Part shown: positions 1 to 64,000 of the stretch, piece after piece | Layout: each line of letters opens with the position of its first letter | Numbering within the stretch: position 1 is the stretch's first letter | Origin: Agarophyton chilense | Taxonomy: Eukaryota; Rhodophyta; Florideophyceae; Gracilariales; Gracilariaceae | Direction of reading: 5' to 3' | NCBI GenBank assembly: GCA_030374765.1 | Contig: JARGXX010000016.1 | Coordinates: 868,001 to 932,000, forward strand | Length of the DNA: 64,000 nucleotides | Translations under genes and position numbers: made by a program | Notes under the pieces: model-generated | The model's input: the letters and a program-made list of their open reading frames with translations, nothing else | The model's database searches: none | Told to the model about the DNA's origin: nothing

Positions 1-369
1 TCCATACACATTCACTTTCCAGCACAGTACACCAAGTCTCCTGTAATACACATGTCACGTCTCTTCTCCAAGTACATTCGTTACACCTTGTGAGATGTGT
101 TCATAGTACACCAGCTGGACATATTGAACAGCGTGCACAGTAGTACAAGTAGACCACGTACACACGTGTACCACAGACAAACCCAATAGTGCCATACCAC
201 TTGTACACACCACATTGCATGTGCACATTTGCAGTAGCCAATCACAGCCCGAGTTCACGTTGAGATCAGACTGACACGCATATGCGCTTTTCCAGGGGCA
301 CCCTCCAAAACAGCCCATGCTCCCCTGCACTTTTGTTTTTCAGTGACAGCACAGGGTCAACAGCCAACA
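1..369 (-). repeat. 3' LTR of Copia element A (partial)
   Basis: Nearly identical to 3181-3549 and homologous to 5066-5434 and 10993-11362. The right end is set at the CA dinucleotide at 368-369, where the copies stop matching. About 315 bp of the LTR lies outside the window, judging from the 685-bp complete copy at 2865-3549. No purine tract is seen at 370 onward, unlike in element B, because the deletion that removed pol also removed it. Confidence 0.85.
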
Positions 370-1658
370 GCCATATGCTTGATACCATCCACATTCACAT
401 GAGCCATTCGAGCATGCCATAGTGACAAGTCCGACACAAGTGCGCTGTTTACATCTGTACACTGGTGTGCAGCAGTGCAAAGGTAGTATAGGCCTTTGAC
501 GCGGCGCCCCAAGGCAACCACTTTTGACCCCTTGTATACACATACCTTCTCTTTTTCAAACACTACTTTGCACCCCACATCACAAATCGCCGATACAGAA
601 AGCAAATGGTACCTTAAATTCGGTACATGAACAACTTGCTTCAGCTGGCACTTTCGTTTGGACTCTTCCACAATCAGATCAAGCTCCACACTACCGTGAC
701 CAACAGACTCTAGTTTGGAATCATTACCGATGCTAACGCCAGAAGACACCTTACTATCATATGTTGGGAACATGGATTCGTCAAAAGTCATGTGGGCAGT
801 AGCACCAGAGTCAACAATCCAGTCACTGTTCGTGGCTTTACCAGAGCCAGTAGCAATGAGACATACAAAGTCAGAGTCGTTGCCACCCGTACCTCGCTCA
901 TCGCTGAGCTCAGTATTGACAGTTGGGTGAGCAGCACCGACCTGATTCCTGTTGGCCCTATCACGTTGCTTCTTGAAACAGTTTCTCTGGATATGACCCT
1001 TCTTATGACAATAATGACACTCGATGTTCTTCCATCGCGACTGCCTGCCAACCAAAGCTGCCTCACTTCCACCAGGCTCCTCCTTGGCACGATCGTTCAT
1101 TCGCTGCTCTTCTTGCAGCAGACGACTCTTCACAAACTCTAGAGTGAGTTGACGATCGCCAATCGTGGTATCAATTGCGACAATGAGGTGCTCGAATCTT
1201 TCCGGAAGTCCGCATAGGATGGCCATAGCGATGTCCTCCTCCTCAACAACAACGTCCATACACTTCAGGTCTGATGCCAGATGACGTACACGGTTGATGA
1301 ACTGTAGCATTTTCTCATCATCACGCATCTTGGCAGAGTAGAAGGACCGTCGGGCGTTGATTTTGTTGAGCAGAGTCTTGCGTTGGAACACATCGCAAAT
1401 GGCTTTCCACATATCGGCAGCGTTGTCGGCGTCCCGCACATGATCTAAATGCTCATCACTGAGTGTGAGACCAATAATAGCTCTGGCCTTGGCATCTTTC
1501 TTTTTCCAAGTCGACAGCTCATCTTCGTCAGTGGGTCTAACAGAGTCGAGGTGGCCGTCGAGGTCCTTGAGTGCAAGCAGCAGCTCAATCTTCTGCTTCC
1601 ATACGTGGAAGTTATCCTCAACCAGCTTTTCGATTTTCACCCCACTGAACGAATCCAT
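357..1658 (-). pseudogene. Copia gag-protease polyprotein, truncated before integrase
   Basis: The frame is open from a GTG codon at 1805, but the first ATG is at 1658 and gives a typical Copia gag start (MDSFSGVKIEKLVEDNFHVW). About 433 residues remain. In order: a gag helical domain, a CCHC zinc knuckle (C-x2-C-x4-H-x4-C, in CHYCHKKGHIQRNC) near residue 215, an aspartic protease site DSGATAH near residue 280, and the start of the GAG-pre-integrase region (LWHARMAHVNVDG). The frame then runs into LTR sequence and stops after a few codons. In Copia elements gag builds the particle and the protease cleaves the polyprotein. Both key motifs are intact here, unlike in element B, so this copy may still make particle protein. 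Confidence 0.9.
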
Positions 1659-2864
1659 GTTGTGCAAAGTGTCACAAGAGGCCGAGAGAGATGGCTTGGC
1701 AGCAACAGACAAGTGAACAACAACAACAGACAACAACAACAAAGAAAAAACAACAAACGACAAATAATTCTTCAAGATTGAACAGACAATAGTCTGCGGG
1801 CGCACTGGCAGGGCTTCCTATACCCGCGTCCCTAAAGGTCGGACCCCTGGCCCCCAGAGCTCTTCTGGGTAGATAACGGTTTTCTGCAGTCTACCTCCTC
1901 CCACGTCAAAAGGAGAAGGCGCGTTGCTCCTTACGAGGCTTCCAGAGGATGGTTAATGACCGAAGATATGCCTTCACCAAGTTGACCCTCTCTGGCCTCT
2001 TTCAAGAACTAGCGCGACCTCGAAACCGAAGCCACTACAACACCAAGATACGCTTCTAACGAGGAATCAATGAAGATCGCACGCGGCCTGATCCTGGAAA
2101 GGAGGTCAGCCTTCGAAACGTCGCCTCCCCGCGTACTGCGGATCAAAAGCTCCTTATGGATGCTGTTCACAACAGTCCAAGTGCCCAACCACAAAGGTCG
2201 GGCTCACACACAAAGTCAAACAACCAGCCAAATGCAGTGCGCCACGGCACCCCGTCCACAAATTCACCCGCAAAGTTCAACCCGATCTTTCGACCGTCAC
2301 TGTTATCCGCCCTAAAAGGACCAGTGGGCAACCCGCTTGACAGTACACCTGCTTTGGTTCAAGCCGCCAGGCTAACGTCCCCGAGTACAAGGAATCACCC
2401 AAAGTACCTCGGATCAACCGCTCGTCGCACAGGCAAAGATGCAGACCAAACACACAAACACACACGAACGCTGAGCCAAGAACTCCAGGCCCAGACTTCA
2501 ACAAACACGGTCCTCAACCTCTCAGATCAGAACCCGCAAACACGACGCAGGGATCCACAAAACAACGAAAGAGAGGGAGACCAAACGAAACGGATAGCGA
2601 TCGACAAACACGGGCAACAACGAGCACCCAACCACAATCACGATAAAAACGTCCAACCACTACCACCACAACGCCCTCAGGGAGTAACGCAAGACCGAAA
2701 GAAAATACCAACACCAACCCACGATACGGTCACACACCCGACGAAACGGCTACTACGGCGGAAACGAAGAGAATAGAACAGCGAAACGGGTGAACGGCGG
2801 TGCGGGAGAGCGGCGAGAGACGAACTAGACGGCAGAGGTCAGCGGGGCTGGGCCCATAACCTGA
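1659..2864 (-). other. Long 5' leader of Copia element A
   Basis: About 1.2 kb between the primer site and the gag ATG, nearly identical to 9475-10677 in element B. It holds no sense coding region that I can recognise. On the opposite strand a 206-codon frame (2156-2776) is open and has the same length in element B. A leader this long could carry packaging or translation-control structure; that is inference. Confidence 0.7.
2846..2861 (-). promoter_or_regulatory. Primer binding site, half tRNA-iMet type (element A)
   Basis: The plus strand reads GGCTGGGCCCATAACC, three bases from the LTR edge at 2865. CTGGGCCCATAACC is the anticodon stem-loop part of eukaryotic initiator tRNA, from the 5' arm of the stem through anticodon CAT into the loop. 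The site therefore fits priming by a tRNA-iMet fragment cut in the anticodon loop, as known for Drosophila copia, and not by the tRNA 3' end. Element B has the same site at the same distance. Confidence 0.8.
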
Positions 2865-3549
2865 TGGATAGGGAAAAGCTGAAGGAAAGGTTGAGGGAAT
2901 GAAAAGGAAGTTCGCCAGCTCTGGCTTGGATTTACTTGGAGGCGCTCAAACTTTCACTTATATACTACTTCAAAACGTCAGCTGTCTAGACTCCAACTCA
3001 AAGTAAACCCTAGACTACAAAGCAGGGACACTCAATACTACCAATCATATTCAAGCATGACATTAACCCTAGTCAATGTTCATTGCAGCGCACAACAAGG
3101 CAATATACAGTGCACAGCCCATAATTACACTGACGTGTGCACAAATTCAATATGCCAGCATACACTACTTGCAATCCGCCTCCATACACATTCACTTTCC
3201 AGCACAGTACACCAAGTCTCCTGTAATACACATGTCACGTCTCTTCTCCAAGTACATTCGTTACACCTTGTGAGATGTGTTCATAGTACACCAGCTGGAC
3301 ATATTGAACAGCGTGCACAGTAGTACAAGTAGACCACGTACACACGTGTACCACAGACAAACCCAATAGTGCCATACCACTTGTACACACCACATTGCAT
3401 GTGCACATTTGCAGTAGCCAATCACAGCCCGAGTTCACGTTGAGATCCGACTGACACGCATATGCGCTTTTCCAGGGGCACCCTCCAAAACAGCCCATGC
3501 TCCCCTACACTTTTGTTTTTCAGTGACAGCACAGGGTCAACAGCCAACA
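2865..3549 (-). repeat. 5' LTR of Copia element A
   Basis: 685 bp, TG at 2865-2866 and CA at 3548-3549 on the plus strand. The ends were set by comparison with the element B LTRs and the partial copy at 1-369. It differs from the B LTRs by roughly 15-20 percent by eye, although the adjoining leaders are almost identical. Confidence 0.85.
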
Positions 3550-4750
3550 GGCGTGGTGATGATTATGCCCCATGGCGCCATCGCCTTCGTGCTGCCTGCC
3601 GTGTTAAAGGTGTGTGGAACGTTGTGGAATCCGATTCTAGATATTCAGCAACTACTGAAGCAACATCGGATACCGCTATTGATAGCGCTCGAGTTGTCGC
3701 CAAGCGCGAGAAGGCAGGTCGAATCATAATATGCGCCTTGGGTGATGTGCCACTTCGTGTGGTCATGGGTGTCGACGACGACCCGGCGCGCATGCTCGCA
3801 CTACTTGATGCACGGTATGCGTCCAATCGTACTGTATCCAGAATTGCCCTGCAGACTCAACTATTCCGTATGGGATACAATGGTCAGAATATGTCAGGCT
3901 ATGTGGACCAGTACACGGCGTTATTTGCTCAGTTAGAGCGCATGGGGAAGGATGCGGCAGTACCGGAGTCGCACAAAGCTCCCATGTTACTTGCTTCTAT
4001 TGATCCCAATTGCACACTGGAGTCTACTGCTGCAGCTCTTCGAACCAAGGATATCGCTGAGCTTACATGGGACTACGTGGCCACGACCCTCATAGATGAA
4101 TACAACGCGAAACAGGTGTCTGCAAGGCCGTCTGGACGTAGTTCACGTCGCAAGAAGAAGGGCAGGAAAAAATCTGGTCGACATTCTGAATCGACTAATC
4201 GTACCCGCAGTAGTGCAAACAACGAAGGTGAGCAGTCTGATGGTCACTCCAACATTGAGTCTACTGCTCGTGCACTTGCTGCCGCCTTGAGATCGTCATC
4301 ATCCGATCGTTCTGGATCGAGCAATGGACATCATTGCGACTTCTGTGATCGCAATGGACACACACAAGATCGATGCTTTATGAATCCGGACAACCCGGAC
4401 AACAACTTGCCGCAGAGTATCCTCGATAAACTGTCGCCACAACCCAAGCGAATGGGTGGCAGTAGTGGTAGAAGCGCCTCGAGCAAGTCTTCTGGAAAGT
4501 CTGGAAAAATCGAAATTGCTGGTGCAACTGTGGAAAGGACCACTATAGTTCCGCCGAATGACCTGAGTACCTACGCAGACAGCGGTGCGACAGTACATTG
4601 CTTCCATTCTGTTTGTGCGTTCGTGCCCGGTTCACTTGAACCTTGCGACGAAAGGACAGTGATGCTTGCCGATAACACATCTGTTGTATCTAAACAACGC
4701 GGAGAGGTGATCATTCCTTTGGACAATGCGAACATACGTCTGAGTGATGA
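3550..4750 (+). pseudogene. Gag-protease fragment of a second Copia family
   Basis: Plus-strand open frame, cut on the left by the LTR of element A and on the right by the LTR of element B. The frame happens to stay open into both LTRs (3462-4787), so the ends of the apparent 441-aa protein are not gag. Visible are a UBN2-like gag region (ALLDARYASNRTVSRIALQ), a basic stretch (RSSRRKKKGRKKSGRH), a CCHC knuckle in CDFCDRNGHTQDRC, and the start of an aspartic protease with YADSGATVH. The knuckle and protease differ clearly from those of A and B, so this is another family in the opposite orientation. No start codon and no integrase or RT remain. Confidence 0.8.
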
Positions 4751-5434
4751 TGGAAAGGGAAAGGCTGAAGGAAAGGTTGAGGGATGAAAGGAAAGTTCGC
4801 CAGCTCTGGCTCGGATTTACTTGGAGGCACTCAATCTCTCACTTAAATACAACTCAAAAACGTCAGCCAACTAGACGCCAACCCAGATTAAACCCTAGAC
4901 TACAAAGCAGGGACACCCAATACTACCAATCATATTCAAGAACGACAGTAACCCTAGCCAAAGTTCATTGCAGCACACAACAAGGCAATACAACAGTGCA
5001 CCGCACATCATTACACTGACGTGTGCACAAATTCAATATGCTAGCACACGCTTCTTGCAATCCGCCTCCATACACGTTCACCTTCCAGCACAGTACACCA
5101 AGTCTTCTGTAATACACATGACACGCTCTTCTCCAAGTACATTCGTTACACCTTGTGAGACGTGTACATAGTACACCAGCTGGACATCCTGAACAGCGTG
5201 AACAATAGTACAAGTAGACAACGTATACAGGTGTACTCCAGAAAATCCCAATAGTGCCATACCACTTGTACACACCACATTGCAGGTGCATATTTGCAGT
5301 AGCCAATCACAGTACGAGTCCACGTTGAGGTCCGGCTGTTACGCATATGCGCTTTTCTAGAGGCACCCTCCAAAACAGCCCATGCTCTCCTGCACATTTA
5401 GTTTTCAGTGACAGCATAGGCACTTGCACAAACA
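4751..5434 (-). repeat. 3' LTR of Copia element B
   Basis: 684 bp from TG at 4751 to CA at 5433-5434 on the plus strand. The right edge abuts the polypurine tract. Homologous along its length to 10678-11362. Confidence 0.9.
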
Positions 5435-5444
5435 CCCCCCCTTT
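5435..5444 (-). promoter_or_regulatory. Polypurine tract of element B
   Basis: The minus strand reads AAAGGGGGGG immediately before the LTR start TGTTTGTGC, the usual primer for plus-strand DNA synthesis. It lies about 10 bases after the pol stop codon. Confidence 0.85.
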
Positions 5445-5454
5445 GTCACTGACT

Positions 5455-8193
5455 TCAAAGGTCTAGGGGCATCAAGCCACTCTCACTTCGAAACTTCTCC
5501 AGCTTTAAACGCCCAAGTGGTTTTGTTAGCATGTCGGCAACCTTGTTCCCGGTGGGGCAGTACTGCAACCCAATGGACTTGTCCTGTACAGCCTCTCGCG
5601 TGAAGTGAAAGCGAATGTCAATATGCTTGGTTCCCTTGTTCACAACTCCGTTCCGGGCGAGGTCTATGGAACCCTGATTGTCTACATAGACAGTCGTGGG
5701 TTCTACCAAGAGCTTTACGGACTTGTCCACTTGCAGACCACTTGCGTTGCCGATGCCATTCCACAGTCGCCTCAGCCAGATCGCCTCCTTCGTCCCAGTG
5801 CACAGACTCACATACTCAGCTTCAGCACTGGACAGCGCAACCACTTCCTGTTGGCGAGAGCTCCAAGACAACGGAGCACCACACATCATGAACACAAATC
5901 CACTGGTGGATTTGCGAGAGGAAGTGTCACCGGCCCAGTCCGAGTCAACGTATCCGTACAGCTGAGTATCCGTGCATGAGCCATATGTGAGTCCGAATAA
6001 TCGAGTGCCATTGAGGTACCTCAGCACCCGCTTGACTGCCTTCCAATGAGTCTCTCTAGGTTTCTCGACAAACTTTGCTAACTTGGACACTGCAAATGAA
6101 ATGTCCGGTCGAGTCCCCACAGAAAGATACATCAGGAATCCAATCGCTTGCCTGTATGGTATGCTGGTCAAAGGTTCCTCAATCTGAGTAAGGTCCACAC
6201 CGGAGTCCATGGGAGTGTCCACTGGCTTTGACTGGCACATGCCAAAACGTTCCAGGACCTTGTGCGTGTACGCTGACTGCGTCAGGAACAGCATTTTCTT
6301 GGCTCTGTCACGGTGAATCTCGAAACCGAGAACCATGCGAGCCTCGTTTAGGTCCTTCATGCGTAAACGGTTTGACATCTCAGTTTTCACGTGCTTAATC
6401 GCATCCATACTCGGAGTTGCAATAAGCAGGTCGTCCACATACAGAGCAATGATTACCATGACTCCCAGCTCCACTCCGATGTAAACACACTCGTCTGCGG
6501 CGTTCGGCTTGAGACCCATCTCCCCAACAAGAAACGCATATATCTTTGCGTGCCACTGCCTTGGTGCCTGTCGTAGCCCATAAAGAGCTTTCTTCAGTTT
6601 GCACACCAAGTCCTCGTTTCCGGGTTTAATGAATCCGTCCGGTTGCTCCATGTACACAGTCTCGTCGAGGTCTCCGTTCAAGAATGCAGTCTTCAAATCC
6701 ATCTGGTGTAGGTGATAATCTTTCTCTGCCACAAGCGACAGAATCATCCTCACCGATGTGAACTTGACCACTGGCGCATACGTCTCGGAGAAGTCGACGC
6801 CCTCAATCTGTAGGAAACCACGAGCAACCAGACGAGCCTTGTACCGAACTGTCGGCTCACCGTCAGCACCTGCTTCATACTTCTGCACAAATACCCACTT
6901 GGATGATATCCAGTTGCTGTCTGCTGGTCTAAGCACTAAGTCCCATGTGTCATGCTTCATTAAAGACTCATACTCGCTGCCCATCGCCTTGATCCACGAC
7001 TTGCAATCAAGACGAGACACTGCATTGCTGTACGAGCTAGGAGTGTCATCACTGGCCGTGAGTAGAGCAGTTGGGCGCCACCAGGACGAAGACGGCTTTC
7101 GCACACGAGTAGATTTACGTAATGGCACTGGCTGTGGCACCTCAGGAGCATCTTGTGGAACATCGGTGGATTCTTCAGCACCACTTTCTGGTACCTCATC
7201 CGGAGGTGTGATCGTGCCAGGATCTTGATTATTGGGTTCAACTGGTGGTTGAGAGGCGGAAGTTTGGTCAGATTTGGACTTCACCGAAATTTCAATCTCG
7301 GTATAGTTCTCATCAAAATTATCAGTAGTCTCATCTATGTCATTGTGTTCATCAAACTTCACATCTCTCGACACTACCATCTTTCTCTTCTGCTCATCCC
7401 ACAGCTTGTAGCCATGGGATCCAGCAGTGTACCCAATGAAGATTGCCTCAACAGCACGGTCCTCCAGCTTCTTCAGCTTATGATCTACCACCTTGTACCA
7501 GCACTTGCTCCCAAACACACGCATATTGCTCACATTAGGCTTGTGTCCATGCCACAATTCATATGGTGTCACGGTACTTGGCAATGCCTTGCATGTAACT
7601 CGGTTGCGCACATACGCCGCAACATTCAGTGCTTCTGCCCAGAAGCTTTTGGGGAGTTTCTTGTGACAAAGCATTGACCTGACCAGATCCATGAGTGTGC
7701 GGTTTAACCTTTCGGCCAGCCCGTTCTGCTGCGGATTGTAAGGCATAGTTCGCTGATTTTCAATACCGTGTGACTCAAGTTCTTTTGCAAACTTCTTGGA
7801 AAGGTACTCACCACCATTGTCCGTTCGTAGCGCACGAAATACGCATTCACGGGCAGTGATGGTTTTGACTTGTGTACTAGTTTGGTTTTGAACAAACTTG
7901 AGCCACTTCAAGAACATCTGGAACTCCTCATCCTTGGTCTTGAGCATGTACAGGAAGCAGTACCGACTGTGATCGTTGATGAATGTGACAAAGTAGCGCG
8001 AGCCTCCCAAGGAACCAACCTCCACTGGACCACATATGGCCGAGTGAACGAGGTCCAACAGCTTGGTTTCGCGCTCCCCCCCTTGCTTGGGAGTAGCAGC
8101 GCGGGTAGACTTGCCTACAACACATGAGTCACAAACGTCCAGCTTCTGCGTTACATCCACATTCAGCCCTGACACAACGCCATTGCGAGCCAT
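5455..8193 (-). pseudogene. Copia pol of element B: integrase, RT, RNase H
   Basis: A 912-codon frame starting just after an in-frame TAG (8197-8199) that separates it from gag-protease. In order: the zinc-region cysteines (CDSCVVGK), integrase core, linker, Copia reverse transcriptase with YVDDLLIA, and RNase H with DWAGD, SSAEAEYVSL and YVDNQGSI, ending near VADMLTKPL. The integrase keeps its second acid (RTDNGGEY) and its glutamate (NGLAERLNRTL). The first catalytic aspartate expected in HxDxCGP is alanine here (VHSAICGP), a single-base change that should abolish integration. RT and RNase H look intact and could act in trans. The ATG at 8193 is internal to the original polyprotein. Confidence 0.92.
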
Positions 8194-8196
8194 TTG

Positions 8197-9474
8197 CTAG
8201 ATGCCACCTAAATTCATGTGAGCCATGCGAGCATGATATATCGACAGGTCCGACACAAGTGCACTGTTTACATCACCAAGTTGTGACACTGCAGTGCAGA
8301 GGTAGTACAGGCCTTTGACGCGGCGTCCCTGGACAATCAGAGTAAAGCCCTTGTACACACACACCTTGTGCTTGTCGAACACAACAGTAGCATCCAAGTC
8401 ACAAATTGCAGATACCGACAGCAGGTGGTACCGCAGACTTGGCACGTGCACTACCTTGTTCAGCTTGCACTTGCGCGTGAACCCCTCAACAATCAGATCC
8501 AGTTCAACACAACCTTGGCCATGAGACTCTAACTTGGAATCGTTGCCGATACTCACACCAGGGGACACCTTGCTCTCATACCATTGGAACATGGAGTCGT
8601 CATAAGTCATGTGTGCGGTAGCTCCATAGTCCACAATCCAGTCACTGTTGGTGGCCTTAGAGGTACCGCTGGCAACCAGGCAAACGTACTCAGTGTCTCT
8701 GTCACCCAAACCATGCTCTTCACGGTAAGCATGTTGTACACTTGGGTGGGCACCAGCTTCCTGAGCGTTGTTAGACTCATCAAGTTGCTTTTTGAAACAG
8801 TTCCTTTGGATATGACCTTTCTTATGACAATAATGATACTCGATGTTCTTCCATTGCGACTGCCTGCCAACCAAAGCTGCCTCACTTCCGGACTCCTCTT
8901 TGCCACGATCGTTTATTCGCTGCTCTTCTTGCAGAAAACGACTCTTCACAAACTCTAGCATGAGTTGACGATCGCCAATCGTGGTATCAATTGCCACGAT
9001 GAGGTGCTCGAATCTTTCCGGAAGTCCGCATAGGATGGCCATAGCGATGTCCTCCTCCTCAACAACAACGTCCATACACTTCAGATCCGATGCCAGATGA
9101 CGTACACGGTTGATAAACTGTAGCAGTTTCACATCATCACGCATCTTGGCAGAGTAGAAGGACCGTCGGGCGTTGATTTTGTTGAGCAGAGTCTTGCGTT
9201 GGAACACATCGCAAATGGCTTTCCACATATCGGCAGCGTTGTCGGCGTCCCGCACATGATCTAAATGCTCATCACTGAGTGTGAGACCAATAATAGCTCT
9301 GGCCTTGGCATCTTTCTTTTTCTAAGTCGACAGCTCATCTTCGTCAGTGGGTCTAACAGAGTCGAGGTGACCGTCGAGGTCCTTGAGTGCAAGCAGCAGC
9401 TCAATCTTCTGCTTCCATACGTGGAAGTTATCCTCAACCAGCTTTTCGATTTTCACCCCACTGAACGAATCCAT
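8197..9474 (-). pseudogene. Copia gag-protease of element B with stop codons
   Basis: Starts at the ATG at 9474, matching element A, and is broken by TAG at 9322-9324 where A has tryptophan (LSTWKKKD). It continues in frame to a second TAG at 8197-8199 where A has lysine. The first cysteine of the zinc knuckle is tyrosine (YHYCHKKGH), and the protease serine after the catalytic aspartate is tyrosine (DYGATAH). Upstream of about 8790 it is nearly identical to A; downstream it differs strongly. This looks like a non-functional particle protein joined to a recombined protease. Confidence 0.88.
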
Positions 9475-10677
9475 GTTGTGCAAAGTGTCACAAGAGGCCG
9501 AGAGAGATGGCTTGGCAGCAACAGACAAGTGAACAACAACAACAGACAACGACAAAGTAAAAACAACAAACAACAAATAATTCTTCAAGATTGAACAGAC
9601 AATAGTCTGCGGGCGCACTGGCAGGGCTTCCTATACCCGCGTCCCTAAAGGTCGGACCCCTGGCCCCCAGAGCTCTTCTGGGTAGATAACGGTTTTCTGC
9701 AGTCTACCTCCTCCCACGCCAAAAGGAGAAGGCGCGTTGCTCCCTACGAGGCTTCCAGAGGATGGTTAATGACCGAAGATATGCCTTCACCAAGTTGACC
9801 CTCTCTGGCCTCTTTCAAGAACTAGCGCGACCTCGAAACCGAAGCTACTTCAACACCAAGATACGCTTCTAACGAGGAATCAATGAAGATCGCACGCGGC
9901 CTGATCCTGAAAAGGAGGTCAGCCTTCGAAACGTCGCCTCCCCGCGTACTGCGGATCAAAAGCTCCTTATGGATGCTGTTCACAACAGTCCAAGTGCCCA
10001 ACCACAAAGGTCATGCTCACACACAAAGTCAAACAACCAGCCAAATGCAGTGCGCCACGGCACCCCGTCCACAAATGCACCCGCAAAGTTCAACCAGATC
10101 TTTCGACCGTCACTGTTATCCGCCCTAAAAGGACCAGTGGGCAACCCGCTTGACAGTACACCTGCTTTGGTTCAAGCCGCCAGGCTAACGTCCCCGAGTA
10201 CAAGGAATCACCCAAAGTACCTCGGATCAACCGCTCGTCGCACAGGCAAAGATGCAGACCAAACACACAAACACACACGAACGCTGAGCCAAGAACTCCA
10301 GGCCCAGACTTCAACAAACACGGTCCTCAACCTCTCAGATCAGAACCCGCAAACACGACGCAGGGATCCACAAAACAACGAAAGAGAGGGAGACCAAACG
10401 AAACGGATAGCGATCGACAAACACGGGCAACAACGAGCACCCAACCACAATCACGATAAAAACGTCCAACCACTACCACCACAACGCCCTCAGGGAGGAA
10501 CACAAGACCGAAAGAAAAAACCAACACCAACCCACGATACGGTCACACACCCGACGAAACGGCTACTACGGCGGAAACGAAGAGAATAGAACAGCGAAAC
10601 GGGTGAACGGCGGTGCGGGAGAGCGGCGAGAGACGAACTAGATGGCAGAGGTCAGCGGGGCTGGGCCCATAACCTGT
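9475..10677 (-). other. Long 5' leader of Copia element B
   Basis: Homologous to 1659-2864 with few differences. Contains the same antisense 206-codon frame (9969-10589) and the primer site at its right end. No sense coding region recognised. Confidence 0.7.
10659..10674 (-). promoter_or_regulatory. Primer binding site, half tRNA-iMet type (element B)
   Basis: Same GGCTGGGCCCATAACC sequence as in element A, three bases from the LTR edge at 10678. Complementarity is to the anticodon arm of initiator tRNA. Confidence 0.8.
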
Positions 10678-11362
10678 TGGAAAGGGAAATGCTGAAGGAA
10701 AGGTTGAGGGATGAAAGGAAAGTACGCCAGCTCTGGCTCGGATTTACTTGGAGGCACTCAATCTCTCACTTGTACACAACTCAAAAAACGTCAGCCAACT
10801 AAACGCCAACCCAGAGTAAACCCTAGACTACAAAGCAGGGACACCCAATACTACCAATCATATTCAAGCACAACATTAACCCAAGCCAAAGTTCATTGCA
10901 GCACACAACAAGGCAATGAAACAGTGCACCGCACATCATTACACTGACGTGTGCACAAATTCAATATGCCAGCACACGCTTCTTGCAATCCGCCTCCATA
11001 CACGTTCACCTTCCAGCACAGTACACCAAGTCTTCTGTTATACACATGACACGCTCTTCTCCAAGTACATTCGTTACACCTTGTGAGACGTGTACATTGT
11101 ACACCAGCTGGACATCCTGAACAGCGTGCACAATAGTACAAGTAGACAACATACACACGTGTACTCCAGAAAATCCCAATAGTGCCATACCACTTGTACA
11201 CACCACATTGCAGGTGCATATTTGCAGTAGCCAATCACAGTACGAGTTCACGTTGAGGTCCGGCGTCTACGCATATGCGCTTTTCTAGAGGCACCCTCCA
11301 AAACAGCCCATGCTCTCCTGCACATTTGGTTTTCAGTGACAGTATAGGCACTTGCACCAACA
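10678..11362 (-). repeat. 5' LTR of Copia element B
   Basis: 685 bp from TG at 10678 to CA at 11361-11362 on the plus strand. On the minus strand it starts TGTTGGTGC, the same end as the 3' LTR. Confidence 0.9.
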
Positions 11363-12890
11363 CCTTGCTGCTCCAATCTGGACGTCCTGAACATACACAA
11401 GTTTTTTCGATTCATCTACTGCGCTGATAGTAAACGGGCACAGCCACTCGCCGATTCTGCTGTCTACAATTTTTTCCCTCCATACCAGGACTTTATCTCC
11501 AACTTGATGCGCTGTATCAGAGGCTGGGGGCACCTTGTGTTTTAGAGCTCGAGTGATTCTCATTTTCGCCATACAGCTTTCCATCTCGCGGCGAGCCGTG
11601 TTAGCTACATCTGCCCTACTTGCAAGGTTTGCTTTGCTCTTCTGAGGCTCGCTTATGGTTTGGATGGAGGGGAACTCTCTGAAAACCAATGCGGATGGTA
11701 CCAATCCTTCAGGTCCAAGCGTGTCATTCATGGCCTTCACTGATGCAGCGAGTGCAAGTTATGGCTCGGTGGAGGGATTCTGTACCATAATTTTTCGGTA
11801 CGTTTGTCTTAGGGGTTGGTGATAGCGTTCGACAAGTCCTAGACTCGGGTGAGCTTCCACACCAGTTCTGTCGACTTGAATGTTGGATATCGCAGCAATA
11901 TCGATGAAAAGCTGACCAAAAGCGCTACCTTGGTCCACTAACATTCGATTCGAAATTCCTGTATAGATAGCTATCCAGCATGTGAGAATCTTCTTCCATA
12001 TGGTCCTTGTAGATACGCCGGCAGATTCGTGGCAGCGGAAAAGCGGGTACCTTCATCAACAATATGCAGCACAGGCTTTCTGTTTAGGTACATTATGTCT
12101 ATAAGAACTCTTTCGTTGAACTGAACGCTTTCAGCTCCAAACGATACGCGAAATCGCTTCGGTGCATTCTGTATTCTCTGACATGGATCACATCGTTTGC
12201 TGAGGTCCATCAGAACTGCCATTGTTTGCGGTGTAGCTTCTTCGGGCCTTGCTCTTCTCATCAGTGCAAAGAGTTTGTCAGCCGCCGGGTGAAAGAATTG
12301 CCGGTGTATTTTGTTTAACTGCGCCCTGGTGAAGTAGGATTGCGTTGGAAAACTCATATCAGCAAACACGTGCCCACTCTTAGATCGGCGCAGAGGCACA
12401 GACCAATCGTCTACGAAACGTTTCCAGCCCTCATTATCGTCCACATATACCCTGTGTGTGAGCCTATTGGCTTCGGTGTCCGCTATAAGAGACTCGCGGT
12501 CAAGGATATCCATCCCAAGCAGAGCTGGAATGTCCGCTTGTACGACGTTTATAGTAACCATGATGGGACAACCGTTGGGGGTTGTAGCGAGGTGAATGTC
12601 TGCTTGTCCAAGCGACTCAAACGATACGTCAGCAAACTTGTAGCGCGTGTGACACGGTACCTGGCGAAGTTTTTGCAGTCGTAGCTTGTGCTGCGATAGA
12701 ACACGCTTTAGTTCCCTAACTCCAATGACTGATTTCGGTGCTCCTATGTCGACATAGAATCCGTCTGCTCGAGAGCGATTACGCTCCTTCGCAAACTTTG
12801 TCACGAAGATGTGACTGACATTGACTTCCACGGGCACACGCATGGATTTGCACCTTGGTTGAGCAGTCCTATGCGAAGCTGCCCATCGGC
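11363..12890 (-). pseudogene. Element C: protease-integrase fragment, third Copia-order family
   Basis: Minus-strand fragments in three frames (about 12850-11971, 11944-11759, 11740-11363). First comes an aspartic protease (FYVDIGAPKSVIG, later ALLGMDIL). Then a zinc region (H-x-FFH ... CDPCQRI) and integrase with acids in LIDIMYL and LVDQGSAF and glutamate in LVERYH. Last is a C-terminal integrase part with GPEGLVPSALVF. Protease followed directly by integrase is the Copia gene order. The style resembles Copia-like polyproteins of fungi more than families A/B. The frame breaks at about 11970 and 11750, and the right LTR of element B cuts it at 11362, so no RT remains. Confidence 0.75.
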
Positions 12891-13863
12891 AAGGGCGACG
12901 GTGTTGAGGCACTAACTCTCGTCGCCCTATTGAAAAGACTGTGATGCTGGATGCATCCCTTTTTAGCACACAGTTGTAGGACAACGCTTGGAGCGGAGAC
13001 ACCACGAAGATGTTCGGGATCTTCCTCTCTTGAGAGACACGTCTCAAGGGGAGGAGACGCGTCCCGGCGGAGTACAGGAACAGAGCCACTCTGGAAAGGC
13101 ACGACGGAGTCGGGTGTAAGACCGAGGCCAATCCGGCGGGATATACCTAGAGTGTTTAGGTGAGCACGGCACAGTCCTGGGTGTAACCAATCCTAGGCGG
13201 AGCGGTACCACGGCGATTGTCGGAAAAGGAGCCAGGAAGCACTCGTATGAGGTGGACGAGCGGGGTGAGTGGGGCGGCCACTCACGAGAGCCAAAAAGTG
13301 TAACAAGAGGAAACGGAGGCGAAACCCTATGCAGAGGCGAGACTACGACAAGTGTCGGCGATTAAATATGAACCCACGGTGGTGGTAGCACTCTGGTCGA
13401 CAGAGGGGTGGATGAACTAACGTGCGACGGGCGCTCACGCAGTATGCGGTGAAGACGCGCCGAAGGCCAAGAGTTCAGGGCCAAGACTCCCTGCTTGGGA
13501 TCCCCCAAGAGGGTGTTTACTGGAGAGCAGTGCTCAACCTCCTAAGTAGTGTGGCGCGCGGCCCCTGACAGTGGGCGCGCGCCTGAAAATTAGACACTAA
13601 ATAGCGATAGCGTAGTTAAATAAATACTGAAAATTACTAAATAATACTAACCATTAGGTAGAATCCGGGCCACGTGTGGCACGCCTCGCACTCGAGCGTC
13701 GGCATCCGTGCAGTCCACGTGGTTCACCAGTGTGCACTTCCGGTCCTAACCGGCCGTCGGCATGCAATAGCGGTAAAGCTTGTCATAGACCAAGCTAGTC
13801 CTCGAGCGAGCGAAATCTCTAAGTCCTGGGAAGAAACCCCCTCGAACGGCATTGCCCTTCAAC
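12891..13863. other. Unexplained insert inside element C
   Basis: About 1 kb separating the gag and protease parts of element C. No protein family is recognised. It holds a perfect GC-rich hairpin (13553-13560 with 13576-13583) and a smaller one (13029-13035 with 13042-13048). No flanking duplication or terminal inverted repeat was found by eye. It may be a solo LTR or a small non-autonomous transposon; the edges are approximate. Confidence 0.4.
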
Positions 13864-14832
13864 AATAGCCGCCACATGGTTTGTGAACCAATCTTCATCG
13901 GTCTTTTCGACGTCTCTGCTGGCCAAGGGCTCATCTCCATTTGTTAGTTGGTCAAATAGGCGGACTTCCTCAACATCGTAACATGGTTCGTGCTGTTCAT
14001 CGTCGCCATCATTCCTGTCGGCGATCTCTTCAGTCTCTTCCTCCATTTCCAAGACAAGGTCCGACACAATGTGTACGGCGGACTCACCACTAGTCATCTT
14101 TTGACGCACAAAGTTGCCGATAGCACCAGGCTTACAACGGTGGGCTGGTTGCCATGGTCTCTGGCATTTATGGCATTCATTGCGTCGACGACTTTCTTCA
14201 AAGATTCGAGGGTGAATACGAGGAGGTGCGCCACCATTGGCATTCTTCTGGTTGATACGGAGGTCCCTTTGAGGCGGATGTTTGCGGACAAATTTTGGGT
14301 TCCGTCCGTACTGCTGATACGACATCTTTTCACTAACAATATGCGTCCCAGGGGTCTTATTGATTTCCCTGATTTCTTCTTCAAGTTGGACGCTTTCTCC
14401 CAGAGCAATAATGAAGCCATTGAACGTATATTTTAGAGTAACAATGTTGCTTACTGGTAGCCTTGCCCATGAGGATCCAACAACTGCATTTCGAAGGTAT
14501 CCAATTTTATTGGCCTCGGAGCGGAAGTGAGGAGGACATTGCGGTGCCAGGTCTTCTATGGTACTAACCACCTTAGTTAGTCCGTCGGAGGCAGTACTGA
14601 GTTTATTATCGACCATAACCTTCTCGATTCGAAGAGTGTTGAGGATACCGTAAACTTGGAGCTGGCCAGAGTTACTATTGTACTCCTCAACCATAAGATT
14701 AGCCATATCTTCGAAGGTCATATCATCTCTTGCGTTATTGAAGAAGAATGTACGTGCTGGCCTATCGAGTATATTGACGAAGTAGTCGCTCTTGTAGAGC
14801 AACGCCCAGTTAGGGGATACTTGAAGATGCAA
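13864..14832 (-). pseudogene. Element C gag, C-terminal half with zinc knuckle
   Basis: A frame of about 320 codons. It contains gag-like helical sequence, then a cysteine-histidine knuckle of the form C-x2-C-x7-H-x-C in CHKCQRPWQPAHRC, then an acidic tail (VLEMEEETEEIADRN). This knuckle style occurs in gag of fungal-type LTR elements. It is separated from the N-terminal half at 15720-16402 and the protease at about 12850 by two inserts. Confidence 0.6.
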
Positions 14833-15719
14833 CTCATAGAATGAGGATTGAACCCTCCGAGGGTTATGATTATGATCCCCTCTAAGGTGTGCTGAGGTGG
14901 CACTGTTTTCTGGTTAGAGTTCGCCTATAAGGGAAAATTCGGATGGCCCATGGTTGGATTGGCCCCGTGGTACACGTGGCTTAATTTTGGCACCGATTTT
15001 CGGATATTTGTTAGAACGTTGGACTTTTGGGCCCTGACAGTTGGATCTCCACGTGTATGGCCCTGAGCAGGTGTGCACTACTGTAGAGTTTAGTTAGTGG
15101 GCCCTACTTAGGGAGATGAGATCTGACAGTCCGAAGCTCAGAGTAAATGGCAACCAAGGTTGGTCTTCGATACCTTTAGAGGTTCTTCGTCGCCATCGTC
15201 TCGGCCTTACAACCCGGAACGGGCTCTGGTTAGCAACGCCTGCGTAGGGACACGACTCCACTTGGAGAGTGCCCACGTTTAGGTTCCGTACAACCACCCC
15301 CTTGGGACCGCTCAGACGACCTGCGTGCACGATACCCCGTGGGGGTTCTGCTTACTTGTTGCGTGCTTTTTGTGTTTCCTTTCGAGGACAGGTTTTCGCG
15401 CCTGTATTGGTTTTTTTTGTTGTTTCGCCCCTTTTCTGGTTCTCGGGTCCGGTGCCTGTTAGTGCCCGACCCTCGCTTCGTTTTTCCTCTTCGCCGGATT
15501 TTCCCCCATTCTTTGGGATACCCATACCCATTCCCGATCCAACGGTTTCTACCCCTCACCTCCGTCGGTACTGCCGGAATCCCCCGTGGGAGTTACACCC
15601 CACAGTACGGGTGGAACGGAGGGCTCTGTCTCTGAGTCTGCCTCCCCCAGGGAGCAAGGCTTCGAACACCTTGAGAGCACTTCCCGTCGCCGGGTTTTGC
15701 TCCACAGCTCTTCTGAGAT
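14833..15719. other. Second unexplained insert inside element C
   Basis: About 0.9 kb without a recognisable protein, splitting gag of element C. Near its left edge is a perfect hairpin (14851-14856 with 14860-14865). Part of it (15340-15560) is T-rich on the plus strand. No matching terminal repeats were found by eye. Confidence 0.35.
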
Positions 15720-16402
15720 GGTGTCAGTCGATGTTGACGAGCGCATACATTATAGTCGCGTAACGTCAGCTCGATCGACTGAGTTAACTCTCCTTTGAAT
15801 CTATTGTCTTTGGAATGCTGGAAAACATAAATTGCCTTTCGTGTATCTTCTGAAACTCCAGAATTCCCAGGTAAGTGGTTCTCCTTCGCGCGATACGATG
15901 GGCGTGAACCACGCTCGTTATTTCCACTTAGTGACTCATTATTTCTGACAGGTCGGGTTCGGCCTTCTCTGCTAGAAATAACTACAGCCTCCTGCACGTG
16001 GTCGACCGATGTTTGGTCCCTTTCTTCGCTCATCTGTCGAGTAGTTCTAGCGCGAGGATGAACCAGGTTCGACAGCGCAGTAGGGTTGGCAAGGCGAGAA
16101 GCAGATCTACTCCGGCGGTAAAGGGCGACTCCTTGTTCCATGGTTTCAGCAGATGCTGCAAGAAAATGCATAAACCAGACATGAGTCATCAACGAGCGGT
16201 TAGTGGTCTCATATGATTCCAAGTGAAGGGTCGTAGTAAGTCCTTCTGGTATGTTATTCAGATCGTATATCTCTAAAACGTCTCTGAGAAGCTGAACTGG
16301 AAACAGTGCCATGTTAAAGAATTTAATATCCAAGATTGTATCAAGAGAAGGCATAAAGCTCTTCAGCGTTAACTCCAAATCTCCTTTACGTGTTGGCGTC
16401 AA
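15720..16402 (-). pseudogene. Element C gag, N-terminal half
   Basis: Minus-strand frame beginning MTPTRKGDLELTLKSF, with helical gag-like sequence and an arginine-rich middle, ending in IELTLRDYNVCARQHR near 15720. The link to the frame at 14832 rests on strand, order and gag-like character; homology to a named gag family was not recognised. Frame remnants may continue upstream to about 16560. Confidence 0.45.
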
Positions 16403-17809
16403 AAAAAGTGCAGAACCATCCTATTCAACATCAAAAAAAGTTGCAATGTGTAAAGCGCACATTCACGTAAGGCTTCGCCTGTTTCGGTAGTTGGCTCAAC
16501 AACAGTAGTAGAAAGTCGAAGGCGCTCATAGCGCGATATAGTACTCGATCGAGTAGAAGCCATCGGTTAAAGTATCACAACAAACAGCGCTCAAGAATCC
16601 GGATTACCGTTTGGACGCGTCTGTTGCAAGGATTTCGCTTCGCACATAACACAGTTTACGTGGTTTGGTGAAGGTAATTTGAAAAGGGATGGGCAAGGAG
16701 AGACAAACGCGTCTCTTCGCGTTCGTTAGTAAAGAAGTCGAAAGACCGTTCTTTACTATTATTCCTCCTGCCCCCCGCCTCATCCTCGTCGCGCAAGGCG
16801 AGAGCTGCGATACACTATACGCGACGTTGCGAGCGCGCTGTGCCACAAATTGGCACAACGCACAGTGTGACTAAAAAAAAAATAAATTAAGCCATGCGCA
16901 ACGCGCATCTTCAAAACGAGATCACGACGCTCTCACTTTGTAGACCCCGCCTAGCCATCTACAGTTATTATAGCGTACCATGAATAAAAGAAGGTTTTTT
17001 GTTCTATTCTAATTTCGCACTCTACAGTAGCCTTTGCCTGTTATCTTGAAAGAACAGGAGCGTTTTTAAAAGATGGACCCAGTTTTGATACTTGTTTTAT
17101 TTGGTTTCTAGGCAGGCTACCTTTCAATTAAAACACTCAACAAGAAGTCAAATAACATAAAGAATGTGGGGGTGTTCTATTCTAATTTCGGTCACTGTAA
17201 TGGTTGGTTGATGTCTCTTACGGATGGTTGTAAGGTTTTGAAAGTAGTTTCATGTCACGCATGCTCACTACCGTCACGGGGGTTATTCTATACATGAAAT
17301 TTCTCAGACTTCTGCAGAAAGAAATACTGTGCTCAGGAGCTCAAAATCGGGGGTCATCCTTCGGGTAATGCATCACGTAGGCCATAAATATTTCAGGGCT
17401 ATTCTACGGGCCGAAATTTGTTGGAGAGGTCGTTCGCTTGTCAGGGAAATAAAAGTACGTTGTGACATAGGAAATTTACAAGAGTTAGTTCGGAATCCTG
17501 TACATCTACAATCGCGCTTTACAACGGTTTCCGCACTTCAATATAGTTCGGGCTTGAGCAATATGCCCATAGCGGAAGACGTCATCGAGACCGCTGGAAA
17601 CGTCCATTTCACGATTCATCTTATTCTAGAACAGAAACGATTCGTTGCCCTTGAGCACAATCTTCACTCATCTTCCGCTCTTCCCACCCCCCTCTCCGTG
17701 ACCGGTTTGCTCAAAAAGTTCAGTTCAACCTTTCATGACTATGGTCCTTTCAGAAACGACAGGAACATGAGATGAACGGACTATGCGTCCAGAACAGTGA
17801 CAGGGCATG
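16403..17809. other. Intergenic region with four related short repeats
   Basis: No gene recognised. A 17-bp sequence (gttctattctaatttcg) occurs exactly at 17001-17017 and 17174-17190. Looser relatives of the form ATTCTA then about 6-8 bases then AAATTT occur at about 17284 and 17402, each preceded by G-rich sequence. A 148-codon frame at 17329-17775 shows no family features and probably overlaps the 3' end of the heat shock factor transcript. Confidence 0.5.
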
Positions 17810-20014
17810 TTAGCCGTCTGCAAACGATTCGATTTTCTTCGCCAAAGCATGAATATCCGTACCCTCTGGTAAATGCATTAGTGGGGGTGGAAGTCCAGGA
17901 TCGTCTGCCGACAATTCCAAAAAGTCCTCAATGACACGTTCGTTTTCTGCGGAAGTAGAACATTGGCCATTTATCTTCACAGAACCTGGATCTACCCCGA
18001 ACGACAGGTTAAACTCTTTGTCGTCAAAGGCTTTGTCGAAGTCAGGTGTGTCGAGATGAGTACCCTTCGATTGCGATCGAGGTTTTTCCAGAGCACTTTC
18101 AATCGCCTCCATAGTCATGCTCGTATTAGGGGTACATGGCATATCTTCCAGAAAATCAAGTGCTCGGTCAACGTCAGGATGCATTCCATGCTTCTCATGG
18201 TCAGCAGTGGCCATATTTACATCATCGGGGTTTGACATAAAAACATCTCCGTTGGGGGCAGTATTCTCTACATCTGCATTCGCCCCAATCACACCATTGA
18301 TTGTATGAGTGTCAGAATTCCCGTGCCTCGGTAATGGTGGTGTGCGTGGTAGTTCAGGAGTGTGAAGGAACGCGGTGGGCGAAACCGGACTTTGGATTGT
18401 TCCATTTTGAAGTGGAGGTTGAGCATGCAACGGTTGAACGTGAGCTGCTTCATACGCCGCCGCAAGGACACGAGGGCTTGCGAAAGGGATGGGCTGTTGT
18501 GTCGGGAATTGAGTCGGTGTAGATTGAGGGGCACCAGCATGAGAAACTTTTAGGTTGGTTCCAGTGCCGTCTGGCTTCCTTGCTTTCGCACGTCTCACAG
18601 TTTTGGAAGCAATACAGTTTGTTTGAGTGTTTGGAGAGAAGGAGACAGGACTGGTCGGTGTTGGAAGCACACTGACTGCTGGAAGGGAAACAATACCCAT
18701 GGAGGCGCTTGTGGGCATACTAGCAGGGAGTATACTGGATGCTCTTGGGGCAGCGGTCGTATTTGGTGCGCTCACGAGAGGTGAAGATCCATTCGGGGTA
18801 AGCGAAACGGGTTGAGGTGAGATTCTCGCTGCTGTGGCTGGGATTGCAGTGTTCGCCGACCCTTTTTGCGGGATAACCGGATTAGACAAAGTAAGGGGCG
18901 CGGTGAAAGCCGCAGGTGCTAGAGGCACTAATTGCGGAGACGTTGATGGGGTACTTGGGTTCCAAGGGGTGGGTGTTACTGCAGGTGGGGATGTTGACGG
19001 TTCGGTGGCAGTTATAGGTTTTGGAGCAGAAACAGGAGGGGTATAAACGGGAGGGTGCAAAAGAGCAACGGTGTTTTCGGCAGTTGGTGGCATGATACGC
19101 CTTGAGGTGGATATGGATGCAGAGTTTTCTTCCTGAGGCAGCTCCTGTACAGTGGCCGGCTCAAAGGATATACGCGTTGGTGATTGAGAGGGTGTTTGCG
19201 ACTGAGCTTGTGGTTGTGATGGTGAACGCGAGATATCGACACCCATTTGCTGCATCATAACCCGCAAAGCATCTACAGAAGAACGGCCTGTAGGATGTGA
19301 AATGCTTGCAACTTGGTTAGGCGGTTGTTCGACTATCATGGCATCAGGGTCTTCGACGGAAGTCGCCGGCAATCGCTTTCGTTTCCGCGAAGCCATTGCT
19401 TCAGAGTAAGGTTGCAATACCTGCGAAAAGTAGTGCATGATGAACGCCTGCATCTGTTTTGACGAGTTTTCCAGACTTGCAACGCGTGTCTCAAGATTCT
19501 CGCATCGGGTTTTTAGCTGCTCTTCTTTCTGACGAGTGACGACGAGTTCTTTGATAAGCAAATCTTTGTCACGTTTTAGAGATTTGAGTTCTCCCTCCAG
19601 ACCATAATGACCAAGCTCGACTACCGCATTTTGTGTGAGAGCTGCGGGTAAAACCGCATTCGAACTCTGCGATTGTTTTGGGCGCCGTCGGGTTATATTC
19701 TTCAGTAGGTCAGGTCTGTCACGACGAAATGAATCATGACCAAACATCCACTTATCAGGGTTTTGCTTGTGAAAGCCATACTGGTTAAGCTGACGCACGA
19801 AGCTAGAGAAGTTGTTGTGTTTAAAGTACTTTGGTAGAATGTCGCGGCCAAACTCAGACGGTTTGTGCACGGTGAAAGATAGACCTTTGTCGTCAGTCCA
19901 GGAAACGAGAGCGTGGGTGCTAGGATCACTAACAAGTTGGTATAACTTTGTGAGGAACGGAGGGGTTTGTGTAGGTAAGGCTTGTGGATTTCTGGTCGGA
20001 GCATTGGCGGTCAT
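17810..20014 (-). CDS. HSF: Heat shock transcription factor
   Basis: 734 residues from the ATG at 20014. The open frame extends 37 codons further, but the ATG in MTANAPTRN places the DNA-binding domain near the N-terminus as usual. Residues 18-112 are the winged-helix HSF domain ([22 protein letters not shown] ..., then [15 protein letters not shown]). Residues about 131-198 form a heptad-rich oligomerisation region (HR-A/B), followed by a KRKR nuclear signal at 211-214. The rest is a long Pro/Ser/Thr-rich region. The C-terminus has acidic-hydrophobic patches ([20 protein letters not shown]) like activation motifs. The protein would trimerise and bind GAA/TTC elements in stress promoters. It has no visible intron. 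It is longer than a typical plant HSF because of the low-complexity part. Confidence 0.96.
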
Positions 20015-20560
20015 GATAAACGGGAGCACGAGACCACTGAGTTCGAAACGAACTTTTCGAAGCGAACTGGGCTCTGATGAAAGCTCAACGGGAAGGATGA
20101 GAATTGGTTTGCAAACGGAAAACACGAGTGGCAGTCGATGGAGAGTGAGATTTCACAAGGGGCACGGATGGTGCTAACGAAAAGAGTTAAGCACGGCCAC
20201 GGGCGACTTGGGGACGAATCTTGTCATGGGAAGCATTCCACTATGCATACTCATCGTAAAGGCTCAAAATCCATAAAATGTGGCCCAGTGCTTGGGAGTA
20301 TTTTGCAACTGTAAGCCTTCGAAACTAATTGAACAGCATTGCCTTAACACGTGGCACACAACTTGCGTTTCACAGTTCGCACCAAACCAAGGTTGAGCCT
20401 GCAGTGCTATGTCTGCACCCACAACTCTCGGAGCAACGAGACCAAAGAGACATACGCCTTCGTGCAGTCACTTGATCTCGTGGAATTACCTTCATTCTTC
20501 GTTAAACGCTAGGTGCTATTAACGGCAAGGCTTCTTTTTCGAAACGGAAGTTTTCGCGAA
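20015..20560. promoter_or_regulatory. Divergent promoter region HSF / Der, with HSE-like cluster
   Basis: About 546 bp between two divergent start codons. At 20041-20068, just upstream of the HSF ATG, are closely spaced GAA and TTC units (GAA at 20045, 20050, 20059, 20064; TTC at 20056). Both GAA pairs keep the 5-bp spacing of heat shock elements, with a one-base register shift between them. This suggests HSF autoregulation. No clear TATA box is seen. Confidence 0.45.
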
Positions 20561-22093
20561 ATGCATCAGTTCCCTGCCTTCGCGTCACCGGTGTCGCTGT
20601 CTCCGGCAAGAAATCACGTCAACCTTTCTTGTCGTCCTTGCACCGAGACGCTTGGGAGGCCGATACGGCGGCGACGCGTGCGGGCTTGTACAACGAAGCC
20701 CGTGACCACGGCAGTTTCGTCAGTTCCGCCAATTCCATCAGTCCCATTGCAAAAGTTACCCACGGTTGCTGTTGTGGGGCGTCCGAATGTGGGAAAGTCT
20801 ACTCTGGTTAATCGTCTCACGCACTCATTTCGCGGGGGTGCAATTGTTGAGAATGTCGTCGGAATCACTCGTGATCGCATGTATCGCCCGACCGAGTGGG
20901 GCGGCTATCATTTTCGCGTTGTCGATACTGGTGGGCTTGTTTTTGATGACCAGTCGACTTTTCTTCCTGAGATTAGATCTCAGGCTATGATTGCCATAGA
21001 AGAGGCTGCTGCAGTTGTTTTGTGTGTTGATGGACAAGCGGGGTTGAATCCTCTCGACATTGACCTAGCCGACTTCTTGAGGAAGTCGGCCTCTAACGTT
21101 CCCGTTTTTGTAGCTGTCAATAAGTGTGAGAGCCACCACGGCTCAGTCATGGCTATCGATTTCTGGGAGTTGGGCCTCGGAGAGCCGATTCCGGTTAGCG
21201 CTATACATGGCAGTGGGACTGGGGATCTTCTCGATAGCGTCGTCGCAGCTATCCCGAAGGTTGATGTTGTCGCGGAAGATGAAGTCATCAACGTGGCCAT
21301 TGTGGGACGACCGAACGTTGGAAAGAGCAGTCTGCTAAACCTATTAACTGGTAGTGAACGTGCCATCGTCAGTGAGGTTCCCGGTACTACACGCGATGCA
21401 GTTGACGAGGTTATTACTGTTCACAGCAAGAAATATCGCCTCATCGATACTGCTGGTATACGGCGGAAGACGAACGTGTCTTTTGGAACCGAATTCTTCA
21501 TGATAAATCGCGCATTTAAAGCCATTCGACGTGCAGACGTAGTACTGCTGATGCTAGACGTCACAGAGTCTTCAGAGCAAGACAGGAAGATTGCAGACCG
21601 AATTGTTGATGAAGGTAAGGCGTGCGTCGTGTTGGCGAATAAGTGGGACCTTGTGCCCGACAAAGACAATAGTATCTACAAAAAAGCGACAGAAGCTGTG
21701 CAAGAGCGAACAGTATCTATCTCATGGGCACCCATTGAACTTATTTCTGTTTTGGAGAAGAAAAGAGTCAGCAAAGTAATATCTTTGGTTGATGAGGCTT
21801 TGGAGCAACATCGCAGACGTGTGTCGACAGCTGTTCTAAATGAGGTATTACGGGATGCAGTTGAATGGCACAAGCCCCCGAGCACCAGAGCAGCAAAGCA
21901 AGGACGAATTTATTATTGCACGCAAGTAGCCAGCAGACCTCCGACCATTGCAATGTTTGTCAATGATCCACGACTCTTCCATGACAATTACCGAAGATAC
22001 ATGATGGGTCAGTTTCGGAAAGCTCTCGGATTCTTTGGCACGCCGGTGCGGCTCGTGTGGAGGGGCAAAGCAAGGGCTCCGACCCTTGGGTAA
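20561..22093 (+). CDS. der: GTPase Der/EngA, probably plastid-targeted
   Basis: 510 residues from the ATG at 20561; the frame continues to a GTG at 20513, but the ATG is the first standard start. Two tandem GTPase domains are the signature of Der/EngA. The first has GRPNVGKST (residues 73-81), DTGG and NKCE. The second has GRPNVGKSS (about residue 248), DTAGIRRK and NKWD. A KH-like C-terminal domain follows. Der acts in assembly of the large bacterial-type ribosomal subunit. The first 65 residues are rich in Ser, Pro and Arg with few acids ([15 protein letters not shown]...) and absent from bacterial Der, so a plastid transit peptide is likely. It is divergent from HSF. No intron. Confidence 0.95.
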
Positions 22094-22304
22094 AGTTTGC
22101 TATTTGTTGATTCTTTCTCAATCATTGTGATTTTCTTGACCCGTGAGCAGTACTGTTTTTCTTGTTGAGCGTTCATTTGGAGAAGTATCAACAATATAAC
22201 AAGGTCTCTCGGTCTGAAAGGTCTGGTTTTTTACGGAATGAACGATCGGGGCCGTCATAAGTGCTGAGCTCCCTTGAGCTTTGATATCAATATGCATCAT
22301 CATT

Positions 22305-23012
22305 CTACTGCTCTTTTCGCGGAAGTGCTGGCTCAAAAATTTGTTTCGTCTTTTGGTAGACTTGTTCGATATCGCCAACATCAGACTCTACAACATGCAG
22401 CATTCCCTTATTCCGATAGTGCTCCACGACCGGCATGGTCTTTTTCTGAAATGTGTCCAAACGTCTGCACACCACTTCTTCTACATCATCTGAACGACCG
22501 CTCGTGGTGCCACGCTTCAGGAGGCGTTCGACCATGGTCGTTGTTGAGCACTTTATAAACAGTACAAACTCACACGCCGCGATCACACGCTCGAATTCCT
22601 TGGCTTGGTCCATTGCTCGTGGAAAGCCATCAATTAAAATACCGTCACAAGTACCGGCAAGCTTCTGTAGCTCGTCCCGGAGCAGGCCCATTGTCACATG
22701 TCCTGGAACAATATCTCCTCTTTGCATTATTCCCGCAATGCTATGGCCGAGCGGTGTGTCGTTCTTGGCCTCCTCTCTGAGTAGATCACCTACACAGACC
22801 TGAGCCAGATCAAAATCACGCCTTAGCATCGAACATTGCGTTCCCTTGCCGCTACCGGGGCCTCCTAAAACAAAGAAAACCCGAGTGTCAATGGGCCGTG
22901 AAGCTGCTTTCCCCGAGACTGAGGGTGGCGCAGTGCATGATGTGCACACCCTATGGGGTACAGAGAAACGTCGATGTAGACGGAAAGGTTTCGGGCTTAC
23001 GAAGGCAATCAT
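22305..23012 (-). CDS. UMP/CMP kinase-like nucleoside monophosphate kinase
   Basis: 235 residues from the ATG at 23012. The P-loop GGPGSGKGT is at residues 50-58. The NMP-binding region follows (VGDLLREEAKNDTPLG, IVPGHVTMGLL), then DGFPRAMDQA. A short LID, RGTTSGRSDD, near residue 170 is the form found in UMP/CMP kinases, not the long-LID adenylate kinases. It would phosphorylate UMP and CMP to the diphosphates with ATP. The 45-residue N-terminal extension (MIAFVSPKPFRLHRRF...) is basic, hydroxylated and not part of the fold, suggesting import into plastid or mitochondrion. It is convergent with Der (about 210 bp apart) and divergent from CPSF1. Confidence 0.9.
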   Translation of the reverse strand: MIAFVSPKPFRLHRRFSVPHRVCTSCTAPPSVSGKAASRPIDTRVFFVLGGPGSGKGTQCSMLRRDFDLAQVCVGDLLREEAKNDTPLGHSIAGIMQRGDIVPGHVTMGLLRDELQKLAGTCDGILIDGFPRAMDQAKEFERVIAACEFVLFIKCSTTTMVERLLKRGTTSGRSDDVEEVVCRRLDTFQKKTMPVVEHYRNKGMLHVVESDVGDIEQVYQKTKQIFEPALPRKEQ

Positions 23013-23439
23013 AAGTGGTTTTTTGAGTTACGGCCCGACGTCATTTTGTGGCGCCCTCTGAGTGAAATGATGGGTGCAGACAAACCGTTGTCAGAGGGGC
23101 CGAGATTTCTGTTTCCTGAGCTGTTACCGTTTCGAAATTCAGTGCCCTTGTTTCATATGTACGGTAACTGGGCCGTTGGGGAGGGAGGGGGCATGTTTTT
23201 AATACAAAATACTGTTCAGTATTAGTTGGGGTGTGCTGTAGTAGTGCGGTCTGAGAACAGCAACCGCCGTTGTATCCAGGGGTCTAGCTGGAGAGAGCTA
23301 GCTCTAGCTCCAGAGGCCACGTTGATCTTCCAGGATCAACTTGTTTTGCTCTCTTGCTTCAATCAACGCGCGCAACCCTGAAGCTCTTCAAATCCAATTT
23401 CAGTTGAAGCGGGTCCTTTTCTATTAGCTGCTGAGCAGC
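23013..23439. promoter_or_regulatory. Divergent promoter region with two adjacent palindromes
   Basis: 427 bp between the kinase and CPSF1 start codons. It contains a perfect 12-bp palindrome, AGAGCTAGCTCT, at 23294-23305, flanked by CTGGAG (23288-23293) and CTCCAG (23308-23313). Next is a perfect 7-bp inverted repeat, GTTGATC (23321-23327) and GATCAAC (23334-23340), with a 6-base loop. They lie 100-150 bp upstream of the CPSF1 ATG. They could be dimer binding sites or a 5' UTR hairpin. Confidence 0.5.
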
Positions 23440-26400
23440 ATGTTCGGCGTAGCGCGAGAGTTCCAAGCACCGCTCGGTGTAACTCATGCCGTGCGCGGTT
23501 ACTTTGGACCAAGCACAACTCTTTCCACCGTCTTCGCGCGGAAGAGTAGCATAGACCTCTACGTGGTCCGAGCAAATGCTCATGTGGCTCGCCTACAACT
23601 CGTGCAGTCAACTGCGCTTGGCGCGAATGTTGTGAGTATGTGCGTATTAGGTCGTGCTTCTGCTAATGACCTTCTTGTTTTGGGATTTGATCGAATGCGA
23701 GTGGCAGTCCTCGCATGGCATCACGATACTCGGAGCTGGGTCACTGCTCAACTGATAGATCATTCAACCTTGCTTGGTTCTCCTCTTTGTTCCCCATCAT
23801 CTATAATGCGCAGTCAAGACCCTCGCGATCAAGGACGGCCCATATTGCGCGGATTCGTTGGCACAGATAGCCAGCCGTTAATCAACGCAGACCCATCAGG
23901 TAGATGTCTGGGAGTTCTAGCCAAATGTCAAAATGCACTGTACATCGTACCTATCAATGCGGAAGATGACGCTTACTCCTTACCGGAAAGAGTTGTTGAT
24001 CCTGCAGACGTGTTTCTCATCGATCTGCCTGCGGACTACGAAGCCTCGAATATCAAAGACTTCGTATTTCTTCACGGCTCATTTGAGCCGAATGCTGTTA
24101 TTCTATACGAACCGAAACGAACATGGGCGGGGAGAGCTGCTATTCAGAGAAACACTTCTCAAATTCTCAACATCTCAATAGACCTTCAATCAAAGAGGAC
24201 ATCGAAAACTTGGACTGTTGACCAGCTACCCTATGACAGCAGTCGACTTGAAGCGATTCCGGAATCTGCTGGTGGTGGTATTCTCTTGCTTTCTACCAGC
24301 GTAATCTTGCAGCTTCGTCATGGCGCTTGTGTCGCAGGACTCTCCCTCAATTGTTTCGGCGACTCCTACGCAACAGAAGTTAAGAGCAAGTTTGAAACCA
24401 TCAAAGAATCAGACACTCTCGTTGAATGTGATGGCGCACATTGCCGATTTCTAGACTTTGAAGAAAGTCCGAGTGATCTTTCCTCCCCCTCTTCGCAAAG
24501 TGTCGCACTGCTGTCATTAAAGGGAGGAGAGCTCTACTTTTTAAATATAGCTGTCGCTTCCAGAAACTCTATAGTCATGAAACGAGCCGGGAGTACCGTC
24601 ATTGCCTCTGAAATTGTTCCGATCAACCATCGATTCTTTATCCTTGCGTCTCGGCTGAGCGATTCATTACTTGTCGAGTATCAGCAATCTGCTCAAGATA
24701 CGGAGGTTGGTGTTGAAATCACAGGCGGTGATATCCCTTCTTTGACACCGGAGATCTCGGCCCTAGAAGGAAAAAAAGATACAAATAAGCGCAAGAAACG
24801 AAAGCGCTCTGCACAAGATGACGCTGAATACGAGATGATATACGGTGTCAAACCTCCTCAGGACTCTTCAGACGAAGAATCTGATGGTGGAGCTGACAAC
24901 GATGAACATGCATTAAACCTAGACCAAAAAGACGAAGGGACACGAGGTGTATACGACGATGAAGACGAACTTGGCTGGGTATTCAATTCTGGCACGGATG
25001 AAGCATCCTCAAAACGGAGTTATGGCTCTGGAAAATGGGCTTTGAAAGTGAAAGACACTTTACCATGTTTTGGACCGGGTTCAGATCTAGCCATAGGTCT
25101 GTCACCAGATGACGATACAGGTGCAAGACTTGACATGGTTGTTGCTGGCGGCTACGCAAAGAATGGATGCCTCGCCGTAGTTCACCAATCCGTCCGCCCT
25201 ACGTTCACAGCGAGCTTCGAAGTGCCTGGTTGCAATGGTGTATGGGCTTTGAGAGATCCGACCGGCGTGACTCGCGAAAGAGAAGAAATCCGAAAAAGAA
25301 ATGAGCTAATAAGTAAGAGAAACATGGAGATAAGGCTCAGGAACGCAAAACAAATCTCAAAAAGAAGTATATATATCGAGCAAGCTATTACTGCTGTTAG
25401 AGACAAAGGGAAAATTAAAATGTCTGAATCTGATGTTGGGAATGCAAATCGATTGAGCTCTATCGATTCTACAGAAATCAAAGCTGATGTCGAAGATTCA
25501 GAAGATCTAAAAGAACGATTAGGAGCGGGCAAGGTTGATTCTGTTTCGAAAAGAAAAGACAAAGATGTCGTGCATGAATCGCAACCTGCTAGTCCTATGA
25601 AAGCTCCCAACAGCGAAATTGAAACAATTAATTCTCATTCGGGATTCGCACAGGCCGAACATGTTGAGGATGGAGCAGCCGAACATCTATCAGAAGAAGA
25701 AGAAATAAAAATAAATGCGGAAGCTGAGAACGCGTATTCCCCATCTGAATTTGGCCAAAGCCTTAGGCATCAAAGCGCTATGGCTTCGAATGAAGGATCT
25801 GATCTGCCTCGTGATGGGGAGTCTGACCAGAAACCACAGAATGGTCTACCCAGCGAAAGCCAAGATCATCGCGCAACAGAGAACGATGAACATGAATCCA
25901 CCGCCAAGCGACGGAGAACGGAGGTGTCTGGAACACAAGAAGACACTGAATCTCAGGAAGACCTCGTTTCAGCCGAGGATATGCAGCGGGTTGAAGATGA
26001 AGCGGAGATCGAGTTTCCTCTCGAAGACGAGTTGAGCCTAGAAGAGACCATTCCAAATGATCCCGCACTGCATTCATTCATTCTTATGACCACAAATTCA
26101 AACACCATGATCTTGAGATCCGGAGCAGAACTCGAGGAAGTCAACCCCGATTCTGTTGGCTTTGTAGGTTCCGAAAGTACTGTTGCTGCTGGAAATGTGA
26201 TTGACTCGTACGCTATTGTACAGGTGAGCCCGAAAAAAGTAAGGGTCTTAAGTGATGGAAGTGTTCTTTGCGAGTTTGATATGTCCAGTTTAAATCAGAT
26301 TATTAGGAGAGCGCAGATATGTGATCCCTTGGTTATAGTTGAGTCTTTGAGCGGACAAATCTATGTATTTGCAATTTCAGCTCAGGAGTGCGGAGATGAG

Positions 26401-29241
26401 AACAGCGAAACGGAAGACGGTGACAATGACGTTGACGACGATGAATTCGACGAGTACGGTATGATTATACCTTCAAGAAATGAAGAAAGAAAGAATAAGA
26501 GAAGTTTGGCCGATAGCAACTTAGCGATGAAATACAAGAACTTCTCTATATCAATTGATTTCACAAGCGAAGAACATCAAAGTACTTCAGCAGCAGGCTC
26601 AATTCTTGCCGCATCTCTATATACAGGATCTATAGCTTCTGAAATAGCCAAGGATGGTGTCTTGGAACATATTTCGGAATCAGAAGCACACGGTGGGACA
26701 TCCTTCTCAACCCAAGAAAGAGAATCTGATGCCCTCGAAGTTGAGAGTGCGAAGGCTTCTAAAGATCATGATGTTCCGGGGAAAAATGAAGCGGAAATTG
26801 AAATTGATGACGAAGATCGATTGCTCTACGGAGGAAATGATGACGAAGAGGATAAGCTTTTATATGGGACTGTTGAAGAGGAGAAAAGTATCCAAGTTGA
26901 TAAAGATGCGAAAAATACTAAAACTGCGACTCGAGTAGAAGGAGGCACACCTGCCATTGGTGCAGAAAGGATTGCTAGTGATGGGGAGAATATGAGAGTT
27001 CCCGAGAAAGGCACCGTTCCTATGCCCGACCAGACGTCATCTGACTCTTGCCATAATTTCCTATTGATTCTCGTCAAAAGTGACGGAAGTTTGGCGATTT
27101 TATCTCGGGAGTTGCAGTATGCCGTAGTTTTGGAGTGTCCATTCTTCTTTGCAGCGCCGACCTTCGTCGCGGATGTCGGCGATGTTTCGAAATCCACGGG
27201 TTATGAAAAGTTTCCTGTCGCCTCTGAAGAGCTCAAGATCGATGGATGTACAATGTCGGACCTCCCATGCTCTGCTCTTCTTCGGAGTTTATCAATTCCG
27301 GTGCTAATAGCTACCTCCCGGAACGGTATGCCCCTCATGTACAGGGTGCTAATGGCCGCTAGATCTAATTTGCGACCATCATCACGATCTAGATTGGCCC
27401 TGGAACGAATTGTTCACAGGGACAGAACAACATACTTGTTGTCTCGATCATTGAAGCACGCGAGGAGAGTAGGTCTTTCCGAGAGAGGACTGCCAGCAGA
27501 ACCGCCTCAAATAACATCTTTCCGGAACATCGCGGGGCGGGCTGGACTATTTGTAGGGGGTAAAGTTCCCTTTTTCGTCTTTGCCGAACGTGGTTATCCA
27601 AGAGTGCACCCTCTAACTCAAACACCGAGAGAAGTTGGTAGTATTTCTCGAGATGACCTTGAACTTGGTCAATCTGTATCTGCCTTCGTGGAATTTCACA
27701 ACGTCATGTGCCCGAGAGGGTTTCTATGCGTTTATAATGACGGTGAATGCAGAATTGGAGAGCTTCCGCCTCTCAATGTTGTGAATTATGATGCACCGAC
27801 TCCGATGCGCAAAATATCTTTGCGTTGTACGCCCCACAAGGTCTCTTACCACTCAGGTTCAGCTACGTATGGTATATTAGCATCTATGCCAACTCTGACG
27901 ACAAGAGAAGAGCGCCTAGCTCGGATATTGCAATCGCTGGAAAAGCACGACAAGCGGCACTACTCGTATATTGCCGCTCAAGCTGAGGCTGAGACTGGAA
28001 ATGAACAAGCAAATCGTGTCCCTCCATTATTTGAGGAACTGCATGAGCTACGAGTATATAGACCTGACACCTGGGACTTGATCAAGAGCCATAAACTTGC
28101 AAAAGGCGAAGTTGGTCTAGCCATAGCCAACATGACCGTAGATGTCTACAAGCAACGATTAGCAAAGGATGGGGAGATCCACAGCAGCAAAAAGGACGAC
28201 GACGGGAACGAGTCACCATTCGCCGCCTCGCTCAAGATGCGACCAAAGAATGTACTCGCTGTTGGCACTGGAAATTTAAACGGTGAAGATGCGGGAAGCC
28301 GAGGACGACTTCTTCTTTTCGAAATCTCGAGACAGGAGGGTTATACAAAAAGTGGGAGCTTTACATCATTTCAGTTACAACTTATCGCGGAGAAAGATCT
28401 ACCGGCTCCTGTAACTGCCGTGGCTGCAATGGAGGGGTATGTCATCGCAGGTGTTGGACCGCAAATAAGTGTGTACAAACTTGTTGGGGATGAGCTTGTA
28501 CATCTTTCTTTTGCTTTCGGCCAGCTCTATTGTACTTCAATCGCGTCTTTGAAACAGTATGTTGTTGCCGCAGACATGTGTAAGTCTGTTTCATTCATGT
28601 ATTTTCGGAACAGGAACAATTCCGTCAATTTTCTTGGAAAGGACTATGAACATGTTAGGTCTTACGCAACAGAATTTCTTATCGAGAATGAGCATATGAG
28701 CATCATTGTAAGCGATGGAAGTGGAAACTTTCAGCTGATGAACTATGCAAACGCATCTAATCCGCAATCCAGGGGGGGGAAACGCTTGCTTGTTAACGGC
28801 GGTATTTATTTCGGGTCGCGAGTGAATAAGTTTGTCAGGTTTCGAGAGCCCGATCCTAAGAACAGTGTAGAAGGCGGATTCTCTGCCTTTAGAGCAGGAA
28901 AACATTCACTTCTGTTTTCAACCCTGGATGGAGGTATCGGGGGTCTAATAGCGGTTACTGAAGCAGAGTACAGAAGCCTCAACAAAATATGGTCTTACAT
29001 GGTGAATGAAGCGGATGTGCAGAGGATAGTTGGAATACATCCAGTTGAACAATGTGAGTTCCGAGCAGAGCGCGCTTCAACTGTACTCCTGGATCAGAGG
29101 CTTCTCGATAGCAGGGCCGTGTTCGACTTTTTCTCCATGTCATTAACTGAAATGAGTCTGATAGCAAAGAAAGTTGATGTTAAGTTGGATACGCTGCAAG
29201 AGATCTTGTTGGAAATGGACAGTCTTTTGTCAAGGTTCTAA
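23440..29241 (+). CDS. CPSF1: Cleavage and polyadenylation specificity factor subunit 1 (CPSF160)
   Basis: 1933 codons without intron, from the ATG at 23440. The N-terminus has the WD40-like beta-propeller start of the CPSF160/DDB1/SF3B3 superfamily. The C-terminus is a clear CPSF-A domain (about residues 1590-1880: NVLAVGTGNLNGED, GRLLLFEI, then RVNKFVRF), ending in the helical tail LLDQRLLDSRAVFDFFSMSL. CPSF160 scaffolds the complex that recognises AAUAAA and directs 3' cleavage of pre-mRNA in the nucleus. Human CPSF1 has about 1440 residues. The excess lies in charged insertions at about residues 455-510, 610-875, 980-1010 and 1065-1200, rich in Glu, Asp, Lys and Ser, with nuclear-signal-like KRKKRKRS near 448. 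The conserved blocks on either side are intact. Confidence 0.95.
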   Translation: MFGVAREFQAPLGVTHAVRGYFGPSTTLSTVFARKSSIDLYVVRANAHVARLQLVQSTALGANVVSMCVLGRASANDLLVLGFDRMRVAVLAWHHDTRSWVTAQLIDHSTLLGSPLCSPSSIMRSQDPRDQGRPILRGFVGTDSQPLINADPSGRCLGVLAKCQNALYIVPINAEDDAYSLPERVVDPADVFLIDLPADYEASNIKDFVFLHGSFEPNAVILYEPKRTWAGRAAIQRNTSQILNISIDLQSKRTSKTWTVDQLPYDSSRLEAIPESAGGGILLLSTSVILQLRHGACVAGLSLNCFGDSYATEVKSKFETIKESDTLVECDGAHCRFLDFEESPSDLSSPSSQSVALLSLKGGELYFLNIAVASRNSIVMKRAGSTVIASEIVPINHRFFILASRLSDSLLVEYQQSAQDTEVGVEITGGDIPSLTPEISALEGKKDTNKRKKRKRSAQDDAEYEMIYGVKPPQDSSDEESDGGADNDEHALNLDQKDEGTRGVYDDEDELGWVFNSGTDEASSKRSYGSGKWALKVKDTLPCFGPGSDLAIGLSPDDDTGARLDMVVAGGYAKNGCLAVVHQSVRPTFTASFEVPGCNGVWALRDPTGVTREREEIRKRNELISKRNMEIRLRNAKQISKRSIYIEQAITAVRDKGKIKMSESDVGNANRLSSIDSTEIKADVEDSEDLKERLGAGKVDSVSKRKDKDVVHESQPASPMKAPNSEIETINSHSGFAQAEHVEDGAAEHLSEEEEIKINAEAENAYSPSEFGQSLRHQSAMASNEGSDLPRDGESDQKPQNGLPSESQDHRATENDEHESTAKRRRTEVSGTQEDTESQEDLVSAEDMQRVEDEAEIEFPLEDELSLEETIPNDPALHSFILMTTNSNTMILRSGAELEEVNPDSVGFVGSESTVAAGNVIDSYAIVQVSPKKVRVLSDGSVLCEFDMSSLNQIIRRAQICDPLVIVESLSGQIYVFAISAQECGDENSETEDGDNDVDDDEFDEYGMIIPSRNEERKNKRSLADSNLAMKYKNFSISIDFTSEEHQSTSAAGSILAASLYTGSIASEIAKDGVLEHISESEAHGGTSFSTQERESDALEVESAKASKDHDVPGKNEAEIEIDDEDRLLYGGNDDEEDKLLYGTVEEEKSIQVDKDAKNTKTATRVEGGTPAIGAERIASDGENMRVPEKGTVPMPDQTSSDSCHNFLLILVKSDGSLAILSRELQYAVVLECPFFFAAPTFVADVGDVSKSTGYEKFPVASEELKIDGCTMSDLPCSALLRSLSIPVLIATSRNGMPLMYRVLMAARSNLRPSSRSRLALERIVHRDRTTYLLSRSLKHARRVGLSERGLPAEPPQITSFRNIAGRAGLFVGGKVPFFVFAERGYPRVHPLTQTPREVGSISRDDLELGQSVSAFVEFHNVMCPRGFLCVYNDGECRIGELPPLNVVNYDAPTPMRKISLRCTPHKVSYHSGSATYGILASMPTLTTREERLARILQSLEKHDKRHYSYIAAQAEAETGNEQANRVPPLFEELHELRVYRPDTWDLIKSHKLAKGEVGLAIANMTVDVYKQRLAKDGEIHSSKKDDDGNESPFAASLKMRPKNVLAVGTGNLNGEDAGSRGRLLLFEISRQEGYTKSGSFTSFQLQLIAEKDLPAPVTAVAAMEGYVIAGVGPQISVYKLVGDELVHLSFAFGQLYCTSIASLKQYVVAADMCKSVSFMYFRNRNNSVNFLGKDYEHVRSYATEFLIENEHMSIIVSDGSGNFQLMNYANASNPQSRGGKRLLVNGGIYFGSRVNKFVRFREPDPKNSVEGGFSAFRAGKHSLLFSTLDGGIGGLIAVTEAEYRSLNKIWSYMVNEADVQRIVGIHPVEQCEFRAERASTVLLDQRLLDSRAVFDFFSMSLTEMSLIAKKVDVKLDTLQEILLEMDSLLSRF

Positions 29242-29826
29242 ATTCAAAAAAATGTATACATATATATATATATATTACATATATGTCTGCGGTGAGGTGT
29301 TCTCGTACTATTCCAGGTGAAATCAGTGAAGACATCGTTGCTGTTGTAAGCGTGATGAGGTCATGACCTGTGGGCTGTCGTGCGTGCCGGCATGTACTGT
29401 AGCATGGCAATAGTAGGGCTGCCCTTTCAACAGATGGAGAGTTACGGAAGTGAGTACAGTACAGTATGTATGTACAGAGGGTATGTATGGGATAACTAAC
29501 TTTTTGTGAATTATATCGAGTTACAGTACTTGTTCAAATCATTTGAATCGAAGGTGATAGATAGTGAACGTTACTGTTCGTGCTGACACCGCGGGAAGCG
29601 GCCGTTTCCTGAAATTCTATGCGTTGCTCATGGTTACGTGGCCGTGCGTGTTGTCAGTGCAACAAGCTAATACGAAAAACTCGCATCACGCATCGTTCGG
29701 AACGACGCTTATAAATTTTCGCTCGCTCCCCTCCAGTGCACAACGTGGTCGAAATAGCCCTTTCGACGCTCCCTCCCTAAAGAATACGATCAGCTTCTCT
29801 CTTCATCTCATCTCATCTCACACGAT
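29242..29826. other. Intergenic region with TA microsatellite
   Basis: Starts with a TA-rich repeat at about 29254-29285 in the probable 3' UTR of CPSF1, followed by unremarkable sequence. The last 60 bases before the costars ATG are pyrimidine-rich (ctctcttcatctcatctcat), a likely transcription start or leader of that gene. Confidence 0.45.
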
Positions 29827-30139
29827 ATGGACGTCGGCGGTGAAGTCAAGCAGCTGATAGAGGAAATCAAGAGACTCGGGGACGTTGGCCCAGATGGAAA
29901 AGTATCGTAAGTTGAGCTATGATTCTGTGAAACACTCCCTCCCATTAACAACATCTAACCTTTCCAAACCTGTTCTAAGTGTCAAATTCGTTAAGCTTAT
30001 TGATGATGAACGATGTGGGAACATCTTTGAAGCTATAATTGGAACTCTCAAAGCCGCCCGTAAGACCAGGGTGCTCGATTTTGAAGGAGAATTCCTACTC
30101 AAGGGTGTTCATGATGACGTTGATATAAAGTTGCTTTGA
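29827..30139 (+). CDS. Costars-domain protein (ABRACL family), two exons
   Basis: Exon 1 is 29827-29906 and exon 2 is 29980-30139. Spliced length is 240 nt, giving 79 residues. The protein has the whole costars domain: EVKQLIEEIKRLG, then PDGKVSVKFV, DDERCGNIFEAIIGTLKAARK, and the ending GVHDDVDIKLL. Family members are about 80 residues, so it is complete. Costars proteins resemble the actin-binding part of STARS and affect actin dynamics and motility; the role in algae is unknown. The single-frame reading from a start at 29885 misses the true N-terminus, which is recovered only by splicing. It is the only gene here where I see an intron. Confidence 0.92.
29907..29979 (+). other. 73-nt spliceosomal intron
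   Basis: Begins GTAAGT and ends TTCTAAG. A branch-point-like CTAAC lies about 23 bases before the 3' end, at 29955-29959. Removal joins GTATC to TGTC and restores the conserved costars sequence in frame. Confidence 0.88.
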
Positions 30140-30490
30140 AGTTGCTTTTTTTATTTCGTCTTCAGCATCTCGGCTAGGTTTGTCAGTGTTATGGCCAGTA
30201 TTTTGAAACTATATCGATTGTCTGTATTGCCGAGGGCTAGCTTTTTAGCATAGTTACGATCGTCCTGCTGGGTACGGGAAGTTTCGCCGAGTAGTGCAAT
30301 ACGAGGAAACCGAAAATTGATATGGCTTTTCGTTAAATCATCACCAGTTCTTCAGCTTACGTTTGAAATTCTGGCCCTTCGGCTCGGGACTTTACCGTCT
30401 CGTACCCCGATATCCACTCTCGGTTGTGGATATAACCAAGACGATCCAGCGATGGCAAAGTATTTTTGAAGATAAAGGTGTATTCTCGCG

Positions 30491-30508
30491 TATATATATA
30501 TATATATA
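30491..30508. repeat. (TA)n microsatellite
   Basis: Nine uninterrupted TA units. Confidence 0.9.
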
Positions 30509-31584
30509 CAGGGAACATTTGGTCTCAATTCCAGCTCTCTAGAAGAGCTTAGGACCCTAACAACCTGTAATAGTTCCTCTACAGAATTGCGGCCGTGCAG
30601 CAAACGCTTGCCTACTACCGAGTACGAAACAAGCATCAGGTGTAATCGGTGTTCCTGATCCAAGAGTGATAATTCGTCACCGACGACTATCTTCCTTTTC
30701 TCATGCACAGTTTTCTATTCACCCTCTCGAGATCGTCGGCTAAGCAGTACACCACGACTTGGGGCTTCCCATGTACCAAGTTTGCAGCCAACGGAACCAT
30801 TGTCGACGTCTTTTCCACCTCACCCTCATATCATCGGCGAAATCAGGTGGAAGTGTCAGCCCATAAATAATTCCAGTCCGAGGATACCTGCTGGAAAAAC
30901 GTTCATTGATTCTCGAGTGAAAATCCAGGGAAAACGGCGGTACATGATCATCCAACGACGGGTTCGTGAGCAACTGAGCGCTAATGTCTCTTATCGACAT
31001 ACCACAGAACCTTAGCGTCGTTAACAACAAGAACCACTTTGTGTTACGATGCCCAAACAGGTCGTATTCGAGAACGGCCTATGTTGCCCTCGACATGAGA
31101 AAGAGAATAAATGGATAATGGACAGGTTTATTCTTCAACGGTTTCGGCCGAGCTTGTGAGAGGACATTTCTTTCAAAAAGAACGCCTGCGCAAAGTAGCA
31201 AAGAGACTAGTTTACCGGTAAGAAAGAGAGCTTCCCCTCTCGACGTCAGAGAGGACCCAGTAGATACTCTTCAGACATGGCATACATTTCACATGTACTT
31301 CTCGCACACTGTATGAATTACTTCTTCGACGTTTTTGCGCTCGATCTTAGCCTCAATTAGAAATCCTGGTGCTTTCTCAGTTCATTTCGATTCGTTGGAT
31401 CGAAGAGGGGCAAACAACGTCAAGGAAGAGTAGGCTTTAATGGGTCATTTTCTTACAGAGCAACGGTGATCAGTGAAGCATTTTGTGTGAAAGGGATTAG
31501 AGGATCGAAGTAGCCATTCTTTCACCTTTCTCAGCTGCACTATATTCAAGATTTCCCTGACAGACCTTTAGGACTGACGGGTCG

Positions 31585-31989
31585 ATGGCATTCTTTCCCA
31601 AGTATAAGACCGCGCGGGAGAGATTCGAAGGGGAAAGTAGAAGACTAGAGGATGTACCTCATTCGTGTTTATTAGTCTCGAGTATTTGCGAAAGCAAGCA
31701 GTCAGTCATGATCGAACTAGCTAGACACGTTTTAAAAAAGAACATGGTGGGAAAGTACTGTGTTTCACACCGAACGGACAAATTCCCAATGCCTTTTGCA
31801 CCTTGTCATGGAATGGAGATTGCGGTGAGATTGTCGAAGGGCAATTTCGCGCAAATCGTCGTTTCGTGCCGTTGTTGTGCCCAATCTGAATCGTCCGGCC
31901 GAATGGCGCGAGAAGAGTTAGTTCTGAGAGTTCCGAAAGAGACTCTACTTCGCCGGAAATGTATCGGACATTGCAACAAGATGTCATAA
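31585..31989 (+). CDS. Hypothetical 134-codon frame
   Basis: ATG-started frame (MAFFPKYKTARERFEG...) with a cysteine pair (SCRCC). No recognised domain, membrane segment or signal. It stands alone in a long unassigned region. It may be spurious. Confidence 0.2.
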   Translation: MAFFPKYKTARERFEGESRRLEDVPHSCLLVSSICESKQSVMIELARHVLKKNMVGKYCVSHRTDKFPMPFAPCHGMEIAVRLSKGNFAQIVVSCRCCAQSESSGRMAREELVLRVPKETLLRRKCIGHCNKMS

Positions 31990-33953
31990 TATTCCATTTT
32001 AGAAAAAACTTTAAAGGTTGCCGAACGCACGGAGTGCGTGGTCCTGCAGTATTTTCTTGAAGTCGGGGTCTGGCTAGCAACCGAGCAATTTATGCAGAGA
32101 ATCGATTGTCACTACGAAGACATGCCGTCTCTCTTTCGCGTGCAGCACGGAAACGAAAACCTACCTCAAATGAGATACGCTTTTTCATTCACTCATCGAG
32201 TCGAGGTACCGAACGAACAGATTGTAGATACTTTTGGAGAACGACTGCAGCGTTGGGTGATAAAAATAAGCGCTAGTGTGTAAGAAAGGTGCTGCACCGC
32301 GCCTTTTCCTTTGCAGGGGAACCGATGGGAATTGTGCTTGAATAAGTCAAGAGCGAAGTGAAGGTTTGTTTGTTCCACTTAGCAAATACTCAACAAGACA
32401 CCGAGTGCCAGAGACAGGTTTTCGTGGCGGCGTGGTCCATATAGGGTTGTAGGCAGGCTGAATCAGGGTTTCCCGCCTTAGGCACAGACTGAGAAGACTC
32501 AAACGGCTTGTCCCTTTTTCTGGGTGGAATTTCGATTGGACGGCTGTGGCTACATCTGAGCGATGATGATCGAAAATATCGGCACCAGAGGGGCAATACG
32601 TGAGGCCGATGCTTGCTTGTGTGTGCTGAGACTATTATCATGATAAGTGTCGACGATATCGTCACGGACGCTCACATTGGACTGTAGGCATGTATCCAGA
32701 AGCGAAATGCTTGTAATGCAGGTCAACAAGATAGCTGATTGAGGCATCGATCTCCACAATGCGCCCGCGCGGCTATGAGAGGAGCGAGTCTCCAGCGGTT
32801 GAGGATGAGATTGCACAGGTGGAACAGAAGCGTAAGCCGTGAAGAAGGGCGAAATTTCATTGAGACGGATAGTTTGGGAGATAGCACAGGGCTTCCACCC
32901 GAACGAAAGGTGGTTTTGGTGGGATCTGCAGACTTTGACATCGAATGTGTGATGATGGGTGGTGACCGTTGGCAGGGTATTTGTGATTTGTGATTAAGGT
33001 GAGATGTAAAAGGCAGACTCGTTGCTTGCCAAGTATATAGAATTTTGGGCGTGGAGAGCAATGCCCTTTGGCTAGAAATGCTTCGGCAATAAAAACTAGA
33101 GCGCGGTTCCACCGCGATAACGTTGTCTCTCGACATTGCGAGATGGGGGACTCATTTCCAGCAGACTCTGAAAAGGCGCGGCTTTGATATGAGCATGAAG
33201 CAGCGACTGGAGTAGCGTTGGTACAAGCATCGTGTTGCAATGTTTCGCGTTGGATTGAAGTCCCCTCCACTTGGTCGGGGCGACAAGGCGGTGTAGCGTG
33301 GGAGTGGGAACGGAAGAAAAACCTTAGCTAAGAATTCCACGAGCGGGAGAGGCTAAGAGTTTTAAGCGTTGATTGTGCTTGGCAATTGGACCAGTCGTGA
33401 GCTAATGAGTGGCCACGAGAGTGTGAGTATGGGTGTTAAAGCTTGGGGCTCGAATTTTGTTGAGCTTGTATGGTGAATGTGGGGTTGACGCACCTGAATG
33501 CAATGAGACATATGAAGTTGCGTATTGTGTTTTGATTAATTTAGGCAAAGTTGTAATCACCAGAACTTTTGGGTGGATGTGGGGCTCGCGAGAGGGGGTG
33601 GTGCACACTGTCCACTAGTAGAATCGTTGGACCAGTGAAAATGGGGGCTTGCATGGTACAACAAGGAGATGAATGTGATTGAAAATGAGTTACGTGGCAG
33701 TCACGCAACGCGCAGGGTAACTCGTAGGGTTGTTTGTTCGGGCAGCAGAGCGAAGTGTGATGTGGTGGTTGCTGGAAGCTTGGCTAGCGCTTGGCACAGA
33801 ATTTAACGGATTCGCATTGTACAACACTTGTGTATGCGCGGTTGTGATTGGCTTGACTTGGTGATTGCATGCTCTGTTTGAACATGTCACGGTTGAGAAA
33901 GAATATTCCAAGCTTGACCTTGAGGTGGCGGTGATGCGCTGTTCTTTCCATGT

Positions 33954-33978
33954 GAGAGAGAGAGAGAGAGAGAGAGAG
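33954..33978. repeat. (GA)n microsatellite
   Basis: About twelve GA units on the plus strand, about 500 bp upstream of the zinc-finger start codon. Confidence 0.9.
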
Positions 33979-34474
33979 CGTTGGCACAGCTGTGCACTGG
34001 CTGGCGATGGGCGGCTGGAGCGCCGTTGCGGAGAAATATCAACTGCGAGCTCAGAGGTGTCAAGCGCGCAGCAAATATGCAACGACAGCGTTGATATCTA
34101 CGTTGGGATATTCGGCATTGGTTGGCTGGCCCGCGCCGATTGCCCGTAACCTTTCCGTAGCCTCTAAGTAGCCTCTCCGTAACCTCACAGCCTGCCGCCG
34201 CGTGCAACGCGCGCGTGCAGCGCAGCCGTTCCATCGCGTCACCCCTGTCACGTTTTGTATCTCCGAGAGCGTCCCGGTGCCCGATATTCACCGACCGTCG
34301 TCCTCCTTTAAAGCAGCCGCCGCCGCCATTGTCCCACCCACCGTCCCACGTTCCCACTCGCCAACCACACACCGTGTCTCCCGCCTTCCCGTACCCTCTC
34401 TCTCCCCCCTTCTCCGCGTTCCGGCCGTCTCGCAGCGCCTGTCCGTCGCCCGCCGTCCGCTTGCCGCCCTCGCC

Positions 34475-35011
34475 ATGCCTGGCCAACGTGTGCGCTTCAG
34501 CCGTGAGCACTCTGCGCTCGCGCTCCCGACGGTCGCGCCGCCGCGAGCAACCGACGCCCTGCCCTCGCGTCTGGACAAGATGCAAGCGGCCTCAGACTCG
34601 CTGTGCGACGTCAGGACTGCCCTTGACGGTTTGTGCGCCAACTGCGCCCGCCCGCTCTACATTGACGGTACCATCTCCACCGTCAACGATCATTCCGTCT
34701 CTTATTGCGGCCAAAACTGCCGCTGGACCGCCATGTTCGACACCAAAGGCAGCCGCCACCGCCGTGCCACCAGAGCTGCCGCAGCCGCCAACCCGCCCAA
34801 ACCGAAACGCCGCCGCCGTCAGCCGCTCGTCCTGGACGATGATCAGCTCCCCGCTGCCTCTGACCCCGTCGACTCCGACGACGACTTTGGCGGCAATGGT
34901 GGTAATGCCATCTTCGGCTTTCACTGCAACTTTGGCGGGGGCTCCACCTTAATGGAAAGGCCTGTCATGACTTTCGCCACTCACCTCCGAAATTCCACAA
35001 ACGTCAACTGA
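34475..35011 (+). CDS. Small FCS/FLZ-like zinc-finger protein
   Basis: 178 residues from MPGQRVRFSREHS. The frame is open back to a GTG at 34202, but the ATG at 34475 is the first in it. Residues about 50-85 hold LCANCARPL, then 20 residues, then YCGQNCR. This C-x2-C-x20-C-x3-C pattern, with RPL after the second cysteine and CR at the end, matches the FCS-like (FLZ, DUF581) finger of land plants, which acts as a SnRK1 adaptor there. A basic nuclear-signal-like KPKRRRR and an acidic DSDDDFGG stretch follow. Similarity is limited to the finger, so function is open. The codon usage is strongly GC-rich. Confidence 0.65.
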   Translation: MPGQRVRFSREHSALALPTVAPPRATDALPSRLDKMQAASDSLCDVRTALDGLCANCARPLYIDGTISTVNDHSVSYCGQNCRWTAMFDTKGSRHRRATRAAAAANPPKPKRRRRQPLVLDDDQLPAASDPVDSDDDFGGNGGNAIFGFHCNFGGGSTLMERPVMTFATHLRNSTNVN

Positions 35012-37574
35012 TATGGTTTCGATCAAAACAGCTACACGCCCCCCGCCCCCCCACCCACCCACTAATCCAGCCGACACCTCGTCCGTGTGAAACAAAAGTC
35101 CTGTGCCCCCCCTCTTGAGATAGATAGTACTCAAGGTCAACGTCACCTACTCGTCTCCCTACCACTTGGAATCGCTGCTAACAGTCGAGAAGAGTCTCCC
35201 CATCCCTTTTTTATTCTAGACTTTGCGCATGTGCCCCTGTGCCTTCGTTTGCAACACCCCTTCCACATCGTTCTTGCTAAAGTGCTAACATTCTCACCCT
35301 TCGATAACATAAAACCCTACCCACCTCGTGCTGTTTCTCATCCTCACCCCCCAGAACATTCACACGTCACCAAATTGTATTCGATGAGAATATTCGCATT
35401 GAAATGTACTGCCCTCCACATGCATCAGTCACAGTCACACACGCTTACCCTCCTTTGCATGTCTGACAACTAATACGCGCCGCGACGCGTCTCCCGATCC
35501 CACCAAACACAAATGTCAGCAAAACCCTACTAGCACCCTAAAAAAAAGGTTGATTGTTGCTCCACCCCATCAACCAACGATCTAAAAAATCATAGAATCT
35601 GTGTTTGCTCTAGCGTTGTGAAGGATCGTTCCATCGTAACCCGTCGAATCCGCCATAAAAAGAAGCCCTCATGCGGCTCCACACGTGTCTGCGCCCAAAG
35701 TGCTAGCACACGAGACTCACACCTCCCCTCCCCCGTGCGAAGAGTCCTGTGTGTCACTTGAATTCTAACAGGACTCGCCCCCTTTCCGTCCAGCCCGTGC
35801 ATTTTGTGAGTGCTGACCACTGCTCTTTACCATTTACACACACGATCAATCACTACAGTGGGTGCATGCGGAAATCGCCAGATCGCCTGCTGGCCAAATT
35901 AGACCCAGTAAAATAACGCCAAGTCGCCTCAAATTTTGGTGGCGCCACGCCAAATTTGACGTTCAGAATGGACCCCCCGAGGGTCCATTCGGCGCGCCAA
36001 CCCGTCCGCCAGATATTTCTTCACTGGGCGCTCCTGAAATTCAGCGATTCAGACCATTTGAGTGTACTCGATTTGCGCGAAGTGGATATGCCTCGGTCCC
36101 GCCAGAGCATTTGATCCGGGACGCCAACGTCGCAATTGGCGCCAACGCAGCGAGCAAAACCTATTTGAGCGATAAGAACGCCACATCTTCTACCTAAAGT
36201 TGCTTGACTTCTCTATTGCCGACCACCCAAAATCAAACAGTAGGCCACATTTACTGTCGCTTGAACCACATATCAAGAAGACGTATTCTGAAAAGACAAC
36301 GAATAAAACTCAACTAAACATCTGATGTACCCAAACCAAACCCCTATTTCTCTACTCGCTACAATTTTTTCAGCAGAAAAGAGAAAACCTTCCTCTTCTA
36401 GCTCATATAAATTTTTCTACGGCTATGTGGCAAAAAATATGACACACTGCTCAAGGAACACGAAACACTTTTGGGGAAAGAAATGCGCACTCTCGACAGT
36501 CTAAGAAGAAACTTCGCTACATTTTACCGCCACAGTATTTTTACCGACAACTCGCTCATTCTAGATGACGTAAAGAATTCAAACCCAAATTTTGAACCAT
36601 TAACTGAACGCGCGGATATAGATGAAGAAATTAACGTTCCAAAAATTTTGGTTTCCGTATTTCAAAGTGTCAGTGACTCCTTCGTTGGTAATAAAAAACA
36701 TATCTACTTCGTTATTGACGCAAAAAGAGAGAAAGAGAAAGCTGTACAAACCTTCCTTTAACCTCGACCGCTAATGCACCCTCGCTTGCGATCATCTGCC
36801 TCTACGGCTAAGAATGATCTCATGAAAATCGTTAACTTTTCTATGTTCAATGAAGAGCAGTGTAGGGAAAAAGATATATAAAGACGCAATGAAGAATGAA
36901 AAGGGAATTTTTTACACCTTTTTGAAGATAACAAACTGCGCGAGAAATTGATGGAAATAATGTTGATGTTGAGTGCAAGTTATTGTTGATTGCAAATTAT
37001 TCGTGAAAATCCAGTTAGAGATTGAACGTGTCCTGTAGGAAGTAGTTTTTGCAGCTCCAAGGTGTGTAATATACGTAGATAGTAATTGGTTTGCATCAAT
37101 TCTTCGATTTCGCGAGATAAAAAGGTCCACAGTGCACAAGAACATAATGCATTTATCATCGTTCTCTTCGTAAGTAAATCTATCATTTTTTATTCATAAC
37201 ATCTCTTGAAAAGCCATTATTCTCCATTTCGATGCTTGCCGCACCTAAGTGGCTTGCCTAATTCGAATGAGATATTCAGCGTCTTTTTTCGTTCGTTTCA
37301 TATTGCGCCGACTTTATTAGAAATGGATACATTCCACGACAGATGTCGTAAAATCACCTCTGGCTTATGCCACTGTCTTGTCTCGGGAGCGTAGTGACGC
37401 TCAACCTTAGAAGGTAGACGTAATAAACTTCGATGGTAACAGGGCACCGTGAAAACCCGCAGCGGCAAACGGCGGGGCAAATAGCCTATACCGTGTAGAT
37501 GAACGATGGTAGGCGTCGACGCGCGGGAAAGCCTGTGTGGTAGTTGAGAAACAATGAACCAAAAGGTATAGTCG
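35012..37574. other. Intergenic region, GC-rich then AT-rich
   Basis: The first part is probably the 3' UTR of the zinc-finger gene. 35900-36190 contains several GGCGCC and GCCAA/TTGGC motifs and a 9-bp hairpin (35967-35975 with 35981-35989). From 36200 the sequence turns AT-rich. No family is recognised in the small frames present. Confidence 0.4.
36483..36761 (+). CDS. Hypothetical 92-codon frame
   Basis: First ATG at 36483 (MRTLDSLRRNFATF...). AT-rich, no recognised domain. Its amino-acid composition is plausible for a protein, but there is no support beyond being open. Confidence 0.15.
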   Translation: MRTLDSLRRNFATFYRHSIFTDNSLILDDVKNSNPNFEPLTERADIDEEINVPKILVSVFQSVSDSFVGNKKHIYFVIDAKREKEKAVQTFL

Positions 37575-37952
37575 TGACCCAAGTGGTGCCTGTCTTTATC
37601 AGATTAGGATGGGGGAGGTGCAGTTCCCTATATGCAGTGGACTGCCCTCTCCAGATCACCCGGGAGGTGCCAGCAAGGCACGGTCTCTGACCTAGTTTCA
37701 GAGACCTGGCCAGCACTGGCTACAGTGCCAGGTGGCCACTCCACTACTGTACTAAAATAAATATAATTACAATTACAATTACTAACAATCACTCAACCAG
37801 AAGGTACATGTCAACACTACATGTGGCTGACAACACCTAGATGGTAGCTCACCCGGAGCTGCATGGCCGATGATCCCTCGCATCCATCACCTACAAGGTC
37901 AGTATAGTATATCGACAACCTCAAAGGTCAGCCCTTCTGCCACTATACTACA
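37575..37952 (-). repeat. 3' LTR of the gypsy element
   Basis: 378 bp, TG to CA on the plus strand. It matches 47797-48179 except for scattered substitutions and a 5-bp (actac) duplication in the right copy. Contains six ACC-N4-5-GGT sites (37577, 37658, 37796, 37835, 37889, 37918). The four bases before the left edge (gtcg) are also shared between the two copies, so the edge could lie at 37571. Confidence 0.88.
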
Positions 37953-37964
37953 GACCCCCTTCCT
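37953..37964 (-). promoter_or_regulatory. Polypurine tract of the gypsy element
   Basis: The minus strand reads AGGAAGGGGGTC immediately before the LTR start TGTAGTATAG. This fixes the element orientation as minus and 37575-37952 as the 3' LTR. Confidence 0.8.
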
Positions 37965-38691
37965 ACCATTGAGGCACGCCCCGTGTCTCCTTACATCAAA
38001 CCATAGAGGTGTGGCGAGCGACAGCGGCGCGGGCATCGGATTGGTGTCTGTGAGCGACGCGCGATCCCTTGAGGTTCAGAACTCGGCGCCAGTGCCGGTT
38101 GGGGAGGGCGCGCGACGACGTCGGCGCACGAATTGAGCCACATCCATTCAGGTAGGGACTGTCATGAGGGCGATGCAGTGTAACTGGCGCGCTCGCGGAC
38201 ACCTTTTCGGTAGTGGCCCTGCTTGCTTGCGATTCTGCTTCCGCAATCGCCCACTGTCTAACCAAGTTGGTATCGCACCTTTCCCGGTTACTCAAACTTC
38301 ATTTCCCTCCTAGGTCCTTGCGCAGCGCCGTCCCGCCTGGTCGTTCCCACGGCTCGACAACCCTTCAGGTATTGCGGCCCTTAATTGGCGGCGTCGCGAC
38401 CGTAATCGTGCTCTCCGGATTTCCCTGAAGGTTTCCTAGCTTCTCGACCTTTCAGGTTTCGTCTACCTTGTAAGGATTGACTCGTGGCGCCGGTGGGGCC
38501 TGAGCCTGCTTCGATACAACCATTGAGGTGTTGGCCTGGGTCCGTGGTGGAAGCTTCCGGTTGTGAGACCTTATTGGTGTTGAGCCGCCCCGTCGGTAAT
38601 TGCGCGACCTTTTTCCGGTTTTGCATTCCGGTTTACCCTCAAGGCGATGACAGGATAGCGCCGCCTCCACGCACGCGTTCGAACCCATTCG

Positions 38692-41154
38692 ATGCCACGT
38701 CGATGCACCTTGCGCTGCATCGTTGATTCGTCACCGATACGTAGAAGGGGTGGGTCGTCTTCACAAGGAGCACCAGCGCTCGCGAGACGTGATATGCCGG
38801 TTACCATTGAGGTTGAAGAAGTCGGCGATTCCGAGGGGATTGATACCCCTGCAGTTATGCCTTTAAGGTCGGATTGGTCCCGCTCCACGATACCTCAAAG
38901 GTCTGGAACCGCATGCGACCGTACGCTGGCAACTGTTGCACCTGAAAGGTCGATGTCGGTACTACCTGAACGGTTGGATACGTTGGCCGTCTCCTCAGAA
39001 CGGATCGAAGAGGCACCACTTCAGAAGGATGTATACCCGCTGGTGTTCACCGCGGCTGTGGAGGCCGAGTCATCACCTCGTTCGTCGGGTCGAGCTACGG
39101 ACTTCCCAACCATGTCAGATAGCGGCCCATCGCGTGGCCGTGAACGCGGTGGTATTACCAAGAGGGTGACTCGCTCGACTTCTCGAACGCCTACCAACAT
39201 TGGTTTTCGCAGCGTGCCTGTCCCCGCGACACAGTTCTCCCCTGGGACTCCGTCTGACCCATACGAACGCAGTGGTGGACTTCCTCCGACAACACAAACC
39301 AATTGGGCTCACAATCTCGCGTTTGGTGCGGCGAACCGGGCGACGAGTCAGTATGGACCTTTTGGTATTTCCTTCGACCATATGACGCACAATGACCTGT
39401 TGAAGCACGATTGGCTTGTGGCGGTGGGGAATTCGTCATTGCCGGCAGCTCTCACCAGACCACAATTGGATACCTACTTGGGTTTGTCCCGTTGGGACTG
39501 CGAGCGCCTTCGCTCCGTTCCATTTCTCTTGAAGAAAAGGGACCAAGAGTCTCAACCTCGTCAGGGTCGAATGGAATGTTACCAGAGTCGGCAGCGTCAT
39601 ACACCTTTGAGGTATTTCATCCCGCCTATATATCTGAGCGACTTGCCGTATGTGCGAATCGAACCGGAGCTGGACTATTACCGTCGATTGGTGGTGCAAG
39701 TGTGCTAGTACCCGTCCATTCCGAGAACTTACCTTCCGGTTTCTCCTGACTTGGTTTCCCTGAATCGGCCTTTCACCACTACCAATTGGGCTGACCGTAG
39801 TAGGTGGGGCGACGATGCAGCGACGGAGAGTCGCGTTCGCACTCGCAACTCTTACACTCGCGTTATGCATATGTTTCATAACGTCGAGTACTTCTCACAA
39901 CCTACGAAGGGTAGACGCGATTGGTACGTGATTGGACCAGAGTGGTGGGAGTCCTATGAGGTTCCGTTATCGCTGAGCATGCCCACTCCGCCGGTTTTGG
40001 CGTACTTCGGGAGTCAAATTTCCCGGAACCTAGAGCGGTATTACCTCATTTGGTCGATTGCCCTCTCGGAGTGGACCGTGTTGGTTTCCATCCTAGCTCT
40101 GGAGGCCGCCCGTTACGGTATCGATTGGGATTGTCGCAATCCCGAGTCTGACATATATCGAGATGGTGTTCAACCTGTAGGTCGCATTTTCTTCATACCT
40201 CCGAGGGTTGTACAGGATATTTTCCGATTTGGTTACGAGAACATTGCTGAGGGGACCGATTATACTGTGAAGGATTTGGACTCGTATTTGGAGCAGAGCA
40301 AGAATTCCCATTGGGATTCCCATCAAGGTTGGAAGGCTTTCGATCCCGCAACTTGGGAGATTGTGCCTCGCCACGCCCAATATTATCCCGGCGAGCCTCC
40401 TGTTTATGGAGCTCCCGCGAGCCCCGAACCTTATCACGGTACTGTGGAGACACCGGTTGGTCGTTATGCTGGTCCCTTCCCGTCACAGCCGTTACCTCAA
40501 GGTCGTAAGTCGCCTATCCCTACGGGTGTGACTCCTACTCAACCGTGGTTCTCGCGGGTTGTTGGTCCGGTTCGACCTCTGTTAGCGGGTATTGCTTGTC
40601 CTCCGCCTTAACCTACGATGGATTCTCCGACCGTGGTCGGATTGCTGGTTCGAATTCGCCAGTCTTGCGTCACCAACTTTCAGAGGGCTGGGCCTACCTC
40701 CGTGGTTGCTGCATTAACGCTCCTTGAAGGTTTGCTGCCGCGCCATGCGCAATACATGAAGGCGCTGAACCAACTTGGTGAGTTCCGGAATCAGTTCCAG
40801 TTTGACATGTACCAACTGGCCACCCGTCAGGTTGCCAATCTGGCAAGCGACTCTGCTGCTGCGCCATTTGATCCTTTGATGGATTTCCTTCCAGGTACTA
40901 ACTTGAACCCTGCAGTTTTGCGACCCGCTCCGGCGGTTCCTTTCGTTCATCCTCGTTTGGTTTCGACTCCTCTCCCCAGTGGCGGGGCTACCGCTCCTTC
41001 GCTACCTCTTAGGTCGATTGCTCCTAGCATTTCTGCAAGTTTTCCTCCGTGGGTAGTCAATAACACGGGTCCTCCTGATCCCACTGCTCCTAAACCGACA
41101 GGTCCTTCTACTCCCGGATTCGGGGGGCTAGACTTTCTGTCGCTTCACCTTTGA
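38692..41154 (+). pseudogene. Antisense accessory ORF of the gypsy element, 821 codons
   Basis: A single frame antisense to gag-pol, from the ATG at 38692 to the stop at 41154, broken only by TAG at 39706-39708 and TAA at 40609-40611. All three pieces (338, 286 and 178 residues, plus a 14-codon bridge) are in register. The N-terminal third is Ser/Arg/Pro-rich with basic patches (SRGRERGGITKRVTRSTSRTP). The middle looks globular, with Trp and Tyr (TYLGLSRWDCERLRSVPFLLKKR, WYVIGPEWWESYEVPL, RIFFIPPRVVQDIFRFGYENI). The C-terminus is Pro-rich. I recognise no family. Antisense ORFs between pol and 3' LTR are known in some plant gypsy elements, so a real gene is plausible. The basic region is compatible with nucleic-acid binding, which is inference. 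Confidence 0.6.
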
Positions 41155-41366
41155 GGTTCTTGTGGCGGCCGCCTGCCACTTGACTTCCTTAGTTGTTCCT
41201 CCTTAAAGTAAATTGTTGTCTCTTCTTGTCTCTTCTACTGTTACATTTGGTTGTTCTTTCGTGTCCTCCCTTGTAGGTAATCTCACACGCATATGCGTCC
41301 ACCTTCTGCTGAAAACGACGTCTTTTCTCCCCCTTCCTTAGGCCTGAGTACCACGAAGGTCTAAGG

Positions 41367-41927
41367 TTAGCCTTCTGCAGGCATCGGGTCCTTGCGACGG
41401 CGCCAATACCTGATACGGAAGTGTGGGGATATTGCGGCTGGAGGTTCGAGGGTGTCCCCTTCTGGCCCCCAGCCGTACCACCTTACGGTGTACTTCAGAC
41501 CATTGTAGGTTCGCGTGTGGCCCACCAGACGGTCAACGGGAAATCCCTCTGAGGTTTGGTCCTGATCTTTCGGGGAAACGCTACCTCGAGTTCTCATATG
41601 TTCCGAGTTGGGAGCTTCGTGTGTGGGAGCCGGGTAGGGAGCTTCCGCTGTTACCGTTTGAGGTTCAATTTCTGTCCCTGTTAGAGGGTTGTAATCCGGA
41701 TCATCCCGTTGAATGTCATCGTTCACCTCAATTGGGGTGTGGTCCTCCGAGGGTCGAGTGCGCAGAGCTACCGCTCTGAGCTCTCGGGCTGAGGTGCCTG
41801 CCTCAATGCGATGTTGAACCGTTTCAGATGCTACCGTAATGCGGTCAATTGATATCGTATTCGGTATTCCATCTTGGTCAACCGTAGCGGTGTGGTCTGA
41901 TGCGTTCAATACCTTATAAGGTCCCAC
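41367..41927 (-). pseudogene. Integrase C-terminus with chromodomain-like module
   Basis: The minus-strand frame starts GPYKVLNASDHTATVDQDG, the GPY/F-type module after gypsy integrase. It ends with FPVDRLVGHTRTYNGLKYTVRWYGW, followed by DTLEP and a basic tail. The latter fits a chromodomain (VxxIVGHR, KYxVRWxGW, xDTxEP), which in chromoviruses guides integration to marked chromatin. It is separated by stops or a frameshift from the integrase core ending at 42219. Confidence 0.75.
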
Positions 41928-42218
41928 TGATTTGGGTAGAAGCTTCGAATTGATATCTCTATCAATAGCTTCACCGTTCGCTTCATCACCCGGTCATGGT
42001 CTTTTACCTGAGGGTGGGTTATCTATGTAGACATATTGCCCCGAAGATACAGAGACCACTTTGGTTACCCTACGGTCATAGTCGGCCTTGTACCGCTTCT
42101 GGGCTGCAGTGAGGCGGCTCTCTGGATGTTTGAAAGCCCTCCTCAACCTCACAAGGGTATTTCGCTTGACCTGCGCAGGGGTCAGTGCGCCAGCTGCAGT
42201 GCTGGTGGTATGATCTCC

Positions 42219-43901
42219 CTACACTACAATACCTGGGGAGTGTCGCAAAAGAACCAAATCAAAGGGAGTGGTCTGCTTTGACCGGTGTACCTGAAGATTA
42301 TAGGAGTTGGTGAGCGGTTGCACCAGCTCATCAGACCCAGTTTGGTGCTGTTCCGTATAGGTTCGTAGCCTTGATACCAATGTGTGGTTAAAGCGCTCGA
42401 CCTGTTCATTCGTCTGCGGGTGGTAGGCAGTAGTGAAATAGTGCTTGATACCCAAGAGGTTACAGACTGCTTCGAAGAATTTCGATGCCAGGTTTGAACT
42501 GTTATCGGTAAGTAGGTACAGTGGCGCACCATACGGGTAGACCCAATTGTTGAGGAACGCGATCGCCAGCGTTGTTGACTTCGTATCCTTTAAAGGTATC
42601 GCTCTCGTGAGCTTCGATAACCTGTCGGTGATCACTAGAATGTGCTGATACCCGTTCTTGGTCTTGGGAAGTGGTCCTAGAAAGTCTATCGCAACAAAAT
42701 CCAGCGGACCCGCTGCTGGAAACAGCTTGAGGTACTTTCGATGCTTTCGATTACCGCCGCGGCTACGAAGACAGGATTCGCATTGACATACAAAATTATA
42801 GACATCATAGGCCATATATGAGGCCAATACAACTGTTGCCTCAAATGTGTAATACATCCTGGTGGCACCGGGGTGTCCTGATAGTCGCCGGTAGTGCGCG
42901 AGATACAAGACTCTCGGGCGCAGCGCCTTCGGAACCACCTTTTGAAGGCAACCATCCAAGTTTGACCTTCTCACGATGTACCCATTGTGGTCCACATCGA
43001 ACGGTGATCCTTTGAAACCAATTTGGTCAGCCAGGGTTCTTCGGTACGCATCCTGGGCCTGTTCTCGTAGAAATTCCTCTCGGGTTACGGGCATGTCGTT
43101 CGTTTTCTCTAGGGTCAGTATCTGCGTTGCCATGTCGGTGTTCCGCAAAGCACCTTCTTCAGGTAAGTCCCAACATCCCTCTAGGTGTTCGCCGGTACCA
43201 TTTTGGTTCGATGACACCAAAGGGCAAGAGATATCATCGTCCACCGGTTCTGTCTCTAACCCTGAGGTGTTTAAGCGTGACATAGCGTAAGCTATGTTGT
43301 GCTTAATACCTGGACGGTACTGTACGTCGTATTCAAACTCCGAGAGTCTCAACCTCCAACGGGCAAGTCTACCAGAAGCATCTGCGAGTCCGAGGATCCA
43401 CCTTAACGCGTCGTGGTCCGTGCGCAACGTAAAGCGCTCACCATACAGGTATGGACGGAGCATCAACATGCTCCACGCTACTGTTAGACATTCCTTCTCG
43501 GTTACTGTGTAGTTCTGCTCCACCTCATTCATAGCGCGGCTCCAGTATCCTATAGGTAATTTGTCTCCGTTGTGCTGCTCCTGCATGAGACAACAACCAA
43601 CTTGGGCATGGGATGCATCTGTATCCAGTGTGTATGGTAGACCTGTTTTCGGTAACGTTAAGATTGGCGGCGACAACAGCGCTCGTTTCAATTCCTCAAA
43701 GGTATCCATTTCGTCGTTCGATAGATTCTCAAACCGTTCAGATTCACTTTTGTGCAGCTTCTTGTTGAGGGGAGCCGCTCTTTTCGCGAATTCCTTCACG
43801 AAGCGACGATAGACGTTACACAAACCTAAAAAAGGATCGTACGTCTGTCTGGGATGGTGGCAAATCGACGTCCTGTACGGCTCTAATGTTGCTCGGCGCA
43901 A
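42219..43901 (-). pseudogene. Gypsy RNase H and integrase
   Basis: A 560-codon frame. RT connection (PFLGLCNVYRRFV), then RNase H (YTLDTDASHAQVGCCLMQ; TDHDALRWIL). Next is the integrase HHCC zinc region (H-x3-L-x-GHPG, then CESCLRSRGG). The core has aspartates in AIDFLGPLP and LLTDNSSNLASKFF and glutamate in HPQTNEQVERFN, so the catalytic triad is present. It joins RT (43816-44985) through a frameshift near 43835 at an A/T run. Confidence 0.92.
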
Positions 43902-44985
43902 CCTCTAGGGTACCAGGGCCTATGATGTGGCCCAGGTATTCCACCGTTCTGGTAAAGAAGACGCATTTGCGTAGCTTCAGCGTCACCCCCGCCTCAGCTA
44001 GGAGGGTTAGTACGGTGCGTATGTGAGCAAAATTCTCGTCTACCCATCTGGAATTGATGATTACATCATCGATGTATACCAAGGCGGTTGTCTATTTAAC
44101 CTTCGAAATGATGATGTCCAGCGCCCTTTGGAAGGTGGCTGGAGCATGGCGCAACTAGAATGGCATCCGCGTGAAGCGAAACAAACCTGCATGGCACCTG
44201 AATGTCGTTTTGTCTCGATCTTCCTCACCTACAGGTACCTGCCAATAACCACAATTGGCATCCAATGTGGTAAGTATTTGCGCATCTCCCAAGGAGTCGA
44301 TGCACTCATCCATTCTAGGTATCGGGTACAAATCCCTGACGGTCACGCTATTGAGCCTCCTGTAGTCCACACAGAACCTCGTACTGTTATCCCCTTTCTT
44401 CTGAACCAGCACCACTGGACTAGCCCAATCTGAGTTGGCGGGTTCAATTACACCTTCTTGGAGCATTCGCTCCACTTCTTTTAGTTCTACTTCTCTCGCC
44501 TTCGGACCTTCACGGTATGGTAGCTGATAAATTTGCTTCGAGTCAGGAAGGAGCTCGATGCGATGCTGTGTGGCCTTAATTTGGCCCAGATGGCCTGACC
44601 ATATTGTTTCAAACTCCTCCAAAAGGTCGAGAATACGGCCCCGCAGTCCGCCGTTATCGTCACCGATCTGGACTGTATCGTGCCATTGCCTCTCAGGGTT
44701 AGATTCCTTTTCTTTGTCTACCGATGCCTTATTGGTTAGCTTTGCTTCCAAGTTGGTATTTATCGATACCTTTGTGGTTGTGGACGCATTTGCGCACCCC
44801 CCTTCCTTATCGAAGGCGACCTCGTCGAGATCAGTGTGAGCTACAGTGAAGACCCCTTGTGGTGCCGGTAGCGCGATGCCAACATTGAATTTTTTCGGCA
44901 ACTTCACGTCGTGACTGCTCAAGTTACTGAGACACACCTCAAAGAGTTGATTTGGGATGTTGTCGACAATCCCGTTTGCCATCAA
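43816..44985 (-). pseudogene. Gypsy reverse transcriptase, interrupted
   Basis: First part, 44985-44155: ERMLQEGVIEPANSDWASPV, CVDYRRLNSVTVRD, TTLDANCGYWQVPV, FRFTRMPF. Then TAG at 44155-44157, a short bridge (LRHAPATFQRALDIII), another stop, and the active site VYIDDVII near 44050, followed by YLGHIIGPG. The sequence is typical Ty3/gypsy RT with both active-site aspartates of YIDD present. The stop codons prevent full-length product. Confidence 0.9.
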
Positions 44986-45003
44986 GGTGAGGTGTCGATG
45001 TGC

Positions 45004-45660
45004 TCACCTCGGATGGGTTTGTAGTATGACCAGCCCGGGGGTTGCATACGACACTGGTACCAATATTTGGTGCATTGGCGGGATAACAACCTGTTTGGTA
45101 ATGCGCACTTTGTGGGAGACCGTTTTGGTGGATATCGTATTCTTCGGTTTGACGAACCATCCCCGTTCGGTTTCCGTATTACCTAAAATGGCAACTCGTC
45201 CCCCGTGACGTAGGGCGACGGTATGGGAACCAGGAAGGATTGCTTTGACATTTCTGTCGATGAAGTTCGTACCTAGTAGGCAGTCTGTTGGTAAACGGTC
45301 GACAAAAAAGAGTTGCAGTCTTACCTTGAGGTGTCCGAGCTGCACCAAAGTGGTGAGCATACCTCGAAGGTTTAATGGGCGCTCGTTTGCATCCACCAGC
45401 GGGTTGTTGTCGGGAGGTCGGCTCAAGTTCCGAAGTACCGCCTCTGGTATGACGCGGGAGTTAAGGACGTTTGGGCCGGCCCCCGTATCCAACACGCAGG
45501 TGACTGGAACCGCAAGGCGATCCGAAAAACACATTGAAGCACGTACTTTATAGTTGTTGTAATTCATATGACAAACCGGAACTGGTTGTGACGTGTTCTC
45601 TTCCACCTTCAAGGTTCTGGGTATCGATTGGCCTTCCGCTTGCAGGTTCGGTTCGGCCAT
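45004..45660 (-). pseudogene. Gypsy aspartic protease region
   Basis: Contains VTCVLDTGAGPNVL, the DTGA active site, and later LLGTNFIDRNVKAILPG, the family's second conserved block. It lies between the gag zinc knuckle and RT. It would cut the gag-pol precursor. Confidence 0.85.
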
Positions 45661-47706
45661 TACGCCAACCGCTCGGTGATTTCCTCCTGTACGGGAGGGG
45701 TTGAGTCCGAGTTTGGTGTTTCCTCGATGGTATTGACCTGTACCGGTGTATGGGGTTGGAACCTATTTGGTGCTTGCGTTGAAGACCCACAGAGGCGTTG
45801 GTGATTCTGCATGCGAGCCTGAATAAACTGGTCTCTCATCCCTGAAGGTACGTTAGCGCAATTGTTTGCCAAATGGTCTGTCGCGAGACAGAACCAGCAA
45901 ACGAGGCCTCCAGTTTGGGGGTCTCATGTTACCATTGAGGGGGCTTCGAAACCTAGTTGGTAGGAGCAGTGGCGTAGGATGTGGGTGGAGAGTTATGGGA
46001 GCTCGCTCCCCGCATACTCTGTGAGCTCATCGCACTTGGCGGCGATTGTACCGAGTTTGGTGTACGCTTTGACGACCAATTTCATACCGTCGAAGGTTTC
46101 GAGAAACGCCCCTGGGTCGCTACCAAGTGGATAGCGATCCTTGTGGGTACTTCGATGTGCGAGTAACCCTCTGAGGTTGTGGTGTCTTCATTTCCCGAAA
46201 CCGACCTTTTCGATTTATCCTTCGAAGTTGGGGGCACGGCTGGTCTCTTTCCCAGCCGAAGGGTATCTCCAAGGCCCTGGGAGTATTGAGCCAGCCCATT
46301 GTAGTCTACCTTTCGGTTAGTAGCCAGGTAATTGCGTACCTGGGAACGGATCGCTTTGTCGACATTGTCGGCAAATAGCGACTTGAACCTAGAGGTGGTG
46401 AATACATTACCACAACCGGTTGCCAGATTCCACAGCGCGAGCGAAAACTCCGACTCTATTTGCCCAGACCTTTGAAGATAAGCGAGGACTTCCGAGTAAG
46501 CCTCTTGGACAACCTCATCGGTTTCATATGTTTCCAAAAAGAAATTGACCATTTCTGGGTTTGACTCCAACATCTCTGTATCACCCTCATCCATTGCTAA
46601 GTTATTGCCGCAGAGCCTACCCTGCAGCAAGTAGTATACTTGTCCTTTCAGGTAAAACTGAAATAGCCACATAGCAGCGCCCTCGGAAAACCATTTTGGT
46701 CACATGCAAGCTTGAACATCTGCAAGAACTCACTCACCGCAATAGAATCCGTACCTGTGAAGGTTGCGTCACCCATTTGGAAGCTGTGCTTCTTTTGGTG
46801 CTTAGTAATCTTCTGAGCAACCTCTTGCGTGTATTCAGAAGATTTGTTGATCAACCAATAGGTCCTGTAATCAACTGCTTTGGTGAACATATCGTTCAAC
46901 GGTTGGTGCACCTCCAGGTCCATTTCGGTGTCAGACTCAGAGACGGGCGACTCATTTTATCGCTTTTTACCCTTTCGGTTCTTTTTCGACGATTTCTTCA
47001 TCGATCTGTTTGGTTTCTTCTTCTTCTTACCTTTACGGTCATCATCCGACGATGGCCTCGTATCGCAGCTGGAGTCTGATGAGTCGGGGTCTGAATCATC
47101 CTCTCGATTATTTACCCTCTTCGTCCTCCGCTTCTTCCCTTTTCGGTTTCTTCGTCGCTCATCCAACGAGTCAGACGAGTCGTCCTTGGGACCACCTCCA
47201 TGGGTATCCTTTTGAACGAAACCAGTAATTGGTGGCAGATAAATTTCTTGAGGATGTACTTTCCCCAAGACCTCTTGACTCTGCCTTGGACCTTGTAGGT
47301 ACTCACTATCAGTAGGTAATTGTTTGGAATGGGTGGAACGACCCATTTGGAATCCTTGTGGTATGCGCTTTGCGATGTTCACCTGTGTAGGTCGGGATTC
47401 TGCGAATCCTTCGGAAACCCAAAGGTTCTGCATAGCGCGGTAAACATGCTCCCTTCCATCTGTAAAGAGATACTGTTTCACCATTTCAGGTATCCTGTCC
47501 GATAGCTCTTGAGCTGCTCGGTCAACCACAATACGGGAAAAATCCATCGACGTCCATTGAGGGCGGAACCATCCGGGTACCCGACTTCTCCTTAATCCAT
47601 CCTCGACCCCGAGGGTGACGAGCGCTTTCGCTCGCTCTTCGAGCTGAGGCAATAGCTTCTCCGCTGCAACCTCAATTGGTAATTCCCTATGAGGTTCCGT
47701 TGCCAT
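45661..47706 (-). pseudogene. Gypsy gag with CCHC knuckle, frame-broken
   Basis: Begins at the ATG at 47706 (MATEPHRELPIEVAAEKLLP). An internal Lys/Arg/Asp/Ser-rich linker runs to the TAA at 46957-46959. The frame resumes immediately (MDLEVHQPLNDMFTKAVDYR). After a frameshift near 46650 the capsid-like part follows (FQFYLKGQVYYLLQGRLCG ...). A CCHC zinc knuckle, VCWFCLATDHLANNC, lies at about 45860-45905. Gag would form the particle and bind the RNA. The frame breaks make this copy inactive. Confidence 0.8.
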
Positions 47707-47796
47707 AGGCGGCGGACCATGTACCTTTACGGTTTTGTCCCAAGGGTGACGGTGCAGCTCCTCGCGGTTTTACAGAATCAGTTGAGCCAATGGTCG

Positions 47797-48179
47797 TGAC
47801 CCAAGTGGTGCCTGTATTTATAAGATAAGAATGGGGGAGGTGCAATTCCCTATATGCGGTGGACTGCACTCTCCAGATCATCCGGGAGGTGCCAGCAAGG
47901 CACGGTCTCTGACCTAGTTTCAGAGACCTGGCCAGCACTGGCTACAATGCCAGATGGCCACTCCACTACTGTACTAAAAAAAATATAATTACTATTACAA
48001 TTACTAACAATCACTCAACCAGAAGGTACATGTCAACACTACACTACATGTGGCTGACAACACCTAGATGGTAGCTCACCTGGAGCGGCATGGCCGATGA
48101 TCCCTCGCATCCATCACCTACAAGGTCAGTATAGTATATTGACAACCTCAAAGGTTAGCCCTTCTGCCACTATACTACA
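47797..48179 (-). repeat. 5' LTR of the gypsy element
   Basis: 383 bp, homologous to 37575-37952. One of the six motif sites of the left copy (37658) has decayed here (ATC instead of ACC), while the others are kept. Immediately inside lies the probable primer site region (minus strand CGACCATTGGCTCAAC); the tRNA is not recognised. Confidence 0.88.
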
Positions 48180-49255
48180 ACAGAACGCGGAATCCACGAC
48201 GCATGTACCTCCAAGTTTTTCATACTGCCTTTCAAGCTTCTCGTAGACGTTCCACTACTCAGATACCTGTACATCGTACATAAAACCAAACGAATTGATC
48301 GCACACGCTATAACAGTACCATTTGGCGCAAACGCGAAGACTTTGCTAACATAGTGATCTTGTTCCCACCCAATGTAGAACATGTTCTGTATTTCAAAGT
48401 CTTCTGATTTCGGCAAAAGCAACTTAAGATCATCTGCTCCTGAAGAACCGTCCTTCAGAGTGTGATACTCTATACCAAACACCTGCTTAAAATCTTTGAC
48501 TTCCGCCTCATCCGGCATTTGCACATGCGCGTCCGCATCTGCTGCGGAGAAACGCAGCACAACCCGCCTACCGAACGGCAGAAACAAAGCACACACACTT
48601 TGTGATATACAGAAGAGCAAGCGCAAACATAAGGTCGAAATTGTATCTCTTGTTCTATGCCAGCTATGAACAAGACCTAAGCATTTTGTAGCATTCATAG
48701 AGCGCGAGCGATCCCTGCTTGAGTCCCGTTTTTGGATATGACCGTTTGAGATCTAAAAAGTTTACTGATTGTACGACGTTTTAAAGGATCGGAAAAGAGA
48801 GACGAAGGTACTATGGACAATCCCAGTTAGTTCGTGCATGGACTGGTCTGAAATAGATAGAAAGAGAAACATAAACGGGAAACAAGATGGACTTTGTAAT
48901 GACTTTCTTGTTATTCGTCTTTCTCTACGGCGTCTGTCTTTTTTGTTAAGGTTTTTACGGAAAGGACTTCGACGCTGCAACTGCCTTAGAATTAAGATGT
49001 ACAGATAAATGCTCATTGTGTTCATTTTGGACTCGTTGAAGCGATTCACAAGACGATGCTAACATTGAGTGTGTACTCTGATACCAGAATATCAGTGACC
49101 ATTTGTTTCGCGGTACGCCAACCTAATCGCCATTTTTGATTTGAGAGGGGCGGGCAATTTGAAATTCAGGAGCGACCCACTGCCGAAGCCCTCAGCTGCA
49201 CTCGAGACTCCCAAGAGCTGCCGTAGCGTTCTCTGCGGCCATCTATGTCGCAGCT
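48180..49255. other. Region between gypsy and Harbinger relics
   Basis: Apart from the hypothetical frame at 48255-48698, nothing is recognised. 48760-49060 is AT-rich with small frames on both strands and no family motif. Confidence 0.4.
48255..48698 (-). CDS. Hypothetical protein, 147 residues
   Basis: ATG at 48698 (MNATKCLGLVHSWH). It has a hydrophobic stretch (TLCLRLLFCISQSVCALFL) and then soluble-looking sequence ending FAFAPNGTVIACAINSFGFM. No family recognised. The stop lies 76 bp from the gypsy LTR, so the insertion may have removed downstream parts or its 3' UTR. Either a small real gene or a remnant. Confidence 0.3.
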   Translation of the reverse strand: MNATKCLGLVHSWHRTRDTISTLCLRLLFCISQSVCALFLPFGRRVVLRFSAADADAHVQMPDEAEVKDFKQVFGIEYHTLKDGSSGADDLKLLLPKSEDFEIQNMFYIGWEQDHYVSKVFAFAPNGTVIACAINSFGFMYDVQVSE

Positions 49256-50365
49256 ATGTGCATATTTCTTCTTCTCAGAGAGCGAAGCAAACGATCTCAC
49301 TGCTGTCATAACTCTGTTCTACCCACCAGAGCTGGCTTGCTTCATCCAGCATATGCAAAGGAACACACTCCATGGCAATTAATTGTTCACTATGGAACCG
49401 ACAACGACTTTATTATCACCAAAAACTTTACACACGACATTCTAAATCAGAAAATGTGGCATCTTTTTCAGGCCACTCGTTCTACTGCAAACTACAGTAG
49501 CCCGTTTCGGAGAACATTAAGCCCTCAGAACAAGAAACGACTCATGAGATCAGTCGATTTGCCATCGTTGGTGCTTTATTTCTTGAAGACGAGCATAGAA
49601 TCGTATCAATTATGTCCATACTTTGGATTTGTGCTATCGCCATTGGGTGAATGCCTAAACTACGATCTTTATGTTCTACTCAAAGCAACAAAGACAGAAG
49701 AAGCTGTTCTTTTCCGAGTTTGATGGTCTTCGACAGACGAACAAAAAACATCGGAATCTTTACGAGAACAAAATCCCCAGTTTGGACCCCTTCTGACAGA
49801 CGAATTTGGTATAACGCATGAAAAACGGTTAAGTCCCAGAAAAATGGAGATTTTTCCCTAAAGGATGTGTATTACGAGGTCTATACGCAACAAGAAGAAG
49901 TCCCAAACCTTATTGTGTTTAGCTTTTGGAGAGATCATACATGCTGCGATCCACTTTCCAGGGATTTTGCATGACACAAACCTGGCTCGCGTGTCCAGAT
50001 GGTACTATCCAATTCATTTGGATCGTATGACCCGCCTGGTATGGCAATTCTGGAAGGCTATGCGTTCGTAAATTATACAAACTGTATGAACGGAAAGACC
50101 GTAAGATCAAGAAAGACGAACGAAACTAACGACATTCTAGAGTCTCAAAAACTGGCTTCAGTTGGCCTTATCTTGCAGCGCACTATGCCGAGTGAACTCT
50201 AGTGCCGAATGGGGTACCAGAACTATCAAGGGTCTATTTTGGAGACTCTCGGCAAAACTGACAACAGATAAAAAGAGACAAGTTATCCTCATAGAACTTG
50301 TCGTACTTTTATTCAACTACCTTAGGCGCACAATGGGTGGTAATCAGATAGAAAAACACTCATAG
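49256..50365 (+). pseudogene. DDE_Tnp_4 / Harbinger-like transposase relic
   Basis: The N-terminal part (49256-49723) reads TPWQLIVHYGTDNDFI, then a helical stretch, YFGFVLSPLGECLNYDLYVL and TEEAVLFRV, like the region before the catalytic core in this transposase family. After several stops the core follows: IIHAAIHFPGILHDTNLA (49930-49985), matching the family's PGSWHDS-type block, then in another frame PPGMAILEGYAFVN, equivalent to PPGMAILGDSAF with the catalytic aspartate lost. The C-terminal frame at 50162-50365 has SAEWGTRTIKGLFWRL with the catalytic glutamate, and ends RTMGGNQI. Frameshifts and about ten stops make it non-functional. Confidence 0.75.
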
Positions 50366-50739
50366 CCCACCCACTTACCAGAGTGCTAGGGCCCAAACCC
50401 GACAAGCGATGTGTGAGGATACGACTGCAGCTTTGAAAGGCCAGGAAACGCGAAAAGTTGACGACATATCTTACAATTCGCCCGGTTTTGTTGTTGCGGA
50501 TTTGCGGTTGGAGGCGTCGCAGACAGCCTATTAAAAAGCTCTTACAACGCATCGTTTATGCCTGCAAGCATTTTTTTCGTGTCACTATTCTCTTTTTTAC
50601 TTTCTCTTTCAAAGCGAGTACCTCTTTCTGGAAGACGTTGGTAATTAAAAGCCTCATGATTGGAGGTTACCGGAGCATAATCACCGTGATTCCTATTGGG
50701 TTAGCGATGACTTCCATAAACATCTTTAATGTCTCAACA

Positions 50740-51243
50740 CTACTTACTGAAGAGTCTTCTGTCTTTGGACGTTTGGCATACAACATTGTAGAAGCGATAG
50801 CAGGTCATTACGTTCTCGCTCCAATTCCTGCATCTTCTGGGTCTTTTTCGTCTTGCATTCTTTCTTTCGACTCATTTCAACCGCCTTGGTCATCTTCTAC
50901 AAGTGTGGCGGCGATGTTTTTTGAATATTTCGTGCAATGTGTTTTGCACGCCTTACATCTGGTGGACAAGAGGGATCTCTAGTTGGTTTTTCATTGTTTC
51001 AAAGCTAATCAAACTTGTTCTTAAACGAGTCTTTGATCCTGAAAGGACGACGGTTTTCTTTGCTCCACGCGTTAAACATCCCTGCAACCGCAGACCACAT
51101 GTTTGTACCAATTGGTTCGATTTGTTCGATAATATGAGGAAGGCTTTTCACACCAATCTTATTGTATTTGGGGGCACCAGTTATGCCTTTTGTAGTCTTC
51201 TTTGTGGATTGCTTTTCAGACTTGACTATACTGACGTCAGCCT
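50740..51243 (-). pseudogene. SANT/Myb-like protein relic (DUF6818-like)
   Basis: Read on the minus strand: a conserved helix block (LPHIIEQIEPIGTNMWSAVA, then GMFNAWSKENRRPFRIKDSF and KNKFD), two stops, KPTRDPSCPPDVRRAKHIAR, and a charged coiled-coil tail (KKTQKMQELERERNDLLSLL). The W-spaced SANT-like block followed by KPTGDP-CP-VRRAK is a pattern seen in transposon-associated families of oomycetes and algae. The assignment to DUF6818 is from memory. In Harbinger elements the Myb-like partner helps transposase enter the nucleus and bind ends. Confidence 0.65.
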
Positions 51244-52189
51244 TTTTCGTGATAGTTTCTCTACGAAACTGGAGTATGAATTTGGAGGCTGTGTTGTAGA
51301 GGGTGGTAAAGCTTCGCTGGCGGGCTCAGTCATCACGCCGGTGTAATCTGTACACTTGTTGGAAGTCATTTTGTTTCAAGTTGTAGGCCAGAGATGGTCT
51401 GTTGGGATGAAAGGGGGGTTGCGCTTTTCTTTGATCGCACTAGTATTGGAAGAACAAGGGTTTTGGTGGGCTATTTGGCGCCAATATTTGGCGTGCTGGT
51501 ATGAATTGGCGTTTTGGAAGAGCGCCGAAAATCTGGCCGCCTGGCGTACTGTTGATTTCTGCATGCACCCAGTAATATACTGTACGAACAAAATATTTTC
51601 CTCATTGGCTTCTGATAGATCTCTCAGTGGCATACATGTTCCGATCCATAGCTTACTGTAGTGCAAACTCTGAGCAGCGCAGCAAGATTTGAAGCCTGTC
51701 GACGTCGACTGAATAAAACGTGGTGGAGCGGTGGATTTGACGTAGGCGAAGTAAAACGCGGCGGAGCTGCAGAAATGACGACAAGTTGAAGAATATTGTT
51801 GAAGAAGTGGTTGTAGAACTTTATTGGTAATTTTGATGATGATGGAAGATAGAGACGATAATTCGTCTCATTTTGGTCTTAAATACTCAACTGTAGCATA
51901 ACATAATCGTAAGCAAACCTAGCTGCTCACAATCCTATTTTAAATACCTACATTTAGAGCCGCATAATTTAAAAATGCTCTATTGCAGTCATTGTTGTAA
52001 ACTAAAATGAGTGTCTACTACTATACAACCCACGCAGTCGTAATACTTGCTTTCAGCTTTTAACGAGAGATTTCTTCTAGATATAGTTTGTATTGACATT
52101 TTTTCAAAACCATTTGTCTTAGATCGTTTTCCAAGTATCCACTGTTTAGTTCTGTGGTAACATCCCTTTATTTCATATATCTAATCTAA
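51244..52189. other. Region with clustered TTGGCG motifs, otherwise unassigned
   Basis: At 51468-51545 are five closely spaced TTGGCG, GGCGCC or GCGCC-type motifs. The rest is AT-rich without recognisable coding sequence. Confidence 0.35.
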
Positions 52190-52980
52190 AAATCGTTATA
52201 TGTCTGGTTTGTGAAAATATCAGCTGGATTGTTTTCAGACTTAACAAACCGGACATCTGAAATTTCATTTCTTTCAGAAGCTTCTCGGGAAGCAGAAATG
52301 TAAATTTATAGTTTTTTTTCGAAAGTAGACCAAGCGATTTTGATTACATCTAAAAGAAATTTAGAATATTTGAACTGGTTTAGTAGTATAATTCTTTCAA
52401 AAATATATTTCCAATCAAATTACAGATTGTAAGAGAAATAAAGCGCGTCAAAAGAAACGTGAACTCCACCACCAAGAACTGACTTTACCACGCAGCGTCT
52501 CTTATGGCTCTTTTATTGGATGATGGTGCATCTGTTGAAACTATCAGACAACAATATACGGTTGTAAAGCTGAAGTGTATTCACTTCATTAATTCCCAAC
52601 GATGAATCACTATAAGTTTGGATACATAATGATCGAAGATCTAGTTTTACAGATCTCATGATTGGTGACTGATATGCCGAATGATTTTATTCTTTTTATA
52701 TGAGACCTATTGAACATCTTTCCATTTACTTCGCAGTTTTGTTGACAAAATATATATTTCTGGAACTTTGTTGACAAGCCATGCTATCTGAGCATTCTTA
52801 GATCTGTTTTTCGAATATTCAGAAATATTTACCAACAGCTTTATTCTTTGAATAGTCCTGGCTGGATTTGTGTCATTCTTTCCATTTTCGCCCAATATTT
52901 TCATACCGCAAAACTTGAATTTTCCATTTACGCTTTCTCTTGATTCAAAGCGTTCCGATGTGCAAACTTTGAATGTCATG
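52190..52980 (-). pseudogene. Copia RNase H relic
   Basis: The minus-strand translation around 52195-52285 reads EASERNEISDVRFVKSENNP then ADIFT, which is the C-terminal signature of Copia RNase H (VRFVKSEDNLADIFTKP). Sequence up to 52980, including a 90-codon frame (52707-52979), may be other parts of the same relic. No LTR is recognisable, and the family differs from A/B, whose equivalent is YCPTGNKVADMLTKP. Confidence 0.6.
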
Positions 52981-54136
52981 ACTGAATCTTTTTCGGTGAT
53001 AGTTGAATCGTTCGTGTTTGAACCTATTAGTCTATCAAAGATTTTATCTTTCTATTCGAAAACCACAATATATCTTCTTAAAATGCTGGCATGATCGACG
53101 TCGTCGCGGAGATGATCTCATCATTGTAAGATTCCAATAACCACATTCGTCAGCTAGTCCACAAAGTGGTTTTACTAGAAGCCACGAGAGTGGTGAAAAA
53201 GGAAGGGGTGTCACCCGATGGGGCGAACATGGTGCAGGTCACGGGATCTCAGAAAAAGAAATAGAAACAACTCTAGATAAGGGCGAGAATACGAAACGCA
53301 ACAAATAACAGACTCGAAAATTAGAAGTAGTTCTTTTGAAAATGTGAGGTGGTTAAGTCTACCGGTAGTAGCGCCACTACCTCTTCGAAGACAGTGGCAA
53401 TACGCAAAAGCGGAAAATAAATAAAGCCATGAAACCCGGTGGGGGAATCTTTACAGAGAAGTACAGCGAGGTCGCCACGCCCCTATATAGTGTAGAGTAC
53501 TATGGTGAACTCCCTATCTCAATATAAATAATGCCTATAAAATATGTACTCTAACAGACCATTCTGGACGCACACGTGCACACGTCGCGCGCACGAATAT
53601 TATGTCGGGAAATGATGCTCTACTAGTAGGGGCAAGAATCATAACAACGCGCAAGTGGTAAAATGGCTGAGTCGTAGGCAACCACTCTTAGGATAATTGC
53701 ACTTAGGTTCAAAATAAGAACTGAAAAGCTTTTGGTTACTGTTGTTTGCGATCCTGTGTGCTATCGACACGTTGAAGAGAAAATGAAAGCGTCGAACTGT
53801 GGTAAACCTTGTCCACTACATTGACAAGATCGGGAAATTGTCATCTGTGGTCTTCTTATGAGAGATGAAACGTACGAGAAGATTGGGTGTGAGAAAAGAA
53901 CGTGCTTTCTAAATGAGAAGCACGTTACTAGCGCTCAAATTTCAAAGGACCGTGTACGACGTTTGGTATGCAAGGTGTTTGGAATCTTTTGGTGGCTTTC
54001 ACGTGAAGTTCTGTCCTTTTTCTCTCGGGTGATTGCAGAACGATCAATAATCTGACCTTGACCGTCCTTGGAGCACTTCTTCTTCCAATGATCGGATTCT
54101 GTGTTGGGTATAAATCTTCGCTAGGTTGCTTTACTG

Positions 54137-54679
54137 CTATGTCTTGACCAGAAATGAAAGCGTAATAGGCCACGTTATGATATCAGAATGATCAATGATA
54201 TCTTCTTCTTCGATTTCTTGAGGACAAACGCCTCGCTTCACGGGTATATACATATTTTTCTTGGCTACTTTTCTCTCAAGAACGCATATACTTTGCTGGT
54301 GTGGAGATCTTATCCCCACATCCTCACTCTCGTCATCATCACTGCCCTCATCCTCGTCACTACATTCTGCATCATCTGCACTAGACACTCCGTGACCTTC
54401 CGCAATGCCCCGGTCGTGCTGTCGATTGATTTCATTGTCAAGTTCCAGGCACGCATTATCATAGGCATCCTCCACATGAGGCTCAGTTTTGCGACGGTCC
54501 CCCCTTTCCCCAACTTCAAGATTATCATTGACACTGCCATGCATTGCGTTCGTCTGGAATTTGGTACTACACACCCTACCAGCGCTATTCGGTTCTCTTT
54601 CGTCGCGATCGCTGCTACGTGCACGTGATCTCTGAGCCTGTTCGCCATTAGGAGGCGTTTGGCATTGGAATCCCGCCAC
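54137..54679 (-). CDS. Hypothetical acidic frame
   Basis: 180 codons from a GTG, without an ATG near its start. It has a Glu/Asp/Ser cluster (DDAECSDEDEGSDDDESEDV), surrounded by charged sequence. Acidic N-terminal regions of this type occur in some transposase-derived proteins, but no catalytic domain is adjacent. Low support. Confidence 0.18.
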   Translation of the reverse strand: MAGFQCQTPPNGEQAQRSRARSSDRDEREPNSAGRVCSTKFQTNAMHGSVNDNLEVGERGDRRKTEPHVEDAYDNACLELDNEINRQHDRGIAEGHGVSSADDAECSDEDEGSDDDESEDVGIRSPHQQSICVLERKVAKKNMYIPVKRGVCPQEIEEEDIIDHSDIITWPITLSFLVKT

Positions 54680-57239
54680 AGAAGGAGACGGTTCTTCAGC
54701 TGCCTGTCGCTTCTGTCATTTGATCTCCTATGCACCCACCTTTTTGTCTGGTTGAATAGTCTCCTTCACCAATTTATTTGAAACCAAACCACTTGGAGCC
54801 ACTGTTTGAATTCGGTATATTTCAGTAAGCTTTCGCCTCAAATACTTTGAGAAGGGAATTTCACTCTTCACTGAACTGTTTGTGTAGCCAACATGTTCCA
54901 TTTCTAGAAGGTAATAGAAGCATGATAAAATTTAGTCTTTGATTTAAATCGACATCGTCGCTTATATGGGAACGCCATATTCAATAGATTTAGAGTTATG
55001 AACCAATCTCTGTTAATAAAATCGGGTTAAAAGAGCTGGTGCGGAAACATCTGTTCCGGTAGAAACCCCTGGTCGGTCGGAAGCCTTTCAGGGCCTCTTT
55101 ATTAAAGCAATCGATATCATCAAAGGGTTCTAAAGAATCAAAAGTTGGCCGAGAAGAGCTACCACTATTCGTTAAAGGGACAGTACCAGCTTTGCATTGA
55201 GCGACAGCCCAACTATTCGATCAAGCGAAAGTTGAACCCGGTTGCACAATCTCATTCTGATTCGACGCTTACAACGAAAAAGAAAAGACCGTGGGTCCAC
55301 TGAAGTGAACGACAATGTTAAAATTCACCCTGTGAAGAGTTAGGATACTTATGGAGCATGTGAAACTTTGAAAAGAAGTAAGGAATTCTCTTTTCGTCAC
55401 ATAAATGCCTGTAAATTAGAACGAATACGAGTACCAGATAACACGCGGTGCCTTTTTACCAAGTCGAGCGCCTTGAAGATATCGAGTGTGGTCTCCTGAG
55501 ATATGTGAAATGTAAACGCTGAAAAGATTTGAGTCCCAGCAGAATGGGGTGGAGACGCTATAGGAAGAGGAACCTGTCGAGCGCCTCAAGAAGCTCTTAC
55601 AATTTCTCACCGCGCTCAAGTAATTTTTTTTCTGCATGAAACGAAGTGCACGGACGAATTGAAAACGTCCTTGAATTTAAAATAAATTTCGAAGCTTCAG
55701 TTTAAAGTATAACGAATACAGTCTTCCAAAATATTTCCAAGTTTATAGAACTATCTTTACATGCACAATGTTTGATTGGTCTTCTGAAAGTCTAAGGTGA
55801 GGTTTCCTTGCTCAAATCCTGTCACATCGATAAAAAATGGGAATGGGATGAAAAAGATACTGCCGGGAAATCTAGACGTAGGGAAATTCTTCCCTGAATG
55901 AAACAGATCAGCGTTCTGGTAAGGCTTTCCCTCCTGTCGAGGAACCTTCACATGGGAAGGCTCAGAAGAGACTCTATAGAGCTTGAAATGTTGACCAGAA
56001 CGATGTCGATGCATGAGGCTCAGATGGAATTGAAAAAAGGTTCCAAGAGAAATACCAAGCGTTTGAAGGAGAATTTGATTGATTTTTAGGTCAATATAGT
56101 GGTTTGGTACACGTTCATAATGATACTCCTTCTATTTCACACTTTTGCTCCCAATATTTAGAGAAAAGAGCTCCAGGTTAAGGGACTGATAGAGTCGTAC
56201 CTGTTGATGAACAAAGCAAGATTGAGTCATCAAACATGGAATTCAACTAGACAATCAACGTCAGCAACTCTTCCTTTCTTGTCTCCTATGGCTACGTTAG
56301 GTTTCCATCACCATAACTTCTTCTGCATAGCTTTGATGCAAAAAAACCTGAGAAGCAAACAGAGTATGGCCAGTTTGCCGTTTTCTTGGAAAACGTGGAA
56401 ATTTCCAGTTTGTCACAAAGAGAAAGAGAGAAACGAATGAAAGTATCCCCAATAAGCTCCACTTATTCATACAGAGCACTCATAGCGTATGCCGGGCAAA
56501 AGTATCACATTGACATGTAATCGTGCTGAGAATGTGCATTTGAAACTGAGAAATGAGCAAAGGCGGGCTGTGAGACAATTTGCTCGGGCAAATTTTTCGA
56601 GAAAAAGGGAAAAGTTCTTATGGCATCCATGAAAAAGTTCAAAAATGCTACCGTCATCCATTGTATTTAAGCTGTCAAATACAAAAATATCGAATCGCAT
56701 GATGAGCGCTCCAGTATTTCTTCATATCAAACAAGGCAGAAGTATTACATCGCATCCCACATCCTTCCAAAGACCTCATCGTACTCTGGTTTTTCAACTG
56801 AAACCGAACGAGAAAGTGATTTCTTCCATCTTTATTACGAAATCGTTCCCAAGATTTTAGTGGTTGTTCTAGATTTCGAGTGGTTGAAAGTGACAGCTGT
56901 CTTTGTAGATGTTAATTGCCAGTGTGATGTGGTTGAAAATAAGTGCTTTCAGCTTTTCTTCAAATAACGACAGAGCACGCCAGCTGCACTCAAAGAGCTA
57001 TTTGATTCCTTGATCTTGATGGTCACAGTTATGAAGTCGATCCAATTTGGGTGGACAGTGAGGCTTCTGAAATATCGTCATCGCATGGTCTCAGAAGAAA
57101 ACGGTCATGATTTCCGTCAAAAGCACTTTGGGATAAATCATGGAATAATGTTTCCTTGTATACTACTTTAGTCGAATGATTTAGTGAGCTCCAAGGAATC
57201 GGGTCGAAAAGCCACAAAATAAAAGGATTATACTCGAAG

Positions 57240-58060
57240 TTGTGTGTAGTATTCTACTATGTCGGGGAATCCGATAGGTTGGTTTTTGGCGAAGTCGCGG
57301 TTGGAACTCATAAGTGAGTGTTATCATCAGCATTGTCATATGAAGCGGCATCCCGCATAGGATGCCTAGAGGCAGAATGTCTTAGTGGAACACGTGGCGT
57401 CATGAGTCGAGTGGCTTACCACGGCGCGCGCATAGTTGCGACCCTTCCTAGGAGAATGCCATATTGGCAACGGCGCATGTAGTCGCGATTCACGTGGAGG
57501 GCTTTACTACCCTTTGTAGCTAGACTTCCATTAGGGACCATACCCATACAGTGGTTTGGCTAAGTGGCTGACCACTGGGTATTATTTATATATTTATTTG
57601 GGCACTCACCCTGACATTATATAGTGTACCAGAGGTGAGCGCCGACTCCAAGTAAAGGAGACAACATGGGCATCATGACTATTCTGTTCCTCGCTTAGGA
57701 TTCCTTAACCGGAGATCCAGACGAGCTATAATAGATAGTCAGCCCCCAACCACTTCACGAGCCGTCTCGTACCTACGTTCCATAAACGTTTTACAGTTGC
57801 ACTGTTCACCCTCGCTGGCGAGTAGTGGCCTCACACCCCACTTCCAGCTCCCTGGTGTTGTAGCTCTACCACCCCTTTTCCTTCGCCGCAAGCGACCCAT
57901 CGGCGGTCCGAACGCTGTCGCAGGTGTCTGCTCTCTCCGTTAGAGTGGATACTACATTGTGCACCAGCTCTATACCGATCGTCGTTTTCTATAGCGTAGT
58001 AACCTAGCCTTACACGGGAAAGGGAGATCGCTGAATGCACTTTCATTGTTCAAAGAAACG
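57240..58060. other. GC-rich hairpin-bearing island, possible solo LTR or MITE
   Basis: Composition changes from AT-rich to about 50 percent GC. Contains perfect inverted repeats: GGCATCC (57347-57353) with GGATGCC (57360-57366), and CAGTGGT (57549-57555) with ACCACTG (57571-57577). No protein recognised and no second copy in the window. The left end reads TGTAGTATTCTAC, resembling an LTR start, but no matching end was found. Confidence 0.35.
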
Positions 58061-58765
58061 TAACGTTTAGTGTTCATAATTTGTAGATTTTTCGTTTAAG
58101 AAATTTGTTACGGAAAAAGGAGCACACTGTACGAGACACCATGTGAACCTTCTTATCCACAGGTGAAGGGCAAAAAGATCTTTGGCTTTCAGGCACTTTA
58201 ATTGACCTCGAAAGCCAGGGGTAATGGAAAAGTGAAGCTGGGAATGCTGACCAAGTTAGACTCACTTCAAACCGGCTTCCATGAATCTCATAATTTTTGT
58301 GTCGTCGGATGGATGAAATATTGCATCCCAAACAGTCGGAGATGTTTGATTTAAGTAAACATGTGAAGAAATAAGCGAAACTATGTATTTGTTGAATTTC
58401 AGCGGTGGTCAGCGAGGAGACGCCTGTAAGGGAGAGGAACCAGAAAATGATGGACATTTTCATGGAGTCGAGCATTTTCACGAACACTGATACTAGCATA
58501 TCCTCAGTTAAAAGCTATTCAGTTGGCTCAGATATAGTTTCAAATACAGAAACGAACAAAGGAATCGAGATTCCAAAGCAAACAGAGTGCTGGAAGTAGT
58601 GGTGATGCAAATTCATTTTTTCTGTCCCTTGAGAAATGCGGTTTTCAGAACGGCGTGGTTAATCCGAAAGTGAGTTATATCCATATCAAACAAAAGATAT
58701 CCGGCTGCAAACCCGAGCGGCCAAGTATATCGCGCCTTCACACCAAGCAGCGTCAGACAAAATGT

Positions 58766-59316
58766 TGAAGATAAAAGGGAAGGCTGAGGGTTGAAAGCGA
58801 AGCTCGTCAGCTCTGGCTAGAATTTACTTGGAGGTGTCGATCTTCGATTTATATACTACTGAAATCTGCCAGTAGTCTAACCTCCAGCACACGTAAACCA
58901 TAGAATACAAAGCGGAGACATTCAATAATACGAATCATATTCAAACGTGACAATAAACCATAATCCAAATTCAAGTCAACATACTACAGCAAGGTAGAAC
59001 AGTACGCAATACACCACTACACTGACCTGTGCACAAATTTAACATGCCAGCACATACTAAGTGTAGTGCTTTTCAACGATCGGTCCTGTTCCAACAAAGC
59101 ACTGCATGTCTTCTATGATACACAAGACAACGTGTCTCTTCTTGCAGAAGATTCCTTACAGCCTGGTCGATGTGTACATCTTAGAATCTAGACATCATGG
59201 ACACTTTTCACAGTAGTAGAGTGAAAGCATGTGCACACGGGTATCTTACAGAATCCGAGTTCCCCCCTTTCCACCAGTTGTAATTACAAAAGTAATCACT
59301 CATCCGACATACAACA
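58766..59316 (-). repeat. 3' LTR of Copia element D (diverged)
   Basis: Shares with the A/B LTRs the order of blocks: the region with gtcagctctggct, acttggaggtgtc, tatactactgaaa, gtgcacaaatttaacatgcc. Ends at CA (59315-59316) next to a C-run (plus strand), the remains of the polypurine tract. The left edge is within a few bases. Confidence 0.7.
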
Positions 59317-60907
59317 CCCCCCTCTCTGTCAATCACTCAAGGCACTTAGGAGAACCAACCCATTTCACCAGAGAAATTCTGAAGCTACAAAAAACCCAAT
59401 GGCTTTGTCAACATATCGGCAACCGTGTCGGCTGTGAAGCAATACTGCGACTGCACCGCTTTTTCCCGCAATACCTCTCTAGTGAAGTGAAAGCGAATAT
59501 CGATCTGCAAAGTACGCTTATTCACCACACCGTTTTCGACAAGGTCGATGCAGCCTTGGTTGTCCACATACAATGTGGTGGGCTCAACCATTATCTTTAC
59601 AGACTTTTCCATATTTAAAGCACTTGTGATCCCAGTGCCACTTCACAGAAGTCTTAACTATATCGTCGATATTTTCCCGGAGCACAGACTCACATACTCA
59701 GGCTCAGAGATAGACAGCGTGACCACTTCTTCTTGGCGAGAGCTCCAACACAGTCGAGCACCACAAATCATGAACACATATCCACTAGTCGATTTACTTG
59801 TAGAAGTATCACCTACCCACTTCCAATCTACAAACCAATGCAGCTGATTATCTGCAGTAGAGCCAAAGGTGGGTTTGAATGAAGGAAGTGCCATTGACGT
59901 ATAACAGAAAACGTTTCAATGACTTCCAACGTATCTCTACAGGTTTCTCAACGTACTTTGCTAATTTTGACCCTGTAAACGATATATTCGGCCGAACATC
60001 AACAATAAGATACATCAGACAACCAATCACTGGGTTGCACGAGACTTCCCTCACAAACTTGGAACATCGAGTAATCTCCACAACCAAATCCATGGAGGTG
60101 ACTATTGGCTTGGAATTTCATAAACTGAACCGTTCCAAGAGCTTGCGCGTGTAAGAAAACTGTGAGAGCTAAAGAAGTCTTTGGACCGGCGACTGTGATT
60201 CTCCAATTCAAGGACAATGCGAGCTTCATTGAGGTCTTTCATGCGAAAAAGGTTTGATAGTTAATCCTAAACACGATTCACTTTCTGCATACTCGTACTA
60301 GCAATGAGCAAGTCGTTCACGTATAGAAAAATGATCAGTATCTCTCCAACTATCTCTCCGGGGTACAAACACTCATCAGCGTTGTTGATATTTTGATACA
60401 TCTCCATGACAAGGACCGAATATGTCTTAGCTTTCCACTGCCTTTTGCTTTTCGCAAACCGTAGATAGCTTTCTTCAATCGGCACATGAGTTCTTCACAC
60501 CCAGGCTCGACGACTCGAGCCGGTTGTAAACGTACACGGTCTTCTGGAGGTCACCGTTCAGAAGCGCAGTTTTCACATCCATCTGATGCATATGATAATC
60601 GTCAACTGCTGTTATAAGAAGAAGCTTACTGACAGAAGTGAACTTCACTAAAGGGGCATACGTTCCAGAAACGTGAATTCATTAGATGAAGGTTCTCCTC
60701 AAACTTTAAAATTAACACAGACAGTGTTTTCAAAACAGTAAGGCTTTTCATCCATCCAGTTGAGCTCTCTAAACAATACATCTTGTGACATGCTCACCTT
60801 TTTATTGTTTCAATTCCACAGCTTCTATCCCTGCGACCTCGAGATGTATCCGATGAAGACAGCTTCTTTGGCAGGCTTTTACAGTTTCTTCAGGTTGTGG
60901 TCTATGA
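59317..60907 (-). pseudogene. Element D RNase H and RT relics
   Basis: From left to right on the plus strand: VADMLTKPL end and YVDNQGCIDLVENGVVNK (59385-59612), DWKWVGDTSTSKSTSGYVFM (about 59658-59894), then RT pieces including FLYVNDLLIASTSMQ near 60310. The RT active site YVDD has become YVND, which would inactivate it. Many stops and frameshifts. Confidence 0.78.
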
Positions 60908-61586
60908 TGAGTATTTAGGTTGACCGCCACTCCGACCTCCTGAGAAGCTCGGAAATAGAAGAAAAGCAAAAGTGGATTTAAGCATGGGCACTTTTGGCCA
61001 CCCTTCGCGGAAAAACGCATATGCGCCTCGTCTCGATCTCAGCGTGAAACTGCCATCTGATGCGCTACTGCAAATGCCCTCATGCAACGTGTTTTGGACA
61101 AGTGGTCTGGTTCTAATGAGGCTTATTTGGGCTTCGGCCTAAGTGAAGTGATCTGATTGGACGAGAGCACTGAATGAGCACAGGCTATGCAGTTGGAGAG
61201 AATGTGGGATTGGGGGCTGGAAATGGGGTTTGGCCGTAACAGCCGAATCTAGGCTGCGCGGGACAGATGGCACTGGCATACCACTTTGGATAATTTTTTT
61301 AGTTTTTATTTGATATGCTTTATGTTAGAAATTGTTTTGACACGCAACTCCTCGTCACACAGTGGCAAGCTGTGAGACTTGGTTGGCCCGCTGACGGTCA
61401 GCACCGGCGGCGGAAGCGCGTCCAAGGTAGATATAGTTGTCGATAACGGTAGCAGACGACAGAAGTAAATTGTCAAGGCTGATTAACTTCGTGTGTTTTT
61501 CTTCTTTTAGTTCTATTTTCTTCTCGTCTTTTGCCCTCCTTTTCCTTTTCGTTTCCCTAACCTGCGCTCACTTTGTGAGTCCATCA
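60908..61586 (+). repeat. Foreign LTR inserted in element D
   Basis: Homology of element D to B breaks at about 60907 and resumes at about 61645. The inserted piece begins TG (60908) and ends CA (61585-61586). It is followed by a primer site, so it is read as a 5' LTR in plus orientation, about 680 bp. No internal coding region follows; the element appears deleted just after the primer site. Confidence 0.55.
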
Positions 61587-61587
61587 A

Positions 61588-61600
61588 TTGGTACCAGAGC
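61588..61600 (+). promoter_or_regulatory. Classical tRNA-iMet primer binding site
   Basis: TTGGTACCAGAGC one base after the LTR end. It matches, with one difference, the TTGGTATCAGAGC primer site common in plant Copia elements, complementary to the 3' end of initiator tRNA. This differs from the half-tRNA site of elements A and B. Confidence 0.65.
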
Positions 61601-61644
61601 TTGCTTTAAAAGAATTGCAGATTGCTCAGATCAGGCTTGCGTCC

Positions 61645-63420
61645 ACTCCACATCTCAAATTGTGTTACATCACTCGGCCATTCTTTTCAAGAACACCCTG
61701 TTACGAATATAAATCGCAACGTTCCCTTCTTCCTCTGGAATGGACTTGGACATATTCTTGTGGTGTTGCATAGAGCGAGCTATGTCCATCATTGTTGGAA
61801 TGAACCGTTCGGCAGGCCCGTTCTGCTGTGAGTTGTACAGCAAAGCTCGCTGATGTTCAACAACAAGACGTTAAAATTCTGCCGAGAATTTTTGAGAAAC
61901 AAATTCACTACCGTTGTATGTGCGTAATAAATGTAACATGTTCTCACGTTCGATGACGGTTTTCGCTTCTTTTCATGTCTGATTCTCCATGATTTTTAGT
62001 CACTTAACGAAAATCCAGGACACCTCATTCTTGTTGTTGAGTATGTAAAAGAGCAGTACCTACTGTAGTCATTGATGAATGGGAAAAAAAAACCAGGAGC
62101 CTCCAAAAGGATCAAGCTCCATCAGACCAGAAATGTCGGAGCGCGCGTGCCTTTTACTACTACAGACGAGTCAAAAGAATGAATTTTCAGCATTAAGCTC
62201 ACAAAAGACCGAATAAAAATGCATCACGAACCATTTTATTCATGCCATCTTCATGTAAATGAACCATTCTAGCTTGCTACAGTGATAAGGCGGACTGCGA
62301 TAGGATATCTTGGTTTTCAAGCTGATCCGAAGCATTGCGAAGGTGGTACAGCTCTTTTGTGCGAAGGCCTTGAGGAATGAGTTTGGAGCTTTTTTACTCA
62401 ATCACATGAAGCATGTTAAACACAACAAGCCCTCCCGTGTCACACATATCTGAGACTGACAAGAGGTGGCACCTTGAACCAAATACGGACACAACTTGGT
62501 TGAGTCTGCACTTGCACTTTGAACCATCAACTGCAAGGTATAGCTAAACACATCCTTTACCACGCGACTAAAGTTTGAAATCATTGCTAATACTAACACT
62601 GGAATACATATTGTTCTAGTATGACTCAAATATTGATTTGACATGAGACATGTGGGCAGTCACGCCAGAGTCCACGATCCACTGGCTATTTGAGGCCTTG
62701 CACAAACCGGTCGCAATGAGAAAAACAGGATTAGAATCACAATTGTCTTCACCACACTCGTCGCAGAATAAGGCGTGACCATCCGAGATTTCTGACTTCC
62801 AAAGTGGCATCATGTACGGATTAATCGTTTGTGCGATCCATCATGCGCTGCTCTTATTGCTGCAAACTATTCTTAGCAAATTCGAGAGATATTGAACGGT
62901 CTCTTATGGTAATATTGATTGTAACGATCAGGTGCTAAAAGCGTTTAAGGAGCCTACAGTGAATAAACATGGCAATGTATTCCTCCTCAACAATGACGTC
63001 CATTCTTTCCAAGTCCGACGCAAGATGTTGAACTCTATTGATAAACTGTAGAATTCTCTTTTCGTGACGCATCTTCGCGGTGTAGATTAAACGCCTGGCG
63101 TTGAATTCGGTTCAGTAAAGCCTTGCCCTAAAAGACATCAAAAATTGCCCTCCACATTTCTCCAGCACTTTCGGTGTCCTCCCAGGCTCCATGTCTTTTT
63201 GAAAGTGCTCCATCAATTCCATCTGCATCTCAACCATAGTTGCGCGTGCCTGGGACTTGGATAACGAAACAAGATAGATCAGATGCCATGGAAACTCACA
63301 AAGGCAATTTTCCAATCGTATTGAATAGCATGTGATGTGCGATATAAAATACGTCACAGATATACAAGGCTGCTCCCACATTCTCAAATACTGTAGATGT
63401 ACCTTTGTAATCACTTCCCT
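61645..63420 (-). pseudogene. Element D integrase, protease and gag relics
   Basis: Integrase traces include a QQNGPAERF-like motif around the catalytic glutamate (about 61800-61860). The protease relic at 62616-62813 has SQWIVDSGVTAHM, close to the A/B protease. Gag traces follow at 62830-63300, with counterparts of the RRSFYSAKMRD and RVRHLASDL blocks of A. All are interrupted by stops. Confidence 0.65.
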
Positions 63421-64000
63421 ATCTGCAAGAGGCTTGCGATTTTTATTCTTTCGCTTTCGTTTTAAAAAGGCTGACTGTTGATCAAGGAAGTCATCAATAA
63501 GCCTCTCGCCAAGTTCAATGAGAAGAGCCGTCGATTTGTTCGATTTCTTTGGGTCCTTCTAAGAATGAGCCGATTTTATACGCTAGTAGTTTATTCTATC
63601 ATTATTTTTTTGCTCGTCGTCTTCTAACTCATGAACATGTTTCGCAGCTGCAACGATCTCTTTGCAAAATTTAGGCCACATTAGTCTCCTCCAAAATATG
63701 ACTACTTTGTAGCGTAAGAACAAAGTTCTGTCATTGGGAAATCTTGATCTCCAATTGCTTTCAGAGCTAAAAAGCATAAATACTATTACGCTTGCATTTA
63801 CTGGCAGGGAAAGCTTACTCTTTAGTTGGCCTAAATGCATTCTTCTTTGTTTCAAGCTCAGAAATCTCCTTAACAATGAGTGAAAGTGGGAAAGGTGGCA
63901 GTTCGAGTATGATCGAGAAGAAGTTCCAACATTTCGAGGGTAACGGTGAAGAGCTGAAGCAAGCAGATGGGATACCAAAGACAAAGTGCTGCCAAGGGGG
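63421..64000. other. Right end of window, no assigned gene
   Basis: Expected place of the element D leader or 5' LTR, but no match to the A/B leader is seen. A plus-strand frame opens at the ATG at 63876 (MSESGKGGSSSMIEKKFQHF) and stays open for 41 codons to the window edge. It could be the start of a gene or transposase that continues outside; unrecognised. Confidence 0.25.

What the first reader, a model, noticed from the sequence alone, without database searches (positions are those of the whole stretch)
37575..48179. About 100 copies of an inverted motif ACC-N4-6-GGT spread across one gypsy element
Reading the element base by base I counted about 100 occurrences of ACC, 4-6 bases, GGT. 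About 53 have N5, 21 N4 and 25 N6. Examples: 37889, 37918, 38447, 38519, 38803, 38892, 38940, 39603, 40696, 41147, 42055, 43017, 45361, 45605, 46969, 47029, 47290, 47723. With equal base frequencies about 8 are expected for the three spacings together. The sites occur in both LTRs (six in 378 bp on the left), in gag, pol, the antisense ORF and non-coding parts, so codon usage cannot explain them. They thin out in the conserved RT/RNase H core (43450-43940). I saw none in the Copia pol at 5455-8193. The motif reads the same on both strands, as expected for sites of a dimeric protein.
Basis: seen in the sequence. Interest (0 to 1): 0.92.

Follow-up and report, generated by a model that had tools for sequence, protein, structure and literature searches.

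The report
Mini-hairpin arrays tiling red-algal retrotransposons
A family of jumping genes in a red seaweed is studded from end to end, inside and outside its genes, with about 120 tiny mirror-image sites, and related families carry hundreds of tiny hairpins whose two halves change together during evolution, which points to an unknown structural code in mobile DNA.

Summary
Synonymous-codon shuffles do not reproduce it, and the rest of the window lacks it. All 38 family loci sampled and a family about 69% identical (F2) share it. Between F1 and F2 arms are kept better than loops, and sites also turn over.

The dimer-site reading is only part of it. In F1 and F2 the pair flanking ACC...GGT avoids Watson-Crick complementarity (23 of 235; control about 25%). 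Three related gypsy families (L078, L079, L080) lack the motif but are tiled with perfect mini-hairpins: 4-5 bp, nearly free sequence, loops of 3 nt or more. Their stems are kept, and changed on both sides together, between families about 72% identical. Wobble pairs are hardly commoner than other mismatches. Host genes and Copia parts of the window show no excess.

Best reading: selected mini-hairpin arrays of family-specific format, probably bound by an element nucleoprotein on both strands. The binder is unknown. Templated RT mutation and a VANC-like DNA-site model remain rivals. Host: a gracilariacean red alga. A conserved antisense-strand ORF of unknown kind accompanies F1 and L078.

The parts
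37575..37952 (-). LTR (3' LTR in gag-pol sense) with 6 ACC-N4-7-GGT sites
   Evidence: direct repeat with 47790-48179; sites
38692..41154 (+). antisense-strand ORF region, in three pieces in this copy (38692-39708, 39751-40611, 40618-41154); some other copies have it open for 839-876 aa; no Pfam match
41367..41927 (-). end of pol with a chromodomain-like stretch (weak, E 7e-4, below cut-off)
42219..43901 (-). RNase H and integrase part of gypsy pol
44155..44985 (-). reverse transcriptase piece
45004..45660 (-). aspartic protease piece (weak, just below cut-off)
46082..46672 (-). gag piece (part of it aligns to F2 gag at 70% in DNA)
46957..47706 (-). gag piece by position, N-terminal part with basic stretch; no Pfam family above cut-off
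47797..48179 (-). LTR (5' LTR in gag-pol sense)
37577..48155 (.). 125 ACC-N4-7-GGT sites spread over LTRs, coding and non-coding parts (120 if the second LTR is left out)
   Evidence: listed
57245..57956 (.). solo LTR of another element, rich in 4-bp mini-hairpins; the same family lies as insert in F1 copies
11900..16500 (.). retroelement-like relict with excess of generic 4-bp dyads (98 against 50.6, z 7.0)

Best explanation
Several LTR-retrotransposon families of this red alga carry genome-long arrays of mini-hairpins (10-13 nt) in coding and non-coding parts alike. The format is family-specific. In F1/F2 it is a 3-bp ACC/GGT stem with 4-7 nt between the arms. In the L078/L079/L080 families it is a 4-5-bp stem of nearly free sequence, mostly C-G at the base, with a 3-5-nt loop. 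Shown: the excess, its independence from codons, retention of arms or stems between diverged families, compensatory changes (L078 group), the 3-nt minimum loop (L078 group) and the near-absence of wobble. Inferred: the arrays are kept by selection because the hairpins are bound, along the whole nucleic acid and on both strands (genomic RNA and its cDNA), by an element-encoded protein, most likely Gag/nucleocapsid, in packaging and reverse transcription. The antisense-strand protein is the second candidate binder.
For: Excess against shuffles and synonymous shuffles. F1 to F2: 16 of 29 F1 sites are at the same place in F2 at 68-69% identity; arms 131/171 kept, loops 92/147, rest 1789/2636. Flank-pair avoidance. 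L078: 342 4-bp dyads at loops 3-5 against 117 (z 20). The next inner pair is enriched only if at least 3 nt of loop remain (L078 0.49/0.42/0.42 at loops 3/4/5; 0.29/0.24/0.17 at 2/1/0), repeated in L079+L080. Stems kept 79/254 against 152/1527; kept with double changes 26/254 against 35/1527. Local RNA folding of 3-4 pieces of 250 nt per family, 15 shuffles: z -4.4 to -8.0 on both strands in L078, L079, L080 and the solo LTR; host, Copia and another gypsy -0.9 to 1.0. Spacing is more even than random in F2 gag (CV 0.57; random 0.64-0.99) and just so in F1 (0.74; 0.75-1.02).
Against: F1 hairpins are marginal in stability (mean -0.7 kcal/mol at 37 C, -2.35 at 15 C) and F1/F2 local folding is hardly beyond shuffles (z -0.3/-2.0 and -0.9/-2.3). 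F1/F2 arms do not covary (3/87 and 2/114 pairs changed on both sides and still paired). Wobble pairs are hardly accepted (GT 1.22x, AC 1.15x, other mismatches 1.08x, against GC 3.16x, AT 2.73x), so folding of the sense RNA alone is unlikely to be what is selected. L078 loops have no clear consensus. Spacing is not more even than random in L078 (0.65; 0.63-0.79) or for the N5 sites of F1 alone (0.79; 0.74-1.13). Retention of whole triplets in against out of sites is weak (p 0.06 and 0.26). Among 24 F1 copies the arms are not better kept than unpaired ACC/GGT (0.880 against 0.871), as expected of dead copies but giving no support. No binder was identified.
Confidence: 0.5

Rival explanations
1. 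Templated mutation: during reverse transcription the nascent strand folds back, copies a few of its own bases and returns, creating and mending perfect mini-palindromes without any function.
For: Predicts Watson-Crick-only stems, free sequence, loops of at least 3 nt, compensatory changes, strand symmetry and restriction to retroelements. Quasipalindrome template-switch mutations are known in E. coli (PMC7202029, search listing and start of abstract only).
Against: Does not explain fixed ACC/GGT arms in F1/F2, the avoidance of a fourth pair, the lack of excess beyond 5 bp at loop 3 in L078, or the even spacing in F2 gag. Fold-back on 3-4 bp seems energetically poor (inference).
Confidence: 0.18
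2. Double-stranded DNA sites: a dimeric protein, perhaps the antisense-strand protein, binds ACC-N4-7-GGT along integrated F1/F2 copies and opposes silencing, in the way of VANC proteins of Arabidopsis VANDAL elements.
For: Fixed arms, symmetric sites, high density in one family, a conserved extra ORF. VANC21 binds a short motif dense in its own TE (PMC5735166, passages read).
Against: Flank-pair avoidance has no obvious meaning for double-stranded DNA. L078, which has a related antisense protein, has hairpins of nearly free sequence with a steric loop minimum. Four spacings are used. VANC motifs lie in tandem repeats of non-coding parts, unlike here. The F2 copy seen shows no antisense ORF in the stretch fetched.
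Confidence: 0.2
3. Guard against sense-antisense pairing: because both strands are transcribed (antisense ORF), local hairpins that fold on both strands slow the formation of long dsRNA and so reduce RNA interference.
For: Wobble-free stems fold equally on both strands; whole-length tiling; antisense ORF in the F1 and L078 families.
Against: Tiling also covers gag and pol outside the antisense ORF; F1 hairpins are weak; whether the solo-LTR family has an antisense gene is unknown; no expression data were seen.
Confidence: 0.08

Closest known systems
Dispersed packaging signals of RNA viruses (PMC6281560, passages read)
   Same: Many short stem-loops spread over a genome, with affinities that vary around a shared feature.
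   Different: Here stems are 3-5 bp, nearly wobble-free and equal on both strands, loops have no clear consensus in L078, and mean gaps are 36-87 bp; coat-protein binding is unproven; the elements are LTR retrotransposons.
VANC/VANDAL anti-silencing motifs of Arabidopsis (PMC5735166, passages read)
   Same: A short motif at high density limited to one TE family, together with an extra TE gene.
   Different: VANC motifs are mainly non-coding, of one orientation and arise by tandem repetition; here sites are symmetric and dispersed, lie in every ORF piece tested, and the only direct repeats of 25 bp or more found are the LTRs.
Ty3/gypsy elements with an antisense ORF (plant Tat lineage; recalled)
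   Same: gag-pol on one strand and an extra ORF on the other strand near the 3' LTR.
   Different: The algal antisense protein has no Pfam match; a relation to Tat aORFs was not tested.
Quasipalindrome-associated template-switch mutations (PMC7202029, listing)
   Same: Perfecting of inverted repeats, giving compensatory changes.
   Different: Longer arms as a rule (recalled); would not give a fixed ACC/GGT arm or avoid a fourth pair.

Membership tests
Ty3/gypsy LTR retrotransposon | two LTRs, PR-RT-RNase H-integrase order | tested here: met
   (PR just below the Pfam cut-off)
Chromovirus-like gypsy | chromodomain after integrase | tested here: inconclusive
   Chromo match E 7e-4, 20 bits, cut-off 25.1
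Dispersed packaging signals | many dispersed stem-loops, here also in coding regions | tested here: met
Dispersed packaging signals | shared recognition motif in the loops | tested here: not met
   L078 loop positions without clear preference; F1 shares its stem bases instead
Dispersed packaging signals | structure of the genomic RNA strand (G.U tolerated, sense-biased) | tested here: not met
   GT 1.22x, AC 1.15x, other mismatch 1.08x; both strands fold
Dispersed packaging signals | binding by coat/Gag protein | not testable with these tools
   needs binding assay
VANC/VANDAL anti-silencing | motif mainly in non-coding tandem repeats of one orientation | tested here: not met
   sites dispersed, present in the ORFs, symmetric
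VANC/VANDAL anti-silencing | TE-encoded binding protein that causes loss of DNA methylation | not testable with these tools
   antisense protein has no Pfam or significant PDB relative; fold prediction poor
Quasipalindrome mutation products | perfect inverted repeats of free sequence with compensatory changes | tested here: inconclusive
   met by L078-L080, not met by F1/F2
Known Rfam RNA family | gathering-score match | tested here: not met
   0 matches in 37000-49000

The most novel reading that the evidence does not exclude
LTR retrotransposons of red algae carry a genome-long mini-hairpin code: hundreds of 10-13-nt wobble-free hairpins laid over gag, pol, an antisense gene and the LTRs, read on both strands by an element nucleoprotein. 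Each lineage has its own format (fixed 3-bp ACC/GGT in one clade, covarying 4-5-bp stems in another). I know of no such cis-acting system in any mobile element and saw none in the search listings.
Probability: 0.45. Interest if true: 0.93.

Novelty: categorically new. Interest (0 to 1): 0.82.

Why it matters
If kept by selection, a structural code of this density laid over protein-coding sequence would be a new layer of information in mobile elements. It would offer a natural system for asking how Gag chooses its own RNA or how elements keep cDNA and RNA apart from host nucleic acid. If made by templated mutation, it would be a strong and, as far as I know, unrecognised mutational signature of reverse transcriptases. 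Either way it is directly testable with probing and in vitro RT assays, and the conserved antisense-strand protein family (also in Gracilariopsis chorda) is a partner of unknown function.

Tried and rejected
Codon usage or base composition as cause: rejected by synonymous shuffles and dinucleotide shuffles. A general property of the genome: host genes and Copia parts of the window show no excess, though a cruder sliding test gave 40 against 23.1 in 29001-31000, not repeated over 29300-34000 (z 1.0). Tandem repetition as origin: the only direct repeats of 25 bp or more are the LTRs. RNA wobble test for a strand: neither strand shows clear wobble tolerance. Apparent strand asymmetry of TCC-N5-GGT in F1 (23 against 6 for ACC-N5-GGA) was not repeated in F2 and partly follows background (6.1 against 3.1). 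Selection among F1 copies: no signal (24 of 30 loci, 6 dropped for insertions or unrelated ends); a first try failed because copies were not turned to one strand. A 171-bp relict (73% to L078) was too decayed for a covariation test. AlphaFold of the antisense protein: useless (pLDDT 35); a second job with the alignment was not accepted in three tries. Pfam and PDB searches for it found nothing significant. In print: ten searches. I saw titles and starts of abstracts of the rows listed, often only part of the hits (for instance 15 of 35, 10 of 1,023, 10 of 44); none of the listed rows announces such arrays; one search found no paper. Most subscription papers are not held. Papers: PMC5735166 and PMC6281560 passages only; PMC7202029 listing and start of abstract only.
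Full report
CHECK. The element at 37575-48179 has two LTRs and gag, protease, RT, RNase H, integrase and a weak chromodomain match on the minus strand. It holds 24, 58, 25 and 18 ACC-N(k)-GGT at k = 4, 5, 6, 7; the other 53 kb of the window have 8, 8, 11 and 12. In an unbiased scan of all 3-mer pairs at spacings 0-12, ACC-5-GGT ranks first in the element (58 against 7.0 from the element's own ACC and GGT counts); the best pair in the rest of the window is a different one at 46 against 15.8. Dinucleotide shuffles give about 3.3 per spacing. Synonymous-codon shuffles give 8.1 (max 14) against 32 in an open antisense ORF and 11.8 (max 21) against 42 in an F2 gag. The RT piece is the weak case: 4 against 1.2, max 5.

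HOST AND FAMILY. The genome (79.8 Mb) is most likely that of a gracilariacean red alga. The window's HSF gene is 65% identical to that of Gracilaria domingensis, and the one protein found with an F1 antisense ORF is from Agarophyton chilense (75%). I call the window family F1. One search scored 136 candidates for its antisense-ORF region (137 matches; a lower bound); of the 30 loci given, five have an open frame of 839-876 aa without stops. All 30 of these loci and all 8 loci around LTRs peak at k=5 (two of the 38 are the window copy). The 30 other gypsy loci do not; 19 of them are near-identical by score and counts, so they stand for at most a dozen families. The antisense protein looks like a real gene: F1 and L078 versions are related (E 4e-12, 26% over 179 aa), and L078's is 44% identical to Gracilariopsis chorda BWQ96_03215 over 95%. 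It has no Pfam match and no significant PDB match.

F2, A DIVERGED FAMILY WITH THE SAME MOTIF. Loci L002 and L077 belong to a relative with 68-69% nucleotide identity in pol and gag. Its gag locus has 23 sites at N4 and 23 at N5 in 3 kb. In L077 sites are dense from about position 4000, just beyond the end of pol, and absent from 1001-4000; whether the copy is cut short there is not settled, and no antisense ORF was seen in it. Of 29 F1 sites in alignable pol and gag, 16 stand at the same place in F2 (7 of 18 in pol, 9 of 11 in gag), often with different loops; the rest are gained or lost. Arms are kept at 76.6%, loops at 62.6%, other bases at 67.9% (arm against loop p = 0.007; reverse direction p = 0.001). 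Taken as whole ACC/GGT triplets, in-site against out-of-site retention is 35/57 against 40/90 (p = 0.06) and, in reverse, 40/76 against 35/82 (p = 0.26), so the single-arm signal is modest. Among 24 F1 copies at 91.9% identity there is no difference (0.880 against 0.871), as for copies decaying after insertion.

A PAIRING RULE. If two flanking bases were free, about a quarter would be complementary. In F1 9 of 120 and in F2 14 of 115 are, against 105/465 and 107/396 for the same words at spacings 12-80; the second flanking pair is near normal (30/120, 22/115). Of the 16 flank combinations the four Watson-Crick ones are among the five rarest: 9, 8, 0 and 6 of 235. This is easiest to read as a stem that must stop at three pairs.

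RELATED FAMILIES WITH FREE-SEQUENCE HAIRPINS. L078, a gypsy family with at least 69 antisense-ORF copies, lacks the ACC peak but has 342 perfect 4-bp dyads at loops 3-5 against 117 expected from wider spacings (z 20). Against shuffles the exact 4-bp stems are 98/28, 70/27 and 38/20 at loops 3, 4 and 5, and 5-bp stems 32/6 at loop 3, with no excess of 6 bp or more there. The arms are nearly free in sequence, with C first and G last the commonest rule. At loop 3 and the third pair all four Watson-Crick pairs are enriched about four- to fivefold and wobble is not (GT 20/16.5, AC 20/19.3). Given three nested pairs, a further inner pair is enriched only if at least 3 nt of loop remain, repeated in L079 and L080 (0.44, 0.43, 0.49 at loops 3-5; 0.22, 0.21, 0.22 at 2-0), not in host genes. 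That is the steric limit of a hairpin and means nothing for a duplex palindrome.

COVARIATION. Sister families L079 and L080 (integrase 80% and 79% identical; DNA 71.6-73.5% identical among the three over 2.4 kb of pol) have the same excess. Across the three pairs of families 79 of 254 stems are still fully paired, against 152 of 1527 control stems; 26 of 254 are paired with both sides of a pair changed, against 35 of 1527. Examples are TCCG...CGGA against TCGG...CCGA, and CGGG...CCCG / CGGC...GCCG / CGAC...GTCG at one place. Several of the 26 rows are nested windows of one hairpin; by my reading 19 are distinct, so the printed p-values are too small by some factor. At the level of single pairs, counted in both directions, 75 of 145 double changes are Watson-Crick against 300 of 762 in controls; one-sided changes to G.T (128) and A.C (133) of 1738 are alike.

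WIDER. A solo LTR of about 710 bp in this window (57245-57956) and its copies inside F1 elements are dense in 4-bp hairpins. The relict at 11900-16500 has z 7.0. Of 13 flanking or inserted stretches of fetched loci tested, five have z 5.2-8.5 (three are that LTR family, one is L078's) and eight lie between -0.5 and 1.5. Window stretches with host genes or Copia lie between z -0.5 and 1.4. Some other gypsy loci have a milder, broader excess (L047 3.6, L066 4.2, L067 2.1, L068 3.4); L069-L073 do not (-0.8 to 1.8). Local folding is stronger than shuffles on both strands in L078, L079, L080 and the solo LTR (z -4.4 to -8.0), weak in F1/F2, and absent in controls. Genome-wide, three close ACC-N5-GGT occur 68 times against 21 for the reversed pattern; many of the places printed share one gag-like stretch.

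MECHANISM. I commit to selected mini-hairpin arrays bound by an element nucleoprotein. Shown are the arrays, their conservation and their pairing logic. Inferred is the binder, and that both RNA and cDNA matter; the latter rests on the near-absence of wobble, because a G.U in RNA is an A.C mismatch in the opposite strand. An F2 gag has a CCHC-like stretch (CWFCLSPHHLATMC, read by eye), which makes Gag the first candidate. That F1/F2 and L078-L080 are one phenomenon is itself an inference, from related elements, common width (10-13 nt, best near 11) and whole-length tiling; F1/F2 alone could still be DNA sites.

NOVELTY. Dispersed packaging signals work most alike but share a recognition motif and belong to the RNA strand; the loop motif and the strand feature were tested and not met. 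VANC motifs are mainly non-coding tandem arrays. None of the rows listed by ten literature searches announces such arrays; the listings were partial.

Noticed in passing
window 57245-57956: Solo LTR with 5-bp target duplication TTGTG, the same family as inserts inside several F1 copies or flanks (L040, L029, L019, L037, L010).
   Followed up: partly
window 11900-16500: Retroelement-like relict (protease/integrase-like ORFs by eye, without Pfam match) with its own excess of mini-dyads.
   Followed up: partly
window 53348-53516: Old relict 73% identical to a stretch of L078 beyond its antisense ORF (LTR by inference).
   Followed up: yes
window 38692-41154 and L078:6666-8603: Antisense-strand ORF conserved between gypsy families and in Gracilariopsis chorda, with no known domain.
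   Followed up: partly
window 37575-48179: A smaller secondary rise of ACC...GGT at spacing 24 (18 counts), unexplained.
   Followed up: no
L047-L064 (small contigs C40-C59): Near-identical gypsy copies with an open frame of 961-1166 aa, some repeated every 6.5 kb on one contig (C44, C49).
   Followed up: no
window 37682-37706: The LTR also holds longer inverted repeats, such as a 9-bp stem with a 7-nt loop here (read by eye).
   Followed up: no
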